From NCBI GenBank assembly GCA_020073645.1, contig JAIQET010000004.1, positions 1 to 64,000 on the forward strand: a stretch of DNA of 64,000 nt, read 5' to 3'. Both the position numbers and the translations under genes were made by a program. The notes beneath the pieces were generated by a model that saw only the letters and a program-made list of their open reading frames with translations, did no database searches and was not told the origin of the DNA. Origin of the DNA: Terriglobia bacterium. Its GTDB lineage: Bacteria > Acidobacteriota > Terriglobia > Terriglobales > Acidobacteriaceae. This document shows positions 1-64,000 of the stretch, in pieces (within the stretch, counting starts at the first letter, position 1; every line of letters begins with the position of its first letter).

Positions 1-15
1 TTCCGGCAGCAGCGC

Positions 16-2328
16 ATGTCGGGCATCGTCGTAGAGTTGCACGATCGCCAGCCTCGCGTTCCCGCAAAAGACGTGATCTCTGTGCTGGATGCGGCGCCCG
101 TGCTCGACGAGTCCCTGCTCCGCCTGGGCAAGTGGATTGCGGATTACTACCTGGCGCCCCTGGGCGAGGTCTTCCGCAGCATGTTGCCGCTGGGAGCGGA
201 GTTCAAGCGGACCATCGCCTACCGCATCACGGAGGAAGGGCAACTCGCGCTGCACCTGGCGGGTATGTCGGGATCGTCGGCCCGCTCGCGGAAGAGGCCG
301 GAAGATCAACTCGCCGAGTTCCGCGTGCTCGACTATCTCGCCGAACGCGAGCTGGTGCACGAGCCGAGGCTGCACACGGCCACCCATGCCTCCAAGTCGG
401 TGCTGGCCGGCATGGTGCGCAAGCAGTGGATTGAGCGAGAGGACCTCTCGGGCGCACGCGACGCGGCGCGTACGGTGAAGGTCGCGGTACTGAAGACTGC
501 CGAGGGCAAACTCAACGCCAATCAGAGAACCCTGGTTGACACACTCGCTGCGGCTGGCGGCAAAGTCGCAGTCGAAACGCTGCACACCCTGGAAGTCCCG
601 CGCACGACCCTGCACACGCTAGTCAAGCGCGGACTGGTGGAGATTGTCGAAGAGCCGGCCGAGTTCACCATGTCTGGGCTCAAAGCCCGGCCCTCGCCGT
701 TTGACTTTGAGTTCAACCCGGCACAGCAGGAGGCGCTGCGGCGCATCCAGGACGGCGTGGACGCCCGCAAATTCGCCGGGCTCTTGCTACACGGCGTGAC
801 CGGATCGGGGAAGACCGCAGTTTATCTGGCAGGAATGCGCGCGGTGCTGGCGGCGGGACGCTCAGCGATCCTGCTTGTGCCCGAGATCGGGCTTACGCCC
901 GCGGTCGCGGCGGACCTGCACCAGGTCTTCGGCGACGAAGTTGCGATTCTGCACTCCGGGCTGTCTGATCGGGAGCGAGCGGAACAGTGGCATCGCATTC
1001 AGCGCGGAGAGGCACGGATGGTGGTGGGGACGCGGTCGGCGGTGTTTGCTCCGGTATCGGACCTGGCTTTGATGATCGTGGATGAAGAACAGGATTCTTC
1101 GTACAAGCAGGAAGAGACGCCACGGTATCACGCGCGAGACGTGGCCGTGATGCGGGCCAAGATGGCGAACGCGGTGGTGGTGCTGGGTTCGGCCACGCCA
1201 TCGCTGGAGTCCTACTTCAACGCAACCAGGAACAAGTATGCGCTGCTGGACTTGCCTGACCGGGTGGAACAGCGGCCACTGCCCGAGGTTGAGATCATCG
1301 ACATGCGGCAGGAGTTCCAGGAAACCGGAAGCGAGCAGGTGATCTCGCGCAAGCTGGCGGAGGAAATCAGAGAGCGGCTGGAACGCAAGGAGCAGGTGAT
1401 GGTACTGCTCAACCGCCGCGGATTCTCTCCCGTAGTACTGTGCCGGGCGTGCGGAAGAACGATGGAATGTCGCAACTGCGCCGTTGCCCTCACCCACCAC
1501 AAGCGTTCGCACCGCATGGAGTGCCACTACTGCGGATTCATGGCGCCGGTGCCGAAAGCGTGTGGCGAGTGCGGCAGCGAGTACGTGTATTTCCTGGGGA
1601 CGGGATCAGAGAAGCTGGAGGAATTGCTGCATGGCATGTTTCCGCAGGCGCGCATTGGGCGGTTGGATCGCGATACGGTGCACGGACGCGAGGACTTCGA
1701 GCGCGCGTTGAATGCTCTGAATGAAGGCGCACTCGACATGCTGGTGGGCACGCAGATGATCGCCAAAGGACACGATATTCATGGGGTCACATTGGTCGGC
1801 GTGGTGGGAGCAGACATCGCACTGGGGTTGCCTGATTTTCGCGCCGCGGAGCGCACTTTTCAGTTACTGACCCAAGTGGCAGGTCGCGCGGGGCGCGGGC
1901 AGACGCCAGGAAGAGTTGTCCTGCAAACCTACTTCCCCGATCACTACGCCGTGCAATTCGCGGCGCGGCACGACTTTGCGGGTTTCTACGACAAGGAGCT
2001 GCGATTTCGCAGTTGGATGCACTATCCGCCGTACAGCGCATTGGCGAATGTGCTGGTGCGCAGCCACAAGCTCGATGAAGCGCTCAAGTGGTCGGGTGTT
2101 CTGGGCAAGTGGTTCGAGCAGACGCGGCATGAGGGCATTCGCGTGTTGGGCCCGGCGGCAGCGCCCATCCTGCGGCTCAAGCGCGATTACCGCTATCACT
2201 TTGTGTTGAAGTCAGCCAGCCGGGAAAAGCTCAACGCGCTGTTGCGCGCCATGGTCACCTACGCGACCCAGCAGAAAATTCCGCGCACCCAGCTGATTGT
2301 GGACGTAGATGCTCTATGGCTGATGTGA
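16..2328 (+). CDS. priA: Primosomal protein N' (PriA helicase), 5' end probably cut by window edge
   Basis: GVTGSGKTAVYL Walker A, DEEQ box, zinc-binding Cys cluster (CRACGRTMECRNCAVALTHHKRSHRMECHYCG), GTQMIAKGHD, QVAGRAGRG; N-terminus lacks the expected beginning. Confidence 0.95.
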   Translation: MSGIVVELHDRQPRVPAKDVISVLDAAPVLDESLLRLGKWIADYYLAPLGEVFRSMLPLGAEFKRTIAYRITEEGQLALHLAGMSGSSARSRKRPEDQLAEFRVLDYLAERELVHEPRLHTATHASKSVLAGMVRKQWIEREDLSGARDAARTVKVAVLKTAEGKLNANQRTLVDTLAAAGGKVAVETLHTLEVPRTTLHTLVKRGLVEIVEEPAEFTMSGLKARPSPFDFEFNPAQQEALRRIQDGVDARKFAGLLLHGVTGSGKTAVYLAGMRAVLAAGRSAILLVPEIGLTPAVAADLHQVFGDEVAILHSGLSDRERAEQWHRIQRGEARMVVGTRSAVFAPVSDLALMIVDEEQDSSYKQEETPRYHARDVAVMRAKMANAVVVLGSATPSLESYFNATRNKYALLDLPDRVEQRPLPEVEIIDMRQEFQETGSEQVISRKLAEEIRERLERKEQVMVLLNRRGFSPVVLCRACGRTMECRNCAVALTHHKRSHRMECHYCGFMAPVPKACGECGSEYVYFLGTGSEKLEELLHGMFPQARIGRLDRDTVHGREDFERALNALNEGALDMLVGTQMIAKGHDIHGVTLVGVVGADIALGLPDFRAAERTFQLLTQVAGRAGRGQTPGRVVLQTYFPDHYAVQFAARHDFAGFYDKELRFRSWMHYPPYSALANVLVRSHKLDEALKWSGVLGKWFEQTRHEGIRVLGPAAAPILRLKRDYRYHFVLKSASREKLNALLRAMVTYATQQKIPRTQLIVDVDALWLM

Positions 2329-2417
2329 TGGACCAGGCTTTAGCCATCACCCGTCAGGCCAGGGGTATCGTGTGCTGGCTATCGGGATGCTCCAGCCGCG
2401 GAGCGGCGGCAGAAATT

Positions 2418-2440
2418 AGCCCCGGGCGTGAGCCCGGGGT
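2418..2440. repeat. Palindrome AGCCCCGGGC-GTGA-GCCCGGGGT in intergenic region
   Basis: Perfect inverted repeat read directly. Confidence 0.6.
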
Positions 2441-2525
2441 AGGCAGCATGAAACGGGTTCGAGTCCCTTCAGGGACGACAGGGAGTTGCAACACAGACTC
2501 CTCAGTCATCAGGATGGCGCTGGTG

Positions 2526-2547
2526 GCCGGCGTGACGCCGGCGCTAC
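2526..2547 (-). repeat. Dispersed palindromic repeat family A (half copy), overlaps stop codon of the downstream-ending CDS
   Basis: GTAGCGCCGGCGTCACGCCGGC on minus strand; same core as copies at 4955, 10627, 22741, 29659. Confidence 0.75.
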
Positions 2548-3452
2548 GGCTGGTTTTTCCTCTGCAGGAATTCTCGCACCACTTGCTTCACATCGCGATG
2601 CTGGCCGTCCACGGCGTAATTAAGTTGACGCATCTCTTCATCAGAAATCTTTCCCGCGAGTTCGTCGAGCGCCGCTTTCACTTCGGGGTGCGCCGCGATG
2701 GTCTGCTCGCGAACAATCGGAACCGCTTCGTAGGGCGGAAAGTAGTGGCGGTCATCTTCGAGCACAAATAAATCCAGGGCTGGGATGAGGCCGTCGGTGG
2801 CGTTGCCCGCGGCCAGGTCGATCTGCTTGTCTTTCAGGGCACGGGCGAGCAGTCCCAAGTCCATGATGCGCGGTGACTCGGCAAAGCGCAGGCCGTAGGT
2901 GGCGGCCAACCCTTTGTAGCCGTCGGGACGTTCCATGAATTCGTAGCCAAAGCCGGCGCGCCATTGCGGCGCGTGTGTCGCAGCTTGCGAAATGGTCTTG
3001 AGGCCGAGGCGACGGGCGTCTTCTCCGCGAATTTCAATGGCGAAGGTGTCATTGAAGCCGAGTGGCAGACCGACGGCGAGGTGGAAGCGTTGCGCGTACT
3101 CGGCCTTCACGCGGCTGTACACAATCTCACGCGCGCCCTCCGGCTTTTGCTTCAGAATGGCGGTCAGCGCGGTGCCGGTGTATTCGGGGTAGATATCAAT
3201 GCGCCCGCCAAGAATCGCCTGCTGGCAGATGTAGGTGCCGGCAAGATAGAAGCGGCGCTCGACAGTCAGATGGGTCTTGGCTTCGATCTGCTGCGCGATG
3301 ATTTCGCCGAGGATGAGTTGCTCGGTGAAGTTCTTGGAGCCAACGACGATACGATTCTCGCGGGACGGACCGCAGGCGATGAGCAGACTGGCCACGCACA
3401 AAAGGATCGAGAGTCGGCGTATTGTCGGCATTTTCTGAGACCGTGCAAGCAC
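2544..3452 (-). CDS. Glycine betaine/choline-type ABC transporter substrate-binding lipoprotein (OpuAC/OsmF-like)
   Basis: Lipobox LLIAC; VGSKNFTEQLILGEIIAQQIE, YPEYTGTAL motif of the OpuCC/OsmF family; operon with permease and ATPase. Confidence 0.9.
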   Translation of the reverse strand: MLARSQKMPTIRRLSILLCVASLLIACGPSRENRIVVGSKNFTEQLILGEIIAQQIEAKTHLTVERRFYLAGTYICQQAILGGRIDIYPEYTGTALTAILKQKPEGAREIVYSRVKAEYAQRFHLAVGLPLGFNDTFAIEIRGEDARRLGLKTISQAATHAPQWRAGFGYEFMERPDGYKGLAATYGLRFAESPRIMDLGLLARALKDKQIDLAAGNATDGLIPALDLFVLEDDRHYFPPYEAVPIVREQTIAAHPEVKAALDELAGKISDEEMRQLNYAVDGQHRDVKQVVREFLQRKNQP

Positions 3453-3472
3453 CGTCTCTACACAAAAATATC

Positions 3473-3497
3473 GTAGAGACGCAGCTTGCTGCGTCTC
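3473..3497. repeat. Palindromic repeat family B: GTAGAGACGCAGCTTGCTGCGTCTC
   Basis: Identical 25-mer at 28469-28493; diverged copy at 23802-23826. Confidence 0.8.
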
Positions 3498-3503
3498 GGG
3501 CGA

Positions 3504-4136
3504 CTACCCTGGACTCAGCCGTTTCTCCAGCCAGCCCAAACTAACGTCTGCGAGTATCGCCAGAAGTGCGGCGGGAATGGCCCCTGCCAGAATGACCTGA
3601 TTATTGACCATCGCCAGCCCGCGGAAGATGTATTCGCCCAGGCCGCCGGCGCCGATCGCGGCGGCAATTGTCGCCAGGCCGACCGAAATCACGGCGGCGA
3701 CGCGCACGCCCGCGATGATCACACCTAGGGCCAGCGGCAGTTCCACCTGAAAGAGCAGTTGGCGATCGGTCATGCCCATGCCGCGTCCGGCCTCGACCAC
3801 GGCCGGGTCCACGCCCTTGATGCCGGTGTAGGTGTTGCGAATCAGCGGCAGCAGCGCGTAGAGCGTGAGCGCGAGAATGGCGAGGCGATCAGCGCGCTCC
3901 CCAATCCAGGGCGCCGGCAACAGAAATCCAAACAACGCGAGGCTGGGAATGGTCTGGATGATGTTGGCGCTGCCCAGGATCGGCTTGTTGAGCGCGGGCC
4001 AGCGAGTAATCAGGACGCCGAGCGGAATTCCGATCAGCACCGCGAAAACGGTCGAGACGCCGACCAGCCACAGGTGTTCGAGGGTGAGTTCCGCCACCTC
4101 GGCGTGATTCTGCAGCATGAATTGCCAGACATTCAT
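3504..4136 (-). CDS. ABC transporter permease (OpuCB/ProW-like)
   Basis: Binding-protein-dependent transport membrane domain, RNTYTGIKGVDPAVVEAGRGMGMTDRQLLFQVELPLA. Confidence 0.9.
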   Translation of the reverse strand: MNVWQFMLQNHAEVAELTLEHLWLVGVSTVFAVLIGIPLGVLITRWPALNKPILGSANIIQTIPSLALFGFLLPAPWIGERADRLAILALTLYALLPLIRNTYTGIKGVDPAVVEAGRGMGMTDRQLLFQVELPLALGVIIAGVRVAAVISVGLATIAAAIGAGGLGEYIFRGLAMVNNQVILAGAIPAALLAILADVSLGWLEKRLSPG

Positions 4137-4915
4137 AAGTTGCCTCGCTTCCCGCCGCCGTTGAACTCGGTGCCGAAGGCGTCCACGTAGGCGGCGACCA
4201 GCGGTTCGGTGGAACGGAGAAATTCCTCGGGCGTGAGCACCGTGACCAGGCGGCCCGCTTCCATCAGCGCGATGCGCGTACCAAGCAGCAGGGCTTCGCG
4301 CAGATCGTGCGTCACGAAAACGACCGTTTTCTGCAAGCGCTTCTGGAGCGCAAGAAACTCCCGTTGCAGTTCGGCGCGGGTGATGGGATCGAGAGCGCCG
4401 AAAGGCTCGTCCATCAGGAGAATCGGTGGGTCGGCGGCGAGGGCGCGGGCCACGCCGACGCGCTGCCGCTGTCCGCCCGAAAGCTGCCGCGGATAGCGCG
4501 ACGCGAGTTGGCCATCGAGGCCGACCAGTTGCAGCAATTCCTGCACGCGCTGCCGGATGCGGTCGGCGGGCCAGTCCTCAATCTGCGGCACCAGGCCGAT
4601 GTTGCGGGCGACCGTGAAGTGGGGGAACAGGCCGACTTCCTGGATGACGTAGCCGATCATGCGGCGGAGGCGGATGGGGTCCCATTCTTGTGTGGACTTT
4701 CCATCGACGAAGAGTTGGCCGCTGGTCGGCACTACCAGATGGTTGATGAGTTTGAGCGTGGTGGTTTTGCCGGAACCGCTGCGGCCCAGGAGCACTAGGG
4801 TTTCGCCGCGCCGAACCTCGAGATTCAGATCCTGTAGGAGTTCACGGCCGCCGTCGACGTGGAAGGAGACGTTGCGGAACTCGATGGCAGGACCGTGGTG
4901 TGGGGAATCGTTCAT
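4133..4915 (-). CDS. ABC transporter ATP-binding protein (OpuCA/ProV-like)
   Basis: Walker A GRSGSGKTT, LSGGQRQRVGVARAL, Walker B LLMDEPFGALD; start chosen at MNDSPHH (ORF opens to 4966). Confidence 0.9.
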   Translation of the reverse strand: MNDSPHHGPAIEFRNVSFHVDGGRELLQDLNLEVRRGETLVLLGRSGSGKTTTLKLINHLVVPTSGQLFVDGKSTQEWDPIRLRRMIGYVIQEVGLFPHFTVARNIGLVPQIEDWPADRIRQRVQELLQLVGLDGQLASRYPRQLSGGQRQRVGVARALAADPPILLMDEPFGALDPITRAELQREFLALQKRLQKTVVFVTHDLREALLLGTRIALMEAGRLVTVLTPEEFLRSTEPLVAAYVDAFGTEFNGGGKRGNL

Positions 4916-4954
4916 GGTGCTCTCTGGTTGTCCCGACAGCATCGGCGACGCCAA

Positions 4955-5003
4955 ATGCGGGGGCAAGATGCCCCCGCGACAGCCGGCGGGACGCCGGCGC
5001 TAC
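4955..5003 (-). repeat. Dispersed palindromic repeat family A, two-palindrome copy
   Basis: Reverse complement GTAGCGCCGGCGTCCCGCCGGCTGTCGCGGGGGCATCTTGCCCCCGCAT. Confidence 0.8.
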
Positions 5004-5011
5004 AAGAACCG

Positions 5012-5698
5012 CTACGGCTGGTATGCCGCGGGCGGCAGGCCCGTAATTCTGATTCCCGAGTGGCCTTTGTGCCGGATGTTGAGGCCGATCAGCAGCGCCG
5101 TGACCTGCTCCAGGATGCGTGCGTTTTCCAGTTTGCCGCCATCGATGGCACGCACGCCAGGAATCTTCGCGGCCAGGGCCCGCGCGACGATGCCGGCCTC
5201 GGCATCGTCGCTGCAGACAAGTATGTCGCAGTCCACAGGGCCTTCTGCATTCAGCAGTTCCGCGGACGCATTCTGGAACGCTGCCACCACCGAGACTCCC
5301 TTGGGCACGATTTCCGCGGTTTCTTGTGCTGCGGAGCCTTGCCAGACTCCGAGCGTACGTGCAGCTCGGCCTCCGACGCTGGCCGCCAGCGGCACGGTGG
5401 CATCGATCACGATGCTCCCAGGCTGAATCGCCGGCTTGATGTGCTTCAGCAGATTGGCGTGGCCTTCAAAGGGGATCGTGAGAACCAGCAGGTTCGACTC
5501 TGCGCACGCGGCTGCGTTTTCCTCGCCCGACACCGGGGCGTTTCCTCCGACTCGCGCCTTGATCTTTGCGGCTGCATCCTGGGCGCGCTTCAGGTCGCGC
5601 GATCCGATGATCACGGTCTCTCCCGCCTGGGCCCAACGCAGCGCCAGGCCAAAGCCCTCCGGCCCGGTGCCGCCGAGGACGGCGATGGGGCGGCTCAT
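5012..5698 (-). CDS. F420-dependent NADP+ oxidoreductase (Fno/NpdG-like)
   Basis: N-terminal Rossmann IAVLGGTGPEGFGLALRWAQAGETVIIGSRD; last gene of cof operon. Confidence 0.9.
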   Translation of the reverse strand: MSRPIAVLGGTGPEGFGLALRWAQAGETVIIGSRDLKRAQDAAAKIKARVGGNAPVSGEENAAACAESNLLVLTIPFEGHANLLKHIKPAIQPGSIVIDATVPLAASVGGRAARTLGVWQGSAAQETAEIVPKGVSVVAAFQNASAELLNAEGPVDCDILVCSDDAEAGIVARALAAKIPGVRAIDGGKLENARILEQVTALLIGLNIRHKGHSGIRITGLPPAAYQP

Positions 5699-6927
5699 GC
5701 GAACTCCGGCTCGAAGGCTTCTTCCGTTGTCAATGTGTGGGGCTGCAACTTGATGTGGATGCGCGAGTAGGTCGTGTTGCGCTCGGCGGGAATGCGGCCG
5801 GCTTCCAGAATCAGCGACTGAAATTCTTCCGGACTGGTGTATTGCCCGGCGGTGGCTCCGGCTTCGCGCGAGATATTCTCTTCCATCAAGGTCCCCCCGT
5901 AATCATTCGCGCCCGCGTGCAGGCATAGCTGCGACAGGCGGCGATTGAGCTTCACCCACGAGACTTGAATGTTGTTGATGGCGCCTGCCAGCATCACCCG
6001 CGCAAGAGCGTGAATCTTGAGGTGCTCGGCCAGCGTGGGCCCGGGCCGCGAGAGCCCCTGTTGGAAGAGCAGTGTGTTCTGATGTACGAATCCCAGAGGC
6101 ACAAATTCGGTGAAGCCGCCACTCTCCTGCTGCATTTCGCGCAATAGCAGAAGCTGATTGACCCAGTGCGCAGAAGTTTCCACGTGGCCGTACATCAAGG
6201 TGGACGTGCTGCGGATGCCGCAGCGGTGGGCGGTGCGGATGACCTGCTTCCACTGTTCGGTGGAGAGCTTGTTGCGCGAGAGAACGAAGCGGACATCATC
6301 GTCGAGAATTTCCGCGGCGGTTCCGGGTAGCGTATCGAGTCCGTTGTCGCGCAGCATGCACAGGTAATCGTCGAGCGGCATGCCGGTGAGTTCCACGCCG
6401 TACACGATCTCCATGGGCGAGAAGGCGTGAATGTGCATGCCGGGCACGGCGTTCTTCACCGCGCGCAGGATGTCGCGGTAGTAAGACGAAGGCAGTCCGT
6501 GGGGCAAACCTCCTTGAATACAGACTTCGGTGGCACCCAGATCCCAGGCTTCGCGAGCTTTCTGAGCGACTTGCTCCAGGTTGAGAAAATAGGAGTCGGA
6601 TTCGCGCGGGCCACGGCTGAAGGCGCAGAACTTGCAGCCGACAAAACAGACATTGGTGAAATTGATATTGCGGTTGACCACATAGGTGACGAGATTTCCC
6701 GCCAGCTCCCGGCGCAGCGCATCGGCGGCAACCAGCAGGCCAACCAGATCGTCGCCTTCGGCGTTCGCCAGCAGCAGGCACTGCTCACGCGAAAGCGCGC
6801 CGCCATCCTGAGCGTCCATCACGCACTCAAGCGCGGTGCGCGCTTCAGGTGTCATCCGAGGTGCGACGTCCGGCCATTCCAGCGAGGGGAAGCTCTCCAG
6901 TTCCGATTGGGTTAGAGCACGGGCCAC
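5695..6927 (-). CDS. cofH: FO synthase subunit 2 (radical SAM, CofH)
   Basis: NRNINFTNVCFVGCKFCAF CxxxCxxC radical SAM motif, QGGLPHGLPSSYYRDILR, HAFSPMEI. Confidence 0.93.
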   Translation of the reverse strand: MARALTQSELESFPSLEWPDVAPRMTPEARTALECVMDAQDGGALSREQCLLLANAEGDDLVGLLVAADALRRELAGNLVTYVVNRNINFTNVCFVGCKFCAFSRGPRESDSYFLNLEQVAQKAREAWDLGATEVCIQGGLPHGLPSSYYRDILRAVKNAVPGMHIHAFSPMEIVYGVELTGMPLDDYLCMLRDNGLDTLPGTAAEILDDDVRFVLSRNKLSTEQWKQVIRTAHRCGIRSTSTLMYGHVETSAHWVNQLLLLREMQQESGGFTEFVPLGFVHQNTLLFQQGLSRPGPTLAEHLKIHALARVMLAGAINNIQVSWVKLNRRLSQLCLHAGANDYGGTLMEENISREAGATAGQYTSPEEFQSLILEAGRIPAERNTTYSRIHIKLQPHTLTTEEAFEPEFA

Positions 6928-6946
6928 AACTCCTCCATTGCACCAG

Positions 6947-7717
6947 TCAGCGAAACAGATCGTTGGCCGCCGGGCGGATCAGGTCGCGGGCGCTGCCCCG
7001 TCCCGGGCGATAACGGAATCCTCGAATGATACACGCTGGTGTGCGAGTTAGCTTGCCGCAGACCAGGCCGGCGGCGCAAGCCAGTTCATCGGCCACAGCA
7101 TCCACGCTGACGCGCAGTTGGTAACCGTGAGGGTCGCGGCGTCCGCGATCATCATGCAGAGGCTTCATGCCGGCCACCCCGATCGCGGCCTCGGTCAGGC
7201 CCTCGCGCCAGGGCCGCCCGAAAGTATCAGTGATGAGGACGGGGATCGAAAGTCGCAGACGTTTTTTCAGTTCGCGGTGCAGTTGCGCCGCCGAGCGGTC
7301 CGGATCTTCGGGAAGCAAGAGCGCGTGACGGCCACCGTCCACGTTGGAAACATCCACCCCGCTGTTCGCGCAGACCAGGCCGTGGCGGGTCTCGGTGATC
7401 AGAACGGTGCGCTTGCGGCGGACAATGCGCTTGCTCTGGGCGAGGGCCAGTTGGGTGACGCGCGCATCGAGATGGTGGCGGCGGGCCCAGGCGCGCAAAG
7501 CGGCAGACGGCTTGACCGTGTTCAGCGGTACGAGTTGCCCTTCCGCCTTGGAAACGATCTTGTGTTTCACGACGAGGATGTCGCCGCGAACCAGCGACAA
7601 CTCTTGATGCTTCAGGGCCTCCAGGAGTTTTTCGGCGACTGAGTCTCCGGGACGAACTTCGCCAGCAACGGGAATTGGAATAATTCGCAGCTCTTGACTC
7701 AGGTTCGGCGGGCTCAT
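6947..7717 (-). CDS. cofE: Coenzyme F420-0:L-glutamate ligase, single-domain (CofE)
   Basis: GDILVVKHKIVSKAEG, CANSGVDVSN, ITDTFGRPWREG motifs of CofE/FbiB N-domain; no nitroreductase-like C-domain. Confidence 0.93.
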   Translation of the reverse strand: MSPPNLSQELRIIPIPVAGEVRPGDSVAEKLLEALKHQELSLVRGDILVVKHKIVSKAEGQLVPLNTVKPSAALRAWARRHHLDARVTQLALAQSKRIVRRKRTVLITETRHGLVCANSGVDVSNVDGGRHALLLPEDPDRSAAQLHRELKKRLRLSIPVLITDTFGRPWREGLTEAAIGVAGMKPLHDDRGRRDPHGYQLRVSVDAVADELACAAGLVCGKLTRTPACIIRGFRYRPGRGSARDLIRPAANDLFR

Positions 7718-8371
7718 CTACTCGTTCACTGCCCGAGGGAGGTCTGTCAGGTCCCACTGCCGGACCAGTCGCTGGGTGCGGGTTTCGCCAGCGGCGGCGG
7801 CGAGTTGCCGCAGGTCCGATGGATTATCGATATCGAGCCCAATCCCGGACAGCGGCAGCACCACACACGGTTTCTGCGTCGCCTTCGCCGCTGCCAGATG
7901 CGGTTTGAAGCTGTCGTTGCCGAAGCGCAAGGGAAACAATCCCGCGGGACGTCGCCAGGCCGCGTTGGTGCCGCGGCCGTCGGCTGCCGGTACGAGCACA
8001 GAACCCTCGCTGGGTGCGAGCTTCAGAATTGTTTCCAGCTCCCAAGTCCGGATCAAGGGAATGTCGCCGGGGATGACCAGCGTGCTGTCTACTCCGCGCG
8101 ACTGGCAGACCTGCGTTGCCATCTCAATCGCATCGGTTTCGCTGCGGTTGACGTGGTCAGCAATCACCTCAAAATCGAAACGTTGTGCCAGATCGAGTGC
8201 AAAAGGGTCGCTGGTCACGACCACGACCTCCGGCCGGTTCGCCCAGGTGCCAAGGGTTTCGAGCACATCGAACAACATGGCGTGGGCGAGTTCCACGCGG
8301 CTGGCCTGGTCGAGCACCGCAGCCAGGCGTTGTTTGGCATTCGCGAGATTCTTGACCGGAACCAGGATCAT
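7718..8371 (-). CDS. cofC: Phospholactate/PEP guanylyltransferase (CofC/FbiD)
   Basis: MILVPVKNLANAKQRLAAVL...VIPGDIPLI; start overlaps cofD stop (ATGA at 8368-8371). Confidence 0.92.
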   Translation of the reverse strand: MILVPVKNLANAKQRLAAVLDQASRVELAHAMLFDVLETLGTWANRPEVVVVTSDPFALDLAQRFDFEVIADHVNRSETDAIEMATQVCQSRGVDSTLVIPGDIPLIRTWELETILKLAPSEGSVLVPAADGRGTNAAWRRPAGLFPLRFGNDSFKPHLAAAKATQKPCVVLPLSGIGLDIDNPSDLRQLAAAAGETRTQRLVRQWDLTDLPRAVNE

Positions 8372-9339
8372 GAGGGATCCGAGGCCTTGTGAGCTTTGCT
8401 TTCCCCGTAAACCACGGACAGGACCGTCCGCGCCAGATTCGCCTTGTCGTCGGAAGTCCGCATAATCGTGGAGGCACAATACACCCGCAGGCCGGAGCGC
8501 TTCAATTCCTCAGCGGCCTGTGCATCCCGGGTGTCTGCAATCAGTATGTCGAGGAAGTCGTGATACGCCTGGGCGACTCCCGCGATTGAGACCGGAAGCC
8601 CCTGCGCAGCCATTAAGACATCAGCGGGACCGGAGACGGCAGCGCCCGCGACGATCGGCGTAACCGCAACCACGGGCGCCTGGGTTTGCTTTAAAGCCTC
8701 TCGTATGCCCGGCACCGCGAGAATGGGCCCAATGCTGGTTACGGGATTACTCGGAGCCAGCAGCACCACACTCGCTGATAGGATGGCATCTACAACGCCA
8801 GGTGCAGGCTGGGCCTCAGCGGCACCCGCGAAACGCACCGACTCCACCGGGTCCTGATACCAGCGTTGGACGAAGTACTCCTCGAAGCTGAGCTCCCCAA
8901 TCGGAGTCTTGACCCTGGTTTCCACTCGCGAGTCGCTCATGGGCAGAATGGTCGCCTGCACCCCCAGCTTGGCGGCAATCTCCAAGGTTGCTTCGGTCAA
9001 CGTTTTTCCCTTGGCGAGCAATCGGGTACGCAGCAGGTGGACCGCGAGGTCGCGATCGCCCACCTGAAACCAGATCGGCTGGCCCAACTGTCCCATGGCC
9101 TGCAGGCAGAAAAAGGTGTCACCCTTGACGCCCCAGCCGCGCTCCTTGCTAAGCAGCCCGGAGAGCACGTAGGTGATCGAGTCCAGGTCGGGCGAGACGT
9201 ACAGGCTCCACCACTCCAGATCGTCTCCGGTGTTCACGATGATGGTGAGTTCCTGCGGCGCGACCACCTGGCGCAGGCCGTCGATAAACTTGGCGCCTCC
9301 TGTTCCGCCGGTGAGTACGACGATCATGCAGCCCTCCAC
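8368..9339 (-). CDS. cofD: 2-phospho-L-lactate transferase (CofD/FbiA)
   Basis: VVLTGGTGGAKFIDGLRQ, NTGDDLEWWSLYVSPDLDSITY, LAPSNPVTSIGPIL. Confidence 0.95.
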   Translation of the reverse strand: MEGCMIVVLTGGTGGAKFIDGLRQVVAPQELTIIVNTGDDLEWWSLYVSPDLDSITYVLSGLLSKERGWGVKGDTFFCLQAMGQLGQPIWFQVGDRDLAVHLLRTRLLAKGKTLTEATLEIAAKLGVQATILPMSDSRVETRVKTPIGELSFEEYFVQRWYQDPVESVRFAGAAEAQPAPGVVDAILSASVVLLAPSNPVTSIGPILAVPGIREALKQTQAPVVAVTPIVAGAAVSGPADVLMAAQGLPVSIAGVAQAYHDFLDILIADTRDAQAAEELKRSGLRVYCASTIMRTSDDKANLARTVLSVVYGESKAHKASDPS

Positions 9340-10520
9340 GCGTAGCCCTCGCGGTCCGCGGCGGCTTTGACTCTTTCCGACAACAGGCCGGGGCGCGCGG
9401 TCACGGCGGGCACGAACTCAGGATAAACCGGGAGGCGCGGCCGCAGGTTCTGTCCCTTCGCTTCGGTTATTGACTTCAGTTGTTCCAGATGCGGCCAGGG
9501 CTTCTCAGGATTGATGAAATCGGGGGTAAGCGGTGAGACGCCGCCCCAGTCGTTGATGCCTGCGTCCAGCAACTCATCATGATACGGTGCTGAGAGATTG
9601 GGCGGTGCTTGGATATTGATGTCCGGCATGAGCAGACGCGCCACGGCCACAGTGCGCAGCATTTCGCCGCGCGTGGGCTCGGGCCAGTCTCGCATCGGGA
9701 TGTCGGGCTTGACGCGGAAATTCTGAATGATGACCTCCTGGATGTGGCCGTACCTTCGGTGCAGATCGCGGATGGCCAGCAAGGTGTCCACGCGATCGTC
9801 CAGCGTTTCACCGATCCCGAGCAGCAAGCCGGTGGTGAAGGGAACTCCCTGCTTGCCGGCTTCTTCGACGGTGCGCAAGCGCTTGGCCGGGACTTTGTCG
9901 GGCGCGTTATCATGCGCCGCGCCGGGCGCCAGCAGTTCGGCACTGGTAGTTTCGAGCATGAGCCCCATGCTGGGCGAGACAGCCGCGAGCCGCGCGATCC
10001 ACTCCGCGCTGAGCAAGCCGGGATTGGGATGCGGCAACAGCGTGGTCTCGCGCAGCACCAACTCGCACATGGCTTCCAGGTAGTGAAGAGTGGAGTTGTA
10101 CCCCAGATGCCGCAGGGTGGCGCGCATCTCGGGAAATGCCAACTCCGGTTTGTCCCCCAGGCTGAACAACGCTTCCGTACATCCCAGCTTCTCGCCGGCC
10201 CGCGCCACCCGCAGCACTTCCTCGGGAGTCATGGTGTGGGCGCCGGGCTCGCCGGGATCACGGCGAAAGATGCAATAACCGCAATAATCGCGGCAAAGAT
10301 TGGTCAGCGGGAGGAAGACCTTGCGCGAGTAGGTGATGACGGCCGGCTTGAACCGCTCCTTGGCCTCTACCGCAGCAGCGAGGAGGGCCGGAAGTTCGTC
10401 GTCGGCCACCCGAATCAGGCGGCAGGCCAAGTCTCGCGATAGTGGCAAACCGGAGCGAAGCTCCTCCAGTTGCGAGCCCAGCGACGGCCGTGGTGTTCCC
10501 GCGATTTGCGCTACAGCCAA
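9324..10520 (-). CDS. cofG: FO synthase subunit 1 (radical SAM, CofG)
   Basis: LTNLCRDYCGYCIFRRDPG CxxxCxxC; FGLLLGIGET-like region; first gene of cof operon. Confidence 0.93.
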   Translation of the reverse strand: MAVAQIAGTPRPSLGSQLEELRSGLPLSRDLACRLIRVADDELPALLAAAVEAKERFKPAVITYSRKVFLPLTNLCRDYCGYCIFRRDPGEPGAHTMTPEEVLRVARAGEKLGCTEALFSLGDKPELAFPEMRATLRHLGYNSTLHYLEAMCELVLRETTLLPHPNPGLLSAEWIARLAAVSPSMGLMLETTSAELLAPGAAHDNAPDKVPAKRLRTVEEAGKQGVPFTTGLLLGIGETLDDRVDTLLAIRDLHRRYGHIQEVIIQNFRVKPDIPMRDWPEPTRGEMLRTVAVARLLMPDINIQAPPNLSAPYHDELLDAGINDWGGVSPLTPDFINPEKPWPHLEQLKSITEAKGQNLRPRLPVYPEFVPAVTARPGLLSERVKAAADREGYAWRAA

Positions 10521-10626
10521 GCTTCAGACCTTCCCAGAGATTCCAACCAGCGAAATGATACATGAGATAGGACTCAACAGAACAAAGGGCGGAAGGAGTA
10601 CGCCTTGGGGAGGCACGGGTGAGAAA

Positions 10627-10683
10627 GTAGCGCCGGCGTCCCGCCGGCTGTCGTGGGGGCGTCTCGCCCCCACATCCGGGGGC
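10627..10683 (+). repeat. Dispersed palindromic repeat family A, two-palindrome copy
   Basis: GTAGCGCCGGCGTCCCGCCGGCTGTCGTGGGGGCGTCTCGCCCCCACATCCGGGGGC. Confidence 0.8.
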
Positions 10684-10880
10684 AAAATCTGTCCTCCGGC
10701 CTAGAGATCGCGATACATGACGTAGGCATCCACGTAGCCCAGAGCCGGGTGCAGGAAAGCGCCAGGGAGACGGCCGGCAATCTCGAAGCCAAGGCTCTGC
10801 CAGAGAAGGTGTCGAAGGGGGGACCGCGGTACAGGGGATGGTCGCTGGGATTGCCGTAACAGCCCACAGCGTCGTTGAAT

Positions 10881-10910
10881 TGTTCAACACTTGACTTTGT
10901 GAACACTTGA
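10881..10910 (+). promoter_or_regulatory. Candidate operator/promoter of the GntR gene
   Basis: TGTTCA-N13-TGAACA inverted repeat; direct repeat AACACTTGA at 10886 and 10902; TTGACT at 10891. Confidence 0.4.
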
Positions 10911-10957
10911 GCGCAATATGACGCCCAATTCGTTCGCAAGCTTTCGGACCGGATCGC

Positions 10958-11644
10958 ATGGAACGCTCGCAGATAGACCGGGTCAGCGTGGCCGATCAGG
11001 TCGCGTCCATTTTGCGGCAACGGATTCTGGACGGCGAGTTGCGCCCCGGGACGCCGCTGCAGGAAGTGCCGTTGGCAGCCTCCTTGGGTGTATCGCGCAA
11101 TACCATGCGTGAGGCGACGCGGATCCTCTCGCTCGAAGGCTTGTTGAAGCGCAGCATTCACCGCGGGGTGGCGGTCTCGCAGCTCTCCCTAAAGGATGTC
11201 CAGGAGATCTACCACCTGCGGCGGATGCTGGAGATTCCTGCGGTGCTGGCGGCGCAATCCAGCCGTAGCGACATTCTGCAGGAAATCCGCAGCGCCCTCG
11301 ACGGGTATGAGCGGTCCGTGCGCGCGCGCGACTGGCTGCAGGCGGTGAGCTTCGACTTGCAATTCCACAGCCTGCTCATTCGCTTCCACCAGAACAAGCG
11401 GCTGGAGTCGTTTTACCAGAAACTGATCGGGGAAGTACGTATGGGTATGGTGCTGGTGGATCGCACCCACGATGATCCCGAGAGACTGATTCCGGTCCAC
11501 CACAAGATGTATCAGTTGCTTACCGCAGGCAAGTTCAAACAGTGTGCCGCCTTGCTGGGGCAGCACCTGGATGATTCCGAGGCCCGGCTGAGCCGGGTGA
11601 TGGCCGGTCAGATTGCGAAGAGCAGTGCAAAGCAGACGACCTGA
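10958..11644 (+). CDS. GntR family transcriptional regulator (FCD-type)
   Basis: N-terminal wHTH (ILDGELRPGTPLQEVPLAASLGVSRNTMREATRILSLEGLL) plus helical FCD effector domain. Confidence 0.92.
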   Translation: MERSQIDRVSVADQVASILRQRILDGELRPGTPLQEVPLAASLGVSRNTMREATRILSLEGLLKRSIHRGVAVSQLSLKDVQEIYHLRRMLEIPAVLAAQSSRSDILQEIRSALDGYERSVRARDWLQAVSFDLQFHSLLIRFHQNKRLESFYQKLIGEVRMGMVLVDRTHDDPERLIPVHHKMYQLLTAGKFKQCAALLGQHLDDSEARLSRVMAGQIAKSSAKQTT

Positions 11645-11682
11645 CACAACGTTGGCGGTGCGGCCAACATGGAGGAGACAAG

Positions 11683-14600
11683 ATGGAGCCCTACGTCAGC
11701 TTTAACAGCAGGGGGAGAAGTTTCGGCGTGCTGAGATGGGTGCTGTTTCTGGTCACGTTGGCGGCCGTAGTGGTTCCACTACATGGGCAGGTCACGGTGA
11801 CCATCCAAGGGCGTGTCTATGACACGACAGGTGCGGCGATCTCCCAGGCCACGATCACGGTGGTGAACCCGGCAACGGGCTTCTCCCGCGCCACAACCGC
11901 AAATTCCACGGGGGATTACCAGATCTCTTCGCTTCCCGTGGGCGACTATACGGTGACGGCCGAGAAAGCCGGCTTCCAAAAGCAGGCCAAGAAAGTTCAC
12001 CTCGATATTGGCGGCAGTGGCACGGTGAACTTCAATCTGGCCGTGGGGCAGGTAGCCCAGGAGGTCACGGTGCAGGACGTGGGCGAAGTGGCGGAACCCA
12101 CGCGCACCATGGTGAGTTCGGTCATTGACGAGCACAAGATCGAGAACCTGCCGGTCAACGGACGGCAGTTCATCGACTTTGCTCTGCTGGCGCCGGGAGT
12201 GACCGTCGGTGACACCACCTCCGGCAGCACCGACGTGATCATCGAACCCGTGACTAAGCTCTCCTTCGCGGGACAGAACATCCATTACAACTTCGTGGCG
12301 GTGGACGGCGCCGACAACATGTCCACGGCGTCGGGTATTCAGAAAACGACGCCATCCCAGGAAGCGGTGCAGGAGTTCCGCGTCATCAACAGCGACTACA
12401 GCACGGAGTTCGGCCGGGCGGTGGGCGGCATTGTGAATGTCATCACCAAGAGCGGCACCAACAACCTGCACGGATCGGCGTACGAGTTCTTCCGCAACGA
12501 CGCGATGGACGCCAAGAGCCCGTTGGCGGGGGAGGGATTCAATAAGCTGCGCCAGAACCAGTACGGCGCTACCCTGGGTGGCCCGCTGCAGAAGGACAAG
12601 ACGTTTTACTTCCTCAACTATGAAGGTCAGCGGCACGTGGAGTCGCCGTTCTACAACATCACCGTGCTCGACAACTTGGCGGCCATCAACAACGTAAAGA
12701 CCACGGTGTTCGGCTTGCCGGCAGAGAACTTGCACGTCAACCGCGTCATCAATTACGACGACGGCCTGGTGAAACTCGACCACACCTTCAACGACAAGCA
12801 CTCGGCGTTTGTGCGCTACTTCATCAACGACCAGCGCTCGACCAACCTTTCGCCGCTGAATGACGGTTTCGATCTACCCTCGGGATTCAAGAACAACGCC
12901 TTCCGCGACCAGTCGGTGGTGGGCGATCTGGTTTCGGTGTTCTCGAGTTCACTGGTGAACGAAGCCCGGGTGCAGTATTCGCACCGTTTCTTTGACTTCC
13001 CAACCGTGAGCACGCAGCCCCACTTGGAAGTTTCGAATGTGTTCACCCTGGGCGTGAACCGCGGGAACCCGGACTTCTACGAGGAAGGCCGGTTCGAAAT
13101 TGTGGACAATGTGACCAAGACCTGGGGAAAGCACACGATTTATTTCGGCGGGGACTTCAACCACGTCAACACAAAGGAGTCGTTTCCGCTGTTCTATCCC
13201 TTTGAGGCAGACTTCGCCAGCCTTAACGCGTTCCTGGGTACGGACGGTGCGGTAGCGGGCTGCGAGGGCCAGTGCCCTGATCCCTTCGTGATTTTCATGG
13301 AAAAGTTTGACAGCACCCAGAATTTCAATGAGGGGACCATCGACCGCGCTGTGTACCAGGGGGGCGCCATTTCCTCGGCGATTCGCAACCAGGCCAAAGG
13401 CGAACTGGGGCACACCTACGAAGGTGCGTTCATTCAAGACAAGTGGCGGGTTTCGTCGAACTTCACGCTAAACTACGGCTTGCGCTGGGAGGGCGAGACC
13501 TGGCCGAGTAACGCGCTCAATAACATCACCAAGAACTTCAGCCCCCGGGTGGGATTCTCTTACGCACCCGGTGGGCATTCAGGTCTGGTACTACGCGGCG
13601 GGGCTGGGATTTTTTACGGAACCATTCCTTCCCCGTTGCTGATGTGCCAGATCCCTTCGTGCGGTGGGACCATCGGACCCTTTCCCGGCCGCGCGGCCAA
13701 AGAGGATTCGTTGGACGCGAAGACGCGCATATTCGCCTTTGCCAGTTCGCCGGACCTCAACAACCTCGCCCTTACGTCGCTGCTGCTGGATGGAACCTAT
13801 CCCAACGCTACCCCCTGTCCGTTTGGAGGCTTCCTCGCACCTGACTGCGGATTCTACGGCGACTCAGTCATTGTCCGCTTCGCCCAGGACCATAAGCCGC
13901 CGTATGGGGTGCAAGCCAGCTTCGGCGTTGAGTTCCAACCCTTCAGGGATTCGACCCTGGAAATCACCGGAATGCACGTGCGTGGGGTCCACCTAGGCAG
14001 CTTCTGGAACGTGAACCAACCCAACCAGAATGGATGTCCGGTGACTGCACATGACTCGCAAGGAGACGTCGGCCAGAAGTTCGACTACCACGTAGTCTTT
14101 GTTCCCGGTGACTGTACGACGGTATCGCCTTTCCCCGGAACCCGGCCTCTGCCGCCCGGATCGCCGACCGTCGCGGTGTACTTCGAAGCCGATTCCAAGT
14201 GGGATTCGCAATGGGACGGCTTGCTGATCAACTTTACCAAGCGCGTGAGCCACCACGTCGGGTACGGGTTGAGCTACACCTGGTCGAAGGGCATCGACAA
14301 CGGCCCGAACCCGAGTTTCGTGCTGATCCCGCAGGACAGTTGCTGCTTCAACCGCGAGCGGGCCATTTCTTCCGATAACGTGTCCCACCGCTTTGTGGGT
14401 AACGCTACCATCTACGGCCCGCAGCACATGAACCCGATCCTGAATGACTGGCAGCTCAGCACCATCGTGAGCCTGCAAACCCCCAACTACTTCACCAAGT
14501 TTTCCGGGTCTGACACGAATGGCGACATTTTCGGCAACAACGATCGTGTAGGCCTTGAAGCGCGGAACACTTTCAAGGGTGACACCTATGACAACGTGGA

Positions 14601-14868
14601 CATGCGTGTGTCGCGCACCTTCAACATCACCGAAAAGACACACCTGGAGGCGATTGCAGAAGGGTTCAACCTCCTCAATACGCTGAACGTCCACTACTAC
14701 AACACGGCATACGGGGCGGCGGACTTCTGTCCGTTTAATCCGGCGGCTCCAGGGTGTGCGGGTGCGCCAGCCTTCTTTCGTGAGGGCTCGCCGAACAAGT
14801 CGTACGGCACGCCGCGGTCGATCTTCAACCCGCGGCAGATCCAGCTCGCGCTGCGCTTGACCTGGTAA
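11683..14868 (+). CDS. TonB-dependent receptor with carboxypeptidase-regulatory-like N-domain (Oar-like)
   Basis: Signal peptide, GRVYDTTGAAISQATITVVN, plug domain LPVNGRQF, C-terminal beta-barrel ending in LRLTW. Confidence 0.93.
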   Translation: MEPYVSFNSRGRSFGVLRWVLFLVTLAAVVVPLHGQVTVTIQGRVYDTTGAAISQATITVVNPATGFSRATTANSTGDYQISSLPVGDYTVTAEKAGFQKQAKKVHLDIGGSGTVNFNLAVGQVAQEVTVQDVGEVAEPTRTMVSSVIDEHKIENLPVNGRQFIDFALLAPGVTVGDTTSGSTDVIIEPVTKLSFAGQNIHYNFVAVDGADNMSTASGIQKTTPSQEAVQEFRVINSDYSTEFGRAVGGIVNVITKSGTNNLHGSAYEFFRNDAMDAKSPLAGEGFNKLRQNQYGATLGGPLQKDKTFYFLNYEGQRHVESPFYNITVLDNLAAINNVKTTVFGLPAENLHVNRVINYDDGLVKLDHTFNDKHSAFVRYFINDQRSTNLSPLNDGFDLPSGFKNNAFRDQSVVGDLVSVFSSSLVNEARVQYSHRFFDFPTVSTQPHLEVSNVFTLGVNRGNPDFYEEGRFEIVDNVTKTWGKHTIYFGGDFNHVNTKESFPLFYPFEADFASLNAFLGTDGAVAGCEGQCPDPFVIFMEKFDSTQNFNEGTIDRAVYQGGAISSAIRNQAKGELGHTYEGAFIQDKWRVSSNFTLNYGLRWEGETWPSNALNNITKNFSPRVGFSYAPGGHSGLVLRGGAGIFYGTIPSPLLMCQIPSCGGTIGPFPGRAAKEDSLDAKTRIFAFASSPDLNNLALTSLLLDGTYPNATPCPFGGFLAPDCGFYGDSVIVRFAQDHKPPYGVQASFGVEFQPFRDSTLEITGMHVRGVHLGSFWNVNQPNQNGCPVTAHDSQGDVGQKFDYHVVFVPGDCTTVSPFPGTRPLPPGSPTVAVYFEADSKWDSQWDGLLINFTKRVSHHVGYGLSYTWSKGIDNGPNPSFVLIPQDSCCFNRERAISSDNVSHRFVGNATIYGPQHMNPILNDWQLSTIVSLQTPNYFTKFSGSDTNGDIFGNNDRVGLEARNTFKGDTYDNVDMRVSRTFNITEKTHLEAIAEGFNLLNTLNVHYYNTAYGAADFCPFNPAAPGCAGAPAFFREGSPNKSYGTPRSIFNPRQIQLALRLTW

Positions 14869-14943
14869 GACTCTGGGAGGCGGGGCGGTCGTCGCCCGCT
14901 CCGCCTTGAACTCGATTAAGATGCCAAGGGTGTCGGCCTTCTT

Positions 14944-15507
14944 ATGAGTGTTGCCCAGGCAGAGTTTCGTGAGGCGATGGGTTGTTTTACCACCGGGGTC
15001 ACGGTCATCACGGTGGATTACCAAGGCGAAGTGCACGGCATGACCGCGAACGCGTTCACTTCCGTCTCGCTCGATCCCCTTCTGGTGCTGGTTTGTGTGG
15101 ATCATCGGGCGCAGACGCATGCTCATTTGCACGCAAGAAAGCGGTTTGGCGTGAATGTGCTGGCCGAGGACCAGCGGGCGATCTCGGAACATTACGCGCG
15201 TCCCGACCGGAACCACGAGCGCGCGGAAGCGGAGGCGGGGGCGCGCTTCGAGCGCACTCCGCACGGGACCCCGGTACTGCGTGGCGCCTTGGCGTACCTG
15301 GAGTGCCGGTTGCACACCGCGCAGGACGCGGGGGACCACACCATCTTTATCGCGGAAGTGGAGGATGTGCTAGTGCGCGAAGGTAATCCTCTGCTGTACT
15401 TTCAGGGGAAGTATCGGGTGCTCGGGATGGCGAAGGAAGACTCAGAGACAGGATCCGCGGGCAGGGCAGAGCGCGGACTGGCGAAGCCGGCGTTGCGGAA
15501 AGGCTAG
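14944..15507 (+). CDS. Flavin reductase family protein (HpaC-like FMN-binding split barrel)
   Basis: MGCFTTGVTVITVDYQGEVHGMTANAFTSVSLDPLLVLVCV. Confidence 0.92.
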   Translation: MSVAQAEFREAMGCFTTGVTVITVDYQGEVHGMTANAFTSVSLDPLLVLVCVDHRAQTHAHLHARKRFGVNVLAEDQRAISEHYARPDRNHERAEAEAGARFERTPHGTPVLRGALAYLECRLHTAQDAGDHTIFIAEVEDVLVREGNPLLYFQGKYRVLGMAKEDSETGSAGRAERGLAKPALRKG

Positions 15508-15515
15508 GAGAGACC

Positions 15516-16598
15516 ATGCGATTTGGCATTTATTGCGAAGTCCAGACGCCGCCCGGCAAGCCGCACTACGACATGATCTGGGAGATCATGCGGCAGATCG
15601 AACATGCCGACGAATCCGGTTTCGACGTGTACTCGGTGATTGATCATCACTTTTTCCAGAAATTCTCCATCTCGGCCAATCCGCTGGCCATGTTTGCCGC
15701 GGCCGCGCAGCGGACCAAGCGCATCCGCTTCCGTACCGCGCTCCACACTCTGCCGCTGGAAAACCCCATGCGCCTGGCCGGCATGATCGCCGAGACCGAC
15801 ATTCTTACCAACGGCCGGCTGGAATGCGGCCTGGGCCGGGGACACGCCTGGTTGTTTGCCCCTTCTGCCATGCCACTGGAGGAGAGCCGGCCCCGCTACA
15901 ACGAGGCCATCGACATTCTGCAGCTTGCCTTTACCCAGGAGAAGTTCTCCTATGACGGCCGGTTCTACAAATTGAAGGACGTGAGCGTGGTGCCGCGACC
16001 GCTGCAGAAGCCGCATCCCAAGTTTTACACCGGCGGCACCAGCGACATCACTTACGAGATGGCTGGGGTCAAAGGCTGGGGCATTTTCGTACCACCGCTG
16101 TTGCCGTGGAAAGTGCTGGAAGCGCCGCTGAACCTCTACAAGAAAGCTTGTACCGAACACGGCCACCAGCCCGACATCGTGTATATCCGTCCCGTGTACA
16201 TCGACGAAGATGAGCGACAGATTCGAAAAGAAGTCGAGCAGGCTCTGCTCAATTTTCTGGCCTTCAACGCGTCGCCCGCTGAGTCCCTGCAGGGCGAAGA
16301 GAAAAAGGCGGAATTGCGCGCCAAGGGGTATGGCTTCTATGCCAGCGGAGCGCTGGAGTCGCTCACCAAGCTGACCTATGAGCAGATCGTGGAGCAGGAA
16401 ATCGGGTTCATAGGAACGCCCGACAAGGTGATCCGGCAGGTGCGTACCCTCACCGAGAAAGGCGGCATCGGAGAGTTGGCAATCGTTGCCAACTTCGGTG
16501 GCCTGGAACACTGGAAAAGCATCAAGACGCAATACATGTTTGCCAAACACGTGATGCCGGCGTTTCGCCCGAAGGCGGAAGCCAAGGCGGCGGACTAA
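15516..16598 (+). CDS. LLM-class flavin-dependent monooxygenase (luciferase-like)
   Basis: Luciferase-like fold signature motifs (IEHADESGFDVYSVIDHHF, GRLECGLGRGH); directly downstream of flavin reductase. Confidence 0.9.
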   Translation: MRFGIYCEVQTPPGKPHYDMIWEIMRQIEHADESGFDVYSVIDHHFFQKFSISANPLAMFAAAAQRTKRIRFRTALHTLPLENPMRLAGMIAETDILTNGRLECGLGRGHAWLFAPSAMPLEESRPRYNEAIDILQLAFTQEKFSYDGRFYKLKDVSVVPRPLQKPHPKFYTGGTSDITYEMAGVKGWGIFVPPLLPWKVLEAPLNLYKKACTEHGHQPDIVYIRPVYIDEDERQIRKEVEQALLNFLAFNASPAESLQGEEKKAELRAKGYGFYASGALESLTKLTYEQIVEQEIGFIGTPDKVIRQVRTLTEKGGIGELAIVANFGGLEHWKSIKTQYMFAKHVMPAFRPKAEAKAAD

Positions 16599-16600
16599 CC

Positions 16601-17773
16601 ATGGCAGTGTGGGAACCACCACCAGGACCTCTTGGACGCGGGCAGCGCGGCCCGGCTGGCGCTGCAGCGCGCGTGATGCCGCAGGATACGCCTGCCAACG
16701 TCGCGGCGACATTCCCGGCTATGGGAGCGCGACGGCTGCTGGTGTTTGGCGGGATTGCGCTCATCGCGGGCGGCATGCTCTTCGGTGACATTTTTGCGGT
16801 GTTCGTTCTTCATCAGAACGGTGGACGCACCGGTGAGGCATTGCTTGCGGCCGCTCACGCGGTGGCGGCGCAGAATCCCTCTGGGGTGAAGGCCGCGTTT
16901 GACCAGATCGGCAGTTCGCTGGAAGACCGCGGCACCAAAATAGACACCCACGTGCACATGACTGACGCCGGTTATTTGGCGCTGTTGCTGGCGCTGATAC
17001 AGCCGTACGTGGCGCTCTCGGCGGCGCGCAAGAAGTTTCTAGCCAAGCTGTTCTTGCTGGGCGGGGTGTTTCTGCCGGTAGGGATCTTTCTGATTCATTA
17101 TGTCGGACTGGCCTACAGCCCGTTCCCGGTCATTGGATGGGCGAGCATCCTGGCGGACTCCGCGGGAGCTCTGCTGATCACCGCGCTGATCGGCGAAGCG
17201 TGGGGGTTGTGGAATCACTTTCGCAGCATGCGCGTGGGCGCGGTAGAGGCGGAGCTGCCGGAGGACCGAAGCTGGGAACGGCGCACCCTGCTGGCGGGTG
17301 GGACGCTGCTGGTTCTGTTCGGGTTCCTGCACGGGGCGTGGTATGCGGGCGCCATGCTTTACGAACACGAGGCCCGCGAGACCAGGATTCTGAATGCAAT
17401 GCTGGACGCTGCCACAGCCAATGCGGAAGCCCGCCCGTCGGTGAACGATTACGGCGCCTTGCAGGCCGAGAAGGCGGTCAACATCGCCGCCCATTCCCAC
17501 CTCATCGAATTCGGGCTGCTGGCAATTCTGCTCTCCTTCGTGCAGCCTTACGTGTTTCTGGATGCAGAATGGAAGCGGTGCTGGGTCAATTTGTTGTTAG
17601 CAGGATCGGTCATTCTCCCGGTGTTTGTCCTGCTGGAACTCAGGATTGGCCTGCTGGCGGGAGGTATTGCCGATATTGGCGGCCTGATGGTGATCATTGC
17701 CCTGGTCGGGATGCTGGTAGGCGTGTTGCGCTACAGCGGCAAGCTGGATGCCGAGCCTGGAGCCACCCCATGA
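16601..17773 (+). CDS. Uncharacterised membrane protein, two homologous ~4-TM modules with HxH motif
   Basis: Two internal repeats: RRLLVFGGIALIAGGMLFGDIFAVFVLHQ...DTHVHM and RRTLLAGGTLLVLFGFLHGAWYAGAMLYEHE...AAHSHLI; alternative start at 16676. Confidence 0.75.
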   Translation: MAVWEPPPGPLGRGQRGPAGAAARVMPQDTPANVAATFPAMGARRLLVFGGIALIAGGMLFGDIFAVFVLHQNGGRTGEALLAAAHAVAAQNPSGVKAAFDQIGSSLEDRGTKIDTHVHMTDAGYLALLLALIQPYVALSAARKKFLAKLFLLGGVFLPVGIFLIHYVGLAYSPFPVIGWASILADSAGALLITALIGEAWGLWNHFRSMRVGAVEAELPEDRSWERRTLLAGGTLLVLFGFLHGAWYAGAMLYEHEARETRILNAMLDAATANAEARPSVNDYGALQAEKAVNIAAHSHLIEFGLLAILLSFVQPYVFLDAEWKRCWVNLLLAGSVILPVFVLLELRIGLLAGGIADIGGLMVIIALVGMLVGVLRYSGKLDAEPGATP

Positions 17774-18258
17774 GCGCGGCGAGCAAACTTCTCATCTTCG
17801 GTGGAATCGCCCTGGCGGCGTTCGGCATGCTGTATGGCCTGCACTACGCGGTGTTTGTGGAGCACCAGACGCTCGACAGCATGGGGGGCTCGCTGGCCAC
17901 GGCTTTCACCAATGCCGCTGATCGTCATCTGCCGGAGGCCCACGCTGCCGTCGCAGCCTACGGAGAGACCAAGTATGACTATGTCCGCCAGGTAGACGTG
18001 CACTCGCACTGGATCGGCTTGGCCATGCTGATGATCGTTTTGGGCGTGGCAATCGATGGTACGGCGTTCGGCGAGCGCATCCGGTTTTGGATCGCGCTGA
18101 GCTTGCTGATCGGCGCGGTGGTCTTTCCTTTGGGGGTGATCTTGCAGACCGAAAGCCACGGGAGTGCGTTTGCTTCAGGCTTGGCCATTGCAGGTTCTGC
18201 CCTGGTGATTGTGGCACTCGCAGCGCTGGTAGTTGGCTTCGCGCGGCAAAACGCATGA
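17770..18258 (+). CDS. Uncharacterised membrane protein, third copy of the same module
   Basis: SKLLIFGGIALAAFGMLYGLHYAVFVEHQ...VDVHSHWIGLAM; ATGA overlap with upstream gene; ORF-track frame opens earlier but homology begins here. Confidence 0.75.
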   Translation: MSAASKLLIFGGIALAAFGMLYGLHYAVFVEHQTLDSMGGSLATAFTNAADRHLPEAHAAVAAYGETKYDYVRQVDVHSHWIGLAMLMIVLGVAIDGTAFGERIRFWIALSLLIGAVVFPLGVILQTESHGSAFASGLAIAGSALVIVALAALVVGFARQNA

Positions 18259-18357
18259 AGGCTCACCGCTGGGGCAAGATGCAGTCTTCTTTGTTAAGCT
18301 TATTGGCCCAGCCTGGACGTACATTCACCAGGGCCAAGCAGCAAGGATAACGGAACG

Positions 18358-19251
18358 ATGTATCCCCGAGCATTTCACTATCACCGCGCCAGTTCGCTCA
18401 AGGAAGCGGTCACCATGCTTTCGCAGCTGGGTGATGACGCCAAGTTGCTGGCTGGCGGCCAGAGCCTCATTCCGCTGATGAAGTTGCGCTTCGCCAACCC
18501 GCAACACCTGGTGGACCTGAACTTTGTTCCCGGCACGTCTTACATCAAGGAAGAAGGGGGCGCGCTGCGATTCGGTGCTTTGACCCGGCACGCGGAGATC
18601 GAGAACTCGGCGACAGCGGCGAAGATTCCCATCCTCCACGATTGCGCCGCTGGAATTGCCGACGTGCAGGTGCGCAACCGTGGGACCATCGGCGGGTCGC
18701 TGGCGGAAGCCGATCCTAGCGGCGACTGGGCCGTGGTCCTGATAACGCTGGCGACGGAAGTGCGCTGTCTTGGGAAGAAATCCGAACGCACGGTGCGGTT
18801 CGCCGACTTCATCAAAGATGCCTACACTACGGCGCTCGCCCACGACGAACTGGTCAGCGAAGTGGTGGTAAAGAAGCCGCCCAAGGGCAGCGGTGGAGCA
18901 TACATCGCCTTCAAGCGCTCGGCGCCGGTGTATCCCACGGCGAGCGCTGCGGTGCAGCTCACCCTGGACGGCGATGTCTGCAAAGATGCGGCGATCGCGC
19001 TGGGCTGTGTCGGCCTGACCGCCATCAAAGCCCGGGACGCCGAAGCCGCTCTGCGCGGGCAAAGGATCACGGACAAGACCATCGCGGCCGCCATGGAAGC
19101 AGCCCGGGCCGCTGCCGATCCGCAATCTGACATGCGCGGTTCGGCGGACTACAAGCGCGCCCTGGTCGGTGCGCTGGTGAAACGAGCAATCGAGATTGCT
19201 GTGCGTCGGGCTCGCGGCGAGCAGGTCGAGGTGGGCCACATCTATGCCTAA
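18358..19251 (+). CDS. Xanthine dehydrogenase/CODH-family FAD-binding subunit (CoxM/CutM-like)
   Basis: LLAGGQSLIPLMKLRFANPQHLVDL, VRNRGTIGGSLAEADPSGD. Confidence 0.93.
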   Translation: MYPRAFHYHRASSLKEAVTMLSQLGDDAKLLAGGQSLIPLMKLRFANPQHLVDLNFVPGTSYIKEEGGALRFGALTRHAEIENSATAAKIPILHDCAAGIADVQVRNRGTIGGSLAEADPSGDWAVVLITLATEVRCLGKKSERTVRFADFIKDAYTTALAHDELVSEVVVKKPPKGSGGAYIAFKRSAPVYPTASAAVQLTLDGDVCKDAAIALGCVGLTAIKARDAEAALRGQRITDKTIAAAMEAARAAADPQSDMRGSADYKRALVGALVKRAIEIAVRRARGEQVEVGHIYA

Positions 19252-19783
19252 GAAAGTTGTGAAGCGAAAGCGAGCTCCAAAGCCCAAGCCGGCACCGGAA
19301 GCCGCGATCACAGCAGTTCCGATAAGCGTGAAAGTGAACGGCAAGACGCACTCGCTGACGGTGGAACCGCGCACGCTGCTGGTGGAGTTGATCAGGGAAA
19401 AACTTGATCTGACCGGCACGCACGTGGGCTGCGATACCACCTACTGCGGCGCCTGCACCGTGCTGATGAACGGCGCGGCGGTCAAGTCCTGCACCATGTT
19501 CGCGGTGCAGGCGGATGGCGCAGAGCTTCTCACCGTCGAGGGCCTGGAAAAAGATGGCCAGCTCCATCCCATCCAGAAGGCGTTCGGCGATTCCTACGGG
19601 TTGCAGTGCGGCTATTGCACGCCGGGGTTAATGCTGTCCGCTTTCCAGTTGCTTTCACACAACCGCCAGCCGAGCGAAAAGGACATACGCAAGGCCATTG
19701 CTGGAAACACCTGCCGGTGTACCGGCTATCAAAACATTTTCAAGGCGATTCAGTTGGCCGCACAGAACGTGAAAGGGGTCTGA
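19244..19783 (+). CDS. (2Fe-2S)-binding subunit of Mo-hydroxylase (CoxS/CutS-like) with basic/Pro-rich N-terminus
   Basis: GCDTTYCGACTVLMNG, CGYCTPGL, NTCRCTGYQN; start at MPKKVV overlapping upstream stop. Confidence 0.94.
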   Translation: MPKKVVKRKRAPKPKPAPEAAITAVPISVKVNGKTHSLTVEPRTLLVELIREKLDLTGTHVGCDTTYCGACTVLMNGAAVKSCTMFAVQADGAELLTVEGLEKDGQLHPIQKAFGDSYGLQCGYCTPGLMLSAFQLLSHNRQPSEKDIRKAIAGNTCRCTGYQNIFKAIQLAAQNVKGV

Positions 19784-19786
19784 AGT

Positions 19787-20272
19787 ATGGCGATCAAGTT
19801 TGACGGCCAGTTCGAGGTCCAGCGCACGCCGGAAGAGGTGTTTGCGTTCCTCACCGATCCGAATAAGTTTGCTCCGCTCCTGCCGGAATTCCAGGGTATG
19901 TCAGCGCAGGACGCCACGCACTTCACCGTGAAAGTGAAGGTGGGGGTTTCTTACATCAAGGGAGTTGCGGAAGTAAAGATGGAACTCGCGCAAGCCGAGA
20001 ATCCCAGGCGCGCGCAGTACAAGGGGCAGGGAAGCGTAGCCGGCGGCGGCGTTTCGCTGACCGCTGGATTCGATCTGGTGCCGGCAAACGGCGGCACCAA
20101 GGTGGCGTGGCAAGGCGAGGCCCAGGTCTTTGGCCGCCTGACTTCCGTTGCGGGTGGCTTGCTTCAGCCGCTCGGCAAGAAGAATGTACAGAAGTTGATT
20201 GACGCGTTGCAGGCGGCACTGAAGGGTCAGGCAGGTATCATGCCGAGCGCAGCCAAGACCGCAGAAGGTTGA
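19787..20272 (+). CDS. CoxG/SRPBCC family protein
   Basis: FDGQFEVQRTPEEVFAFLTDPNKFAPLLPEFQ; typical CoxG start; position within Mo-hydroxylase operon. Confidence 0.9.
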   Translation: MAIKFDGQFEVQRTPEEVFAFLTDPNKFAPLLPEFQGMSAQDATHFTVKVKVGVSYIKGVAEVKMELAQAENPRRAQYKGQGSVAGGGVSLTAGFDLVPANGGTKVAWQGEAQVFGRLTSVAGGLLQPLGKKNVQKLIDALQAALKGQAGIMPSAAKTAEG

Positions 20273-20284
20273 GGAGCAAGATTC

Positions 20285-22744
20285 GTGAGTTCCGAGAATA
20301 ACAAGAAGAATTGGGTGGGCAAACCTCTGCCGCGCAAGGAGGAGGACCGCCTGCTGCGCGGGCGGGGCAAATTTGCTGACGACATCAAAATGCGCGAGAT
20401 GCTGTATCTGCGTTTTGTGCGTTCTCCGTACGCCCACGCCAGGATCGTCAGCATTGCCACCTCGGACGCGGAAGCCGTTGCTGGCGTGGTGTGCACTCTG
20501 ACCGGAGCGGAGATTCTTCCGCAGGTGCAGCCCTTCATCGAAATCGCTCCTGAACCCGGCGGAAAAATCAAAGATTATCCGCTGGCGATCTCCAAAGTCC
20601 GCTATCAAGGCGAGCCAGTCGTCGCGGTGATCGCGGAGTCACCCGGCATCGCCGATGATGCCGCCGAACTTGTTCAGGTCGAGTATGAAGCGCTCGACGC
20701 GGTGGTGGATGCAGAAGAAGCCTTGAAGGACGCGAACATCCTCCATGAGGAAGCTGGCACCAACCGGGTTTGGAATGGTGTGTTCGAATACGGCGACGTG
20801 GAGAAGGCGTTTAGCGAAGCCGCTTCCGTCGTCCACATCGACCGCCTGCATTTCCATCGCTTCTCCAGCACGCCGCTGGAGGCCAACGTCGTCATTGCGC
20901 AGTGGAATCCCAAGGATGAGCGCATCTATTACTGGTGCAACAATTCCTTCCCCTCGTTTGCCATTCAGTTCTTGTCCGCGCACCTGAACGTGCACATCGA
21001 TCGCATCCGGGTGGAGACGTCCGATATTGGCGGCAGCTTCGGTATCAAGATCACCAGCTACCCGCAGATGGCGGTGTGCGCGCTGGCCTCAAAGAAGGCT
21101 GGGGGACGTCCCATCAAGTGGGTAGAGACACGCTCCGAGCACAACACCTCCAGCGCCCACGGCAATGAGCGGACCTTCCGCGACACGCGGGTCGCGCTCG
21201 ATAAGGATGGCGTCATCACAGCCATCGCGTCACGACATATTGACGACTGCGGTGCTTACCCGCGCTACGAGCCGCTGGGATGTGTCATCTGGTCGCAGGT
21301 GGTCCCCGGGGTGTATCGCTTCAAGAATACGCGGATCGACTTTACCCAAACGGTAACCAACAAGTGCCCGGTGGGCCCAAACCGCGGCTATTCGCGCATG
21401 CAACATCTGTGGTTCCTGGAGCGGGTGGTGGATATCTGCGCGCACGAACTGGGAATTCCGGCCGACGAGATGCGTCTGCGCAACTACATTCGCCCGGAGG
21501 AGTTTCCCTACACCACGCCGAACGGCTGTGTCTATGATTCCGGCAACTATCCGAAGATGCTGCAGGTCGCGAAGGGTCTGATCGGCTGGGACGAATGGAA
21601 GAAGAAGCGGGCTGCGGCCCGCAAGCAGGGCCGGCTGATCGGCATGGGCATTGGCACCACGCTCGACTCCGGCACCAACAACTTTGGCCAGTCGCAGATT
21701 GTGAACCCGGGCGCACCGTTTTCCGGGAACTCCCAAGGGGCGAACTGCAAGCTGGATATCTACGGAGAAGTCGTAGTCGCAGTCGGTTCCTGCCCCCAGG
21801 GACAGGGACACGAAACCACCGCGGCGCAAGTCGTCGCCGATGTGCTGAACATTCACCCTGATCTGATTACGGTGCGAACTGGCTTCGACACCGAGCGCAA
21901 CGTGCACACCGGCTTCTCGGGAACCTACGCCAGCCAGTTTGCGGTGTCGGGACTGTCCGCCGTGCACGGTGCCGCGCAAAAGCTGAAGGCTGAGATGAAG
22001 CGCCTGGCCGCGTTCGTGCTGGAAACCAAGGAAGATGACATCGAATTTGGCACGGGGGCACAAGGCCCCGAGCTTCGCGCCAAGAGCACGGGCAAGTCCA
22101 TCAACTACTGGGGACTGGCCAACATTGTCAACGTGAACAGCGCGGTGCTTCCGGTGGAGATGCATGATGTCACGCTGAACTGCCGCTACATCTGGCGCGC
22201 CCCGTTCAAAGTGCCCGACAAGGTAAAGAAGTACGGCAACCTTACGCTGACCTACGCTTCCCAGCTTCACATCGCGGTGATAGAGATCGATCGCGATACG
22301 TTCATCCCACGCATTCTCGACTACGTGGCGGTGGACGATTGCGGCACAGTAATCAATCCGGCGATCGTGGAAGGCCAGGTCTATGGCGCGACCGCACACG
22401 GTATCGGCGCGGCCCTGATGGAGAGCTGCGTGTACGACGCGGTGGGCAACATGCTGACCAGCACCTTCAGCGACTACACGCCGATCACGGCCGTGAACAT
22501 GCCCAAGGTGAAATACGGCCACATTGAGACGCCGTCGCCGCACAGCTACAGCGGCGCCAAAGGCATGGGCGAAGGAGGCGCCGCGCCCATCCACACGATT
22601 TCGGCGGCGTTGCAGGACGCATTGTTTGCGGAAGGCATCATTGTGGACGATTCGTTCAACAATGCCGACAGCCTGTTCCGCGCGATGGTGGGGAAAGAGA
22701 TTGGGCAGGCCGCCAAACTGGTAACCGTCGAGCGGCGGCCGTAG
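20285..22744 (+). CDS. Xanthine dehydrogenase-family molybdopterin-binding large subunit
   Basis: VGKPLPRKEEDRLLRGRGKFADD, ETSDIGGSFGIK, GMGEGGAAP (catalytic Glu); active-site loop reads GPNRGYSRMQ. Confidence 0.93.
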   Translation: MSSENNKKNWVGKPLPRKEEDRLLRGRGKFADDIKMREMLYLRFVRSPYAHARIVSIATSDAEAVAGVVCTLTGAEILPQVQPFIEIAPEPGGKIKDYPLAISKVRYQGEPVVAVIAESPGIADDAAELVQVEYEALDAVVDAEEALKDANILHEEAGTNRVWNGVFEYGDVEKAFSEAASVVHIDRLHFHRFSSTPLEANVVIAQWNPKDERIYYWCNNSFPSFAIQFLSAHLNVHIDRIRVETSDIGGSFGIKITSYPQMAVCALASKKAGGRPIKWVETRSEHNTSSAHGNERTFRDTRVALDKDGVITAIASRHIDDCGAYPRYEPLGCVIWSQVVPGVYRFKNTRIDFTQTVTNKCPVGPNRGYSRMQHLWFLERVVDICAHELGIPADEMRLRNYIRPEEFPYTTPNGCVYDSGNYPKMLQVAKGLIGWDEWKKKRAAARKQGRLIGMGIGTTLDSGTNNFGQSQIVNPGAPFSGNSQGANCKLDIYGEVVVAVGSCPQGQGHETTAAQVVADVLNIHPDLITVRTGFDTERNVHTGFSGTYASQFAVSGLSAVHGAAQKLKAEMKRLAAFVLETKEDDIEFGTGAQGPELRAKSTGKSINYWGLANIVNVNSAVLPVEMHDVTLNCRYIWRAPFKVPDKVKKYGNLTLTYASQLHIAVIEIDRDTFIPRILDYVAVDDCGTVINPAIVEGQVYGATAHGIGAALMESCVYDAVGNMLTSTFSDYTPITAVNMPKVKYGHIETPSPHSYSGAKGMGEGGAAPIHTISAALQDALFAEGIIVDDSFNNADSLFRAMVGKEIGQAAKLVTVERRP

Positions 22745-22762
22745 CGCCGGCGTCCCGCCGGC
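22741..22762 (+). repeat. Dispersed palindromic repeat family A (half copy); contains the TAG stop of the upstream CDS
   Basis: GTAGCGCCGGCGTCCCGCCGGC. Confidence 0.8.
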
Positions 22763-22823
22763 AACCACGGCCCCACGGAGTAGCCAGGAATGTGCGGCTG
22801 TCGAAAGGACGCTGGCGCTACAA

Positions 22824-23792
22824 ATGAAGCGGGTTTGCATTGTCGGGTGCGGGGCAATCGGGAGCCTTTACGCGGCGCATCTGGCGCGCGCTACCGAAGT
22901 GTGGGCTTTCGTTCGCCGGGAAGACCATGCCCGGGCTCTCAATCGCGAAGGGCTGAGAGTCTCGGGTAAACACGAATTTCAAGTGTCTTTGAAAGCGACA
23001 ACCCGGCCCGGCGAGATTCCAGAGTGCCGCCTTGGGATCGTCGCGACCAAGGCGACGCAAGTGGAAGAGTCGATGACGGCGGTTGGCAGCCGATTCGATC
23101 AGGGCGCAGTCATTTCCGCGCAGAATGGGCTGGGGAGCGAAGAGATCATCGCCGCCCACACCCGTGGTCAGGTGATTCGGGGCACGACTTTCATGAGCGG
23201 CACACGGCATAGCGACACGCACGTCCAGTTGGAGCTGGACACCCCCACTTGGATCGGCCCCTTTGAGCCGCGCCACACGCCGTATGCGCTGGTGAAACAG
23301 GCCGCCGACCTGATTGTTGCCGGCGGGCTGAAGGCAGAAGCGTTGCAGGACGCGCGTCCGGCGCAGTGGTCCAAGCTGATTTTTAATGCGTCGGTGAATG
23401 GCGTTTCCGCTTTGACCGGTTTGCCACATTCGCCGCATTTCGCGGACGAGTCGCAATTTCCCGATCTCGGACACCTGCTGCACGCGCTGATCGACGAGGG
23501 AAAGAACGTGGCGAAAGCGGCAGGCGTGGAACTTCCCGAAGACCCGTGGGAGATGAACAAGATTGGGGCCATGACAAATCATCCGACGTCGATGTTGTAC
23601 GACGTCCGCAACCAGCTCCCGACGGAAGTGGATTTCCTGAGCGGCGCGATTGCGCGCGAAGCGGAACGCGCCGGTGTGCCTGCGCCACTGCATACCACCG
23701 TTTACCGGCTGATCAAAGGGAAGGAAGCGTCGTGGACCTTCAAGGATGAGAACCGGCCGGTGGCGGCGTCTGGGAAAGCGAGCGGACATTGA
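22824..23792 (+). CDS. 2-dehydropantoate 2-reductase-like (ApbA/PanE family), copy 1
   Basis: VCIVGCGAIGSLYAAHLARA, WSKLIFNASVNGVSAL. Confidence 0.9.
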   Translation: MKRVCIVGCGAIGSLYAAHLARATEVWAFVRREDHARALNREGLRVSGKHEFQVSLKATTRPGEIPECRLGIVATKATQVEESMTAVGSRFDQGAVISAQNGLGSEEIIAAHTRGQVIRGTTFMSGTRHSDTHVQLELDTPTWIGPFEPRHTPYALVKQAADLIVAGGLKAEALQDARPAQWSKLIFNASVNGVSALTGLPHSPHFADESQFPDLGHLLHALIDEGKNVAKAAGVELPEDPWEMNKIGAMTNHPTSMLYDVRNQLPTEVDFLSGAIAREAERAGVPAPLHTTVYRLIKGKEASWTFKDENRPVAASGKASGH

Positions 23793-23801
23793 GCGCAGAA
23801 C

Positions 23802-23826
23802 GAGACGCGGCAAGCTGCATCTCTAC
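23802..23826. repeat. Diverged copy of palindromic repeat family B
   Basis: GAGACGCGGCAAGCTGCATCTCTAC = reverse complement GTAGAGATGCAGCTTGCCGCGTCTC. Confidence 0.65.
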
Positions 23827-23844
23827 CGAAGATTGAATGGGACT

Positions 23845-25032
23845 ATGACTTGGCCGATTGATACCACCAAACTCGACCGCGTGCGGACCCTGATGAAAGA
23901 TCAGGACGTCGCTACGCTGGTGGTGCGCGCGCCCGACAACATCCTGTATCTCACCAACTACTGGTGCATGAAGGGATACGACGCGGTGGTGTTTCCCCGC
24001 GAGGGCGATCCCACGCTGATCGCCATCGAGCCCCAACTGGCGGACGCGCAGCGTAATTCGTGGACCAGTGACATCCGCTTGTTCAAGAGCTACCACGAGA
24101 GCGACCCCAGGCCTCCGCAGTACCGGGCGCTCGACCAGGCGCTCGACGTGCTGAAGCAGCGTGGCCTGACCGACAAGGTTGCCATCGAGCTCAACATGGG
24201 CACGCAGTCCGCCGATCGCATGGTGGGCGAGCCGACCACACCTACGCAGTCGTACTTCGATGCGTTCCGCAAGGTTTCCGGCCACGTGGTGGACGCCACC
24301 CCGCTCCTAAACGAAGCTCGTGCCATCAAGACCTCGCAGGAGGTCGAGCGCATGCGCCTGGCCAACGAGCTGGCGGCGCTGGCCATGGACTACACCCGCG
24401 AGCACATGCGCCCCGGCATGAAGGAAAGCGAAGTCGGCGGCATGTATGAGGGGTTTGTGCATGGCCTGGGTGTGGGCTACAAGGGCAAGGTTGAGATGGC
24501 ACGCGCATTCACGCTGGTCTGGTCAGGGAAGGGGATCGCCACTTTCACCGCGACCGGCGATCGCCCGATTCAGAAGAACGAGCCAACCCTGTTTGAGATC
24601 TGGGTGTGCGTTGACGGTTACTGGACCGACCTGACGAAAAACGTCTGTCCCGGCGAGCTCACGCCGGAGTATCACAAGCTCCTCGACCTCCTGCTGAAGG
24701 TGTTCAACGAAGCCGTCGCCTTCGCGCGCGATGGCGCCAGCTTTCCGGAGCTCGACCGCCTGATTCGCGCGCGCATTGCTGAGGGTGGATACGCGGGGCA
24801 GCCGTCGCACCCGATCTGCCACGGAGTGGGCGCGCGCGCGCATGAGCCGCCCTATGCGCACCAGGCCGGTGGCGGGACGATCAAGAAAGGCATGGTGCTG
24901 GCGATCGAACCCGGCATCTACTGGCCGGGCGGCGGCGGCTTGCGCCTGGAAGACGATTTTTTCATCACCCAAAACGGCAACGAGAAGCTATGTACTTACC
25001 CGGACGACTTTCGTCTGGCATTCCGTCACTGA
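23845..25032 (+). CDS. M24 family metallopeptidase/creatinase-fold protein, copy 1
   Basis: Pita-bread fold motifs; HPICHGVGARAHEPPY, GMVLAIEPGIYWPGGGGLRLEDDFFIT; start at MTWPIDTTK. Confidence 0.88.
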   Translation: MTWPIDTTKLDRVRTLMKDQDVATLVVRAPDNILYLTNYWCMKGYDAVVFPREGDPTLIAIEPQLADAQRNSWTSDIRLFKSYHESDPRPPQYRALDQALDVLKQRGLTDKVAIELNMGTQSADRMVGEPTTPTQSYFDAFRKVSGHVVDATPLLNEARAIKTSQEVERMRLANELAALAMDYTREHMRPGMKESEVGGMYEGFVHGLGVGYKGKVEMARAFTLVWSGKGIATFTATGDRPIQKNEPTLFEIWVCVDGYWTDLTKNVCPGELTPEYHKLLDLLLKVFNEAVAFARDGASFPELDRLIRARIAEGGYAGQPSHPICHGVGARAHEPPYAHQAGGGTIKKGMVLAIEPGIYWPGGGGLRLEDDFFITQNGNEKLCTYPDDFRLAFRH

Positions 25033-25051
25033 GAACCGAGAACTGACAACT

Positions 25052-26317
25052 GTGCAACCAGGCAAGAAAACATCCGGACTAGACCCGTCCCTGGTGGAGA
25101 AAATCCTCGCCGAAGTGAGGGAAGAAGAAATCGTGGCCATGTCCTGCGACGTGATCAACATTCCCAGTCCCACCGGCGAAGAACTGCAGATGGCGCAATA
25201 CATGCACAGCGCGCTGCGGCAACTCGGCATCAGCGTCACCTGGCAGGAAGTGGAAGAAGGCCGAGCCAATGTGGTGGGCCGCTGGACCGGCGCTGGAGGC
25301 GGCAAGAACCTGATGTTCAACGGCCACATGGACACCTCCAACACCGGCCGCGAAGAATTTCTGACGGGCATCGGCTACAAGCCTCATGCCGTGGTGAAGG
25401 ACGGTTTCATCTACGGTCTGGGCATCTACAACATGAAGGGCGCGCTGGTGTGCTACACGCATGCCGTCAAGGCCTTGCAGCGTGCCGGAGTCAAGCTGAA
25501 GGGCGATGTCATCATCGCTGCGGTTGCGGGCGAAATCGAGAAGACGCAGTGGGGCGATTTCAAAGGCAAGGAATATCGCGGCTATGGCTACGGCACACAT
25601 TACCTGGTGAACCACGGGGTTCTGCCTGACATGTGCATCTTGGGCGAGCCCACCGACATGCGCGTCGTGTTGGAACACTTCGGCTCGATGTGGGTGCGCA
25701 TCGCCTGCACGGGCATCTACGTGCACACCGCGTTCTGCGAGGGTCGCGAGGAGATGAACTCCATCCGCCGCATGTACGAGCTGATGGACACCATCATGAA
25801 GTGGATTGCGGCGTGGGAGAAGAACGCTTCCCACGGCGGCAAGAAAGCCCTGGTGAATCTTGGAGGCATCCGCGGAGGCCATGCCTGGCGCGCCAGCCGC
25901 ACACCGGAGAAGACGGATTTGTTTCTGGATGTGCGCGTCCCTCCCACCATTCCCATGAGCGAGGCCCGCCGCAACATCCAGCAGATGTTCTTGGAGTTGG
26001 AGAGAAAGCATCCGGACTGGGGACTGGAATTCGAGACCTATGTTTCTGTGCCCGGTGCGCGCATCAGCGGGGAGCACGAGATGATCCAGGCCATCGACGC
26101 CAATCATCAGCGCATCATGGGAAAGCCGCCGGAGCGCGACGTGGTCACCTGGTGCTCCGACGCCAGCGTGCTGAGCCGCTATGGTGTCGAGACGGTGAAC
26201 TACGGCCCTTCCAGCGGGCCGCGCGACCATGTGGGCGAAAAGGTTGAGATCAAGACGCTGGTAGACATCACGAAGATTTATGCGCTAACCGCCGCCGAAC
26301 TGTGTGGGGTTCAGTAA
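25052..26317 (+). CDS. M20 family metallopeptidase/amidohydrolase (ArgE/DapE-like), GTG start inferred
   Basis: INIPSPTGEE, MFNGHMDTSNTG, GLGIYNMKGALV. Confidence 0.88.
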   Translation: MQPGKKTSGLDPSLVEKILAEVREEEIVAMSCDVINIPSPTGEELQMAQYMHSALRQLGISVTWQEVEEGRANVVGRWTGAGGGKNLMFNGHMDTSNTGREEFLTGIGYKPHAVVKDGFIYGLGIYNMKGALVCYTHAVKALQRAGVKLKGDVIIAAVAGEIEKTQWGDFKGKEYRGYGYGTHYLVNHGVLPDMCILGEPTDMRVVLEHFGSMWVRIACTGIYVHTAFCEGREEMNSIRRMYELMDTIMKWIAAWEKNASHGGKKALVNLGGIRGGHAWRASRTPEKTDLFLDVRVPPTIPMSEARRNIQQMFLELERKHPDWGLEFETYVSVPGARISGEHEMIQAIDANHQRIMGKPPERDVVTWCSDASVLSRYGVETVNYGPSSGPRDHVGEKVEIKTLVDITKIYALTAAELCGVQ

Positions 26318-26345
26318 GGCAAAAGAGCTACGCTTGAGGGAATAG

Positions 26346-27488
26346 TTGCTAAGCCAGAAAGAAATCGACCGCCGCTACAAGAATGTCCGCGCCCGCATGG
26401 AGCGCGAGGGCCTGGATGCGCTCATTGTGTGCGGCAACCAGTATGCCGGTTTCGAAGGCGCGGTGCTGTACATGTCAGGTTTCGAGATTGTGCACCGCTA
26501 CGTGTACGTGGTGATTCCACTCACGGGCGAGCCTACTCTTGTGTTTCCCCGCGAGGCGCGATGGATCGGCGACAAAGCGAAGCCCTGGGTGAAAGACCAG
26601 GTCTGGCCCGACATTCCGGGAAAATGGATCTGCGAGCGCGGCCACGAGCGCGGCTGGAAGCGCGTCGGCGTTTACGGCATGAACTTCATCATGGCGGTAC
26701 GCGACTACCGCGAACTGGCCGGTGGCCCGTTCGAACTGGTGCCGTTCGATTTTCAATTCGACATGGCCCGCGCCGTCAAGAGTGAAGAAGAACTCGCCGA
26801 AGTACGCGACGCCATGGACATCATCCTGGACGGATTCTGGGCGCTGGTGGAGGCGTACGCGCCGGGCAAGACTGAAGCGGAGATCATGGCACCGGCGGTC
26901 GAGCGCTTTTTTGCCCGCGGCGCGGGACCGCGCATGATGAATATCCTGCTCTCGGGCGCGCATGGTGAGGCAGAGGCATTTTTCAAGGTGCCGGGTCCCC
27001 GTGTGGTTGCGTCGGACGATCTGCTGCTTTACTCCCTGGAGATCACGGGCGCTGGCGGCTACTGGGTAGAGTTTTCTCGTCCCATGATTCGCGGCAAGCT
27101 GAGTGTGCGCACGCAAGCCATGGCCGACGCCTACCCCCAAGCGCTGGAAGCCGCACGCAAGCTGATGCGCGCGGGCGAGCTAGCCAGCAATGTCCACCGC
27201 GCGGTCGCCGAAACCTTTGCCCGGCATGGCTTCGCGCTCGGGCATCTTTCGGGCCACAGCATTGGCGCAACCATGATCGAACATCCCGCAATCGGGGCCA
27301 AGAGCGAGGTGCAGCTCGAGGAGAACATGATTTTCTCCCTGCATCCGCAGGTGGTGGACAAAGACGGCAAGGTCTGTCTCTACACCCAGGACACGTACCG
27401 CATCGGGAAGACCGAGGGGGAATCTCTTGCCGATGTACCGTGGAAGTTTTTCACCGGAGAAGAGACGCGGGAGATGATTGAGCGCTGA
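26346..27488 (+). CDS. M24 family metallopeptidase/creatinase-fold protein, copy 2
   Basis: N-terminal creatinase-like domain; GHLSGHSIGATMIEHP, NMIFSLHPQVVD; TTG start in ORF track. Confidence 0.85.
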   Translation: MLSQKEIDRRYKNVRARMEREGLDALIVCGNQYAGFEGAVLYMSGFEIVHRYVYVVIPLTGEPTLVFPREARWIGDKAKPWVKDQVWPDIPGKWICERGHERGWKRVGVYGMNFIMAVRDYRELAGGPFELVPFDFQFDMARAVKSEEELAEVRDAMDIILDGFWALVEAYAPGKTEAEIMAPAVERFFARGAGPRMMNILLSGAHGEAEAFFKVPGPRVVASDDLLLYSLEITGAGGYWVEFSRPMIRGKLSVRTQAMADAYPQALEAARKLMRAGELASNVHRAVAETFARHGFALGHLSGHSIGATMIEHPAIGAKSEVQLEENMIFSLHPQVVDKDGKVCLYTQDTYRIGKTEGESLADVPWKFFTGEETREMIER

Positions 27489-27528
27489 CGTCTCGCTCTG
27501 TGACACCAAAGATTGAGGGCAAGACCGA

Positions 27529-28452
27529 ATGAGGATTTGTGTGATCGGCTGCGGTGCGGTGGGCAGCCTGTTTGCTGCGCATCTTGCCAAGGCAGGCGAA
27601 GCCGAGGTCTGGGCGTATGACGTCTGGAAGGAGCATACGGACGCCATCCGCAAGCATGGCCTGCGGCTCTCCGGCGCCGCGGAGTTCACCGCGCAGGTGA
27701 ACGCGACCTGCGATCCCAAAGAGCTGCCCCGCTGCGACTACGGGATCGTGGCCACCAAGGCTATCCACACCCGCAGCGCCATCGCGCAAGTTGCTCGTAT
27801 CTTCGACGAGCGCAGCGCCGTGTGCTCGGTGCAGAACGGAGTGGGCAACGAAGAAATCATCGCCGAGCACGTGAAGCACGTCATTCGTGGCACTACGTTT
27901 CCCGCCGGCCATCCGGTTGCTCCCGGACACGTGGGCTACGACATCAAGGGCGACACCTGGATCGGCCCCTTTGAGCCCACGCATACGGCGATGGAAAGAG
28001 TGGAAGAACTGGCTGGCCTGATGACGCGCTCGGGGATGAATACCATCGCGCTGAAGGACGCGCGCGGAGCGCAGTGGACCAAGCTGATTTTCAATGCGTC
28101 CACCAACCCGGTGGGCGCGCTGACCCTGCTGCATCACGGAGCCGCCACCCGGTTCGCGCCAACCGGGCAGCTATTCAACGACCTGATCTCCGAGGGAGAG
28201 GCGGTCGCAAAGAAGCTGGGAATCGAACTGCACGGCGATCCCCGGCAACTGGTGCAAAAGGGCGCCAACGCCCCCGGAAAGCACAGAGCCAGCATGCTGC
28301 AGGATGTGCTCGCCAAGCGGCAGACAGAAGTGGACTTCATGAATGGGGCCATCGTGCAGTGGGGCGAGAAAGTTGGAGTGCCCACGCCGCTGAACAAAGC
28401 ACTCTGGCAATTGATCAAAGGCCTAGAGCATGCGTGGAAAGATCCGGACTAA
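27529..28452 (+). CDS. 2-dehydropantoate 2-reductase-like (ApbA/PanE family), copy 2
   Basis: ICVIGCGAVGSLFAAHLAKAG, WTKLIFNASTNPVGAL; clear paralogue of 22824-23792. Confidence 0.9.
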   Translation: MRICVIGCGAVGSLFAAHLAKAGEAEVWAYDVWKEHTDAIRKHGLRLSGAAEFTAQVNATCDPKELPRCDYGIVATKAIHTRSAIAQVARIFDERSAVCSVQNGVGNEEIIAEHVKHVIRGTTFPAGHPVAPGHVGYDIKGDTWIGPFEPTHTAMERVEELAGLMTRSGMNTIALKDARGAQWTKLIFNASTNPVGALTLLHHGAATRFAPTGQLFNDLISEGEAVAKKLGIELHGDPRQLVQKGANAPGKHRASMLQDVLAKRQTEVDFMNGAIVQWGEKVGVPTPLNKALWQLIKGLEHAWKDPD

Positions 28453-28468
28453 GCTCGAAGCAGTTTCC

Positions 28469-28493
28469 GTAGAGACGCAGCTTGCTGCGTCTC
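28469..28493. repeat. Palindromic repeat family B
   Basis: GTAGAGACGCAGCTTGCTGCGTCTC, identical to 3473-3497. Confidence 0.8.
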
Positions 28494-28529
28494 CGCGGCG
28501 GTAAAGACCCAGGAGCCAACGACAATTTC

Positions 28530-29597
28530 ATGACCATTCCCTTCAATATTGGAGTTCTGCAACTCAGCATGGAGCCGGTGCACGAAACCCTCGCCATGGC
28601 CAAAGCCTGCGAAGACGCGGGTTTTGACGCGTTCTGGATCGCCGAGGCCTACCCCTGGTGGCGCAAGCATTCCTTTGAGGCGCGTTCGTCCACCGCAGTG
28701 CTGGCGGTGATTGCCGCCCAGACGCGGCGCATCCAGTTGGGATGGGGGATTATTTCACCGTACACCCGTCACCCGGTGCAGATCGCGATGGAAGCCCGCG
28801 TCATGCAGGACCTCGCCGGAGACCGTTTCCTCCTGGGTCTGGGCGCCTCAAAGATTTTCATGAAGGAGATCGGCGAAGGCGAGGGCGAGAAGGTTGGCCC
28901 GGCGACGGTGATGCGCGAGAGCATCGAAGTAGTCAAAGGCGTGCTGAAAGGCGATGCTTTCCACTACGAAGGCAAAGTGTTTGCGGCGTCTGTACCGCCG
29001 CTCAAGCCCGACGCCCACACGCCTCGCGGTATTCCGCCCATCTATGTGGCGGGGACCGGGCCGGTACTGCAGAAGATGTCAGGCTCGGTCGGCGACGGGC
29101 TGCTCACTGCCAGCATCACAACGCCCGCATTTGTCCGCTATTCGAAAAAGAACTTGGACGAAGGCGCGCGCAAGGCGGGGAAGGACCCCGCAAAGCTGGT
29201 GCTGGGTTCGGTGATTGTGGGCAGCATCGGACGCGACTCCACCAAGGGCAAAGAGGGAGCCCGCGAGCAGGCAGCCATGTACCTAGCCAACAAAGTCCAG
29301 AACATCAAGGGTTCCGCCGATGTGCTGCTGGAGTGCGCAGGCCTGAGCTTCGAGGAGTTGCGCCCGATCGCTGACGCCATGGAGAAAGGCGGTCGCAAAG
29401 CTGCCGCGAAGGCGGTTACCGACGACATCCTGCGGAAAGTCTGTGCGATTGCGGGGACCCCCGACGAATGTATCGCTCGCATCGAGGAATACCGAGCCGC
29501 GGGCTGCACCCACATCATGCTGGAAATCTGGGGCGACGATAGGACAGGGCAGGCGAAATTGTTTGGAGAAGCGGTGCTGCCGCACTTCAAGAAGTGA
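28530..29597 (+). CDS. LLM-class oxidoreductase, Mer/F420-dependent-like
   Basis: FNIGVLQLSMEPVHETLAMAKACEDAGFDAFWIAEAYPWWRK, DRFLLGLGASK, AGTPDECIARIEEYRAAGCTHIML. Confidence 0.87.
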   Translation: MTIPFNIGVLQLSMEPVHETLAMAKACEDAGFDAFWIAEAYPWWRKHSFEARSSTAVLAVIAAQTRRIQLGWGIISPYTRHPVQIAMEARVMQDLAGDRFLLGLGASKIFMKEIGEGEGEKVGPATVMRESIEVVKGVLKGDAFHYEGKVFAASVPPLKPDAHTPRGIPPIYVAGTGPVLQKMSGSVGDGLLTASITTPAFVRYSKKNLDEGARKAGKDPAKLVLGSVIVGSIGRDSTKGKEGAREQAAMYLANKVQNIKGSADVLLECAGLSFEELRPIADAMEKGGRKAAAKAVTDDILRKVCAIAGTPDECIARIEEYRAAGCTHIMLEIWGDDRTGQAKLFGEAVLPHFKK

Positions 29598-29658
29598 AAC
29601 CCATTCACCACAGAGACACAGAGACACGGACTAGACCTTTGCGGCGAAGCCCCGCAAA

Positions 29659-29714
29659 GTAGCGCCGGCGTCCCGCCGGCTGTCGTGGGGGCGTCCCGCC
29701 CCCACATCCTCGGG
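29659..29714 (+). repeat. Dispersed palindromic repeat family A, two-palindrome copy
   Basis: GTAGCGCCGGCGTCCCGCCGGCTGTCGTGGGGGCGTCCCGCCCCCACATCCTCGGG. Confidence 0.8.
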
Positions 29715-29745
29715 ACATCAACAGAGCCAGATGAGTTCTAAGTCT

Positions 29746-30951
29746 TCATCGCGCAGGGCTCATGGCTGCTGTCTGGGTCTGCACGATCTCGCGGAATTCC
29801 TCATCCGTCAACAACCCGCGTTTGGCAATCGCTCGTTTCTTCACCGCCGCCAGAATCGGCGCTCGCTGCTCTGGCGTGACAGAGAGTCCAAGTTCTTTCG
29901 CCTTCAGATCAACGCTGTCCAAGCCGCTCTTTTTCCCCAGCACGATGCTGCGCCGCGCGTTGACCAGTTCCGAAGAATATGGCTCAATGGCTTCCGGAAT
30001 GTGGAACTGGCTGGCCACCGCGCCACTTTCACGCATGAACAGGTTCTCTCCCACCAGGGGTTTCCAGGCTTCAAGCGTGTAGCCTGCAGCCTTGCGAACG
30101 ATTTCGGAAACTTCGCGGACCTTCGCCAGATTCAGTGCGACCGGTACGTCATAGAGACACTTCAGCGCAAGTGCGATCTCACAGATGTCGGCATTGCCCG
30201 CGCGTTCGCCCATGCCGTTGATGGTGCCCTGAATCCAGCTTGCCCCGCCGCGCACCGCCGCCACTGCCCCCGCGGTGCCCATGCCGAAATCATTGTGACC
30301 GTGGAAGTGCAGGGGCACATCCGGACCGACCCATCCCCGCACCTGCCGCACCAGAAACTCGATGGCTTCCGGGCCGCAGGCGCCAATGGTATCGACAACT
30401 ACGATTTCGCCCGCGCCAGCCCGGAGCGCTTCCAGATAGATTTTCTTTAGGAACTCCAGGTCGGTGCGTGTACCATCCACCGCGAAGAAGGCGACGGTGA
30501 TGCCGGCCTGCTTGGCGGCAGAAACCGCATCGGTGACGCGTTTCAGGACCTCGTCTCGCGAAATTCCATAAGCTTTCAGCTTGATGTCGCTGGTGGGTGC
30601 TTCGATCACCGATGCGCGCAGCCCCAGACGCACCAATTCGTCCACATCAGCCTTCACCGCGCGCGAAAAGCCCCATAGCTCCGCCTTGATACCGGCCTTC
30701 TGCATCAACTGGATGGCTTCGCCATCTTCCGGCGAAACCCTTGGAAACCCCGCTTCAATGCGGCTTACCCCCAGCTCGTCGAGGGCGCACGCGATTTCCA
30801 GTTTCTGCTGAGGCGAGAGCACGACGCCAACGGTCTGCTCGCCGTCGCGCAGGGTGGTGTCGTAAAAACGTACAGTCGTCCTCGGGAAAGCTGAGCGAAT
30901 CTCCGGGCGAGCATTGAGTTCGCTGACCCACACCTTGGAGTTGGCGGTCAT
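29746..30951 (-). CDS. HMGL-like / 2-isopropylmalate-homocitrate synthase family protein
   Basis: YDTTLRDGEQTVGVV, LHFHGHNDFGMGTAGA, GTINGMGERAGNAD. Confidence 0.88.
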   Translation of the reverse strand: MTANSKVWVSELNARPEIRSAFPRTTVRFYDTTLRDGEQTVGVVLSPQQKLEIACALDELGVSRIEAGFPRVSPEDGEAIQLMQKAGIKAELWGFSRAVKADVDELVRLGLRASVIEAPTSDIKLKAYGISRDEVLKRVTDAVSAAKQAGITVAFFAVDGTRTDLEFLKKIYLEALRAGAGEIVVVDTIGACGPEAIEFLVRQVRGWVGPDVPLHFHGHNDFGMGTAGAVAAVRGGASWIQGTINGMGERAGNADICEIALALKCLYDVPVALNLAKVREVSEIVRKAAGYTLEAWKPLVGENLFMRESGAVASQFHIPEAIEPYSSELVNARRSIVLGKKSGLDSVDLKAKELGLSVTPEQRAPILAAVKKRAIAKRGLLTDEEFREIVQTQTAAMSPAR

Positions 30952-31979
30952 TTACTGGTTTCCTGCGTCGCCAAAGCCGCGGGCTTGCGCCCGTACGCTT
31001 CCTCCCACGAGATCACGGGATTGCGCAGAATGCCGATCTTCTCAATCTCGCACTCCATCACGTCGCCGACTTTCAGGTACCACGCCTTGGGATCGCCGCT
31101 GAATGCCGCCACGCCCGACACCGTGCCCGTAGAAACCACGTCACCCGCGCTGTACCCCATGGGCGAATAGTGCGAGAGAATCTCCGGAATCTTCACCGAC
31201 ATCTTGCTGGAATGCGAACGTTGTCGCGACTCGCCATTCACGCGTAGTTCCATCGCCAGGTTGTGGGGATCGGGTATGTCGTCGGCAGTGACGATCCATG
31301 GCCCCAGCGGGCAGAACGTGTCAATCCCCTTGCAGAAGCTGAACACGCCCGACTTCATTTCCCGCCGCTGGATGTCGCGCGCGGTGACGTCGTTGAAAAT
31401 CACATATCCGCCGATGTAGTCCTTTGCTTCCTCCGGCGTGAAGTGCTTGCCGCCTCTCTTCAGCACCACCGCCAGTTCCAGTTCGTAGTCCAGTTCCTGG
31501 GTGAGGTGCTCGGGATAAATCACCGGCTCTTCGTGCCCGATGATGGCATCCACATTCTGGAAGAAAACAATCCACGGCAGCACGGGGTGCGAAAAGCCGG
31601 CCTTGGTGGCTTCCTCATGATGCTCGCGAAAGTTACCCGCGGTGTGAAAGAACTTCTTGGGGAGGATGGGAGCCCGGAGCTTTACGTCGTCAGCCGCGTA
31701 CGAGATGGCCTCGCCTCGCGCTCCCGTCGCGCTGTCACCCTGGTTCAGGGCATGATCAAATGCCTTACGCGCAGCTTCCAGGCTGGTGTCACCTCCGCGG
31801 AACAGGGCCCGCATGTTGGGTGGAACCAGCGCGTCTGCCAGGCGGTAGAAGGCGCTTTCGCTCTCCACATCGCGCAAATAGAGGGCACAGGCGGAGTGCA
31901 GGTCAACGATTCGGCCGTCGTCGGTGACGGCGCCGATGCGGGACTGCCGCGCGGGATCTTCAAAGGTAACCAGTCGCAT
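30948..31979 (-). CDS. Fumarylacetoacetate hydrolase family protein
   Basis: EPVIYPEHLTQELDYELELAVVL, YVIFNDVTARDIQ, GDVVSTGTVSGVA; ATGA overlap with HMGL gene. Confidence 0.9.
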   Translation of the reverse strand: MRLVTFEDPARQSRIGAVTDDGRIVDLHSACALYLRDVESESAFYRLADALVPPNMRALFRGGDTSLEAARKAFDHALNQGDSATGARGEAISYAADDVKLRAPILPKKFFHTAGNFREHHEEATKAGFSHPVLPWIVFFQNVDAIIGHEEPVIYPEHLTQELDYELELAVVLKRGGKHFTPEEAKDYIGGYVIFNDVTARDIQRREMKSGVFSFCKGIDTFCPLGPWIVTADDIPDPHNLAMELRVNGESRQRSHSSKMSVKIPEILSHYSPMGYSAGDVVSTGTVSGVAAFSGDPKAWYLKVGDVMECEIEKIGILRNPVISWEEAYGRKPAALATQETSK

Positions 31980-32197
31980 AGAGTGGCCGCGGACGGATGC
32001 CGCAGGTACTAGAGAGTGTATGGGCAGGGCGCGGGAGTTGTCTAGAAAGCGGGGAAGGAAAATCGAATCCGGAGACTGGGAGTCAAGGCCTTGGGCTAAT
32101 ATAGGTAGCCTTCCGAATTACGGGTTTAACAGAGGCGAGGGCGAGACGAGTCGGCAACCGGCGAGACGGCGGTGCCGGGTCGGAGCCAGGAGGCTTC

Positions 32198-33493
32198 ATG
32201 GCAAACCGCAGGCAGTTTCTACGCACGCTGGCGGGTGTGGCGGCGTTGAGTGTCACAGCAGACGCGAGCAGCCTGGGCAGGATGCGCAGGCTGCGGATGT
32301 ACGCGGCCATGCCTGAGGCCGGGGCGCACGATCGCCTGGAACCCGACTCGTACCGCCGCAAAGTCCGGCAAGTGCAGGCGGAGATGAAGAAGCGCAAGCT
32401 GAACGCGCTGGTCCTGCTCAACGCCACCAACGTTATCTACACCACCGGTTATTTTCATCTTCCCACCGAGCGGCCGCTGGCGGCGCTGATCCCGGAGTCA
32501 GGCGATCCGGCATTGTTCATTCCTGAACTGGAAGCCGACCAGGTGAAGCTGTGGTGGGTGAAGGACTATGAAACGTACTTCGATTTTCCCGGGCCGGTGA
32601 ATCGGGTGCGTTGGATTTTTGAGCGGTTAGCCAAACGCGGGTTGGGCAGCGGCCGCATCGGGGTGGAAGAACCGACTCCCGGGCGGCGCCAGCAGATGAA
32701 TCTAGGCGCGCCGAAAGCCACCCTGGTGGACGCGGGCGATCTGATCGAGAACCTGCGCTGGGTCAAGGACGAGGACGAACTACGCATCATGCGGCGTGCC
32801 ATGTATTTCGCCGACTTCGTGGTGCAGGCGGGCCGCGAGTTCGTGCAGCACAACGGTCGGGTGACGGAAGACCAAATCCTGAAGGCGTCCGCGGACGCAC
32901 TGGCCGACAAGATGTCCGCCGAATTAAACGATGTGGTGGGGGTCGGGATTGAGCCTCCCTTTGGAGGGCTGGTGCCCTTCGGCAAACGTTCTGCCTTCCC
33001 GCATGCGGTCCCCAGCAAGGACAGGCTCAACTCCGGCGACGCGCTCGTCCTGAGTTTTGGCGCCCAGGTGGGCGGATACAACGTGGAGTGCGAGCGTTCG
33101 TTCTACGTGGGGAAGCCGACCGACTACGCCAGGCGGCTGTACGACGCCATGCTGGCTGCGCATGACACCGGCGTGGAAAACCTGAGAGAGGGCGCCATCG
33201 CCGAAGAGGTGGATAGGAAAAGTCTGGACCAGATCCGCAAGGCTGGGTTCGAAAAGTTCCTGAAGCATCACACAGGGCACGGGATCGGCCTGGAAGGCCA
33301 CGAGTCGCCGTGGATCGCCGAGGGCGATAAGACCGTCCTGAAGGAAGGTATGACCTTCAGTTGCGAACCTGGTGTTTACGATCCCGACTGGGGCGGCTTC
33401 CGGCACTCGGACACGGTGATCGTGCGCAAGGACAAGGGCGAGATCATGAACAAATACCCCACCCGGCTGGAGGATATGATTATCGAGATCTGA
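32198..33493 (+). CDS. M24 family Xaa-Pro peptidase-like protein with Tat signal
   Basis: N-terminal NRRQFLRTLAGVAAL twin-arginine signal; HTGHGIGLEGHESPWI, GMTFSCEPGVYDP. Confidence 0.88.
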   Translation: MANRRQFLRTLAGVAALSVTADASSLGRMRRLRMYAAMPEAGAHDRLEPDSYRRKVRQVQAEMKKRKLNALVLLNATNVIYTTGYFHLPTERPLAALIPESGDPALFIPELEADQVKLWWVKDYETYFDFPGPVNRVRWIFERLAKRGLGSGRIGVEEPTPGRRQQMNLGAPKATLVDAGDLIENLRWVKDEDELRIMRRAMYFADFVVQAGREFVQHNGRVTEDQILKASADALADKMSAELNDVVGVGIEPPFGGLVPFGKRSAFPHAVPSKDRLNSGDALVLSFGAQVGGYNVECERSFYVGKPTDYARRLYDAMLAAHDTGVENLREGAIAEEVDRKSLDQIRKAGFEKFLKHHTGHGIGLEGHESPWIAEGDKTVLKEGMTFSCEPGVYDPDWGGFRHSDTVIVRKDKGEIMNKYPTRLEDMIIEI

Positions 33494-33570
33494 GCCAGGT
33501 GTGACCTTTAGAGTTGTGTCGCATCCAATCGGATGCAGGAGAACCTGGTGGAACGGGGTGAGCTGGATAT

Positions 33571-33981
33571 ATGACAGAGAAAGTGACCAAGAGCGAACAA
33601 GAGTGGCAAAAACAGTTGTCGCCGGAGCAGTACTACGTGACCCGCAAAGCAGGCACGGAGCCGGCATTTACCGGAAAGTATTGGAAGACGAAAGACGGGG
33701 GGACCTACACCTGCGTGTGCTGCGGGCAGCCGCTGTTCAGCTCGGAAACCAAGTTTAACTCCGGCACCGGCTGGCCTAGTTTTTGGGAGCCGGTGGACGA
33801 GAGCGCCGTGGTAGCCCATACCGACCGTACCCTCGGCATGGTGCGTACCGAGGTGCGCTGCGCCCGCTGTGACGCGCACCTGGGGCACGTCTTTGAAGAC
33901 GGTCCCCACCCGACGGGACTGCGCTACTGCATGAATTCGGCCTCGCTTGATTTAAAGCCGAAAGAAACCCAAAAGAAATAG
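33571..33981 (+). CDS. msrB: Peptide-methionine (R)-S-oxide reductase
   Basis: [10 protein letters not shown], zinc CVCC/CARC pairs, [27 protein letters not shown]. Confidence 0.96.
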
Positions 33982-34002
33982 GGCACACTCGAAGGTGTGC
34001 CC
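33981..34002 (-). terminator. Hairpin GGGCACAC-N6-GTGTGCCC, probable terminator of the bactofilin gene
   Basis: 8-bp perfect stem; T-rich tract follows on the minus strand. Confidence 0.6.
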
Positions 34003-34033
34003 CCTGGTGGCTGTGAACTTGGCGGCGCGTCGT

Positions 34034-34540
34034 CTATGCGCCGGCAGCTGCGGCTGCTGCTGCGGGTTTCGCAGGCTCAGCCGGCTTGGCTTGGCTCTGT
34101 GCCTGGTGCTGCGCTTTTTCCTGCTTGTGCTCGGCGGCGCGGACCTGCACGCTGCCTTTCAGGAACGCTCCATCTTCCACGCTGATGCGCTGGGTGACGA
34201 CATCGCCAGTCAGCGAGCCTTCGCTGCGGATATCAAGCCGGTCGGTGCACTCGATATTTCCCGTGACCTTGCCCATGATCACAACTTCGCGGGCATTGAT
34301 GTTGGCGGCGACGCTGCCGTTGCGTCCGATGGTGACGCGGTTGTCGTTCAGGTTGATGGTGCCCTCGACCCGGCCGTCAATGTAAAGCGATTCACCGCCG
34401 GTGACCTCGCCCTTAATGACGAGCGTGCGACCGATGGTAGCCTGCTCCATGGGTGCGGTTACGGTTTTAATCGGGGCAAAGGAGTTGGGATTCGGAGAAA
34501 ATTTCGGGGTGTTGGCTGGATTCTGCGGTGGCTGCAGCAT
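34034..34540 (-). CDS. Bactofilin (polymer-forming cytoskeletal protein)
   Basis: IGRTLVIKGEVTGGESLYIDGRVEGTINLNDNRVTIGRNGSVAANINAREVVIMGKVTGNI. Confidence 0.93.
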   Translation of the reverse strand: MLQPPQNPANTPKFSPNPNSFAPIKTVTAPMEQATIGRTLVIKGEVTGGESLYIDGRVEGTINLNDNRVTIGRNGSVAANINAREVVIMGKVTGNIECTDRLDIRSEGSLTGDVVTQRISVEDGAFLKGSVQVRAAEHKQEKAQHQAQSQAKPAEPAKPAAAAAAAGA

Positions 34541-35095
34541 TGCTTCTGACCTTCCTTGTTCCCTGCGGGCTGCGCTTGCGGCGGCCCCTGCGGCGGGTTC
34601 TGGACGTTTGGCCTATGGCCAAGTCTGACTATCGCATGGACTTTAGAGGGAAGGCAGGTTACGGAAGAACCTGTACTGCTGCGGACGGCAAAAACCAGCT
34701 AGAAATGGTCTGATAAGCCACTTGGGCGTTGTTGGTGTAATCGCGGAAGGCAAGTGCGAGATGCCATCGAGCAAATTGGTGGAACGATGCCGGAAGACTT
34801 GCCTGTAGAGACACTCCGCACTTTTGCAAGAAACGCAAGTTTGCGCTCCCCCGACGTGTGCATTATCTTGCACATTGACAGCAGCCACGCTGATGATCTA
34901 CGTTAAGCGCCACGGTTACTATTGCTCGTAGTAACTTGATAAGTAACGGTCTTTCTGCTCATCACCTTTGTCTCCCGGAAGCGACTGAGAACCGGAGCTG
35001 ACTGCGACGACGGTTGGTGATGAGGTCATCAGGCGTGAAACGAGACTACGTGAGGTCCCACTTCTTAAGGTGTTTACCCCAGGGGAGAGCCGGGC

Positions 35096-36112
35096 TTGAC
35101 TAGCGCACGCATTGCCCTTCATGTTTTGTTGGTAAGCGTCGTGACTGGTGTTGGCCAGGCGCAAGATCCTCACAACCAAAACTCTGCGGCCACATCAACG
35201 TCGTCGACCTCCGCACTCGCAAGGAAAGCAGCGCCTGCCGCTAACCGCGTAATTCTCAAAGTTGGCGGGGTGCAGGTCACGCAGGCGGAGTTTGAGTCGA
35301 TGATCGGCGATATCGAGCCGCACGCCGACGCTGACAAACCCGGCACTGATGACAAGGATCGCCGCCGCCTCGGCGACGACTATGCATCCGTGCTGATGCT
35401 TTCCCAGCAAGCCGTGGCCAACCACCTGGACGCCTCCCCCGAGATTCGCCGCCAGCTGGCCGTCGATCGCCTGCAGATTTTGTCCGACGCTCAATTCGCC
35501 AGCCTGATGCGTCAGTCCAAGCCCAGCGCGGAGGAAATCAGCAAATACTATTCTGCCCACCTGGCCGACTATGACCGCGTGCAACTCCGCAGGCTCTTCA
35601 TCTGGAAGACGGGACCAGGCTCCGCGAATACGCGCGGCTTGACCCCCGAGGCCGCCCGGGCCCGCGCGGACGCGATACTCCAGGCAGCGGCCTCCGGCGG
35701 GGATCCGGAAAAACTCGCGGCCGCGTTCAAAGGCTCCGAAGAAGGCATGCTGGATGCCGATCCCATTCCCTTTACCCGCGGAGCATTGTCACCAAAGCTG
35801 GAGAAGGTGGCCTTTGCGCTCAAGCCGGGCGAATGGGCTGAGGGAGAAGACACGCCGGACAAGTTGATCCTGTTTCACCTGGTGGAGCGCGATCGCCGCC
35901 CGCTGGCGGAGGTATCGTCGCTTGTCGAACAAAAAGTGCAAGGTCAGAAGATGCAAGCCAAGTTGGACGAACTGAAAAAGAAAGCCGGCATTTGGATGGA
36001 CGAGAAGTACTTTGGGGCTGCAGTGGCTGAAGTGCCAGGGGAGCAGGGGGCTGCTTCCAACCCACCTTCTAAGCTTCGAAAATCGGCAAGAAAAATAGGA
36101 GACAACCAATGA
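35096..36112 (+). CDS. Peptidylprolyl isomerase, parvulin/SurA-like, secreted
   Basis: Signal peptide; VGGVQVTQAEFESMI; PpiC-type region RARADAILQAAASGGDPEKLAAAF. Confidence 0.82.
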   Translation: MTSARIALHVLLVSVVTGVGQAQDPHNQNSAATSTSSTSALARKAAPAANRVILKVGGVQVTQAEFESMIGDIEPHADADKPGTDDKDRRRLGDDYASVLMLSQQAVANHLDASPEIRRQLAVDRLQILSDAQFASLMRQSKPSAEEISKYYSAHLADYDRVQLRRLFIWKTGPGSANTRGLTPEAARARADAILQAAASGGDPEKLAAAFKGSEEGMLDADPIPFTRGALSPKLEKVAFALKPGEWAEGEDTPDKLILFHLVERDRRPLAEVSSLVEQKVQGQKMQAKLDELKKKAGIWMDEKYFGAAVAEVPGEQGAASNPPSKLRKSARKIGDNQ

Positions 36113-37674
36113 AGATGTACGGCAGAAGTAGAACCCTTTACTACTTTGTGCTTCCAGCCCTGTTGCTGGCAGCATGCACGCTTCAGCCGACGTCAGCGCA
36201 AGCTCAAATGACCTCGGTAGGTATCGACTGCTCTCAAATTCAAGCCTTGGGGATCCTGAAGCAGGACAACATGCGGGCTGGGCGGGTCCTGATTGACTGC
36301 GGGTTAGTGCAAGGCGGCCGGGCGGCAGCTCCCGGGGATGCGCCCCCGGCTCCTCCCAATATCCGTGTGAGCAACCGCACTTGCACCAACGCCCAGAATT
36401 GTACGAAGAGTGAAAGCATGGTGTGGGCCAGCAGCGTCGATCCGACCATCGTGGTCAACTATAACGACCACAACGCCAACCAGTATTCGGGTACGTCCTA
36501 CTCTACCGATGGGGGCGCTCACTTCACGGAAATTTTGCCGCCGCCGTTTGCGGCCGGGCATGGGACAAATTTCGGAGATCCGATCGTGGTCTTCAACGCC
36601 AAGTTGGGCACGTGGTTTGCCGGCGACCTGGCAACCGGCTGCGGTGGGCAGGGCATTGGTTTGTGGACCTCGAACGATGGCATCACTTGGACCGTCGGGG
36701 CATGCGCTCACAATGGCGGCAGCGACGATCGCGAATCGATGTGGGTGGACAATGAACCGACCAGCGGAACGTACGGACGCATGTACGTCTCCTGGAATGA
36801 CTTCACTGTCGGCGTCGGAGCCACTTCGGTAACTCACTCCGACAACGGCACCAGCTGGAGCGCTCCAGTACGGATCGCCAACGGCAGCACCTTCATTCGC
36901 GACGTGCAGATCACCGGCTCGCCGGTGGGCGCGCCGCGGTTTGAAGGCGCGAATAGCACGGTGTTTGTGGCCGGCATGGATGAGGGTGCAGGAGGTTGCG
37001 ATACCCGCCAGAACCTGATGTACAAATCACTCGATGGCGGCGTTACCTGGACTTCGGCCACTCTGGGTCCGCGATTCAAGTCGATCTGCGACGGTCTCTG
37101 CGACAACCCGTACTTCGCGAAAGTGAATACCATCACCCGGCACATGGGCTGGGGAGAGCCGGGAGTGGGCCCCAACGGCGTCGTGCATTATGCCTACGCC
37201 GGGTTGGGCAGGCAGAACAGTGATCCTGGAGACATCTATTACGTCCGCTCCACCGATAACGGCGTGACTTGGTCCACGCCGAAAAAACTAAACGGTTCCG
37301 CGGACGCGCAATTCAAGTCGCAATGGATGCCTTCCCTCTCCGTCGATCTGAATGGCAAGGTCACGGTCGCCTGGTACGATCGCAGCCAGGCTACGACCGC
37401 GTGCCACGTTGCTACTGACCCGGGATGTCAGTACCGGCGGGTTGCGCGCCAGTCCGCAGACAATGGCGCGACCTTCATGTCGCAGTTTGCCATCAGCCCC
37501 TTGATGTCCCAGCCAGAACAGCCGGACCCTGGGGTGCAGGCTTGCTACGCCGGTGATTACGACTACAACACGACTCTAAACGGCAACGCCTTCATAACCT
37601 GGACGGACGGGCGGCGCTCGGTTGGAGGCACCCACGTGCAGGACGTGGGTTTTGCCGCGGTTCCATTGCCGTAG
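36109..37674 (+). CDS. Secreted BNR/Asp-box (sialidase-like) beta-propeller protein
   Basis: Signal peptide with possible lipobox (LLLAAC); repeated Asp-box motifs SxDxGxxW (SDNGTSWS, SLDGGVTWT, STDNGVTWS, SADNGATF). Confidence 0.8.
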   Translation: MKMYGRSRTLYYFVLPALLLAACTLQPTSAQAQMTSVGIDCSQIQALGILKQDNMRAGRVLIDCGLVQGGRAAAPGDAPPAPPNIRVSNRTCTNAQNCTKSESMVWASSVDPTIVVNYNDHNANQYSGTSYSTDGGAHFTEILPPPFAAGHGTNFGDPIVVFNAKLGTWFAGDLATGCGGQGIGLWTSNDGITWTVGACAHNGGSDDRESMWVDNEPTSGTYGRMYVSWNDFTVGVGATSVTHSDNGTSWSAPVRIANGSTFIRDVQITGSPVGAPRFEGANSTVFVAGMDEGAGGCDTRQNLMYKSLDGGVTWTSATLGPRFKSICDGLCDNPYFAKVNTITRHMGWGEPGVGPNGVVHYAYAGLGRQNSDPGDIYYVRSTDNGVTWSTPKKLNGSADAQFKSQWMPSLSVDLNGKVTVAWYDRSQATTACHVATDPGCQYRRVARQSADNGATFMSQFAISPLMSQPEQPDPGVQACYAGDYDYNTTLNGNAFITWTDGRRSVGGTHVQDVGFAAVPLP

Positions 37675-37700
37675 CTAAAATCGCGCACATTTAGGAAAGA

Positions 37701-37793
37701 GAGGGCGGCGCGCCGGAGTGGCCAGTTTGGTTTCCCACAGGATGACTGTGCGAATCAAAACTGACCAGTACCGGCGCGCCGCCCTCTTTTTTT
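37701..37793 (+). terminator. Very long hairpin ending in T7; terminator or small structured element
   Basis: 16-bp perfect terminal stem GAGGGCGGCGCGCCGG/CCGGCGCGCCGCCCTC, imperfect continuation GGCCAGTTTGGTTTC/GAATCAAAACTGACC, apex CACAG-GATGA-CTGTG, then TTTTTTT. Confidence 0.75.
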
Positions 37794-37988
37794 CCGAAGG
37801 GCGCAGAGAGATTTTCCTCCAAATTGGCGTGAGAGACTAGTAGACGTGTGCGATGGGGGGCAATTGGGGTGTAACGTACGACTTGGAGAAGGTGCCTTTT
37901 GTCCGGTTTGGAATGAATGGCATCGCTTACCTGTCGTAAACAGCCGTTACACCAACTATCCCGAAAAGCTTCTCAGGTGCGCAAGCTT

Positions 37989-39926
37989 CTACCTCTGCAG
38001 CACCTGCCCCAACTCTTCCCACTCCGCCAGGCGCTTCTGCAATCCGGCCTTGTGCCCGGCCAGTTCCTGCGTAAGCCGCTGGGTCTCCTCGGCGCTGACA
38101 AAAGTTTGCAGCGCGGCTTCACGCTCGGTAATGGCCGCTTCCAGGTCGGAAATCTCCTGCTCCACTTCGGCGAACCGTTCTTCCATCTGTTTGCGCTTGA
38201 TGGGATTCAGACGCTTCGACCTGGACTCGGAAGCCGACTGACTGGCCCCTGCCTGATTGCCATTCGCCGGCTGCACAGCAGCCAGCGGCGAGGCGGCCAC
38301 GGTTTTCTGCAGCGCCTCCGCTCCGCCCTGCTTGCGCCAGAGATAATCCTCGTAGTTCCCGGGATAGACCTCCACCCGGCCGTCGCCAATCTCGAAAACC
38401 CGGGTGGCCAGCTTGTCAATGAAGTAGCGGTCATGCGAAACGAAGACCACCGTGCCGGTATAGTCCGAAAGCGCTTTCAGCAGGACGTCCTTGGCGCGCA
38501 TGTCCAGGTGGTTGGTCGGCTCGTCCAGCAGCAGGAAATTGGCGGGATGCAGCAGCATGCGCAGCAGGGCATAGCGGTTACGCTCGCCCCCCGAAAGCAC
38601 GCCGATGCGCTTGAAAACGTCTTCGGCGGAAAACAGAAAGCATCCCAGCAGGCTGCGCAACTCGGTTTCGGTGGAGCGCGGCGAGAGCGCTCCCAGATCG
38701 TCCAGGATGCGTGCATCCTGGTTGAGCGCTTTGTACTGGTCTTGTGCGAAGTAATCCGCCTGCGCGTTGTGTCCCAGGCGATATTCGCCCTTGGTCAGCG
38801 GCTCTTCGTTCGCCAGCAGCTTGATCAAGGTGGACTTACCCGCGCCATTCACGCCCACCAGGGCAATGCGGTCGCCGCGCTCGATCATAAAGCTAACTTC
38901 GCGGAATACTTCTTTTTCGCCATAAGACTTGGCCACGCCCGCGAATTCAGCCACAATCCGCCCGCTGGCTTTCGGCTGGGAAAAGGAGAAGTGAATCGTC
39001 CTTTCCTCCTGCGGCAGCGCGATGCGCTCCATCTTTTCCAGTTCTTTGATCCGGCTCTGCACCTGCTTGGCTTTGGTCGCGGTGTAGCGGAAGCGATTGA
39101 TGAAGACTTCCAGTTGCTCGATGCGTTCGCGCTGGTTGCGGTGCGCGGCTTCCAGCTGTTCCAGGCGCTGCGTCTTCTGGGCCAGGTACTTGTCGTAATT
39201 GCCGCTGTACAGATGCATCCGCTTGTTCCAGATTTCGACGATCTTGTTCACGGTTACGTCAAGGAAGTAGCGGTCATGCGAGATCAGCACGAAGGCGTGA
39301 GGATAGTTGCTCAGGTATTCTTCCAGCCAGTTGCGCGCTTCCAGATCAAGATGGTTGGTGGGCTCGTCCAACAGAAGCAGGTTGGGCTGTTGCAGCAGCA
39401 GCTTGGCAAGGGCGATCCGCATCTGCCAGCCGCCCGAGAATTCTTCCGTATCGCGATGCCAATCCTCTTTGTGAAAGCCCAGCCCCGTGAGCACGGTCCC
39501 CACTTGCGCCTCGATGGCGTAACCGTCCCGAGTCTGAAACTCGTGCTCGATACGGTGGTAGCGATCTGCAACCCTGGCATACTCCGGCGAGGCATGGTCG
39601 AGTTCCGACATGTTCCGCGTCAGGTCTTCCATCTCCTGTTCCAGGCCGCGCAGTTCATCGAAGACGGTCATACACTCGGCAAACACCGTGCGACCCGACA
39701 GTGCGAGCCCATCCTGTGGAAGATAGCCGGCGCTGATCCCCTTGGCCGTGCTGATCGAGCCATAGTCAAGGCTTTCCAGCCCGCCCAGGATTTTCATCAG
39801 CGTGGACTTGCCGGTGCCGTTTGCTCCAACCAGGCCGACCCGGTCACGAGGCGTGAGCAGCCAGTCGGCTCCTTCAAACAGAAGCTTGTGACCGTAGCGC
39901 TTTCCGGCTGAGGACAACTGGATCAT
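37989..39926 (-). CDS. ABC-F family ATP-binding cassette protein
   Basis: Two ABC domains (GANGTGKST, GVNGAGKST), two LSGG/FSGG signatures, LLLDEPTNHLD twice, linker region. Confidence 0.95.
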   Translation of the reverse strand: MIQLSSAGKRYGHKLLFEGADWLLTPRDRVGLVGANGTGKSTLMKILGGLESLDYGSISTAKGISAGYLPQDGLALSGRTVFAECMTVFDELRGLEQEMEDLTRNMSELDHASPEYARVADRYHRIEHEFQTRDGYAIEAQVGTVLTGLGFHKEDWHRDTEEFSGGWQMRIALAKLLLQQPNLLLLDEPTNHLDLEARNWLEEYLSNYPHAFVLISHDRYFLDVTVNKIVEIWNKRMHLYSGNYDKYLAQKTQRLEQLEAAHRNQRERIEQLEVFINRFRYTATKAKQVQSRIKELEKMERIALPQEERTIHFSFSQPKASGRIVAEFAGVAKSYGEKEVFREVSFMIERGDRIALVGVNGAGKSTLIKLLANEEPLTKGEYRLGHNAQADYFAQDQYKALNQDARILDDLGALSPRSTETELRSLLGCFLFSAEDVFKRIGVLSGGERNRYALLRMLLHPANFLLLDEPTNHLDMRAKDVLLKALSDYTGTVVFVSHDRYFIDKLATRVFEIGDGRVEVYPGNYEDYLWRKQGGAEALQKTVAASPLAAVQPANGNQAGASQSASESRSKRLNPIKRKQMEERFAEVEQEISDLEAAITEREAALQTFVSAEETQRLTQELAGHKAGLQKRLAEWEELGQVLQR

Positions 39927-39973
39927 GGCGTTCCTTTAATCGTCTCATGAGAGGGGCAGTTCGAGGAAAAGGC

Positions 39974-40498
39974 TTAACGCAGGGGACGCAAGGAACGTGG
40001 GGCGGAAGCAGAATTCATCTGGGCGAGGTCGTGGCCGGGGCAGATCTGTTCTAGCGCGCGGTCGACGACCGTCTGCAACTCGCGGGCGTACTTGACTTCG
40101 CGTCCCTTGGCCAGAATCTTCTTGGCCTCCTCAGCCGCAAACCAGGTGGGATTGCGCAGCGGTTCAGGAGGTTGCCCAACCTGGTCGACTTCCAGGAGAA
40201 ACGCTTTCACGACGAATTCCTGCACTCCCGGTGGCTTCCAGAAAACGCCCTTGGAGTGAAGGTACAAATGGAAATGGCGGGGCTCAATGGCACCCCGCAC
40301 GCCGGCTTCTTCCCAGGCTTCACGCTCGGCGGCTTGACTATGCGACATTCCGGGCTCGGGATGACCCTTGGGAAAGGTCCACTTACCGTTGCCATTCGTG
40401 TTGACCAACAGGAACTCAGCGGACAGCCCCTTCCGGCGATAGCACACGGCGGCCACCTGGAACGGCAGCGAAAATCGTGGAAACCGGGGCACGCTCAT
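39974..40498 (-). CDS. NUDIX hydrolase
   Basis: Nudix box GHPEPGMSHSQAAEREAWEEAGV. Confidence 0.92.
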   Translation of the reverse strand: MSVPRFPRFSLPFQVAAVCYRRKGLSAEFLLVNTNGNGKWTFPKGHPEPGMSHSQAAEREAWEEAGVRGAIEPRHFHLYLHSKGVFWKPPGVQEFVVKAFLLEVDQVGQPPEPLRNPTWFAAEEAKKILAKGREVKYARELQTVVDRALEQICPGHDLAQMNSASAPRSLRPLR

Positions 40499-40629
40499 CT
40501 CCGAAGCCTCCGCAGAGCTATCTGAGCTCTTATGCTACTTCGAGAATATTTCAGCAGTGTTAAAGTGCAACGAAAAAGGTGCAGCCCAGGCATTACTGAA
40601 GGGGGTACCCGTTTGGGGCGGGTGGGGCG

Positions 40630-41331
40630 TTAGAGGCCTTTGCCGTAAACCGGGATCGCCGCGCCAGTCACGTCTTTTCCGGCTTCTCCGGCGAGCCAGA
40701 GGATCAGAGATGCGACCGATGCCGACTGCACCCACTTGGAGTAATCCTCGTTGGGCATGGCTTTGCGGTTGGCAGGGGTATCCATGGTGCCGGGCAGAAG
40801 CACATTGGCGGTGATGCCGGCGTCTTTGTTCTCGATCGCCACGGTTCGGATGAGCGAAACCAGGGCTGCCTTGGATGCGCTGTACGCGCCGACGCCGGGA
40901 CCAGAATCTTCGGCGGCACGGCTGCCAATGGCGATGATGCGGCCACCCTGCGCCCGCCGCATGTGGGGGATGACCGCGCGCAGAATGTAGAAAGCGCTGC
41001 CTAGGTTGAGATCAAACATCTGTTGGAAGGTTGCGGTATCGGTTTCCGCGACCGTCTTACCCCCGGCGAATCCACCTACGAGATGAGCCAGGATGTCGAG
41101 CCTGCCAAAGCGTTGGATGATGCCATCCACTGCCTGTTTTGCCGCCTCTGCCGTCGAAATGTCAGCTGGAATAGCGGTGAACGAGCGATGATCAAAATCT
41201 GATTGCTGGATGCTCTTCGAGAGACCAACCACGCTCGCGCCGGCATCGAGCAGCGCGCGCGTGACCGAGGTTCCGAGGCCCCCGTTAGCCCCCGTGACAA
41301 GTGCGACCGGCCCAGTGAGTGACGTCGTCAT
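40630..41331 (-). CDS. SDR family oxidoreductase
   Basis: ALVTGANGGLGTSVTRAL, YSASKAALVSL. Confidence 0.93.
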   Translation of the reverse strand: MTTSLTGPVALVTGANGGLGTSVTRALLDAGASVVGLSKSIQQSDFDHRSFTAIPADISTAEAAKQAVDGIIQRFGRLDILAHLVGGFAGGKTVAETDTATFQQMFDLNLGSAFYILRAVIPHMRRAQGGRIIAIGSRAAEDSGPGVGAYSASKAALVSLIRTVAIENKDAGITANVLLPGTMDTPANRKAMPNEDYSKWVQSASVASLILWLAGEAGKDVTGAAIPVYGKGL

Positions 41332-41346
41332 TGAATGGATCCACTC

Positions 41347-41979
41347 CTAGACCCTGACCGGGCCCGCTTTCAGTACGCTCATCGTATGCAGAATTGTCGA
41401 AATGACATTCTCGTTGCCGGTAGCGGTGTTGATCATCATGTGATAAAGCGAGCGGGTTGGCCAGTCGGCGTCGAAATAGTGTTTCACAAAATAGACGCGG
41501 TCGCGGTCCACGGTGTCCACCAACTCTTCGGCTTCCTTGATGGTTTTGCCGATCTCCTGCAGGCGGCGGAGTTTTTCCGCCCGGGGCGCATAGAGAAAGA
41601 CGTGGAAAGTATCCGGGCGTTCGCGCAGAAAATAGGGTGCGCCGCGGCCTACGATCACGCAATTTCCCGCCTCGGCGGCTTTTTCCATCACCTGCTGCCC
41701 TATTTCCACCATGCGGTCGGCATCGAAGGTCTGATCTTCGGTCAAGGGCATACTGCGCTCGTAGCTGCCGCGCCAGAATACCTTCACTAAACGGTGAAAC
41801 GTGCTGTCCACCCGCTCTTCGCAGCGTTGCACAGCCGAGCAGTCCACGTTCGCCAGTTTGGCGATCTCCTCGGTCAGAGCGTAGTCCCAGAGTTTCCAGC
41901 CAAGGCGACGGGAGAGCTCACCCGCAATCTCGCCGCCTCCGCAGCCGTATTCGCGTTCGACGGTGATGACTCGGTACAC
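41347..41979 (-). CDS. Cytidylate kinase-like family protein
   Basis: MYRVITVEREYGCGGGEIAGELSRRLGWKLWD, VIVGRGAPYFL. Confidence 0.85.
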   Translation of the reverse strand: MYRVITVEREYGCGGGEIAGELSRRLGWKLWDYALTEEIAKLANVDCSAVQRCEERVDSTFHRLVKVFWRGSYERSMPLTEDQTFDADRMVEIGQQVMEKAAEAGNCVIVGRGAPYFLRERPDTFHVFLYAPRAEKLRRLQEIGKTIKEAEELVDTVDRDRVYFVKHYFDADWPTRSLYHMMINTATGNENVISTILHTMSVLKAGPVRV

Positions 41980-42013
41980 CGCTCCTCCGATTGCTGAAGG
42001 TGAACCCCAATCC

Positions 42014-43288
42014 TTATCGGATCCAGACCTTGGCCTCGACCGACATTCCAGGCCGCAGAACGTGTTCTTTGGTCTCTCCCGGATCGAACGTGATTTTCAC
42101 CGGGATTCTTTGTACTACCTTTACATAATTGCCAGTCGCATTTTCCGGGGGGAGCAGGCTGAGTACGGCGCCGCTGGCCCCGGCGATGCTCTGCATGTGT
42201 CCCTTGTAGTCTTTGCCGTTGGTATCCACGGCGATGGTCACCGGCTGACCGACTTTCATGTGCTTGAGCTGAGTCTCCTTGAAGTTGGCCGTGACCCAGA
42301 TGTCGTCCAGGTTGATGACCCGCATCAGTTCCTGCCCGGCTTGGACATTTTGTCCGACCTCCACCGTCCTCCCGGTCACTACTCCGCTGACCGGGGCCAC
42401 GACGGTGGTGTATTGCAGGTTCAATTCTGCCTGATCGAGTTCTGCCTTCATGCGGTCCGCGTTGGCCGCGGCTGCCTGCGCTCTGGAACGGGTCGCGGCG
42501 ACCTGCTGCGGAGCCGTGCCGGCGGAGCGCAACATGGCCTCGGCCTGTCCCAGCCGGGCTTGTGCCTGATTCACTTGCTGTTCTGCGGCGGCTGCCGAAG
42601 CCCGCGCCGCGTCCACCGCCGCCGCATTGGCCTGGGCGGTAGCCACGGCCTGGTCATACTGCTGCTGCGAGATTTCCTGCTTGTCCACCAGCTGCTTGTA
42701 GCGGACCAAATCACTCTGGGCCTTCACGTTGTTGGCTTCCGCCTGCGCCAGTTGTGCTCTACCCGAGGCGTATTGCTGGCGGGCTGCGGCGATCCCGGCG
42801 CGTGCATTCTCCACATCTGCCTGGGCAGACGTAAGCTGGCTGCTGGTCCCGACCGAAGTGATCGGAACGTTGACCAGCGCAGCCTGGGCGGCGGCTTGGG
42901 CGTCATCGTAGTTGGCCTTTGCCCGATCCACTGCGACCTGGTAATCCTTGGCATCGATCTGCACCAGGGGCGATCCCGCCTCGACGTACTGGTTATCCTC
43001 CACCAGCAACCGTAAAACGTGGCCGGAGACGCGGGGACTGATGGAATTGAGGTGCCCGTCGATCTGGGCGTCATCCGTCGATTCGTAGCTGGCGAAATAG
43101 CGCCACAGGAAAAAACCTGAAACCAGCAGCACCAGTCCGGCGATGATCAACAGCAGGCGGAAGTGAGGATCACGACGGCTGAATCGCCTCCAGCGCAGGT
43201 CCTTCTCCGTAGCCGGCAAGGGAACCGGGCCCGCCGCAGGGTGTTCGGGGCGGGTCTCGTGGACAACAGCGTCTGTGGTTTCTGCCAT
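42014..43288 (-). CDS. HlyD/EmrA-like membrane fusion protein
   Basis: Single N-terminal TM, SYESTDDAQIDGHLNSISPRVSGHVLRL, long coiled coil, VVAPVSGVVTGRTVEVGQNV. Confidence 0.93.
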   Translation of the reverse strand: MAETTDAVVHETRPEHPAAGPVPLPATEKDLRWRRFSRRDPHFRLLLIIAGLVLLVSGFFLWRYFASYESTDDAQIDGHLNSISPRVSGHVLRLLVEDNQYVEAGSPLVQIDAKDYQVAVDRAKANYDDAQAAAQAALVNVPITSVGTSSQLTSAQADVENARAGIAAARQQYASGRAQLAQAEANNVKAQSDLVRYKQLVDKQEISQQQYDQAVATAQANAAAVDAARASAAAAEQQVNQAQARLGQAEAMLRSAGTAPQQVAATRSRAQAAAANADRMKAELDQAELNLQYTTVVAPVSGVVTGRTVEVGQNVQAGQELMRVINLDDIWVTANFKETQLKHMKVGQPVTIAVDTNGKDYKGHMQSIAGASGAVLSLLPPENATGNYVKVVQRIPVKITFDPGETKEHVLRPGMSVEAKVWIR

Positions 43289-43290
43289 GA

Positions 43291-44811
43291 TTACTTACTC
43301 TTCAGGTATTGCTTTACCCCCGCCTCGGCGGAACCCGTGGCGCGTGCCAGGGCCACCTTGGAGAGATTGTTGGCGTAAAGACTGGAAATGTAGTTCTCGT
43401 TGGCGGCGGCCACGGCCTCTTGTGCCTGGATGACTTCCAGGTTGTCGGTGACGCCGGCGGCGAAACGGTCCCGGGCCTGGATCAGCGTCTGGCTCGCGAG
43501 ATCCACCGAACTACGGGCCACCTCGACTTGCTCCGCCGTGGCCGCCAGGTCCAGCAGCGCCGTGCGGACCTCGTAGTCAATCTGTCCACGCAGGTTGTCC
43601 AGTTGTTGCTGGCTCTGCCGCAAGGCTGCCTCGGCTTGCAGGACGTCCCCTTTCACTTTGCCGCCCTGGAAAATCGGAATGTTCAGGGTGCTGCTCACCT
43701 CAAAGGTGCCATGCGAATTGCCGGGATTGATGCCGAGGTCGCCATAATTCGCGTTTACGCCCAGAGTAGGAAAATACTCCGCAGTGGCCGCTTTGCGGAA
43801 GCGCTCGGAAGCCCGCACCTGCTCCAGCGCCGCCTGATAATCGGAGCGCGACCTGTAGGCGCGCTGCAGGCTATCCTCCAGGCCCAAGGTTGTTGAAGGC
43901 TCGTACGGGGCTTCGTCGGTCAACGTGAATTCCTGCCCGGGAGGAAGTCCGATCACCCGCCCCAGCGCGAGCTTTTGCTTGGCATAGTCGTTGCGCGCCA
44001 CGATCAACTGTTGCTGCCGGGTTTGCAGTTCCACCCGCGCGCGCAGGGTATCGATGGCGGGGCTCACCCCCGCATTCCGCTGGTCCACAGCTTTGTCATA
44101 GAGCGCCTGGGCAGTTTGTACCTGAGCCCGTGCGGTGTCCACTCGAGCGGCTCCGGCGAGTGCCTGTAAATAAGCGTTGCCCACCGCCAGCACCACCAAG
44201 TCGCGCCCGTCCTTGTAGGTGTAGCGGGCGGCTTGCTCGTTGTTGGAGGCGCCACGCTCACGGTTCAACGATTTGAGATTGAAGAGCGAGAGACTCAGGT
44301 AGGCGCGAGTGTCGAAGAAACCGTAAGGACCGACAATCAACGGCACGCCCGGAAAGCGAATTCCCTGCGCCGCCAGGTTATTTTGTGCCAGGTTTTCGCT
44401 GGTGCCGGTGGTCAGGTTCGGCAGGAGATCGCTGAGATCTTTCCACTTCTGTCCGCGAGCCGCCAGGGTGCTGTCACTCTGGAGCAGAAGCCCCAGGTTA
44501 TTCCTGAGACCGCGCTCGATGGCGTCTTTGAAAGCGAGCGGCAGCACCTCTGAGGTAGCTTTGCCTTCTGGGACGCTGCCCGCGAATGGGTTTTGCGTGG
44601 TTACGAGGGCGCCGGTGGCGCCAGTCCCCACATTGGGCTGCGAAGCGACCGGGTTGCCGGGATAGACTCCCGAGGCTTGGCAAAGCGCGGGTACCTGGGG
44701 GAGAAGAAAGTAAGCAATCGTGCACAAGACGGCGACCCTAAGGCGCACCGTTTGTTGCTTAAACCGCTGCTGCCTCGCGCTGGGGTCTTTCATATCGAAA
44801 CGGGCGGGCAC
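43291..44811 (-). CDS. TolC family outer-membrane efflux protein
   Basis: Two OEP-type repeats, coupled to HlyD gene. Confidence 0.92.
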   Translation of the reverse strand: MPARFDMKDPSARQQRFKQQTVRLRVAVLCTIAYFLLPQVPALCQASGVYPGNPVASQPNVGTGATGALVTTQNPFAGSVPEGKATSEVLPLAFKDAIERGLRNNLGLLLQSDSTLAARGQKWKDLSDLLPNLTTGTSENLAQNNLAAQGIRFPGVPLIVGPYGFFDTRAYLSLSLFNLKSLNRERGASNNEQAARYTYKDGRDLVVLAVGNAYLQALAGAARVDTARAQVQTAQALYDKAVDQRNAGVSPAIDTLRARVELQTRQQQLIVARNDYAKQKLALGRVIGLPPGQEFTLTDEAPYEPSTTLGLEDSLQRAYRSRSDYQAALEQVRASERFRKAATAEYFPTLGVNANYGDLGINPGNSHGTFEVSSTLNIPIFQGGKVKGDVLQAEAALRQSQQQLDNLRGQIDYEVRTALLDLAATAEQVEVARSSVDLASQTLIQARDRFAAGVTDNLEVIQAQEAVAAANENYISSLYANNLSKVALARATGSAEAGVKQYLKSK

Positions 44812-45123
44812 AAACAGACGAACGACTTATGTTGATTCGATCCTCAGCATTATAGATGCAAAGGATTGACCTTTCGTCGCGGTACGGGGCGCGGGGCGGC
44901 CGGGCAGGTCCCCATGCCGGCATGGAGACGAATGGCCCTAGCAAAAATGTGCAAATTGTTTCATCTTGACACACATTGCAGTGCCGGAACACACTCACAT
45001 GCCCTCCTAAGGGCTCAGGTAGCAAGGGGTTTTGACTAGTCTCAGTCCTTCTTCAGGAACAGGGGTCCCTCAGGACTGGATCACTCTGAAACACTGGCGT
45101 TTATCGCACACAGGAGATCGTCC

Positions 45124-46674
45124 ATGCTGAATGTTTTCCGCAGCGAGCGTAACCAGCTCGCCGTTCTGCTTCTCATCCTCGGGTTGACAATCCTGATGAC
45201 GCTTCCGCTGTCGGCAGAGCCAGCTCGAGCTGGACAGAAAGCGACCAATCCAACGGCAGCGAAAAAGGCGCAAGTGGGCCTGCGACAAGATCCAGCTCTG
45301 GTCGGTTCCTGGGGCGTGCCACAGCAGTTGGGGACGGTGGGCATCCACGCTGCTCTGATGCACACCGGCAAAGTGGTGTTCTGGTGGTACCCGTTGGGTA
45401 CTGCGACCAACTCGCCTGCCAAGCTGTTGGACTACGCTACCGGCACGATCACCGACATTACGATTCCCTTCGATGGTGACTTCTTCTGTTCCGGCATGAC
45501 CATCATGAAGGACGGCCGCTTGCTGGTGATTGGCGGACTGTTGGGTGATCCCTTTCCTCACGTCCCAGACAAGGGAATCCCCCAGACGGCGATCTTTGAC
45601 CCCATTACCGAGACGTGGTCGCCGGGCACCAATATGAATTTCGCCCGCTGGTACCCGACCGCTGTGGAGCTGAACAACGGTACGGTTCTGGCCCTCACCG
45701 GCAAGAACGCGACTGCTACCGCGATCGTGCTGCAGATGGAAACCTATAACCTGACCACCGGCAAGTGGACCACCTTGCCCGGAAGTGCCAACATCGGACC
45801 CCTCAGTGATACCTACTTGAAGATGAAGCTGCTCCCCTCGGGCAGGATCTTCATGGGAGGCGCGAACGCGCAGAGCCTGCTGTTCAGTCCGGCAACCAAC
45901 ACCTGGAAGACGAGTGCCAAGATGAACTTCGGCAATCGCTACCATGGTGGCGTCACGCTGCTGCCGGGTCTCACCAAGGTCTTCACGGCCGGTGGTACGC
46001 TGACTTACCCGGGCGGCGGCGCAACCGCCACGGCTGAGGTGATTGACACCTCGGTTGCGACTCCGCAATGGAGTTTCGTCGCGCCCATGAACTTCCCGCG
46101 CTACAACGCCAACCAGGTGCTGCTGGCCGACGGCACCATCCTGGAAGTAGGCGGCGCGCAAGTCAGCAAGTACCTGTCCCCGGTCACCACACCGGAACTG
46201 TACGACCCGGTTGCCAATACCTGGACGGAGATGTCGGTTCAACCCAATCCCCGTACCTATCACTCCACGGCGCTTCTGCTGCCCGACGGCACGGTCATCG
46301 CCGCCGGTTCGGATGACCCGGCCAACGTAACCGCCGGCAACGAGTACGAAATCTTCAGTCCGCCCTATCTGTTCAAGGGCGCTCGTCCCACCATCACGTC
46401 CGCTCCCACTTCGATCACCTACAAGCAGCAGTTCACGGTCACCACACCAGACGCTGCGTCCATCACGCGAGTGGCGCTTATCCGTCCGGGCGCAACCACT
46501 CACGATAACGACTTCGACCAGCGCTTTGTGGACATGACCTTCACCAAGGGTACGGGACAGCTCACGGTCACCGCTCCCCTCAGCTCAAACTACGCGCCGC
46601 AGGGTTGGTACATGCTGATGATCCTGAACTCCAGTGGTGTGCCGTCCGTGATGCCCTTCCTGCAGATCCAGTAG
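45124..46674 (+). CDS. Secreted galactose-oxidase-like kelch protein with C-terminal DUF1929-type domain (putative copper radical oxidase)
   Basis: FFCSGMTIMKDGRLLVIGG, RWYPTAVELNNGTVLALTG, PRTYHSTALLLPDGTVI, TTHDNDFDQRFV. Confidence 0.88.
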   Translation: MLNVFRSERNQLAVLLLILGLTILMTLPLSAEPARAGQKATNPTAAKKAQVGLRQDPALVGSWGVPQQLGTVGIHAALMHTGKVVFWWYPLGTATNSPAKLLDYATGTITDITIPFDGDFFCSGMTIMKDGRLLVIGGLLGDPFPHVPDKGIPQTAIFDPITETWSPGTNMNFARWYPTAVELNNGTVLALTGKNATATAIVLQMETYNLTTGKWTTLPGSANIGPLSDTYLKMKLLPSGRIFMGGANAQSLLFSPATNTWKTSAKMNFGNRYHGGVTLLPGLTKVFTAGGTLTYPGGGATATAEVIDTSVATPQWSFVAPMNFPRYNANQVLLADGTILEVGGAQVSKYLSPVTTPELYDPVANTWTEMSVQPNPRTYHSTALLLPDGTVIAAGSDDPANVTAGNEYEIFSPPYLFKGARPTITSAPTSITYKQQFTVTTPDAASITRVALIRPGATTHDNDFDQRFVDMTFTKGTGQLTVTAPLSSNYAPQGWYMLMILNSSGVPSVMPFLQIQ

Positions 46675-46700
46675 AGCGCGGCTGAATTAGCTTCGATGTG

Positions 46701-46731
46701 GGGCAAGAGGTTTCAACCTCTTGCCCTTTTT
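46701..46731 (+). terminator. Rho-independent terminator
   Basis: GGGCAAGAGGTT-TC-AACCTCTTGCCC followed by TTTTT. Confidence 0.88.
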
Positions 46732-48222
46732 CTATTCCACAGCCTGGACCGGCCGGTTGCTACGAGCCAGCAACGCCTCGGCGGTAAACGCAGCCAGGTC
46801 GGAAAACAATGACTCGGCGGTTGCTTGCTTCTCTTCAGCCGGCAAGCTGAGTTGCTTCTCCACCCGCGCTTCCATTTCCCGCAGGGCCGGCGCAGGCGGG
46901 CTTGCGGCCAGGCGCTGGAACAGCAAGCGGTGCGCACCCTTGCGTTCCATCACCTCCAGGCCATCCAGGATCTGGCGGTGGGAAGTCCCCTCCCAGATGG
47001 CGAGGATCATAGCTTCACGCAGCCAGCGCTCGACGGAGTATTCCTGGAGCGTGCCCAGGCCACCGTGCACCTCCATGGCCCACTTCGCGGTTTGCACGGC
47101 AAACTCCGCCGTCCAGTATTTCGCCAGATGAGCCACCAGGCGGAACAGGTGATAGCGGTCCGAGTAGGGCGGCTTCTCCCGCCACACCTGGTTCAAGAGG
47201 TCCACCGCCTCCCAGGCCAGGTGCGAAGCAGCCCGCAGTTGCCGCAAGCGATCTTCAAACTGCTGCCGCAGCAACGGCTGCTCGAAGATGGGTTTCCCGA
47301 AGGCCACTCGCCGTTCCGCAAAAGTCAGAGCGTCGGCCATTGCTCGCTGCGCCAGGGCGACACTGCCCATGCTGTTGGCGACGCGCGAGAGGTTCAATAC
47401 CTCGAGGATAAGATAGATCCCCTGCTCCACCGTGCCCAGCAGCCAAGCCTGACTGTCGCGCAACTCGATTTCTCCGGTGGGAACCGAGCGCGTCGCGATC
47501 TTGTTCTTCAGGCGGCGGATGAAGTAATTGAGCTGGCCATCCTCGCGACGCCGGGGCACGAGGTAGAGTGCCAGCCCGCGCACATTCTGCGGAGCGCCCT
47601 CCGGCCGTGCCGCCACAACTGCCAGGTCGGCGCCGGCGTTGCTGGCGAAATATTTGTCGCCGGTGAGCTGCCAGTGGTTTCCGCTTGGCCGAGCCACAGT
47701 TTCCACATTCGCGCCCAGGTCGGAGCCTCCCTTGATCTCTGTCATCCAGGTTGCTCCCTGCCAGGCGGCGCCTTGCCGCTCGAGCAACTGGGGCAGGAAG
47801 CGCGCTTGCAGCTCGCGATCGCCATACTTCAAAAGGGGTGCGATCGTGCCCAGCGAAACCGTGTAAGGGCAGGACAGCCCAGGGTCGTAGAACGCCGTAA
47901 CGTAAATACCAAGATAGGCGGGAAGCAGCGACTCCTGCTCAAACCCGCGCCACAGCACGCCGCTGCGATACCCGTGTTGCAGCATGCGCCAGTATTCGGG
48001 TGGGTACAGAATCTCGTCCACCCGGTCGCCGAGGCGATCGAACATTCGCACCCAAGGGGTGCCGCCGCGGTCCACGGCGTCGGAAATGCCTTGCCCTTCC
48101 TTCTGCCACCATTCCTGGTAGGCTTGCAGCCAATCCTGACGCGAGACATCGCCTAAGACGGACTGCAGGAACAGCAAGGGTGAGCGCAAGATGTCAAAGC
48201 TGTTGGACGGCATACTCTCCAT
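46732..48222 (-). CDS. Acyl-CoA dehydrogenase family protein
   Basis: WQGATWMTEIKGGSDLGANV, VHGGLGTLQEYSVERWLREA; ORF opens to 48630 but homology starts near MESMPSNSF. Confidence 0.9.
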   Translation of the reverse strand: MESMPSNSFDILRSPLLFLQSVLGDVSRQDWLQAYQEWWQKEGQGISDAVDRGGTPWVRMFDRLGDRVDEILYPPEYWRMLQHGYRSGVLWRGFEQESLLPAYLGIYVTAFYDPGLSCPYTVSLGTIAPLLKYGDRELQARFLPQLLERQGAAWQGATWMTEIKGGSDLGANVETVARPSGNHWQLTGDKYFASNAGADLAVVAARPEGAPQNVRGLALYLVPRRREDGQLNYFIRRLKNKIATRSVPTGEIELRDSQAWLLGTVEQGIYLILEVLNLSRVANSMGSVALAQRAMADALTFAERRVAFGKPIFEQPLLRQQFEDRLRQLRAASHLAWEAVDLLNQVWREKPPYSDRYHLFRLVAHLAKYWTAEFAVQTAKWAMEVHGGLGTLQEYSVERWLREAMILAIWEGTSHRQILDGLEVMERKGAHRLLFQRLAASPPAPALREMEARVEKQLSLPAEEKQATAESLFSDLAAFTAEALLARSNRPVQAVE

Positions 48223-48263
48223 GGTCCCTGCTCTCGTCGACAAAATCAACGAGAGCGGCATGA

Positions 48264-48647
48264 TCACGAACTTCCGATCAGGCTGTACAGCAGTACCGCA
48301 AGCACGATCAGGGTAAAGACCACGTACATGCGATCGTGCTCGGCGGCAAATCCGAAAACGGCAAAAGCAACCCGCGCAACTGGGGTGGCGATCAGCAACA
48401 GCAGCCCTAACTGGATGATGCCGCGCCCCCGCAGATCCGTAGCGTTGTGGATGATCCCAGGAATACTGCGCAAGTCGGTGGGCTCGCCGCGAAACACGCG
48501 ATAGTCCGCCGGTTCGTGGCCGTGTCGCGCCAGGTAGATGGCCGCGCCGCACAGCACCACCGCCGCCGACAACAGTACGCCGATGCGCAGCAAGTCGGCG
48601 ACAATATCCTCCACTCGCTGATCGGTCCATTTCTCCATTGCCAGCAT
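48264..48647 (-). CDS. DUF1634 domain-containing membrane protein
   Basis: RVEDIVADLLRIGVLLSAAVVLCGAAIYL...GIIQLGLLLLIATPVARVAFAVFGF; next to TauE. Confidence 0.88.
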   Translation of the reverse strand: MLAMEKWTDQRVEDIVADLLRIGVLLSAAVVLCGAAIYLARHGHEPADYRVFRGEPTDLRSIPGIIHNATDLRGRGIIQLGLLLLIATPVARVAFAVFGFAAEHDRMYVVFTLIVLAVLLYSLIGSS

Positions 48648-48648
48648 C

Positions 48649-49500
48649 TCAGATCCTCCCCGCCAGGCCCTTGTAGATCATCTGTATCCCCAGCACCACG
48701 ATCACCACGCTGAACACCAGCCGCAGCCACTTGGTTTCCGCCTTCATCAGGATGTGAGTGCCGATCAACGAGCCGGCCAATACCCCCAGCATCACCGGCA
48801 TCGCCAGGCCGGGGTCGATATAGCCCCGGTTCAGATACACGCCGGCGCTGGCCGCCGCGGTCACGCCAATCATGAAGTTGCTGGTCGTGGTGGATACCTT
48901 GAAAGGGATCTTCATCGCCTGGTCCATCGCGAGCACCTTCACCGCCCCTGAGCCGATGCCCAGCAATCCCGACAAGGTGCCTGCCCCGAACATCAGGCTG
49001 AACCCGGCTGGTACCCGGTCTACGTTGTAGTGACGCGTGCCTTCCGGAGTGGGAAAACTGCCGTTCATGCGTAATCGGGTGGCGAGGGGATCGGGTGGAA
49101 TATTCCAGGATGACTTGGGCCGAGGTTTGCGCGAAAGGTACGCAGAATAGAGCAGGACCGCACCAAAGATCGTGGCGATCGCGTTGGTCGGAACAATCGC
49201 CGCCAGGGAGGCTCCCGCCAGCGCGCCCAGTGTGGTCGCGATTTCCAGGAACATGCCAATGCGTATGTTGGTGAAGCCTTCTTTGACGTAGGCGGCGGCC
49301 GCTCCGGAGGAGGTCGCGATCACGGAAACCAGCGACGCTCCGATGGCATACCGGATATCCACTTTGAAAAAGAGAGTCAATAAAGGAACCAGAACTACAC
49401 CGCCGCCCAGCCCGGTCAGCGCTCCCAGCAAGCCGGCAATCAAACTCCCCAGCCACACCAGGATGGTGAACTCGAAAATGGTCATCCCACCTCCCGCCAT
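48649..49500 (-). CDS. Sulfite exporter TauE/SafE family permease
   Basis: GLLGALTGLGGGVVLVPLLTL, LSGLLGIGSGAVKVLAMDQ. Confidence 0.92.
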   Translation of the reverse strand: MAGGGMTIFEFTILVWLGSLIAGLLGALTGLGGGVVLVPLLTLFFKVDIRYAIGASLVSVIATSSGAAAAYVKEGFTNIRIGMFLEIATTLGALAGASLAAIVPTNAIATIFGAVLLYSAYLSRKPRPKSSWNIPPDPLATRLRMNGSFPTPEGTRHYNVDRVPAGFSLMFGAGTLSGLLGIGSGAVKVLAMDQAMKIPFKVSTTTSNFMIGVTAAASAGVYLNRGYIDPGLAMPVMLGVLAGSLIGTHILMKAETKWLRLVFSVVIVVLGIQMIYKGLAGRI

Positions 49501-49612
49501 GATGTTGCCACATCGCAGGCTGATTCCTCATCCCAAAAGCAGGTTGCGTTCGGAAGACGCACCTTTGGAATCAATTTCCACAACAGCGAGGTTGGCGGGG
49601 CGAGAAAATTGG

Positions 49613-51256
49613 TTATTTCTTCTTCTTGCCAAAGATATCGGTCAAGGCATCGATCGGTGACGGTTTGTTGCCGGTCTTTCCGGATAACACGTTCTTCAGT
49701 GCGCCACCGGCCATTCCTTGTATATCGGGAAGGAAAGCCGGGTTTGAAGTCGTACCCTGGATCAGGAACGGAATGCCTCCACCCTTGCCGCCAAGTCCTG
49801 CAAGTTGGGTGACTCCGCTCACGGCGCCACCCGTCAGATTCGCGTTCATGCGGAAATTGAGGGCGCCGCCCGGGCTGATGGTGCCGCTGCCCGTAACCTC
49901 TCCCAGCGCAGGAATGTTGAGGTTGATGTTGTCGGTGCGAATGCCTTCCGGAGCGGCCCGCAGGTTAGTGCTCAGGTTTTGAATGGTAGTGTCGTTCCCG
50001 CCCGCGCTCTTACCGGAGAGAGCAGAGATGGCGGAGAGCTTGGAGCCCAGGTTGAAACCGGCCAGCCGGGTATCGGCGAGCCGTACCGGCCCGGTGATCA
50101 CCGGTTTGTCCGTCGGACCGCTGATGCCAAGGTCGAGCGAAAGCGTCCCTCCCTGGAGGGCGGATCCAGACGGCAAAACCACGCCCAGGGCGGGTAGCAT
50201 GGCCTGGAGTTCATCCACAGGCATGTTCTGCCCCACCAGTTTCATGTTCAGCAAAGTCGAGTCACCCTGCGACCGGTAACCCCCAGTCAGGTGGGCGACG
50301 GCTTTGCCCATCGCGATGTCTCCCTGGGTGAGCGTGCCGGATTGGCTCTGCAGCGTGTGGTCCAGCGCGTACTTGAGTTCTACGGGCTTGCTGGCGGGCG
50401 TAGCCTTCTCTGCCAGCTTGAGCTTGTCCGCCTTCAAGGCGCCGCTGATGTGCGCTGCTTTGCCATCGGAGTTCAGCGTGCCATCCAGGTCAGCCAGTCC
50501 CGCAATACCGGTAGAGGGATCAACGAACCCGGAAGCTGAAAGGTCGAGCCGCTTGATCGCAAGCTTGGCCTCGAGCGGCGTAAGCGAGGCATCCGTGGCA
50601 TTGATCGGGCCGGCCGTGCCGTCGAGTTTCAGGGTTCCGCCGCCCGGCAAGTCGGCACTCATGGTGAACGGGAACTTGGAGGTAGCCGAGAAATCCCGGA
50701 CCTCGATATTCACCTTGTCATACACCTGGGGCTTGGCGGACGAATTTGCCTTTCCCACCGTCACTCGGCCATCGCTGACGTTCAGCTTGGCGACTGACAA
50801 ACCGCCGGTGGAAGACGAAGGCTCACTGGACTTGGAAGCAGCAGGAGCGCTGGGCTTGCTCTCAGATTTCTCCCCCAGGCTGGAGAAGTTCCACTTACCC
50901 GAGGACGAGCGCAGCAGCGCGATTTGCGGCTGATCGAGGGTCAGGCCGGTAACGTGGAGGGTCTTGGAAAAGATCAACGGAAAGATTTCCACGCCCACGC
51001 GCAGTGCCTTGGCCCGCACGAATGGCTCTTTACTGAAGGCGGGATCGTCGGCGATGGAAATGTCGTCCGCGCCCACACTGCCCGAGATCAGAGAGAACGA
51101 CAGGTTGCCGACTTTCACCTGCCGGGCAAGCGCGTCCGTCAACTCCGACTCCAACCGGGGACGAAAGCTGTTAGCGTCCACGAAGAAGGGAAGAGCGATG
51201 ACAATCACGAGCAGGACGGCAACGATGATTCCGACGATGCGAAGGGTGCGTTTCAT
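49613..51256 (-). CDS. AsmA family protein
   Basis: MKRTLRIVGIIVAVLLVIVIALPFFVDANSFRPRLESELTDALARQVKVGNLSFSL; AsmA C-terminal region. Confidence 0.9.
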   Translation of the reverse strand: MKRTLRIVGIIVAVLLVIVIALPFFVDANSFRPRLESELTDALARQVKVGNLSFSLISGSVGADDISIADDPAFSKEPFVRAKALRVGVEIFPLIFSKTLHVTGLTLDQPQIALLRSSSGKWNFSSLGEKSESKPSAPAASKSSEPSSSTGGLSVAKLNVSDGRVTVGKANSSAKPQVYDKVNIEVRDFSATSKFPFTMSADLPGGGTLKLDGTAGPINATDASLTPLEAKLAIKRLDLSASGFVDPSTGIAGLADLDGTLNSDGKAAHISGALKADKLKLAEKATPASKPVELKYALDHTLQSQSGTLTQGDIAMGKAVAHLTGGYRSQGDSTLLNMKLVGQNMPVDELQAMLPALGVVLPSGSALQGGTLSLDLGISGPTDKPVITGPVRLADTRLAGFNLGSKLSAISALSGKSAGGNDTTIQNLSTNLRAAPEGIRTDNINLNIPALGEVTGSGTISPGGALNFRMNANLTGGAVSGVTQLAGLGGKGGGIPFLIQGTTSNPAFLPDIQGMAGGALKNVLSGKTGNKPSPIDALTDIFGKKKK

Positions 51257-51524
51257 GGCCCGCCTCCTCCATGAAGGCTGATTCCGGGTCTGGCTTGCGT
51301 GCGAGCCGCGGGGCCGGGGTTGCCCGCAAGAGTGGGTGCGCATGGGTTGCGCACATCGACTGCCCCTCAAAGAAGATGATACTGGAAAGGGAGGGTCGCG
51401 TATTTCAAATCCAGGGTTTGGCTGTCAAATTCTTGCCGGGACCTTTCCCAAAACGGCCGGAGAAGTGCCTCCGTGAGTCACTGGAACAGGTTCCTCGCGC
51501 AGAAAAGCGCGCAATCTAGTGCCC

Positions 51525-52415
51525 TCAGTCGCCGGCCGTCAGACCGAGCCGAGAGCTGCTCACGCGTAGCGGTCTGGGTTTCTTCGCTTGCCCCGTGCGC
51601 ATCGTTTGTTTCCAGCGGCGTAGGACCTCAAGAATTCCGGTCATAAGCATGGCGGGCGTCGGTGGACAACCGGGAATGTAGCCGTCGACTGGCAGCACGT
51701 CATCGACCGCGCCCACGACGGCGTGACTGCCGGCAAAAATACCTCCGCTGCACCCGCAGGCCCCAACCGCAACCACGAGCTTGGGAGCAGAGGTTGCCTC
51801 GAACGTCTGCCGAACTGCCTCTGCCATATTGCGGGTGACGGGGCCGGTTACGAGCAGCATGTCCGCATGCTTGGGTGAGGCCACGAAGTGGATACCGAAG
51901 CGTTCCAGGTCGTAATACGGATTAGTCAGGGCGGTGATCTCGGCTTCGCAGCCATTGCACGATCCGGCATCCAGCTGTCGAATATTGAGAGCCCGCCCGA
52001 TCAACGAACGGATCTCTCGCGCAAGCTCAGCGGGGTCACAACCAAGCTCGGCCGAAATCTCCAGGCCCGTAGTTGTATCCCAGCGCCGCACAAGTCGCTC
52101 CCGCGTGACCCCGCACCGGGTGAACGCTTCGGTGACATGGAATGCAGAAGCCGCTGCTTCCGCGCAGTGCCCGCAGGCGATGCACTCGCCGTAATCCATA
52201 CGTAACTGCACGTGGCCTCCGGGAATAGGGTGGAGCGTGAGCGCGGAGGTGGGGCAGACTGCAACTGCGCGCTCGGCCAACTGCGGAGTCAGCGAACGGC
52301 CATTCACTTCCGGCAAACGGCTGCCCTTGGCGTCACCGAGCAACGCTTGGACGGGTATCAGGCGCTGTCTCGCCTGCAAACTCTGATGAACCACATCGAA
52401 GATCATCGATCGCAC
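51525..52415 (-). CDS. HyfI/NuoB-like small subunit with N-terminal half-ferredoxin (Ehr-like complex)
   Basis: DAGSCNGCEAEITAL...VGACGCSGG...IPGCPPTP (N2-type cluster ligands); CIACGHC plus upstream VCPTSAL. Confidence 0.88.
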   Translation of the reverse strand: MRSMIFDVVHQSLQARQRLIPVQALLGDAKGSRLPEVNGRSLTPQLAERAVAVCPTSALTLHPIPGGHVQLRMDYGECIACGHCAEAAASAFHVTEAFTRCGVTRERLVRRWDTTTGLEISAELGCDPAELAREIRSLIGRALNIRQLDAGSCNGCEAEITALTNPYYDLERFGIHFVASPKHADMLLVTGPVTRNMAEAVRQTFEATSAPKLVVAVGACGCSGGIFAGSHAVVGAVDDVLPVDGYIPGCPPTPAMLMTGILEVLRRWKQTMRTGQAKKPRPLRVSSSRLGLTAGD

Positions 52416-53875
52416 CCGGAATAGGAAAGGTTGAAGCTCTTGTTGATAAGCGGGAAGTCCGCAATGATGTTGTCAGCGACTGCAAAGGGTAGTGCCGGCC
52501 AGTTTTGAAACGAAGGCGACTTGATATGACACCGCGCAATCTGCCCTCTGCGGCAGGAAACCCAGTAGAGCAGTTCCCCTCGCGGCGACTCGACGGCCGA
52601 GAAACCCTGGGCATCCTTCTCAAAACCGGCAGCCGCGCACGTTGGGCCTGGCGGCAGGTTCGCCGCAATCTCGCTGATGAGCTGGGCTGAGACCGCAGCC
52701 TCGTTAATTCGGACCCGAGCCCGTGCGAGTACGTCCCCGTAGTGGAAGACAGGTAGGTCGATGGCCTGTTCGGTGTAGGCCCCGTAGGGGTGATCGCGAC
52801 GGACGTCGAGTGCAATCCCGCTGGCCCGCGCGACGACACCAACCACAGCCAAGTCCCGCGCCACGTTCGCCAGGAGAACCCCGGCGCCCTCAAAGCGATT
52901 CTGTACCGAGGCGGTATCGAGCACTTTTCGTGCAAGACTGGCAAACTCGCCAGAGGCCCGCTCTACAGCGGCCGCCAGGCTGCTTGCCGCGGCCGATGAG
53001 AAGTCGCGGTTGACCCCGCCAGGTGTGGCCATGCCACGCCAGTAACGCGTACCAACGCAGGCCGCAGAAACCCGCAGCAGGTCTTCCTTGATGCGGCTGG
53101 CATAGGCAGCAGGAACCGTGAAGCCAACGTCTCCACAGAGGGCGCCGACGTCGGCCACATGCGCAAGCATTCGTTCCAGTTCGAGCCCGATCAGGCGAAT
53201 GGCCGCCGCCCGCCGAGGCACTTGAACGCCAAAGGCGTTCTCGACCGCTTCACAATATGCGACGGCGTGGGCAAAGCAGTTGTCCCCGGATACGGATTCG
53301 GCAATCAGCATGCCGCGCGCGACTGGGCTTTGCTCAAATAGTTTCTCGGTTCCCTTGTGGGTGTAGAAGTGCCGCAACTCGAGGTGGATTACCCGGTCGC
53401 CCATGACACTGAAACGGAAGTGTCCCGGCTCAATAATGCCGGCGTGGACAGGGCCGACCGCGACTTCACACACGCCGTCACCGTGTACCTCCAGGAACGG
53501 ATAGGGACGTGAAGCCCAGGGCACAGAGCCGACCGCACTCACCATGGGGTGAACGCCATCAGGCCAATTCTCGTGCAACACGAGCGGCCGGAGATCCGGG
53601 TGGCCCAGGATTTCGATGCCGTACTGATCGTGAACCTCACGCTCGTACCATGCGGCCGCTGGAGTGATAGCAGTGATGGATGTCACGGGACGGTCCGCGG
53701 CAAACTGGAAGAACCGGTAACCCGACGCGCCGGCATCTACTACGTAGTGGATTGAGAGCTTGTGTTCTCCGTCCTTCGTCCCAAACACCGAAACCAGGCG
53801 TCCCGAGCGAAGCGACTCGTGCAAGCTCTCGGTAGTGTTGGTGTGGCTCATAAAACCCAGCCTATTGGAGGTCAT
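52403..53875 (-). CDS. HyfG-like fused NuoC/NuoD large subunit without NiFe-ligand cysteines (Ehr-like)
   Basis: NuoC-like N-domain (WYEREVHDQYGIEILGHPDLRPLVLHENWP), NuoD/hydrogenase-large-like C-domain; ESVSGDNCFAH and C-terminus FNLSYSGCDR. Confidence 0.87.
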   Translation of the reverse strand: MTSNRLGFMSHTNTTESLHESLRSGRLVSVFGTKDGEHKLSIHYVVDAGASGYRFFQFAADRPVTSITAITPAAAWYEREVHDQYGIEILGHPDLRPLVLHENWPDGVHPMVSAVGSVPWASRPYPFLEVHGDGVCEVAVGPVHAGIIEPGHFRFSVMGDRVIHLELRHFYTHKGTEKLFEQSPVARGMLIAESVSGDNCFAHAVAYCEAVENAFGVQVPRRAAAIRLIGLELERMLAHVADVGALCGDVGFTVPAAYASRIKEDLLRVSAACVGTRYWRGMATPGGVNRDFSSAAASSLAAAVERASGEFASLARKVLDTASVQNRFEGAGVLLANVARDLAVVGVVARASGIALDVRRDHPYGAYTEQAIDLPVFHYGDVLARARVRINEAAVSAQLISEIAANLPPGPTCAAAGFEKDAQGFSAVESPRGELLYWVSCRRGQIARCHIKSPSFQNWPALPFAVADNIIADFPLINKSFNLSYSGCDR

Positions 53876-55320
53876 TGCTGCAGTACCGCCATGGCCCCTT
53901 CGACCACCTTCTGGAACTGGACCGGGACATGTACGCCGAAGATCAGCAGCACCACCGCGCAGGCGCCAATCACTGCTAGCTCTGTTCCCGCGACCTTTCG
54001 TGATTCTGGCGTGTCCTTCGGCTCTCCTCCGAGCATGTGGAGGAAGTGGAAAAGCAGGGCGCCAAATGCAAGCGTGAGACCCACCAGGAGGATTACAGCG
54101 ACCAGGTACCGTGCCTGGGAAAAGGCTCCGCTGAGAATAGCAAACTCACTTACAAAAAGCGCAAACGGGGGCATGCCAACAATCGCCAGACCGCCAAAGA
54201 TCAGCGCCCCGCTGGTGAAGGGCAGCATTCGTATCATGCCGCTGATCCGGTCTATCCGCAGCGTACCCAGTTTCTCGCGAACGTTGCCAGCGGCAAAGAA
54301 GAGCACGGACTTGGCCAGTGAATGGTTGAATGTGTGCAAGAGCGCCCCGTAGAGGCCGAGCGGCCCTCCCAGGCCGATGCCGGTGGCGATGATGCCCATG
54401 TGTTCGACACTGCTGTAGGCGAACAGGCGCTTAAGGTCCCGCTGCACGATCATCAGAAGCCCCGCAATAAGGATCGAAACGCCGCCAAACAGCAAGAGCA
54501 GGTGGTGACTGAACCCCGGTCCAATCGCTCGCACAGCGATGGCGTCAAAGCGCAACAGTGCATACATGGCGCAGTTCAGCAGAGCGGCCGAAAGCATCGC
54601 GCTAATCGGAGAAGGCGCCTCCGCATGGGCGTCTGGAAGCCAGCTGTGAAGCGGTACGAACCCAACCTTTGTGCCGTAGCCCACGATGAGAAACACGAAG
54701 GCGAGCTTCACCAGGTTTTTCATAATAGAGAGCTGCGGCGCTGCTGTCACAAGGCTGGTCCAGTCAAGGGCTGAACCTCCCGCAACTCCCGATTTCACCG
54801 CAGCCAGATAAAGTGCGATGGTGCCGAACAGGGCAAAGGCGAGTCCGACCGTGCAGACGACCAGGTACTTCCATCCTGCCTCAACCGCTCCCTCCGTCTC
54901 GTAGAACCCGACGAGCAAGGCGGAGGCCAATGTTGTGCCCTCCATGAAAATCCAGAGCAGCCCGAGGTTGGAGGACAGGTAGGAGGCAAGCATGGTGAAC
55001 AGAAACAGGAAAAGCAGAGCATAGAACCAACGCAGGGAAGAGAACCGTTCCGGAGGCAGATGCCGGAGGTATCCCGATGAATACACCAGCACAAGGGCAA
55101 AAATGAGGCAAAGACTCGCGAGAAAAACCGTGGTGAGGTGGTCCGCCCGGAGATATCGTCCAAAGGTAATGCTGCCGTGGCGATAGGTCGCGAACATCAG
55201 CCAACTCAGGGCTGCAATTTCAGCCGCGCCAATCAGAAGCGCAGTCCTGGTCCCGCGCCGGAAGAACAACACAACGGCTGCGCCGAGGACGGGAATGAGG
55301 AGTGGGAGCAAAAGCACCAT
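53872..55320 (-). CDS. HyfF-like antiporter-type subunit (NuoN/M-like)
   Basis: GYGTKVGFVPLHSWLPDAHAEAPSPISAMLSAAL, VQRDLKRLFAYSSVEHMG. Confidence 0.92.
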   Translation of the reverse strand: MVLLLPLLIPVLGAAVVLFFRRGTRTALLIGAAEIAALSWLMFATYRHGSITFGRYLRADHLTTVFLASLCLIFALVLVYSSGYLRHLPPERFSSLRWFYALLFLFLFTMLASYLSSNLGLLWIFMEGTTLASALLVGFYETEGAVEAGWKYLVVCTVGLAFALFGTIALYLAAVKSGVAGGSALDWTSLVTAAPQLSIMKNLVKLAFVFLIVGYGTKVGFVPLHSWLPDAHAEAPSPISAMLSAALLNCAMYALLRFDAIAVRAIGPGFSHHLLLLFGGVSILIAGLLMIVQRDLKRLFAYSSVEHMGIIATGIGLGGPLGLYGALLHTFNHSLAKSVLFFAAGNVREKLGTLRIDRISGMIRMLPFTSGALIFGGLAIVGMPPFALFVSEFAILSGAFSQARYLVAVILLVGLTLAFGALLFHFLHMLGGEPKDTPESRKVAGTELAVIGACAVVLLIFGVHVPVQFQKVVEGAMAVLQQ

Positions 55321-55324
55321 GGCC

Positions 55325-55987
55325 CTAACCCCTCAACCGCCGTAGCTTGGAAACGTCGAGGTGCTCGAACGTATCGCGAATGCGGAACGCGAAGACGCCC
55401 ATCAATAGGACACCCATAATGAGGTCGAAAAAGACGCCGATCTCAATGATCATGGGCATGCCGAAAGTGGTGATCAGCGCCGCGAGAAAGATTCCGTTTT
55501 CGAGCACGAGCAGGGCGATGATTTGCATCAGCGCTTTGCCGTGGCTCACCATGAGGAAGGCGCCGCTCAGGATCAGGGCCACGGCAGCCGCAAGGACATC
55601 TTCAGAGACCCGCAATTCCTGCACGTACGTGTGCACCGCCGTGAAGGAAAGGAAGATCAAGCCTGCGGTTATGAATACAGAGTAGACGGGACTCAGCGAA
55701 AGCTTAACGTCGCGTGGCGCTTGCAGCTTATCGACCAGGCGAAACAGCGCATAGGGAATACCCAAGACCTTAATCAGGATGACGAGGCCGCCAATCACGT
55801 ACGACTCGGTGGAGCGATGAATATGGGCAACGGCCAGCACCTGCGCCGCAAGGACGGCCGACTGAAGGGCAAAGGCCACGATGCTGGTCGACATGCGCTT
55901 TGCCGCTGCCAGCATGAGAACGGTCAGGAACAGCAGCACGGCAGCCGAACCCATTGCCTTGCTTGCCGCCAGATCGACTAAAACCAT
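55325..55987 (-). CDS. HyfE-like subunit (NuoK-like region)
   Basis: RMSTSIVAFALQSAVLA...VLENGIFLAAL; position in operon. Confidence 0.87.
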   Translation of the reverse strand: MVLVDLAASKAMGSAAVLLFLTVLMLAAAKRMSTSIVAFALQSAVLAAQVLAVAHIHRSTESYVIGGLVILIKVLGIPYALFRLVDKLQAPRDVKLSLSPVYSVFITAGLIFLSFTAVHTYVQELRVSEDVLAAAVALILSGAFLMVSHGKALMQIIALLVLENGIFLAALITTFGMPMIIEIGVFFDLIMGVLLMGVFAFRIRDTFEHLDVSKLRRLRG

Positions 55988-55990
55988 TCG

Positions 55991-56935
55991 TTATCTCCTC
56001 AGTAGAGCAGTAAAAACCACTGCCAGAGCCCCCAGTGCCGTGGCGATGCCCAGGAATTCTGGAACCATGTACATGCGAAGTTTTGCAATGCTGCTTTCGA
56101 GCACTGCGATCACGATTGCCAGCACCACGAGCTTCAGGAGGTACGCGCCCAGGCCGAGAGCGAGTCCCGCCAACGTCAGGTTCGCGGCCATCCCCCAAGG
56201 AGCAAAAAGGCCGATGAGCAGGGAAAGAACCACAGTCAACTTGACGGCCTGGGCCCATTCGATGAGCGCAAGGCTCGGTCCCGAGTACTCCAGCACCATT
56301 GCCTCATGAATCATCGTGAGTTCCAGGTGCGTGGTTGGATTGTCTACCGGCATCCGTCCAGTTTCCGCAATGGCCACCATGGCGAGCGCGGCAAAGGCCA
56401 CCGCATGCACGGCGGACACGTCGAAGAAGTTCTGGCTCAGCGTCCACCTCACGATTTCGACGATGTTCCCCTGGCCGGCGAGAATGGCCACTGCAATGAG
56501 TCCCAAGAGCAGCGGAGCTTCCGCCAGCGCCGAAATCATGGCCTCACGGCTGGCGCCCATCCCGGCAAACGAACTGCTGCCGTCGAGAGCGCCCAGACCC
56601 ATGAAAAATCGCCCCAGGGCCAAGACATAAACCAGGACGATGAAATCTCCTGCAAATGCCAACAGCGCCGACTGGTTAACGGTGGGGACCAACGCCGCAG
56701 CCACGAAGGTCGAGGCGGCGAGCATCATGGGAGCAAAGCGAAAGAGTGGGGACGAGTCAGGCGGTACCAGGTCCTCCTTGCGAAATAATTTCAGGAGGTC
56801 GGCATACGGTCGCCACAGATTGGTCCCCTGGCGCCGCTGGATGACTGCCTTGACGCGGGCAATCAGAGCCCGCAGCAGAGGGGCGCCGAGAACCAGGAGC
56901 AGGTACTGAAGAACATTTGCGGCTGCTGTCGTCAT
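55991..56935 (-). CDS. HyfC/NuoH-like subunit; start overlaps the upstream gene
   Basis: QGTNLWRPYADLLKLFRKE, GRMPVDNPTTHLELTMIHEAMVLEYSGPSLALIEW; ATG at 56935 overlaps hyfB-like stop. Confidence 0.92.
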   Translation of the reverse strand: MTTAAANVLQYLLLVLGAPLLRALIARVKAVIQRRQGTNLWRPYADLLKLFRKEDLVPPDSSPLFRFAPMMLAASTFVAAALVPTVNQSALLAFAGDFIVLVYVLALGRFFMGLGALDGSSSFAGMGASREAMISALAEAPLLLGLIAVAILAGQGNIVEIVRWTLSQNFFDVSAVHAVAFAALAMVAIAETGRMPVDNPTTHLELTMIHEAMVLEYSGPSLALIEWAQAVKLTVVLSLLIGLFAPWGMAANLTLAGLALGLGAYLLKLVVLAIVIAVLESSIAKLRMYMVPEFLGIATALGALAVVFTALLRR

Positions 56936-58914
56936 CGAAGCACTTTCACCAGAGCGAGGAGCGAGACCAGGGTCAGAAAGATGTAGAGCAAGTACATCTG
57001 GACGTTGCCTGTGTGCAGTCGGCGGACTTGGTTCGCGGCGGCCACGATCGCGTCCACGGCAGGGCGGTAGAGTGATTGTTCGAACGAGGTCGTCCGCTCG
57101 GAACGGTACGACACCGCTACCGGAAAGTAGGGTTGATCTGCAGGCAGAACCTCGATCTTCCGGTTTGGCCTGTATACAGCCGCAAAAACGGAGCGAAGAG
57201 GCTTTGAGAAAACCGTTGGCGTGTACTGCATCCTCGGGGAGAGCGTCGGCAGTCCGCAGGCCCAGATTGCTGTGACACGGGTGGCACGAGGTATGGCCAT
57301 GGCCAGGAGGAGAATACCGACGACACACGTGGTCAGGATCGGAAGCACCCTTGGCAGCAGCGACAGCTCTTGTGCAACATTCCCGGAAGGTATCAAGCTT
57401 GCTGCCACCAGCGAAAGCGGTCCAAGCAGGAGTGCCGGGTAGACTCCCACCGCCACGCATGCCAGAGCCAGCACACCGGTGCCGAGGCACATCCCGAAAG
57501 GAACTTCGCCAGCCGATTTCGCAGCTACGCCACGGGGTCGTCCCAGGAACGCAGTCCCGAATAGTCCCATGAAGCATGCCGCAGCGAGTCCGCCCACGAG
57601 TGCGAGGACCCCAGCAGCGAGCGGCAATATGATCTGGGCTACCGGACTGGGCAGGGTAGCGCCGGCAAGAAAGCTCCGAAACGTGAGCCACTCGCTTACG
57701 AAACCGTTGAAGAGCGGCAGCCCGGCGATGGAGCAACAGGCGACCAGCAGGGTCGCGCCGGTGTACGGCATTCGCGCGAACAGCCCGCCGAGTTCATCCA
57801 GGTTCAGCGTGTGCGTAGTTGTGGAAACCGATCCTGCTCCCATGAAGAGCACGCTTTTGAAAAGCGCGTGGTTGACCGTGTGGGCGAGCGCAGCCACAAG
57901 TGCAAGGCTTGCCCACATGGGAGCCTGGTATGCCTGGAAGATCAGCGCAGCGCCGAGACCCAGGTAGATAATGCCGATATTCTCCACGCTGCTGTAAGCC
58001 AGAAGCCGCTTGAGGTCCCTTTCCGCCAATGCATAGAGAATCCCCAGCACGGACGACACCACCCCGGCCAGAAGTACGAGGTAACCCCACCAGGCCGCGG
58101 GATGCGGGAGGAAATCAAACCCGAAACGGACCAACCCGTATACCGCGGTCTTCAGCATCACGCCCGACATGAGGGCCGAAACCGGACTAGGCGCGATCGG
58201 ATGGGTCCGCGGCAGCCAGAGGTGAAGCGGAATCACACCGGCCTTGGTGGAAAAGCCAAGGAACGCCAAGAGATATATGGCAATCGCGGTGCGTCCTGGC
58301 AGTGTTCCACCCGCTGCACGAATCTGGGTGAAGGTGAGCCCGTGGGTATAAGGCAGGAAAAGGAAGAACGAGGCCGCGACCGCGGCGGCTCCTGCGTGCA
58401 TCATCAAGAGATAGATCAGCAGATTGTGCCGGCGCTCCGGGGAATCGCCATCGGCGGCAACCAATGCCGCCGAAAACACCGTCATGAGTTCCCAGCCAAA
58501 CAAGAACGCAAATGCGGACGCTGCGGTTACGACAAGAACCATGGACAGAACAAACAGCGGCAAAAATGTCCAGATCCACGCTTGCTGCCCCGTGCCGTAG
58601 TGCCGCTCGATGTAGGCAACCGAGAACACCGTGGTGGCCGCCGTAACCGCACAAATCAAGAAGACGAAGAGGGAACTCAGCCGGTCCAGGGTGAGCACGA
58701 ACGGGAAGGGCAGGAGGTGGGAAAGATCAACGATGGGAAGCTGTCCGGTCCGCCAGCTCAATAGAGTTGTTGCAGCCCCCAAGAACATCGACACGAATAG
58801 GAGGACTGGAACCACCCTCCGGTATCGGGAGGAGCGCCAGCCTGGTAGCAGGATCAGAGGTATGGCGACCGGGATGGCTAAATGGAGATCAAAGAACAGT
58901 CGGGTCAGTTGCAA
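56932..58914 (-). CDS. HyfB-like antiporter-type subunit (NuoL-like)
   Basis: GFSTKAGVIPLHLWLPRTHPIAPSPVSALMSGVMLKTAVYGLVR, ERDLKRLLAYSSVENIG. Confidence 0.92.
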   Translation of the reverse strand: MQLTRLFFDLHLAIPVAIPLILLPGWRSSRYRRVVPVLLFVSMFLGAATTLLSWRTGQLPIVDLSHLLPFPFVLTLDRLSSLFVFLICAVTAATTVFSVAYIERHYGTGQQAWIWTFLPLFVLSMVLVVTAASAFAFLFGWELMTVFSAALVAADGDSPERRHNLLIYLLMMHAGAAAVAASFFLFLPYTHGLTFTQIRAAGGTLPGRTAIAIYLLAFLGFSTKAGVIPLHLWLPRTHPIAPSPVSALMSGVMLKTAVYGLVRFGFDFLPHPAAWWGYLVLLAGVVSSVLGILYALAERDLKRLLAYSSVENIGIIYLGLGAALIFQAYQAPMWASLALVAALAHTVNHALFKSVLFMGAGSVSTTTHTLNLDELGGLFARMPYTGATLLVACCSIAGLPLFNGFVSEWLTFRSFLAGATLPSPVAQIILPLAAGVLALVGGLAAACFMGLFGTAFLGRPRGVAAKSAGEVPFGMCLGTGVLALACVAVGVYPALLLGPLSLVAASLIPSGNVAQELSLLPRVLPILTTCVVGILLLAMAIPRATRVTAIWACGLPTLSPRMQYTPTVFSKPLRSVFAAVYRPNRKIEVLPADQPYFPVAVSYRSERTTSFEQSLYRPAVDAIVAAANQVRRLHTGNVQMYLLYIFLTLVSLLALVKVLR

Positions 58915-59084
58915 TCTTCGGAATCCTCAATGTCTTGGAAGTCCTCTCTGGAAGCCGCTTCCCCTTCACGGTGAAGACTGAGGGCTCCTTTCATAGGAAG
59001 CCCTGCACAACAGGAGGTGCGAGAGAACAAGCTGTTTGGCTGTGTTTCGGCGACAGTCTGGCCAGGGAATGAAACTGAAGTACT

Positions 59085-59098
59085 TAATATTACGATAT
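59085..59098. promoter_or_regulatory. Candidate regulator-binding site upstream of Ehr-like operon
   Basis: TAATATTACGATAT; shares TAATATNNNNATAT with the site upstream of the arsR-type gene; adjacent GGATATATCC palindrome 59101-59110. Confidence 0.35.
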
Positions 59099-59123
59099 GT
59101 GGATATATCCTCAAAAAAGTGCC

Positions 59124-59462
59124 CTAGCCCTTGTTGCCAGAAGTGACTGCCAGTTGAGACAGCAGGTCTTTCACGTCGATCAGATGGTTGTTAAAAATCT
59201 TCTTGGCTGCGTCCAACAACTTGAAAATTTCCGGGTCGCGAACCGAGTACAAAACACTCTGTCCGTCTTTCCTGCCTACCACAATGCTGCGGCTTCTCAG
59301 GACGGCCAATTGCTGCGATAGCGTGCTTTGTTCGACCTCCAGGCGCAGACAGAGTTCATTCACGCCGACTTCGCCGCGGCGCAACTCGTCCAGGATCCTG
59401 ATTCGCAGGGGGTGAGCCAGTGCTTTGAAGAACTCTGCCTTGAAGTGACTAAGCTCGGGCAT
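59124..59462 (-). CDS. ArsR family transcriptional regulator
   Basis: FFKALAHPLRIRILDELRRGEVGVNELCLRLEVEQSTLSQQLAVLRSRSIVVGRKDGQSVLYSV. Confidence 0.95.
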   Translation of the reverse strand: MPELSHFKAEFFKALAHPLRIRILDELRRGEVGVNELCLRLEVEQSTLSQQLAVLRSRSIVVGRKDGQSVLYSVRDPEIFKLLDAAKKIFNNHLIDVKDLLSQLAVTSGNKG

Positions 59463-59471
59463 CCAATGAGA

Positions 59472-59485
59472 ATATTTGCATATTA
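59472..59485. promoter_or_regulatory. Candidate autoregulatory site upstream of the arsR-type gene
   Basis: Reverse complement TAATATGCAAATAT; compare 59085-59098. Confidence 0.35.
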
Positions 59486-59508
59486 CAATTTATTGTGTCA
59501 ACTGATGG

Positions 59509-59850
59509 TTGCGTGCCAGAACCCCCAAGATTACCGACTCTTCAGCCTGGGTGTTCTCGAGTCGGAAGGGAACTACGCTCGACCGGCACACGCTGCTATC
59601 ACGGCAGCTCAAGCCGGCGGCGCATGCTGCGGGGCTAAGCAATGCAAACTGGCACTGCTCTGCCACTCGAATGCCACTCTGCATGACTCGATCGGAACTC
59701 CTTTGGAACGGTGCAGGCGTTGCTCGGTCACTCATCGAGCGAGATCACACGTCAGGTGTATCTGCATTCGCTCACGGAGGATCGGCGGACGGTGGTAGAA
59801 AAACTGGAAGCGCTAATCAATGGACCCAAATCGGACCCAAGTTGTCGATT
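59509..59850 (+). pseudogene. Frameshifted tyrosine recombinase/phage integrase C-terminal remnant
   Basis: Frame 1: VFSSRKGTTLDRHTLLSRQLKPAAHAAGL; frame 3: NATLHDSIGTPL; frame 2: VQALLGHSSSEITRQVYLHSLTEDRRTVVEKLEALINGPK (LGHxxxxxTxxxYxH). Confidence 0.8.
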
Positions 59851-60122
59851 TGAGCAACTGGCGCTTCCAGAATTTGCTGCTGCGAAAGAAGATATTGGTC
59901 GGCCCTAGCAGACGATTCTTGAACTGGGCCACGTCTTAACTTCCGGTTTGCCGACTAACCGCCCATTGATGAGGATTCTGGGGTTGTGAGTGCTACGGGG
60001 ATTTTTTCGCCAACCATCCGTTAAGAGCCGCTTAAACTCATCTGCCCGGATTGACTTGCCCTATCGCTGCTACTAAGATTTCGCCTAATCCTGAGCAAGC
60101 CCGCGCGCAAGGGGAATGGGGT

Positions 60123-60869
60123 ATGAACACAGGCGCAATGACCGAACGGATTGCAGAAGCGTCGCCGCGCACTCTGGCTAGGATGGCTGGTGTCTTTCAA
60201 TTGCTCGAAGCGATTACGGCCGCTTTCGGCCAAGTGATCGTTCTTGGCAGGCTCGTTGTCGCAGATAACGCGGCGGCCACGGCGGCCAACATCCTCGGAC
60301 ATGAGCATTTATTTTGGTTGGGGTTTGCATCCTCCGTTGTCGGGGTGATATTTCACATCGCCTACGCACTTCTCTTTTATGATCTGTTCAAGCCCGTGAA
60401 CCGTCGCGTCTCGCTGTTCGCAATGCTCGTCCTCCTCGTGGCGAGCGCGGTCCAGGCTTTAACCGCCGTCTTGTATCTCGGCCCAATGCTCATCCTGAAG
60501 GCCGGAAGTCCCTTGAGCGCGTTTACCGCGGAACAGTTGCAGGCGCTGGCGTATGCGTTTGTCAGGTTGAATGCTTACGCCTTCAACACCCACCTCGCTC
60601 TGTTCGGACTCTGGTGCCTGCTCACAGGCTTCCTCATATTCAGGTGCATTTTCATGCCTCGAGTGCTGGGAGTTCTGCTGATGATTTCCGGTCTGGGCTG
60701 GCTGATGTATCTCGTGCCGCCGCTCGCGGTCCTTTTGTTCATGCCCTACATCGCCGTCGCTTCAGCTATCGGGGAAATCCCGGTGGAAATGTGGCTCATC
60801 TTGATGGCGGTGAACGCTGAACGATGGAAGCAGCAGGCCAGCGCAGCGGGGGCTTCCATAGGCACATGA
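60123..60869 (+). CDS. DUF4386 domain-containing membrane protein
   Basis: RTLARMAGVFQLLEAIT...YALLFYDLFKPVNRRVSLFAMLVLLVASAVQA...RLNAYAFNTHLALFGLWCLLTGFLIF. Confidence 0.85.
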   Translation: MNTGAMTERIAEASPRTLARMAGVFQLLEAITAAFGQVIVLGRLVVADNAAATAANILGHEHLFWLGFASSVVGVIFHIAYALLFYDLFKPVNRRVSLFAMLVLLVASAVQALTAVLYLGPMLILKAGSPLSAFTAEQLQALAYAFVRLNAYAFNTHLALFGLWCLLTGFLIFRCIFMPRVLGVLLMISGLGWLMYLVPPLAVLLFMPYIAVASAIGEIPVEMWLILMAVNAERWKQQASAAGASIGT

Positions 60870-61169
60870 AAACGGGTCGGTTGAGCTCTTGCTATCGCTG
60901 CGGCGAGGAGTGAATTCCCGCGCGGCACGCCTTGGAATAGGTTCTTCGAGTTCACAGGATCAGAACCGCTCGTCTCCGCCTACGGTCTCTGTCACTACCC
61001 CGGTCAAGTCAGTTGTTGCCACCAGGCGATAGCGCTCACCTCCTGGAGTGGCTGGGTTTGGATTACGGTTGACGGGCCACTCGGAAGTAATGCGTCTGAA
61101 CAAGAGAGATCGGTTCAAAAGCGCGGAAGGGCACCTTTGCATGTATCTGAAAAAACAGGCTGAATTTGT

Positions 61170-61246
61170 TGGTCGGGGCGATAGGATTTGAACCTACGAC
61201 CCCCTGCGCCCAAGGCAGGTGCGCTACCAGGCTGCGCTACGCCCCG
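61170..61246 (-). tRNA. tRNA-Pro (anticodon TGG)
   Basis: CGGGGCGTAGCGCAGCCTGGTAGCGCACCTGCCTTGGGCGCAGGGGGTCGTAGGTTCAAATCCTATCGCCCCGACCA, cloverleaf and encoded CCA. Confidence 0.97.
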
Positions 61247-61347
61247 ACTCTGCGAACGGTTCGGTTCGATTATAGCCGACCCCATGGGCGGCGGGTCCCC
61301 GGCCAAGGACCCCGTCTTCGGGAGGCGGGGTATAATCGCAAGCGACC

Positions 61348-61902
61348 ATGCAAAATCCCCGCTATGCCCTGGTGACCTATGTTAGGAATCCGGTCGGGGA
61401 ATTTGTCCAGCACCTTCGACAGGAACTGCATCCCGATTTGCCCCATCTGGCGGCCCACTTGACCATCCTTCCTCCGCGTATGCTGCGGGGCAGCGAATTC
61501 TCGGCCCTGGAACTTTTGGAAGACGTCTGCGCCCAGGTGAGTCCCTTCGAGATTACCTTGGGCGACGTGGAAACCTTTGTGCCTGCAACCCCCACCGTAT
61601 TCATTCGCGTGGCCCAGGACGCTGATCGCCTGCACGCCCTGCATGACCGGCTGGGCGCCAAAGTGCTGGCTTCCGTCGAAGAGTGGCCCTACATGCCGCA
61701 CCTCACCATCGTGAAGATGAGCACCGAGGCTCAGGCGGAGGAAGCTTACATCTTCGCCCGTGACCGCTGGGCCCGATTCGAGAGTAGCCGGCGGGTACAG
61801 ATCAAACAACTCACCTTCGTCCGCGAAGAAGAGGAAAATCGATGGGTGGATTTGGCCGGGGTCCCGCTGGGCCGCACCCTGGTCTCGCCGCACAACCGGT
61901 AA
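61348..61902 (+). CDS. 2'-5' RNA ligase/phosphoesterase family protein
   Basis: Two HxT motifs: AAHLTILPPR and MPHLTIVKM. Confidence 0.88.
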   Translation: MQNPRYALVTYVRNPVGEFVQHLRQELHPDLPHLAAHLTILPPRMLRGSEFSALELLEDVCAQVSPFEITLGDVETFVPATPTVFIRVAQDADRLHALHDRLGAKVLASVEEWPYMPHLTIVKMSTEAQAEEAYIFARDRWARFESSRRVQIKQLTFVREEEENRWVDLAGVPLGRTLVSPHNR

Positions 61903-62107
61903 CCTTCGTTTTCCAACCTCTCAGATGTCGTTCATCCCGCCCGTTTTGCGCGATTACACGATAGTCCCTGGCCGGAGGTACATGTGCCTCTCGTGCGTTG
62001 CCAAGCCCCGAACCCGGGCGTACATAAAGAACTGAGGGGTTGCGTGGTGCGGCCAGACGCCCCTTCGCCAGTGGGTTTCCGGGGTCTGTAGGCGGTCGGG
62101 GGGCCTT

Positions 62108-63376
62108 ATGCAGATCGGGGTTTACGGGTCGGGGTATCTGGGCACAGTGGTTTCAGCTTGCCTCGCGGACTTCGGCACCCCGGTCACCTGTTGTCACCCC
62201 GACAGCTCCCGCATGGTGGAGATGGCCCAGGGCAATGTCCCCTTCTTCGAAAAGAATCTGACTGAAGTCATCAAGCGCAACGTCCGTTCCGGCCGGCTGG
62301 CGTACTCCACCGATATGGAGGCATTTGCCCGCAAGGCCCGCGTGATTTTTCTGGCCGAGGACACCCCGCAGCATCTTTCTGACCTCGCCCTGCGCATTGC
62401 CCGCCTGGCGACAAAGCCTCCAGTCCTCGCCTTGGTCACTCCGGTTTCGGTGGGGACAGCCTCCACCATCGAGCGGCAGTTGCGGGAAGCTGGCCTGCAC
62501 GCCACGCTGGTTTCGCAGCCCATGTTCTTTACCCCGGGATGCGCGGTCGAAGACTTCAATTGGCCCGATCGCATCATTCTGGGGACGGCCTCCAATGACG
62601 CGGTGCTGGCCATCAAACAAATCTTCCATCCCCTGGTGATGCGCGGAGTGCCGGTGATCGTCACCAACCACGAGACCGCCGAACTGATTCGGGAAGCCGC
62701 CACGGCGTTTGTGGCCACGAAGATTTCCTTCATCAACGAAGTGGCTAACTTGTGCGAGCGGGTGAACGCGGATGCGGTGAACCTGTCTCTGGCCCTGGGA
62801 TTGGACAAGAAAATCGCGCCCCGCTGTTTGCAGCCGGGGGCCGGGATGGGTGGATTGTTCGCCGAGTCGGACATGGATTCGCTGGCCGAACTGGCGATGG
62901 AGAATGGAATTTCGCTCAAGGTGCTGAGCGCGGCCCGCGAAGTCAACCACAACCTGGCTGAGCGCCTGGTGGACAAGATTTCAAATGTCGTAGCTTCCGT
63001 GCAAAACAAGGATGTCGGCATCCTGGGCCTGGCATTCAAGCCGAACACGAATTCTGTGGCCGGTTCCTCCTCGGTGCGGCTGGCGCAGAGTCTGATTGCC
63101 AAGGGCGCACGGGTGCGCGCTTACGATCCGGTGGCCATCCCGGAAGCGCGCCTGGAACTGAACGGCACGATCTGTTACTGCGAATCTGCCTACGCGGCCG
63201 CCGAGGGCGTGGACGCACTCGTCGTGGGCACCGGTTGGCCGGAGTTCCGCGCACTCGACTTCGACCGCATCAAGCACCTGCTCAAGCGTCCCGTAATTGT
63301 TGATACCAAGAACCTGCTCGACTCCGTCCGCCTGCGCGCCATGGGATTCGAATATGTCGGCGTGGGCCGCGGCTAG
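62108..63376 (+). CDS. UDP-glucose/nucleotide-sugar dehydrogenase family protein lacking the canonical catalytic Cys
   Basis: Rossmann IGVYGSGYLGTVVSACLADFG, ATKISFINEVANLCERV, LGLAFKPNTNSVAGSSSV; catalytic loop PGAGMGGLFAESD. Confidence 0.85.
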   Translation: MQIGVYGSGYLGTVVSACLADFGTPVTCCHPDSSRMVEMAQGNVPFFEKNLTEVIKRNVRSGRLAYSTDMEAFARKARVIFLAEDTPQHLSDLALRIARLATKPPVLALVTPVSVGTASTIERQLREAGLHATLVSQPMFFTPGCAVEDFNWPDRIILGTASNDAVLAIKQIFHPLVMRGVPVIVTNHETAELIREAATAFVATKISFINEVANLCERVNADAVNLSLALGLDKKIAPRCLQPGAGMGGLFAESDMDSLAELAMENGISLKVLSAAREVNHNLAERLVDKISNVVASVQNKDVGILGLAFKPNTNSVAGSSSVRLAQSLIAKGARVRAYDPVAIPEARLELNGTICYCESAYAAAEGVDALVVGTGWPEFRALDFDRIKHLLKRPVIVDTKNLLDSVRLRAMGFEYVGVGRG

Positions 63377-63380
63377 GAAG

Positions 63381-63485
63381 CGGACGTCAGACCTCGGACT
63401 TCGGACCTCAGACCTCAGACCTCAGACTTCAGACCTCAGACCTCAGACCTCAGACTTCAGACTTCAGACCTCAGACGTCGGACCT
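63381..63485 (+). repeat. 15-unit heptamer tandem array, consensus CRGACNT
   Basis: cggacgt cagacct cggactt cggacct cagacct cagacct cagactt cagacct cagacct cagacct cagactt cagactt cagacct cagacgt cggacct. Confidence 0.95.
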
Positions 63486-63594
63486 CTTGTGGGTTGCGAG
63501 CGGTGACGCGCCTCGCCGCCACGCCCTCAGGTACGGACTGCAATCTCTGGAATTCCAAGTTGGCGGAGGCTGTGTCTGAGCTATAAGGAGATCT

Positions 63595-63629
63595 AGGTCC
63601 GAGGTCTGACGTCCGAGGTCCGACGCCTG
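63595..63629 (-). repeat. Five reverse-complement heptamer units upstream of tRNA-His
   Basis: aggtccg aggtctg acgtccg aggtccg acgcctg (reverse complement of CRGACNT-like units). Confidence 0.8.
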
Positions 63630-63649
63630 AGCTATAATCAAAAGGATTC

Positions 63650-63726
63650 GGTGGGAGTAGCTCAACTGGCAGAGCACCGGACTGTGGCTCCGGTTGTTGC
63701 GGGTTCGATTCCCGTCTCCCACCCCA
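63650..63726 (+). tRNA. tRNA-His (anticodon GTG), with G-1
   Basis: GGTGGGAGTAGCTCAACTGGCAGAGCACCGGACTGTGGCTCCGGTTGTTGCGGGTTCGATTCCCGTCTCCCACCCCA. Confidence 0.97.
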
Positions 63727-63949
63727 CAACCTCCTCATTCCAAAGACCAGTTTTCGGCGACAGTCAAACCCACCAGCCCTCCCGGGAGCCTTGAGCAGCG
63801 CGGTATCACCTGCCCCGTATTTGCCCCTCACAAGGCACGGTGACATGACTCACGGCACGTTGCCACAGAGACTGATAACGTAATAGTTGGAGCATTTCCA
63901 CTAAGAACCCTGCTCAAGGCCGCTCGGTTTTGGGGCCAGGGGGTGTGTT

Positions 63950-64000
63950 ATGTTGCTCGTCTTCTACGTCTTGATGTTCTTGGCTAGCGCCTGCCTGGTT
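63950..64000 (+). CDS. Start of a hydrophobic protein, truncated at window end
   Basis: MLLVFYVLMFLASACLV preceded by an AGGGGG Shine-Dalgarno-like run; only 17 codons visible. Confidence 0.35.
   Translation, partial: MLLVFYVLMFLASACLV

Follow-up and report, generated by a model that had tools for sequence, protein, structure and literature searches.

The window, a 64,000-nucleotide stretch of DNA from an uncultured soil acidobacterium, contains two plus-strand genes built from three copies of one membrane module. The first gene (16601..17773, 390 amino acids) holds module 1 (16721..17260; TM1, an extramembrane helical hairpin and TM2-TM4) and module 2 (17270..17758), both delimited by homology and by a low-confidence structure model, and the second (17770..18258, 162 amino acids) holds module 3 alone. 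Both open reading frames are as described in the original prediction, which placed two homologous modules in one gene and a third in the next. A shorter start is possible for the two-module gene, for example at 16679, and the MAVW... N-terminus of its product is common to loci L001-L003 only. The two genes overlap in an ATGA stop/start (17770..17773), and in the ten orthologues inspected this junction is ATGA, GTGA or near-adjacent; such an overlap would likely couple the translation of the two genes.

Homology of the modules above alignment background had been set beforehand as the point to be decided, and both shuffling and profile comparison place it far beyond chance. Pairwise identities are 57/161, 55/160 and 53/152; z scores come to 12-14 with plain shuffling and to 10.6-12.2 when the shuffling preserves the hydrophobic pattern, and none of 1000 shuffles reached the real score. 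Profile-profile comparison gives E values of 5e-26 (modules 1 and 2), 2e-22 (1 and 3) and 2e-16 (2 and 3). In a tree every module groups with its own orthologues, which indicates that the triplication predates all sampled genomes. The orthologue set comprises 17 loci, or 51 modules, and the close orthologues all come from Terriglobia, Acidobacteria or Acidobacteriaceae metagenome-assembled genomes. Intact module sets occur in 9 of 61 relatives, that is, in only part of the phylum; among 396 genomes drawn phylum-wide five have any match, two of them single partial or weak ones. One genome, G312, carries a single module-3-like reading frame (L037:1507-1938) that lacks the first half of TM1 and lies directly after the stop codon of a TonB receptor gene. 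Its truncation and position make it probably a deletion remnant, so it is not counted as evidence for a free-standing homotrimer.

The most conserved feature of the modules is an HxH motif, found at 16949..16957 in module 1 (H117 and H119 of the reading frame), 17492..17500 in module 2 (H298 and H300) and 18001..18009 in module 3 (H78 and H80), all on the plus strand. It had been proposed for each module and proves invariant in 51 of 51. A second His, placed after TM1 in all three modules (FVLHQ, LYEHE and FVEHQ), stands up in modules 1 (H71, 16811..16813) and 3 (H32, 17863..17865), where it is invariant in all 17 loci, but not in module 2, where the equivalent residue (17360-17362) is Tyr in 17/17. 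The His of LYEHE lies two residues after the aligned column and is Q or L in three of the 17, so these histidines are not equivalent. Conservation in orthologues, on which the original prediction had staked itself, thus holds for HxH and fails in part for the TM1 His of module 2; since that module lacks it, the description of paired histidines is only partly right. Other positions also differ between modules. At the end of TM3 module 1 carries another invariant His (IHY), near which modules 2 and 3 have an invariant Glu and Gln; the Asp before HxH in modules 1 and 3 (DxHxH) gives way to Ala in module 2; and invariant basic residues precede HxH in modules 1 and 3. For these two modules the invariant set includes H, D, H and H (H...DxHxH), and, judged by helix offset, an estimated 6-8 residues along the hairpin (about 10 angstrom) separate the TM1 His from HxH.

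Structure prediction, from alignments of 11 sequences, gives a confident model for module 3 (pLDDT 91) with four helices at residues 3-50, 54-97, 102-129 and 133-161. The first two make up a long hairpin projecting from the membrane and the other two are transmembrane, and the two-module protein is modelled in the same layout at low confidence (pLDDT 61). The N-terminus, the TM2-TM3 loops and the C-termini have flanking positive charges, and by the positive-inside rule the hairpins, with HxH, are predicted to lie on the periplasmic side. A Foldseek search of the PDB with the module 3 model lists two best-fitting solved folds, neither with a significant E value: styrene oxide isomerase (SOI, StyC; 8pnu, probability 0.96, TM scores 0.56/0.59, E 0.51) and the MAPEG protein mPGES-1 (probability 0.82, TM scores 0.59/0.64). 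The two-module model returned no usable match, as expected at a pLDDT of 61. MAPEG proteins share a four-helix trimeric membrane fold with this layout, and they are glutathione enzymes without haem. The modules have no Pfam match to MAPEG (PF01124), and MAPEG matches are absent from the window genome and 40 relatives. Ni-hydrogenase-type cytochrome b (PF01292), DUF420 and DoxX likewise gave no Pfam match and HHalign scores at background.

That the modules belong to no named family, as the original prediction had it, agrees with searches of Pfam, NCBIfam and PDB sequences, in which neither the modules nor their profile matched anything above noise. Profile comparison with the SOI superfamily tells more. 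SOI is a trimeric membrane enzyme that binds ferric haem b at its subunit interfaces through H58, with N64 and Y103 positioning the epoxide, and the authors of its structure found no substantial structural relatives by DALI (PMC11374702). In the Rhodococcus opacus enzyme neither the H57A nor the H57C variant retains haem or activity, and R111 is a probable contact of a haem propionate (PMC12502698). Because StyC sequences are too few for a convincing profile match, those found in plasmid records were joined with SOI-like proteins gathered from acidobacterial genomes in a 13-member profile. Against it the 51-module profile aligns over 145 collinear columns with a probability of 96.1, an E value of 3.1e-9 and a score of 61.1 (65.2 in the reverse comparison). 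HHalign E values refer to single comparisons, so the argument is carried by decoys: 150 class-preserving shuffled profiles have a mean score of 12.9 and a maximum of 20.95, reversed profiles score 14.2 and 14.7, and the real membrane families DoxX, Ni_hydr_CYTB and DUF420 score 11-18, with one outlier at 24. Circularly rotated profiles were dropped as decoys, since part of the true alignment persists in them. Restricting the SOI side to StyC and the closer SOI-like group leaves a probability of 94.2 and a score of 52, and StyC alone gives a probability of only 38; the signal needs the intermediate acidobacterial sequences.

Aligned to the full superfamily profile, each module separately places the first His of HxH on the haem ligand H58. 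G13 and G24 of SOI also match, as does P76 in modules 1 and 2. From this profile and residue evidence the modules are very probably homologues of the SOI superfamily. Are they styrene oxide isomerases? The features expected at the level of the superfamily, profile similarity above membrane background and the ligand His, are present, and two expected of StyC itself are absent: the N64 position is A, F or L, and the propionate Arg position (R112; R111 in R. opacus) is A, P or unaligned. The Y103 position is ambiguous: some alignments put I or V there, and for module 1 others put the Tyr of the IHY motif. For these reasons the modules are not taken for SOI itself; they look like a new, triplicated and diverged branch of the superfamily. 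With StyC (PDB 8pnu, 8pnv and 30tw) they share a four-helix membrane module of similar length, collinear over some 145 profile columns, the His at the start of TM2 and glycines in TM1 and TM2. Unlike StyC, which is encoded by one gene for a homotrimer, they occur as three diverged copies in two genes, have HxH in place of HxG, so that the second His has no SOI counterpart, and insert a long hairpin between TM1 and TM2; and where haem and isomerase activity are established for StyC, the modules are described here from sequence and predicted structure. Literature searches turned up no account of an acidobacterial SOI or of an SOI in fused or triplicated form.

The acidobacterial SOI-like proteins (genomes G208, G394, G615, G625, G579, G571 and G307; loci L049:1393-1974, L050:1405-1953, L061, L062, L064, L065, L067 and L068), most with AHLEGxxNG, apparently represent an unannotated wider SOI family. 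They are collinear with the modules, carry the His at the same position and supply the bridging profile, but consist of a single module and keep N64. In G208 and G394 (L049 and L050) they adjoin genes for FAD-type monooxygenase-like proteins. A different set of 148-residue, four-helix-like proteins with the motif HVHGN occurs in G412 and G449 (L038:1336-1782 and L059). These share HVHG at the start of TM2 and match the modules weakly (E 6e-4 in its genome; HHalign probability about 67), but have no SOI profile link (probability 0.6) and another neighbourhood.

The genes around the modules suggest a catabolic setting. Upstream, on the plus strand, lie a TonB-dependent receptor-like gene (11683..14868), which adjoins the modules wherever the locus extends that far and is their most constant neighbour, a flavin reductase gene (14944..15507; PF01613, with an E of 4e-38 to the StyB model, well below that model's cut-off) and a luciferase-like oxidoreductase gene (15516..16598; PF00296), found beside most orthologues. 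Downstream, on the same strand, are the Mo-hydroxylase genes CoxM (18358-19251), CoxS (19241-19783), CoxG (19787-20272) and CoxL (20285-22744), together spanning 18358..22744, whose best models, below cut-off, are glyceraldehyde dehydrogenase beta, gamma and alpha. The combination of a flavin reductase and an aldehyde-oxidising enzyme parallels styABCD, although F420 genes and a Mo-hydroxylase are not part of the StyC setting, and this styrene-like order is not universal, because the luciferase-like gene is absent beside the modules of L008-L010, L048, L130 and L132. The Cox genes are absent beside those of G026 and G428, and in G428 and G004 the modules adjoin genes for a Mo enzyme of the DMSO-reductase family that also has FeS and NrfD subunits. 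These genes lie on the minus strand at L047:9048-13562 and L133:355-4409, with large subunits 78% identical and best NCBIfam models, far below cut-off, for thiosulfate, arsenate and related reductases. LigB-type and UbiD-type genes near the modules of G026 and G428 are a pointer to aromatic substrates. Further along the window (22824-33493) are two ApbA/PanE-like reductases, three M24 creatinase/prolidase-like proteins, an M20 peptidase, a second luciferase-like protein and, on the opposite strand, an HMGL-like and FAA-hydrolase pair.

Divergent from the module operon, on the minus strand, runs a complete-looking F420 biosynthesis operon (5012..10520) with CofG, CofD, CofC, CofE, CofH and an F420:NADP oxidoreductase. 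Among loci long enough to show the region, most, like the window, have F420 biosynthesis genes adjoining the modules. In the 61-genome set, CofC is present in 9 of 9 module-bearing genomes, and 14 of the 52 others give strong matches to it (Fisher p 4.7e-5, a value that ignores relatedness); in one genome, G015, the gene lies in two parts at contig ends. Luciferase-like hydride transferases are widespread in F420 producers (PMC8498797). With this operon next door, the neighbouring oxidoreductase, which had been read as a flavin monooxygenase, may use F420 instead.

The reading that best accounts for the locus, at a probability of about 0.5, is a triplicated SOI-superfamily pseudo-trimer that carries haem b in a catabolic pathway. 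The two-module protein and its coupled one-module partner would assemble 1:1 with pseudo-threefold symmetry, like three chains of SOI; this assembly is moderately probable by analogy, and the three modules per operon, which match a trimer, and the gene overlap are suggestive of it. The first His of each HxH would then bind haem b where modules meet, close to the periplasmic face of the membrane, the side on which SOI H58 also lies, giving up to three haem sites per complex. With the invariant HxH aligned on the SOI ligand, haem binding is plausible, and it is favoured to about the same degree as the trimer. Of the cofactors the original prediction had suggested for its histidines (metal, haem or quinone), haem thus gains ground, even if the proposed pairing is incomplete. 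At the ferric haem a hydrophobic substrate might undergo Lewis-acid isomerisation or a related reaction; such isomerase-type chemistry is a tentative suggestion drawn from the SOI analogy, and the reaction and substrate are speculative. The pathway would comprise the TonB receptor, the F420- or flavin-linked luciferase-like enzyme and the Mo enzyme of aldehyde-oxidase type, with the modules handling a hydrophobic intermediate in the membrane upstream of the last, much as styrene monooxygenase, SOI and phenylacetaldehyde dehydrogenase act in styrene breakdown.

Could the modules carry electrons instead? The original prediction had cast them as an electron-transfer partner of the adjoining oxidoreductases, and a membrane haem b carrier or quinone-reducing anchor fed by the Mo-hydroxylase or the luciferase-like enzyme would suit their membrane location, the possible haem sites in three modules and the conserved proximity of Mo enzymes belonging to two unrelated families. 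However, the Mo-hydroxylase comes with a CoxG gene of its own and the G428 enzyme of DMSO-reductase type with its own NrfD, and G026 retains the modules in the absence of neighbouring Cox genes. Isomerase-type proteins are the nearest relatives identified, and each module has one superfamily-conserved ligand His, with the two residues of HxH on a single helix, which is not the usual bis-His geometry. Such a role is therefore unlikely, and the proposed partnership is not upheld.

The same histidines might serve a metal, with HxH, the TM1 His and the Asp forming a mononuclear Cu, Zn or Fe site at the outer membrane surface, or a site for metal transport or sensing. The invariant H, D, H and H of modules 1 and 3 would suit such a site, and helices 1 and 2 could be drawn close by the long hairpin, but module 2 keeps HxH with Tyr for the TM1 His and Ala for the Asp, the neighbours are catabolic rather than metal-homeostatic, and the profile similarity is to a haem family; a metal site is distinctly unlikely. 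The poor conservation of SOI active-site residues, together with the constancy of the TonB receptor gene, could also indicate a membrane partner that retains the SOI fold with no cofactor or catalysis and acts in lipid, substrate or TonB-linked uptake. This is very doubtful, as the complete conservation of HxH, in 51 of 51 modules, would be difficult to account for if the motif had no chemical role. A haem-bearing SOI-superfamily pseudo-trimer, the preferred reading, could be taken further, to a pseudo-heterotrimeric enzyme that arose by triplication, fusion and coupling and performs new Lewis-acid or redox chemistry in F420-linked catabolism, a proposal that leans towards the doubtful.

If the relationship is true, SOI would be one branch of a broader haem-binding four-helix membrane family and not the unique enzyme as which it has been described. 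A natural triplication with module-specific changes (His or Tyr after TM1, Asp or Ala before HxH, and His, Glu or Gln at the end of TM3) would reveal which site does what, and the modules could offer a new membrane haem catalyst. For the acidobacteria themselves, the two genes may encode a membrane haem protein in three parts that acts in a breakdown pathway linked to coenzyme F420, which, if true, would tie a previously unannotated family to F420-linked catabolism.
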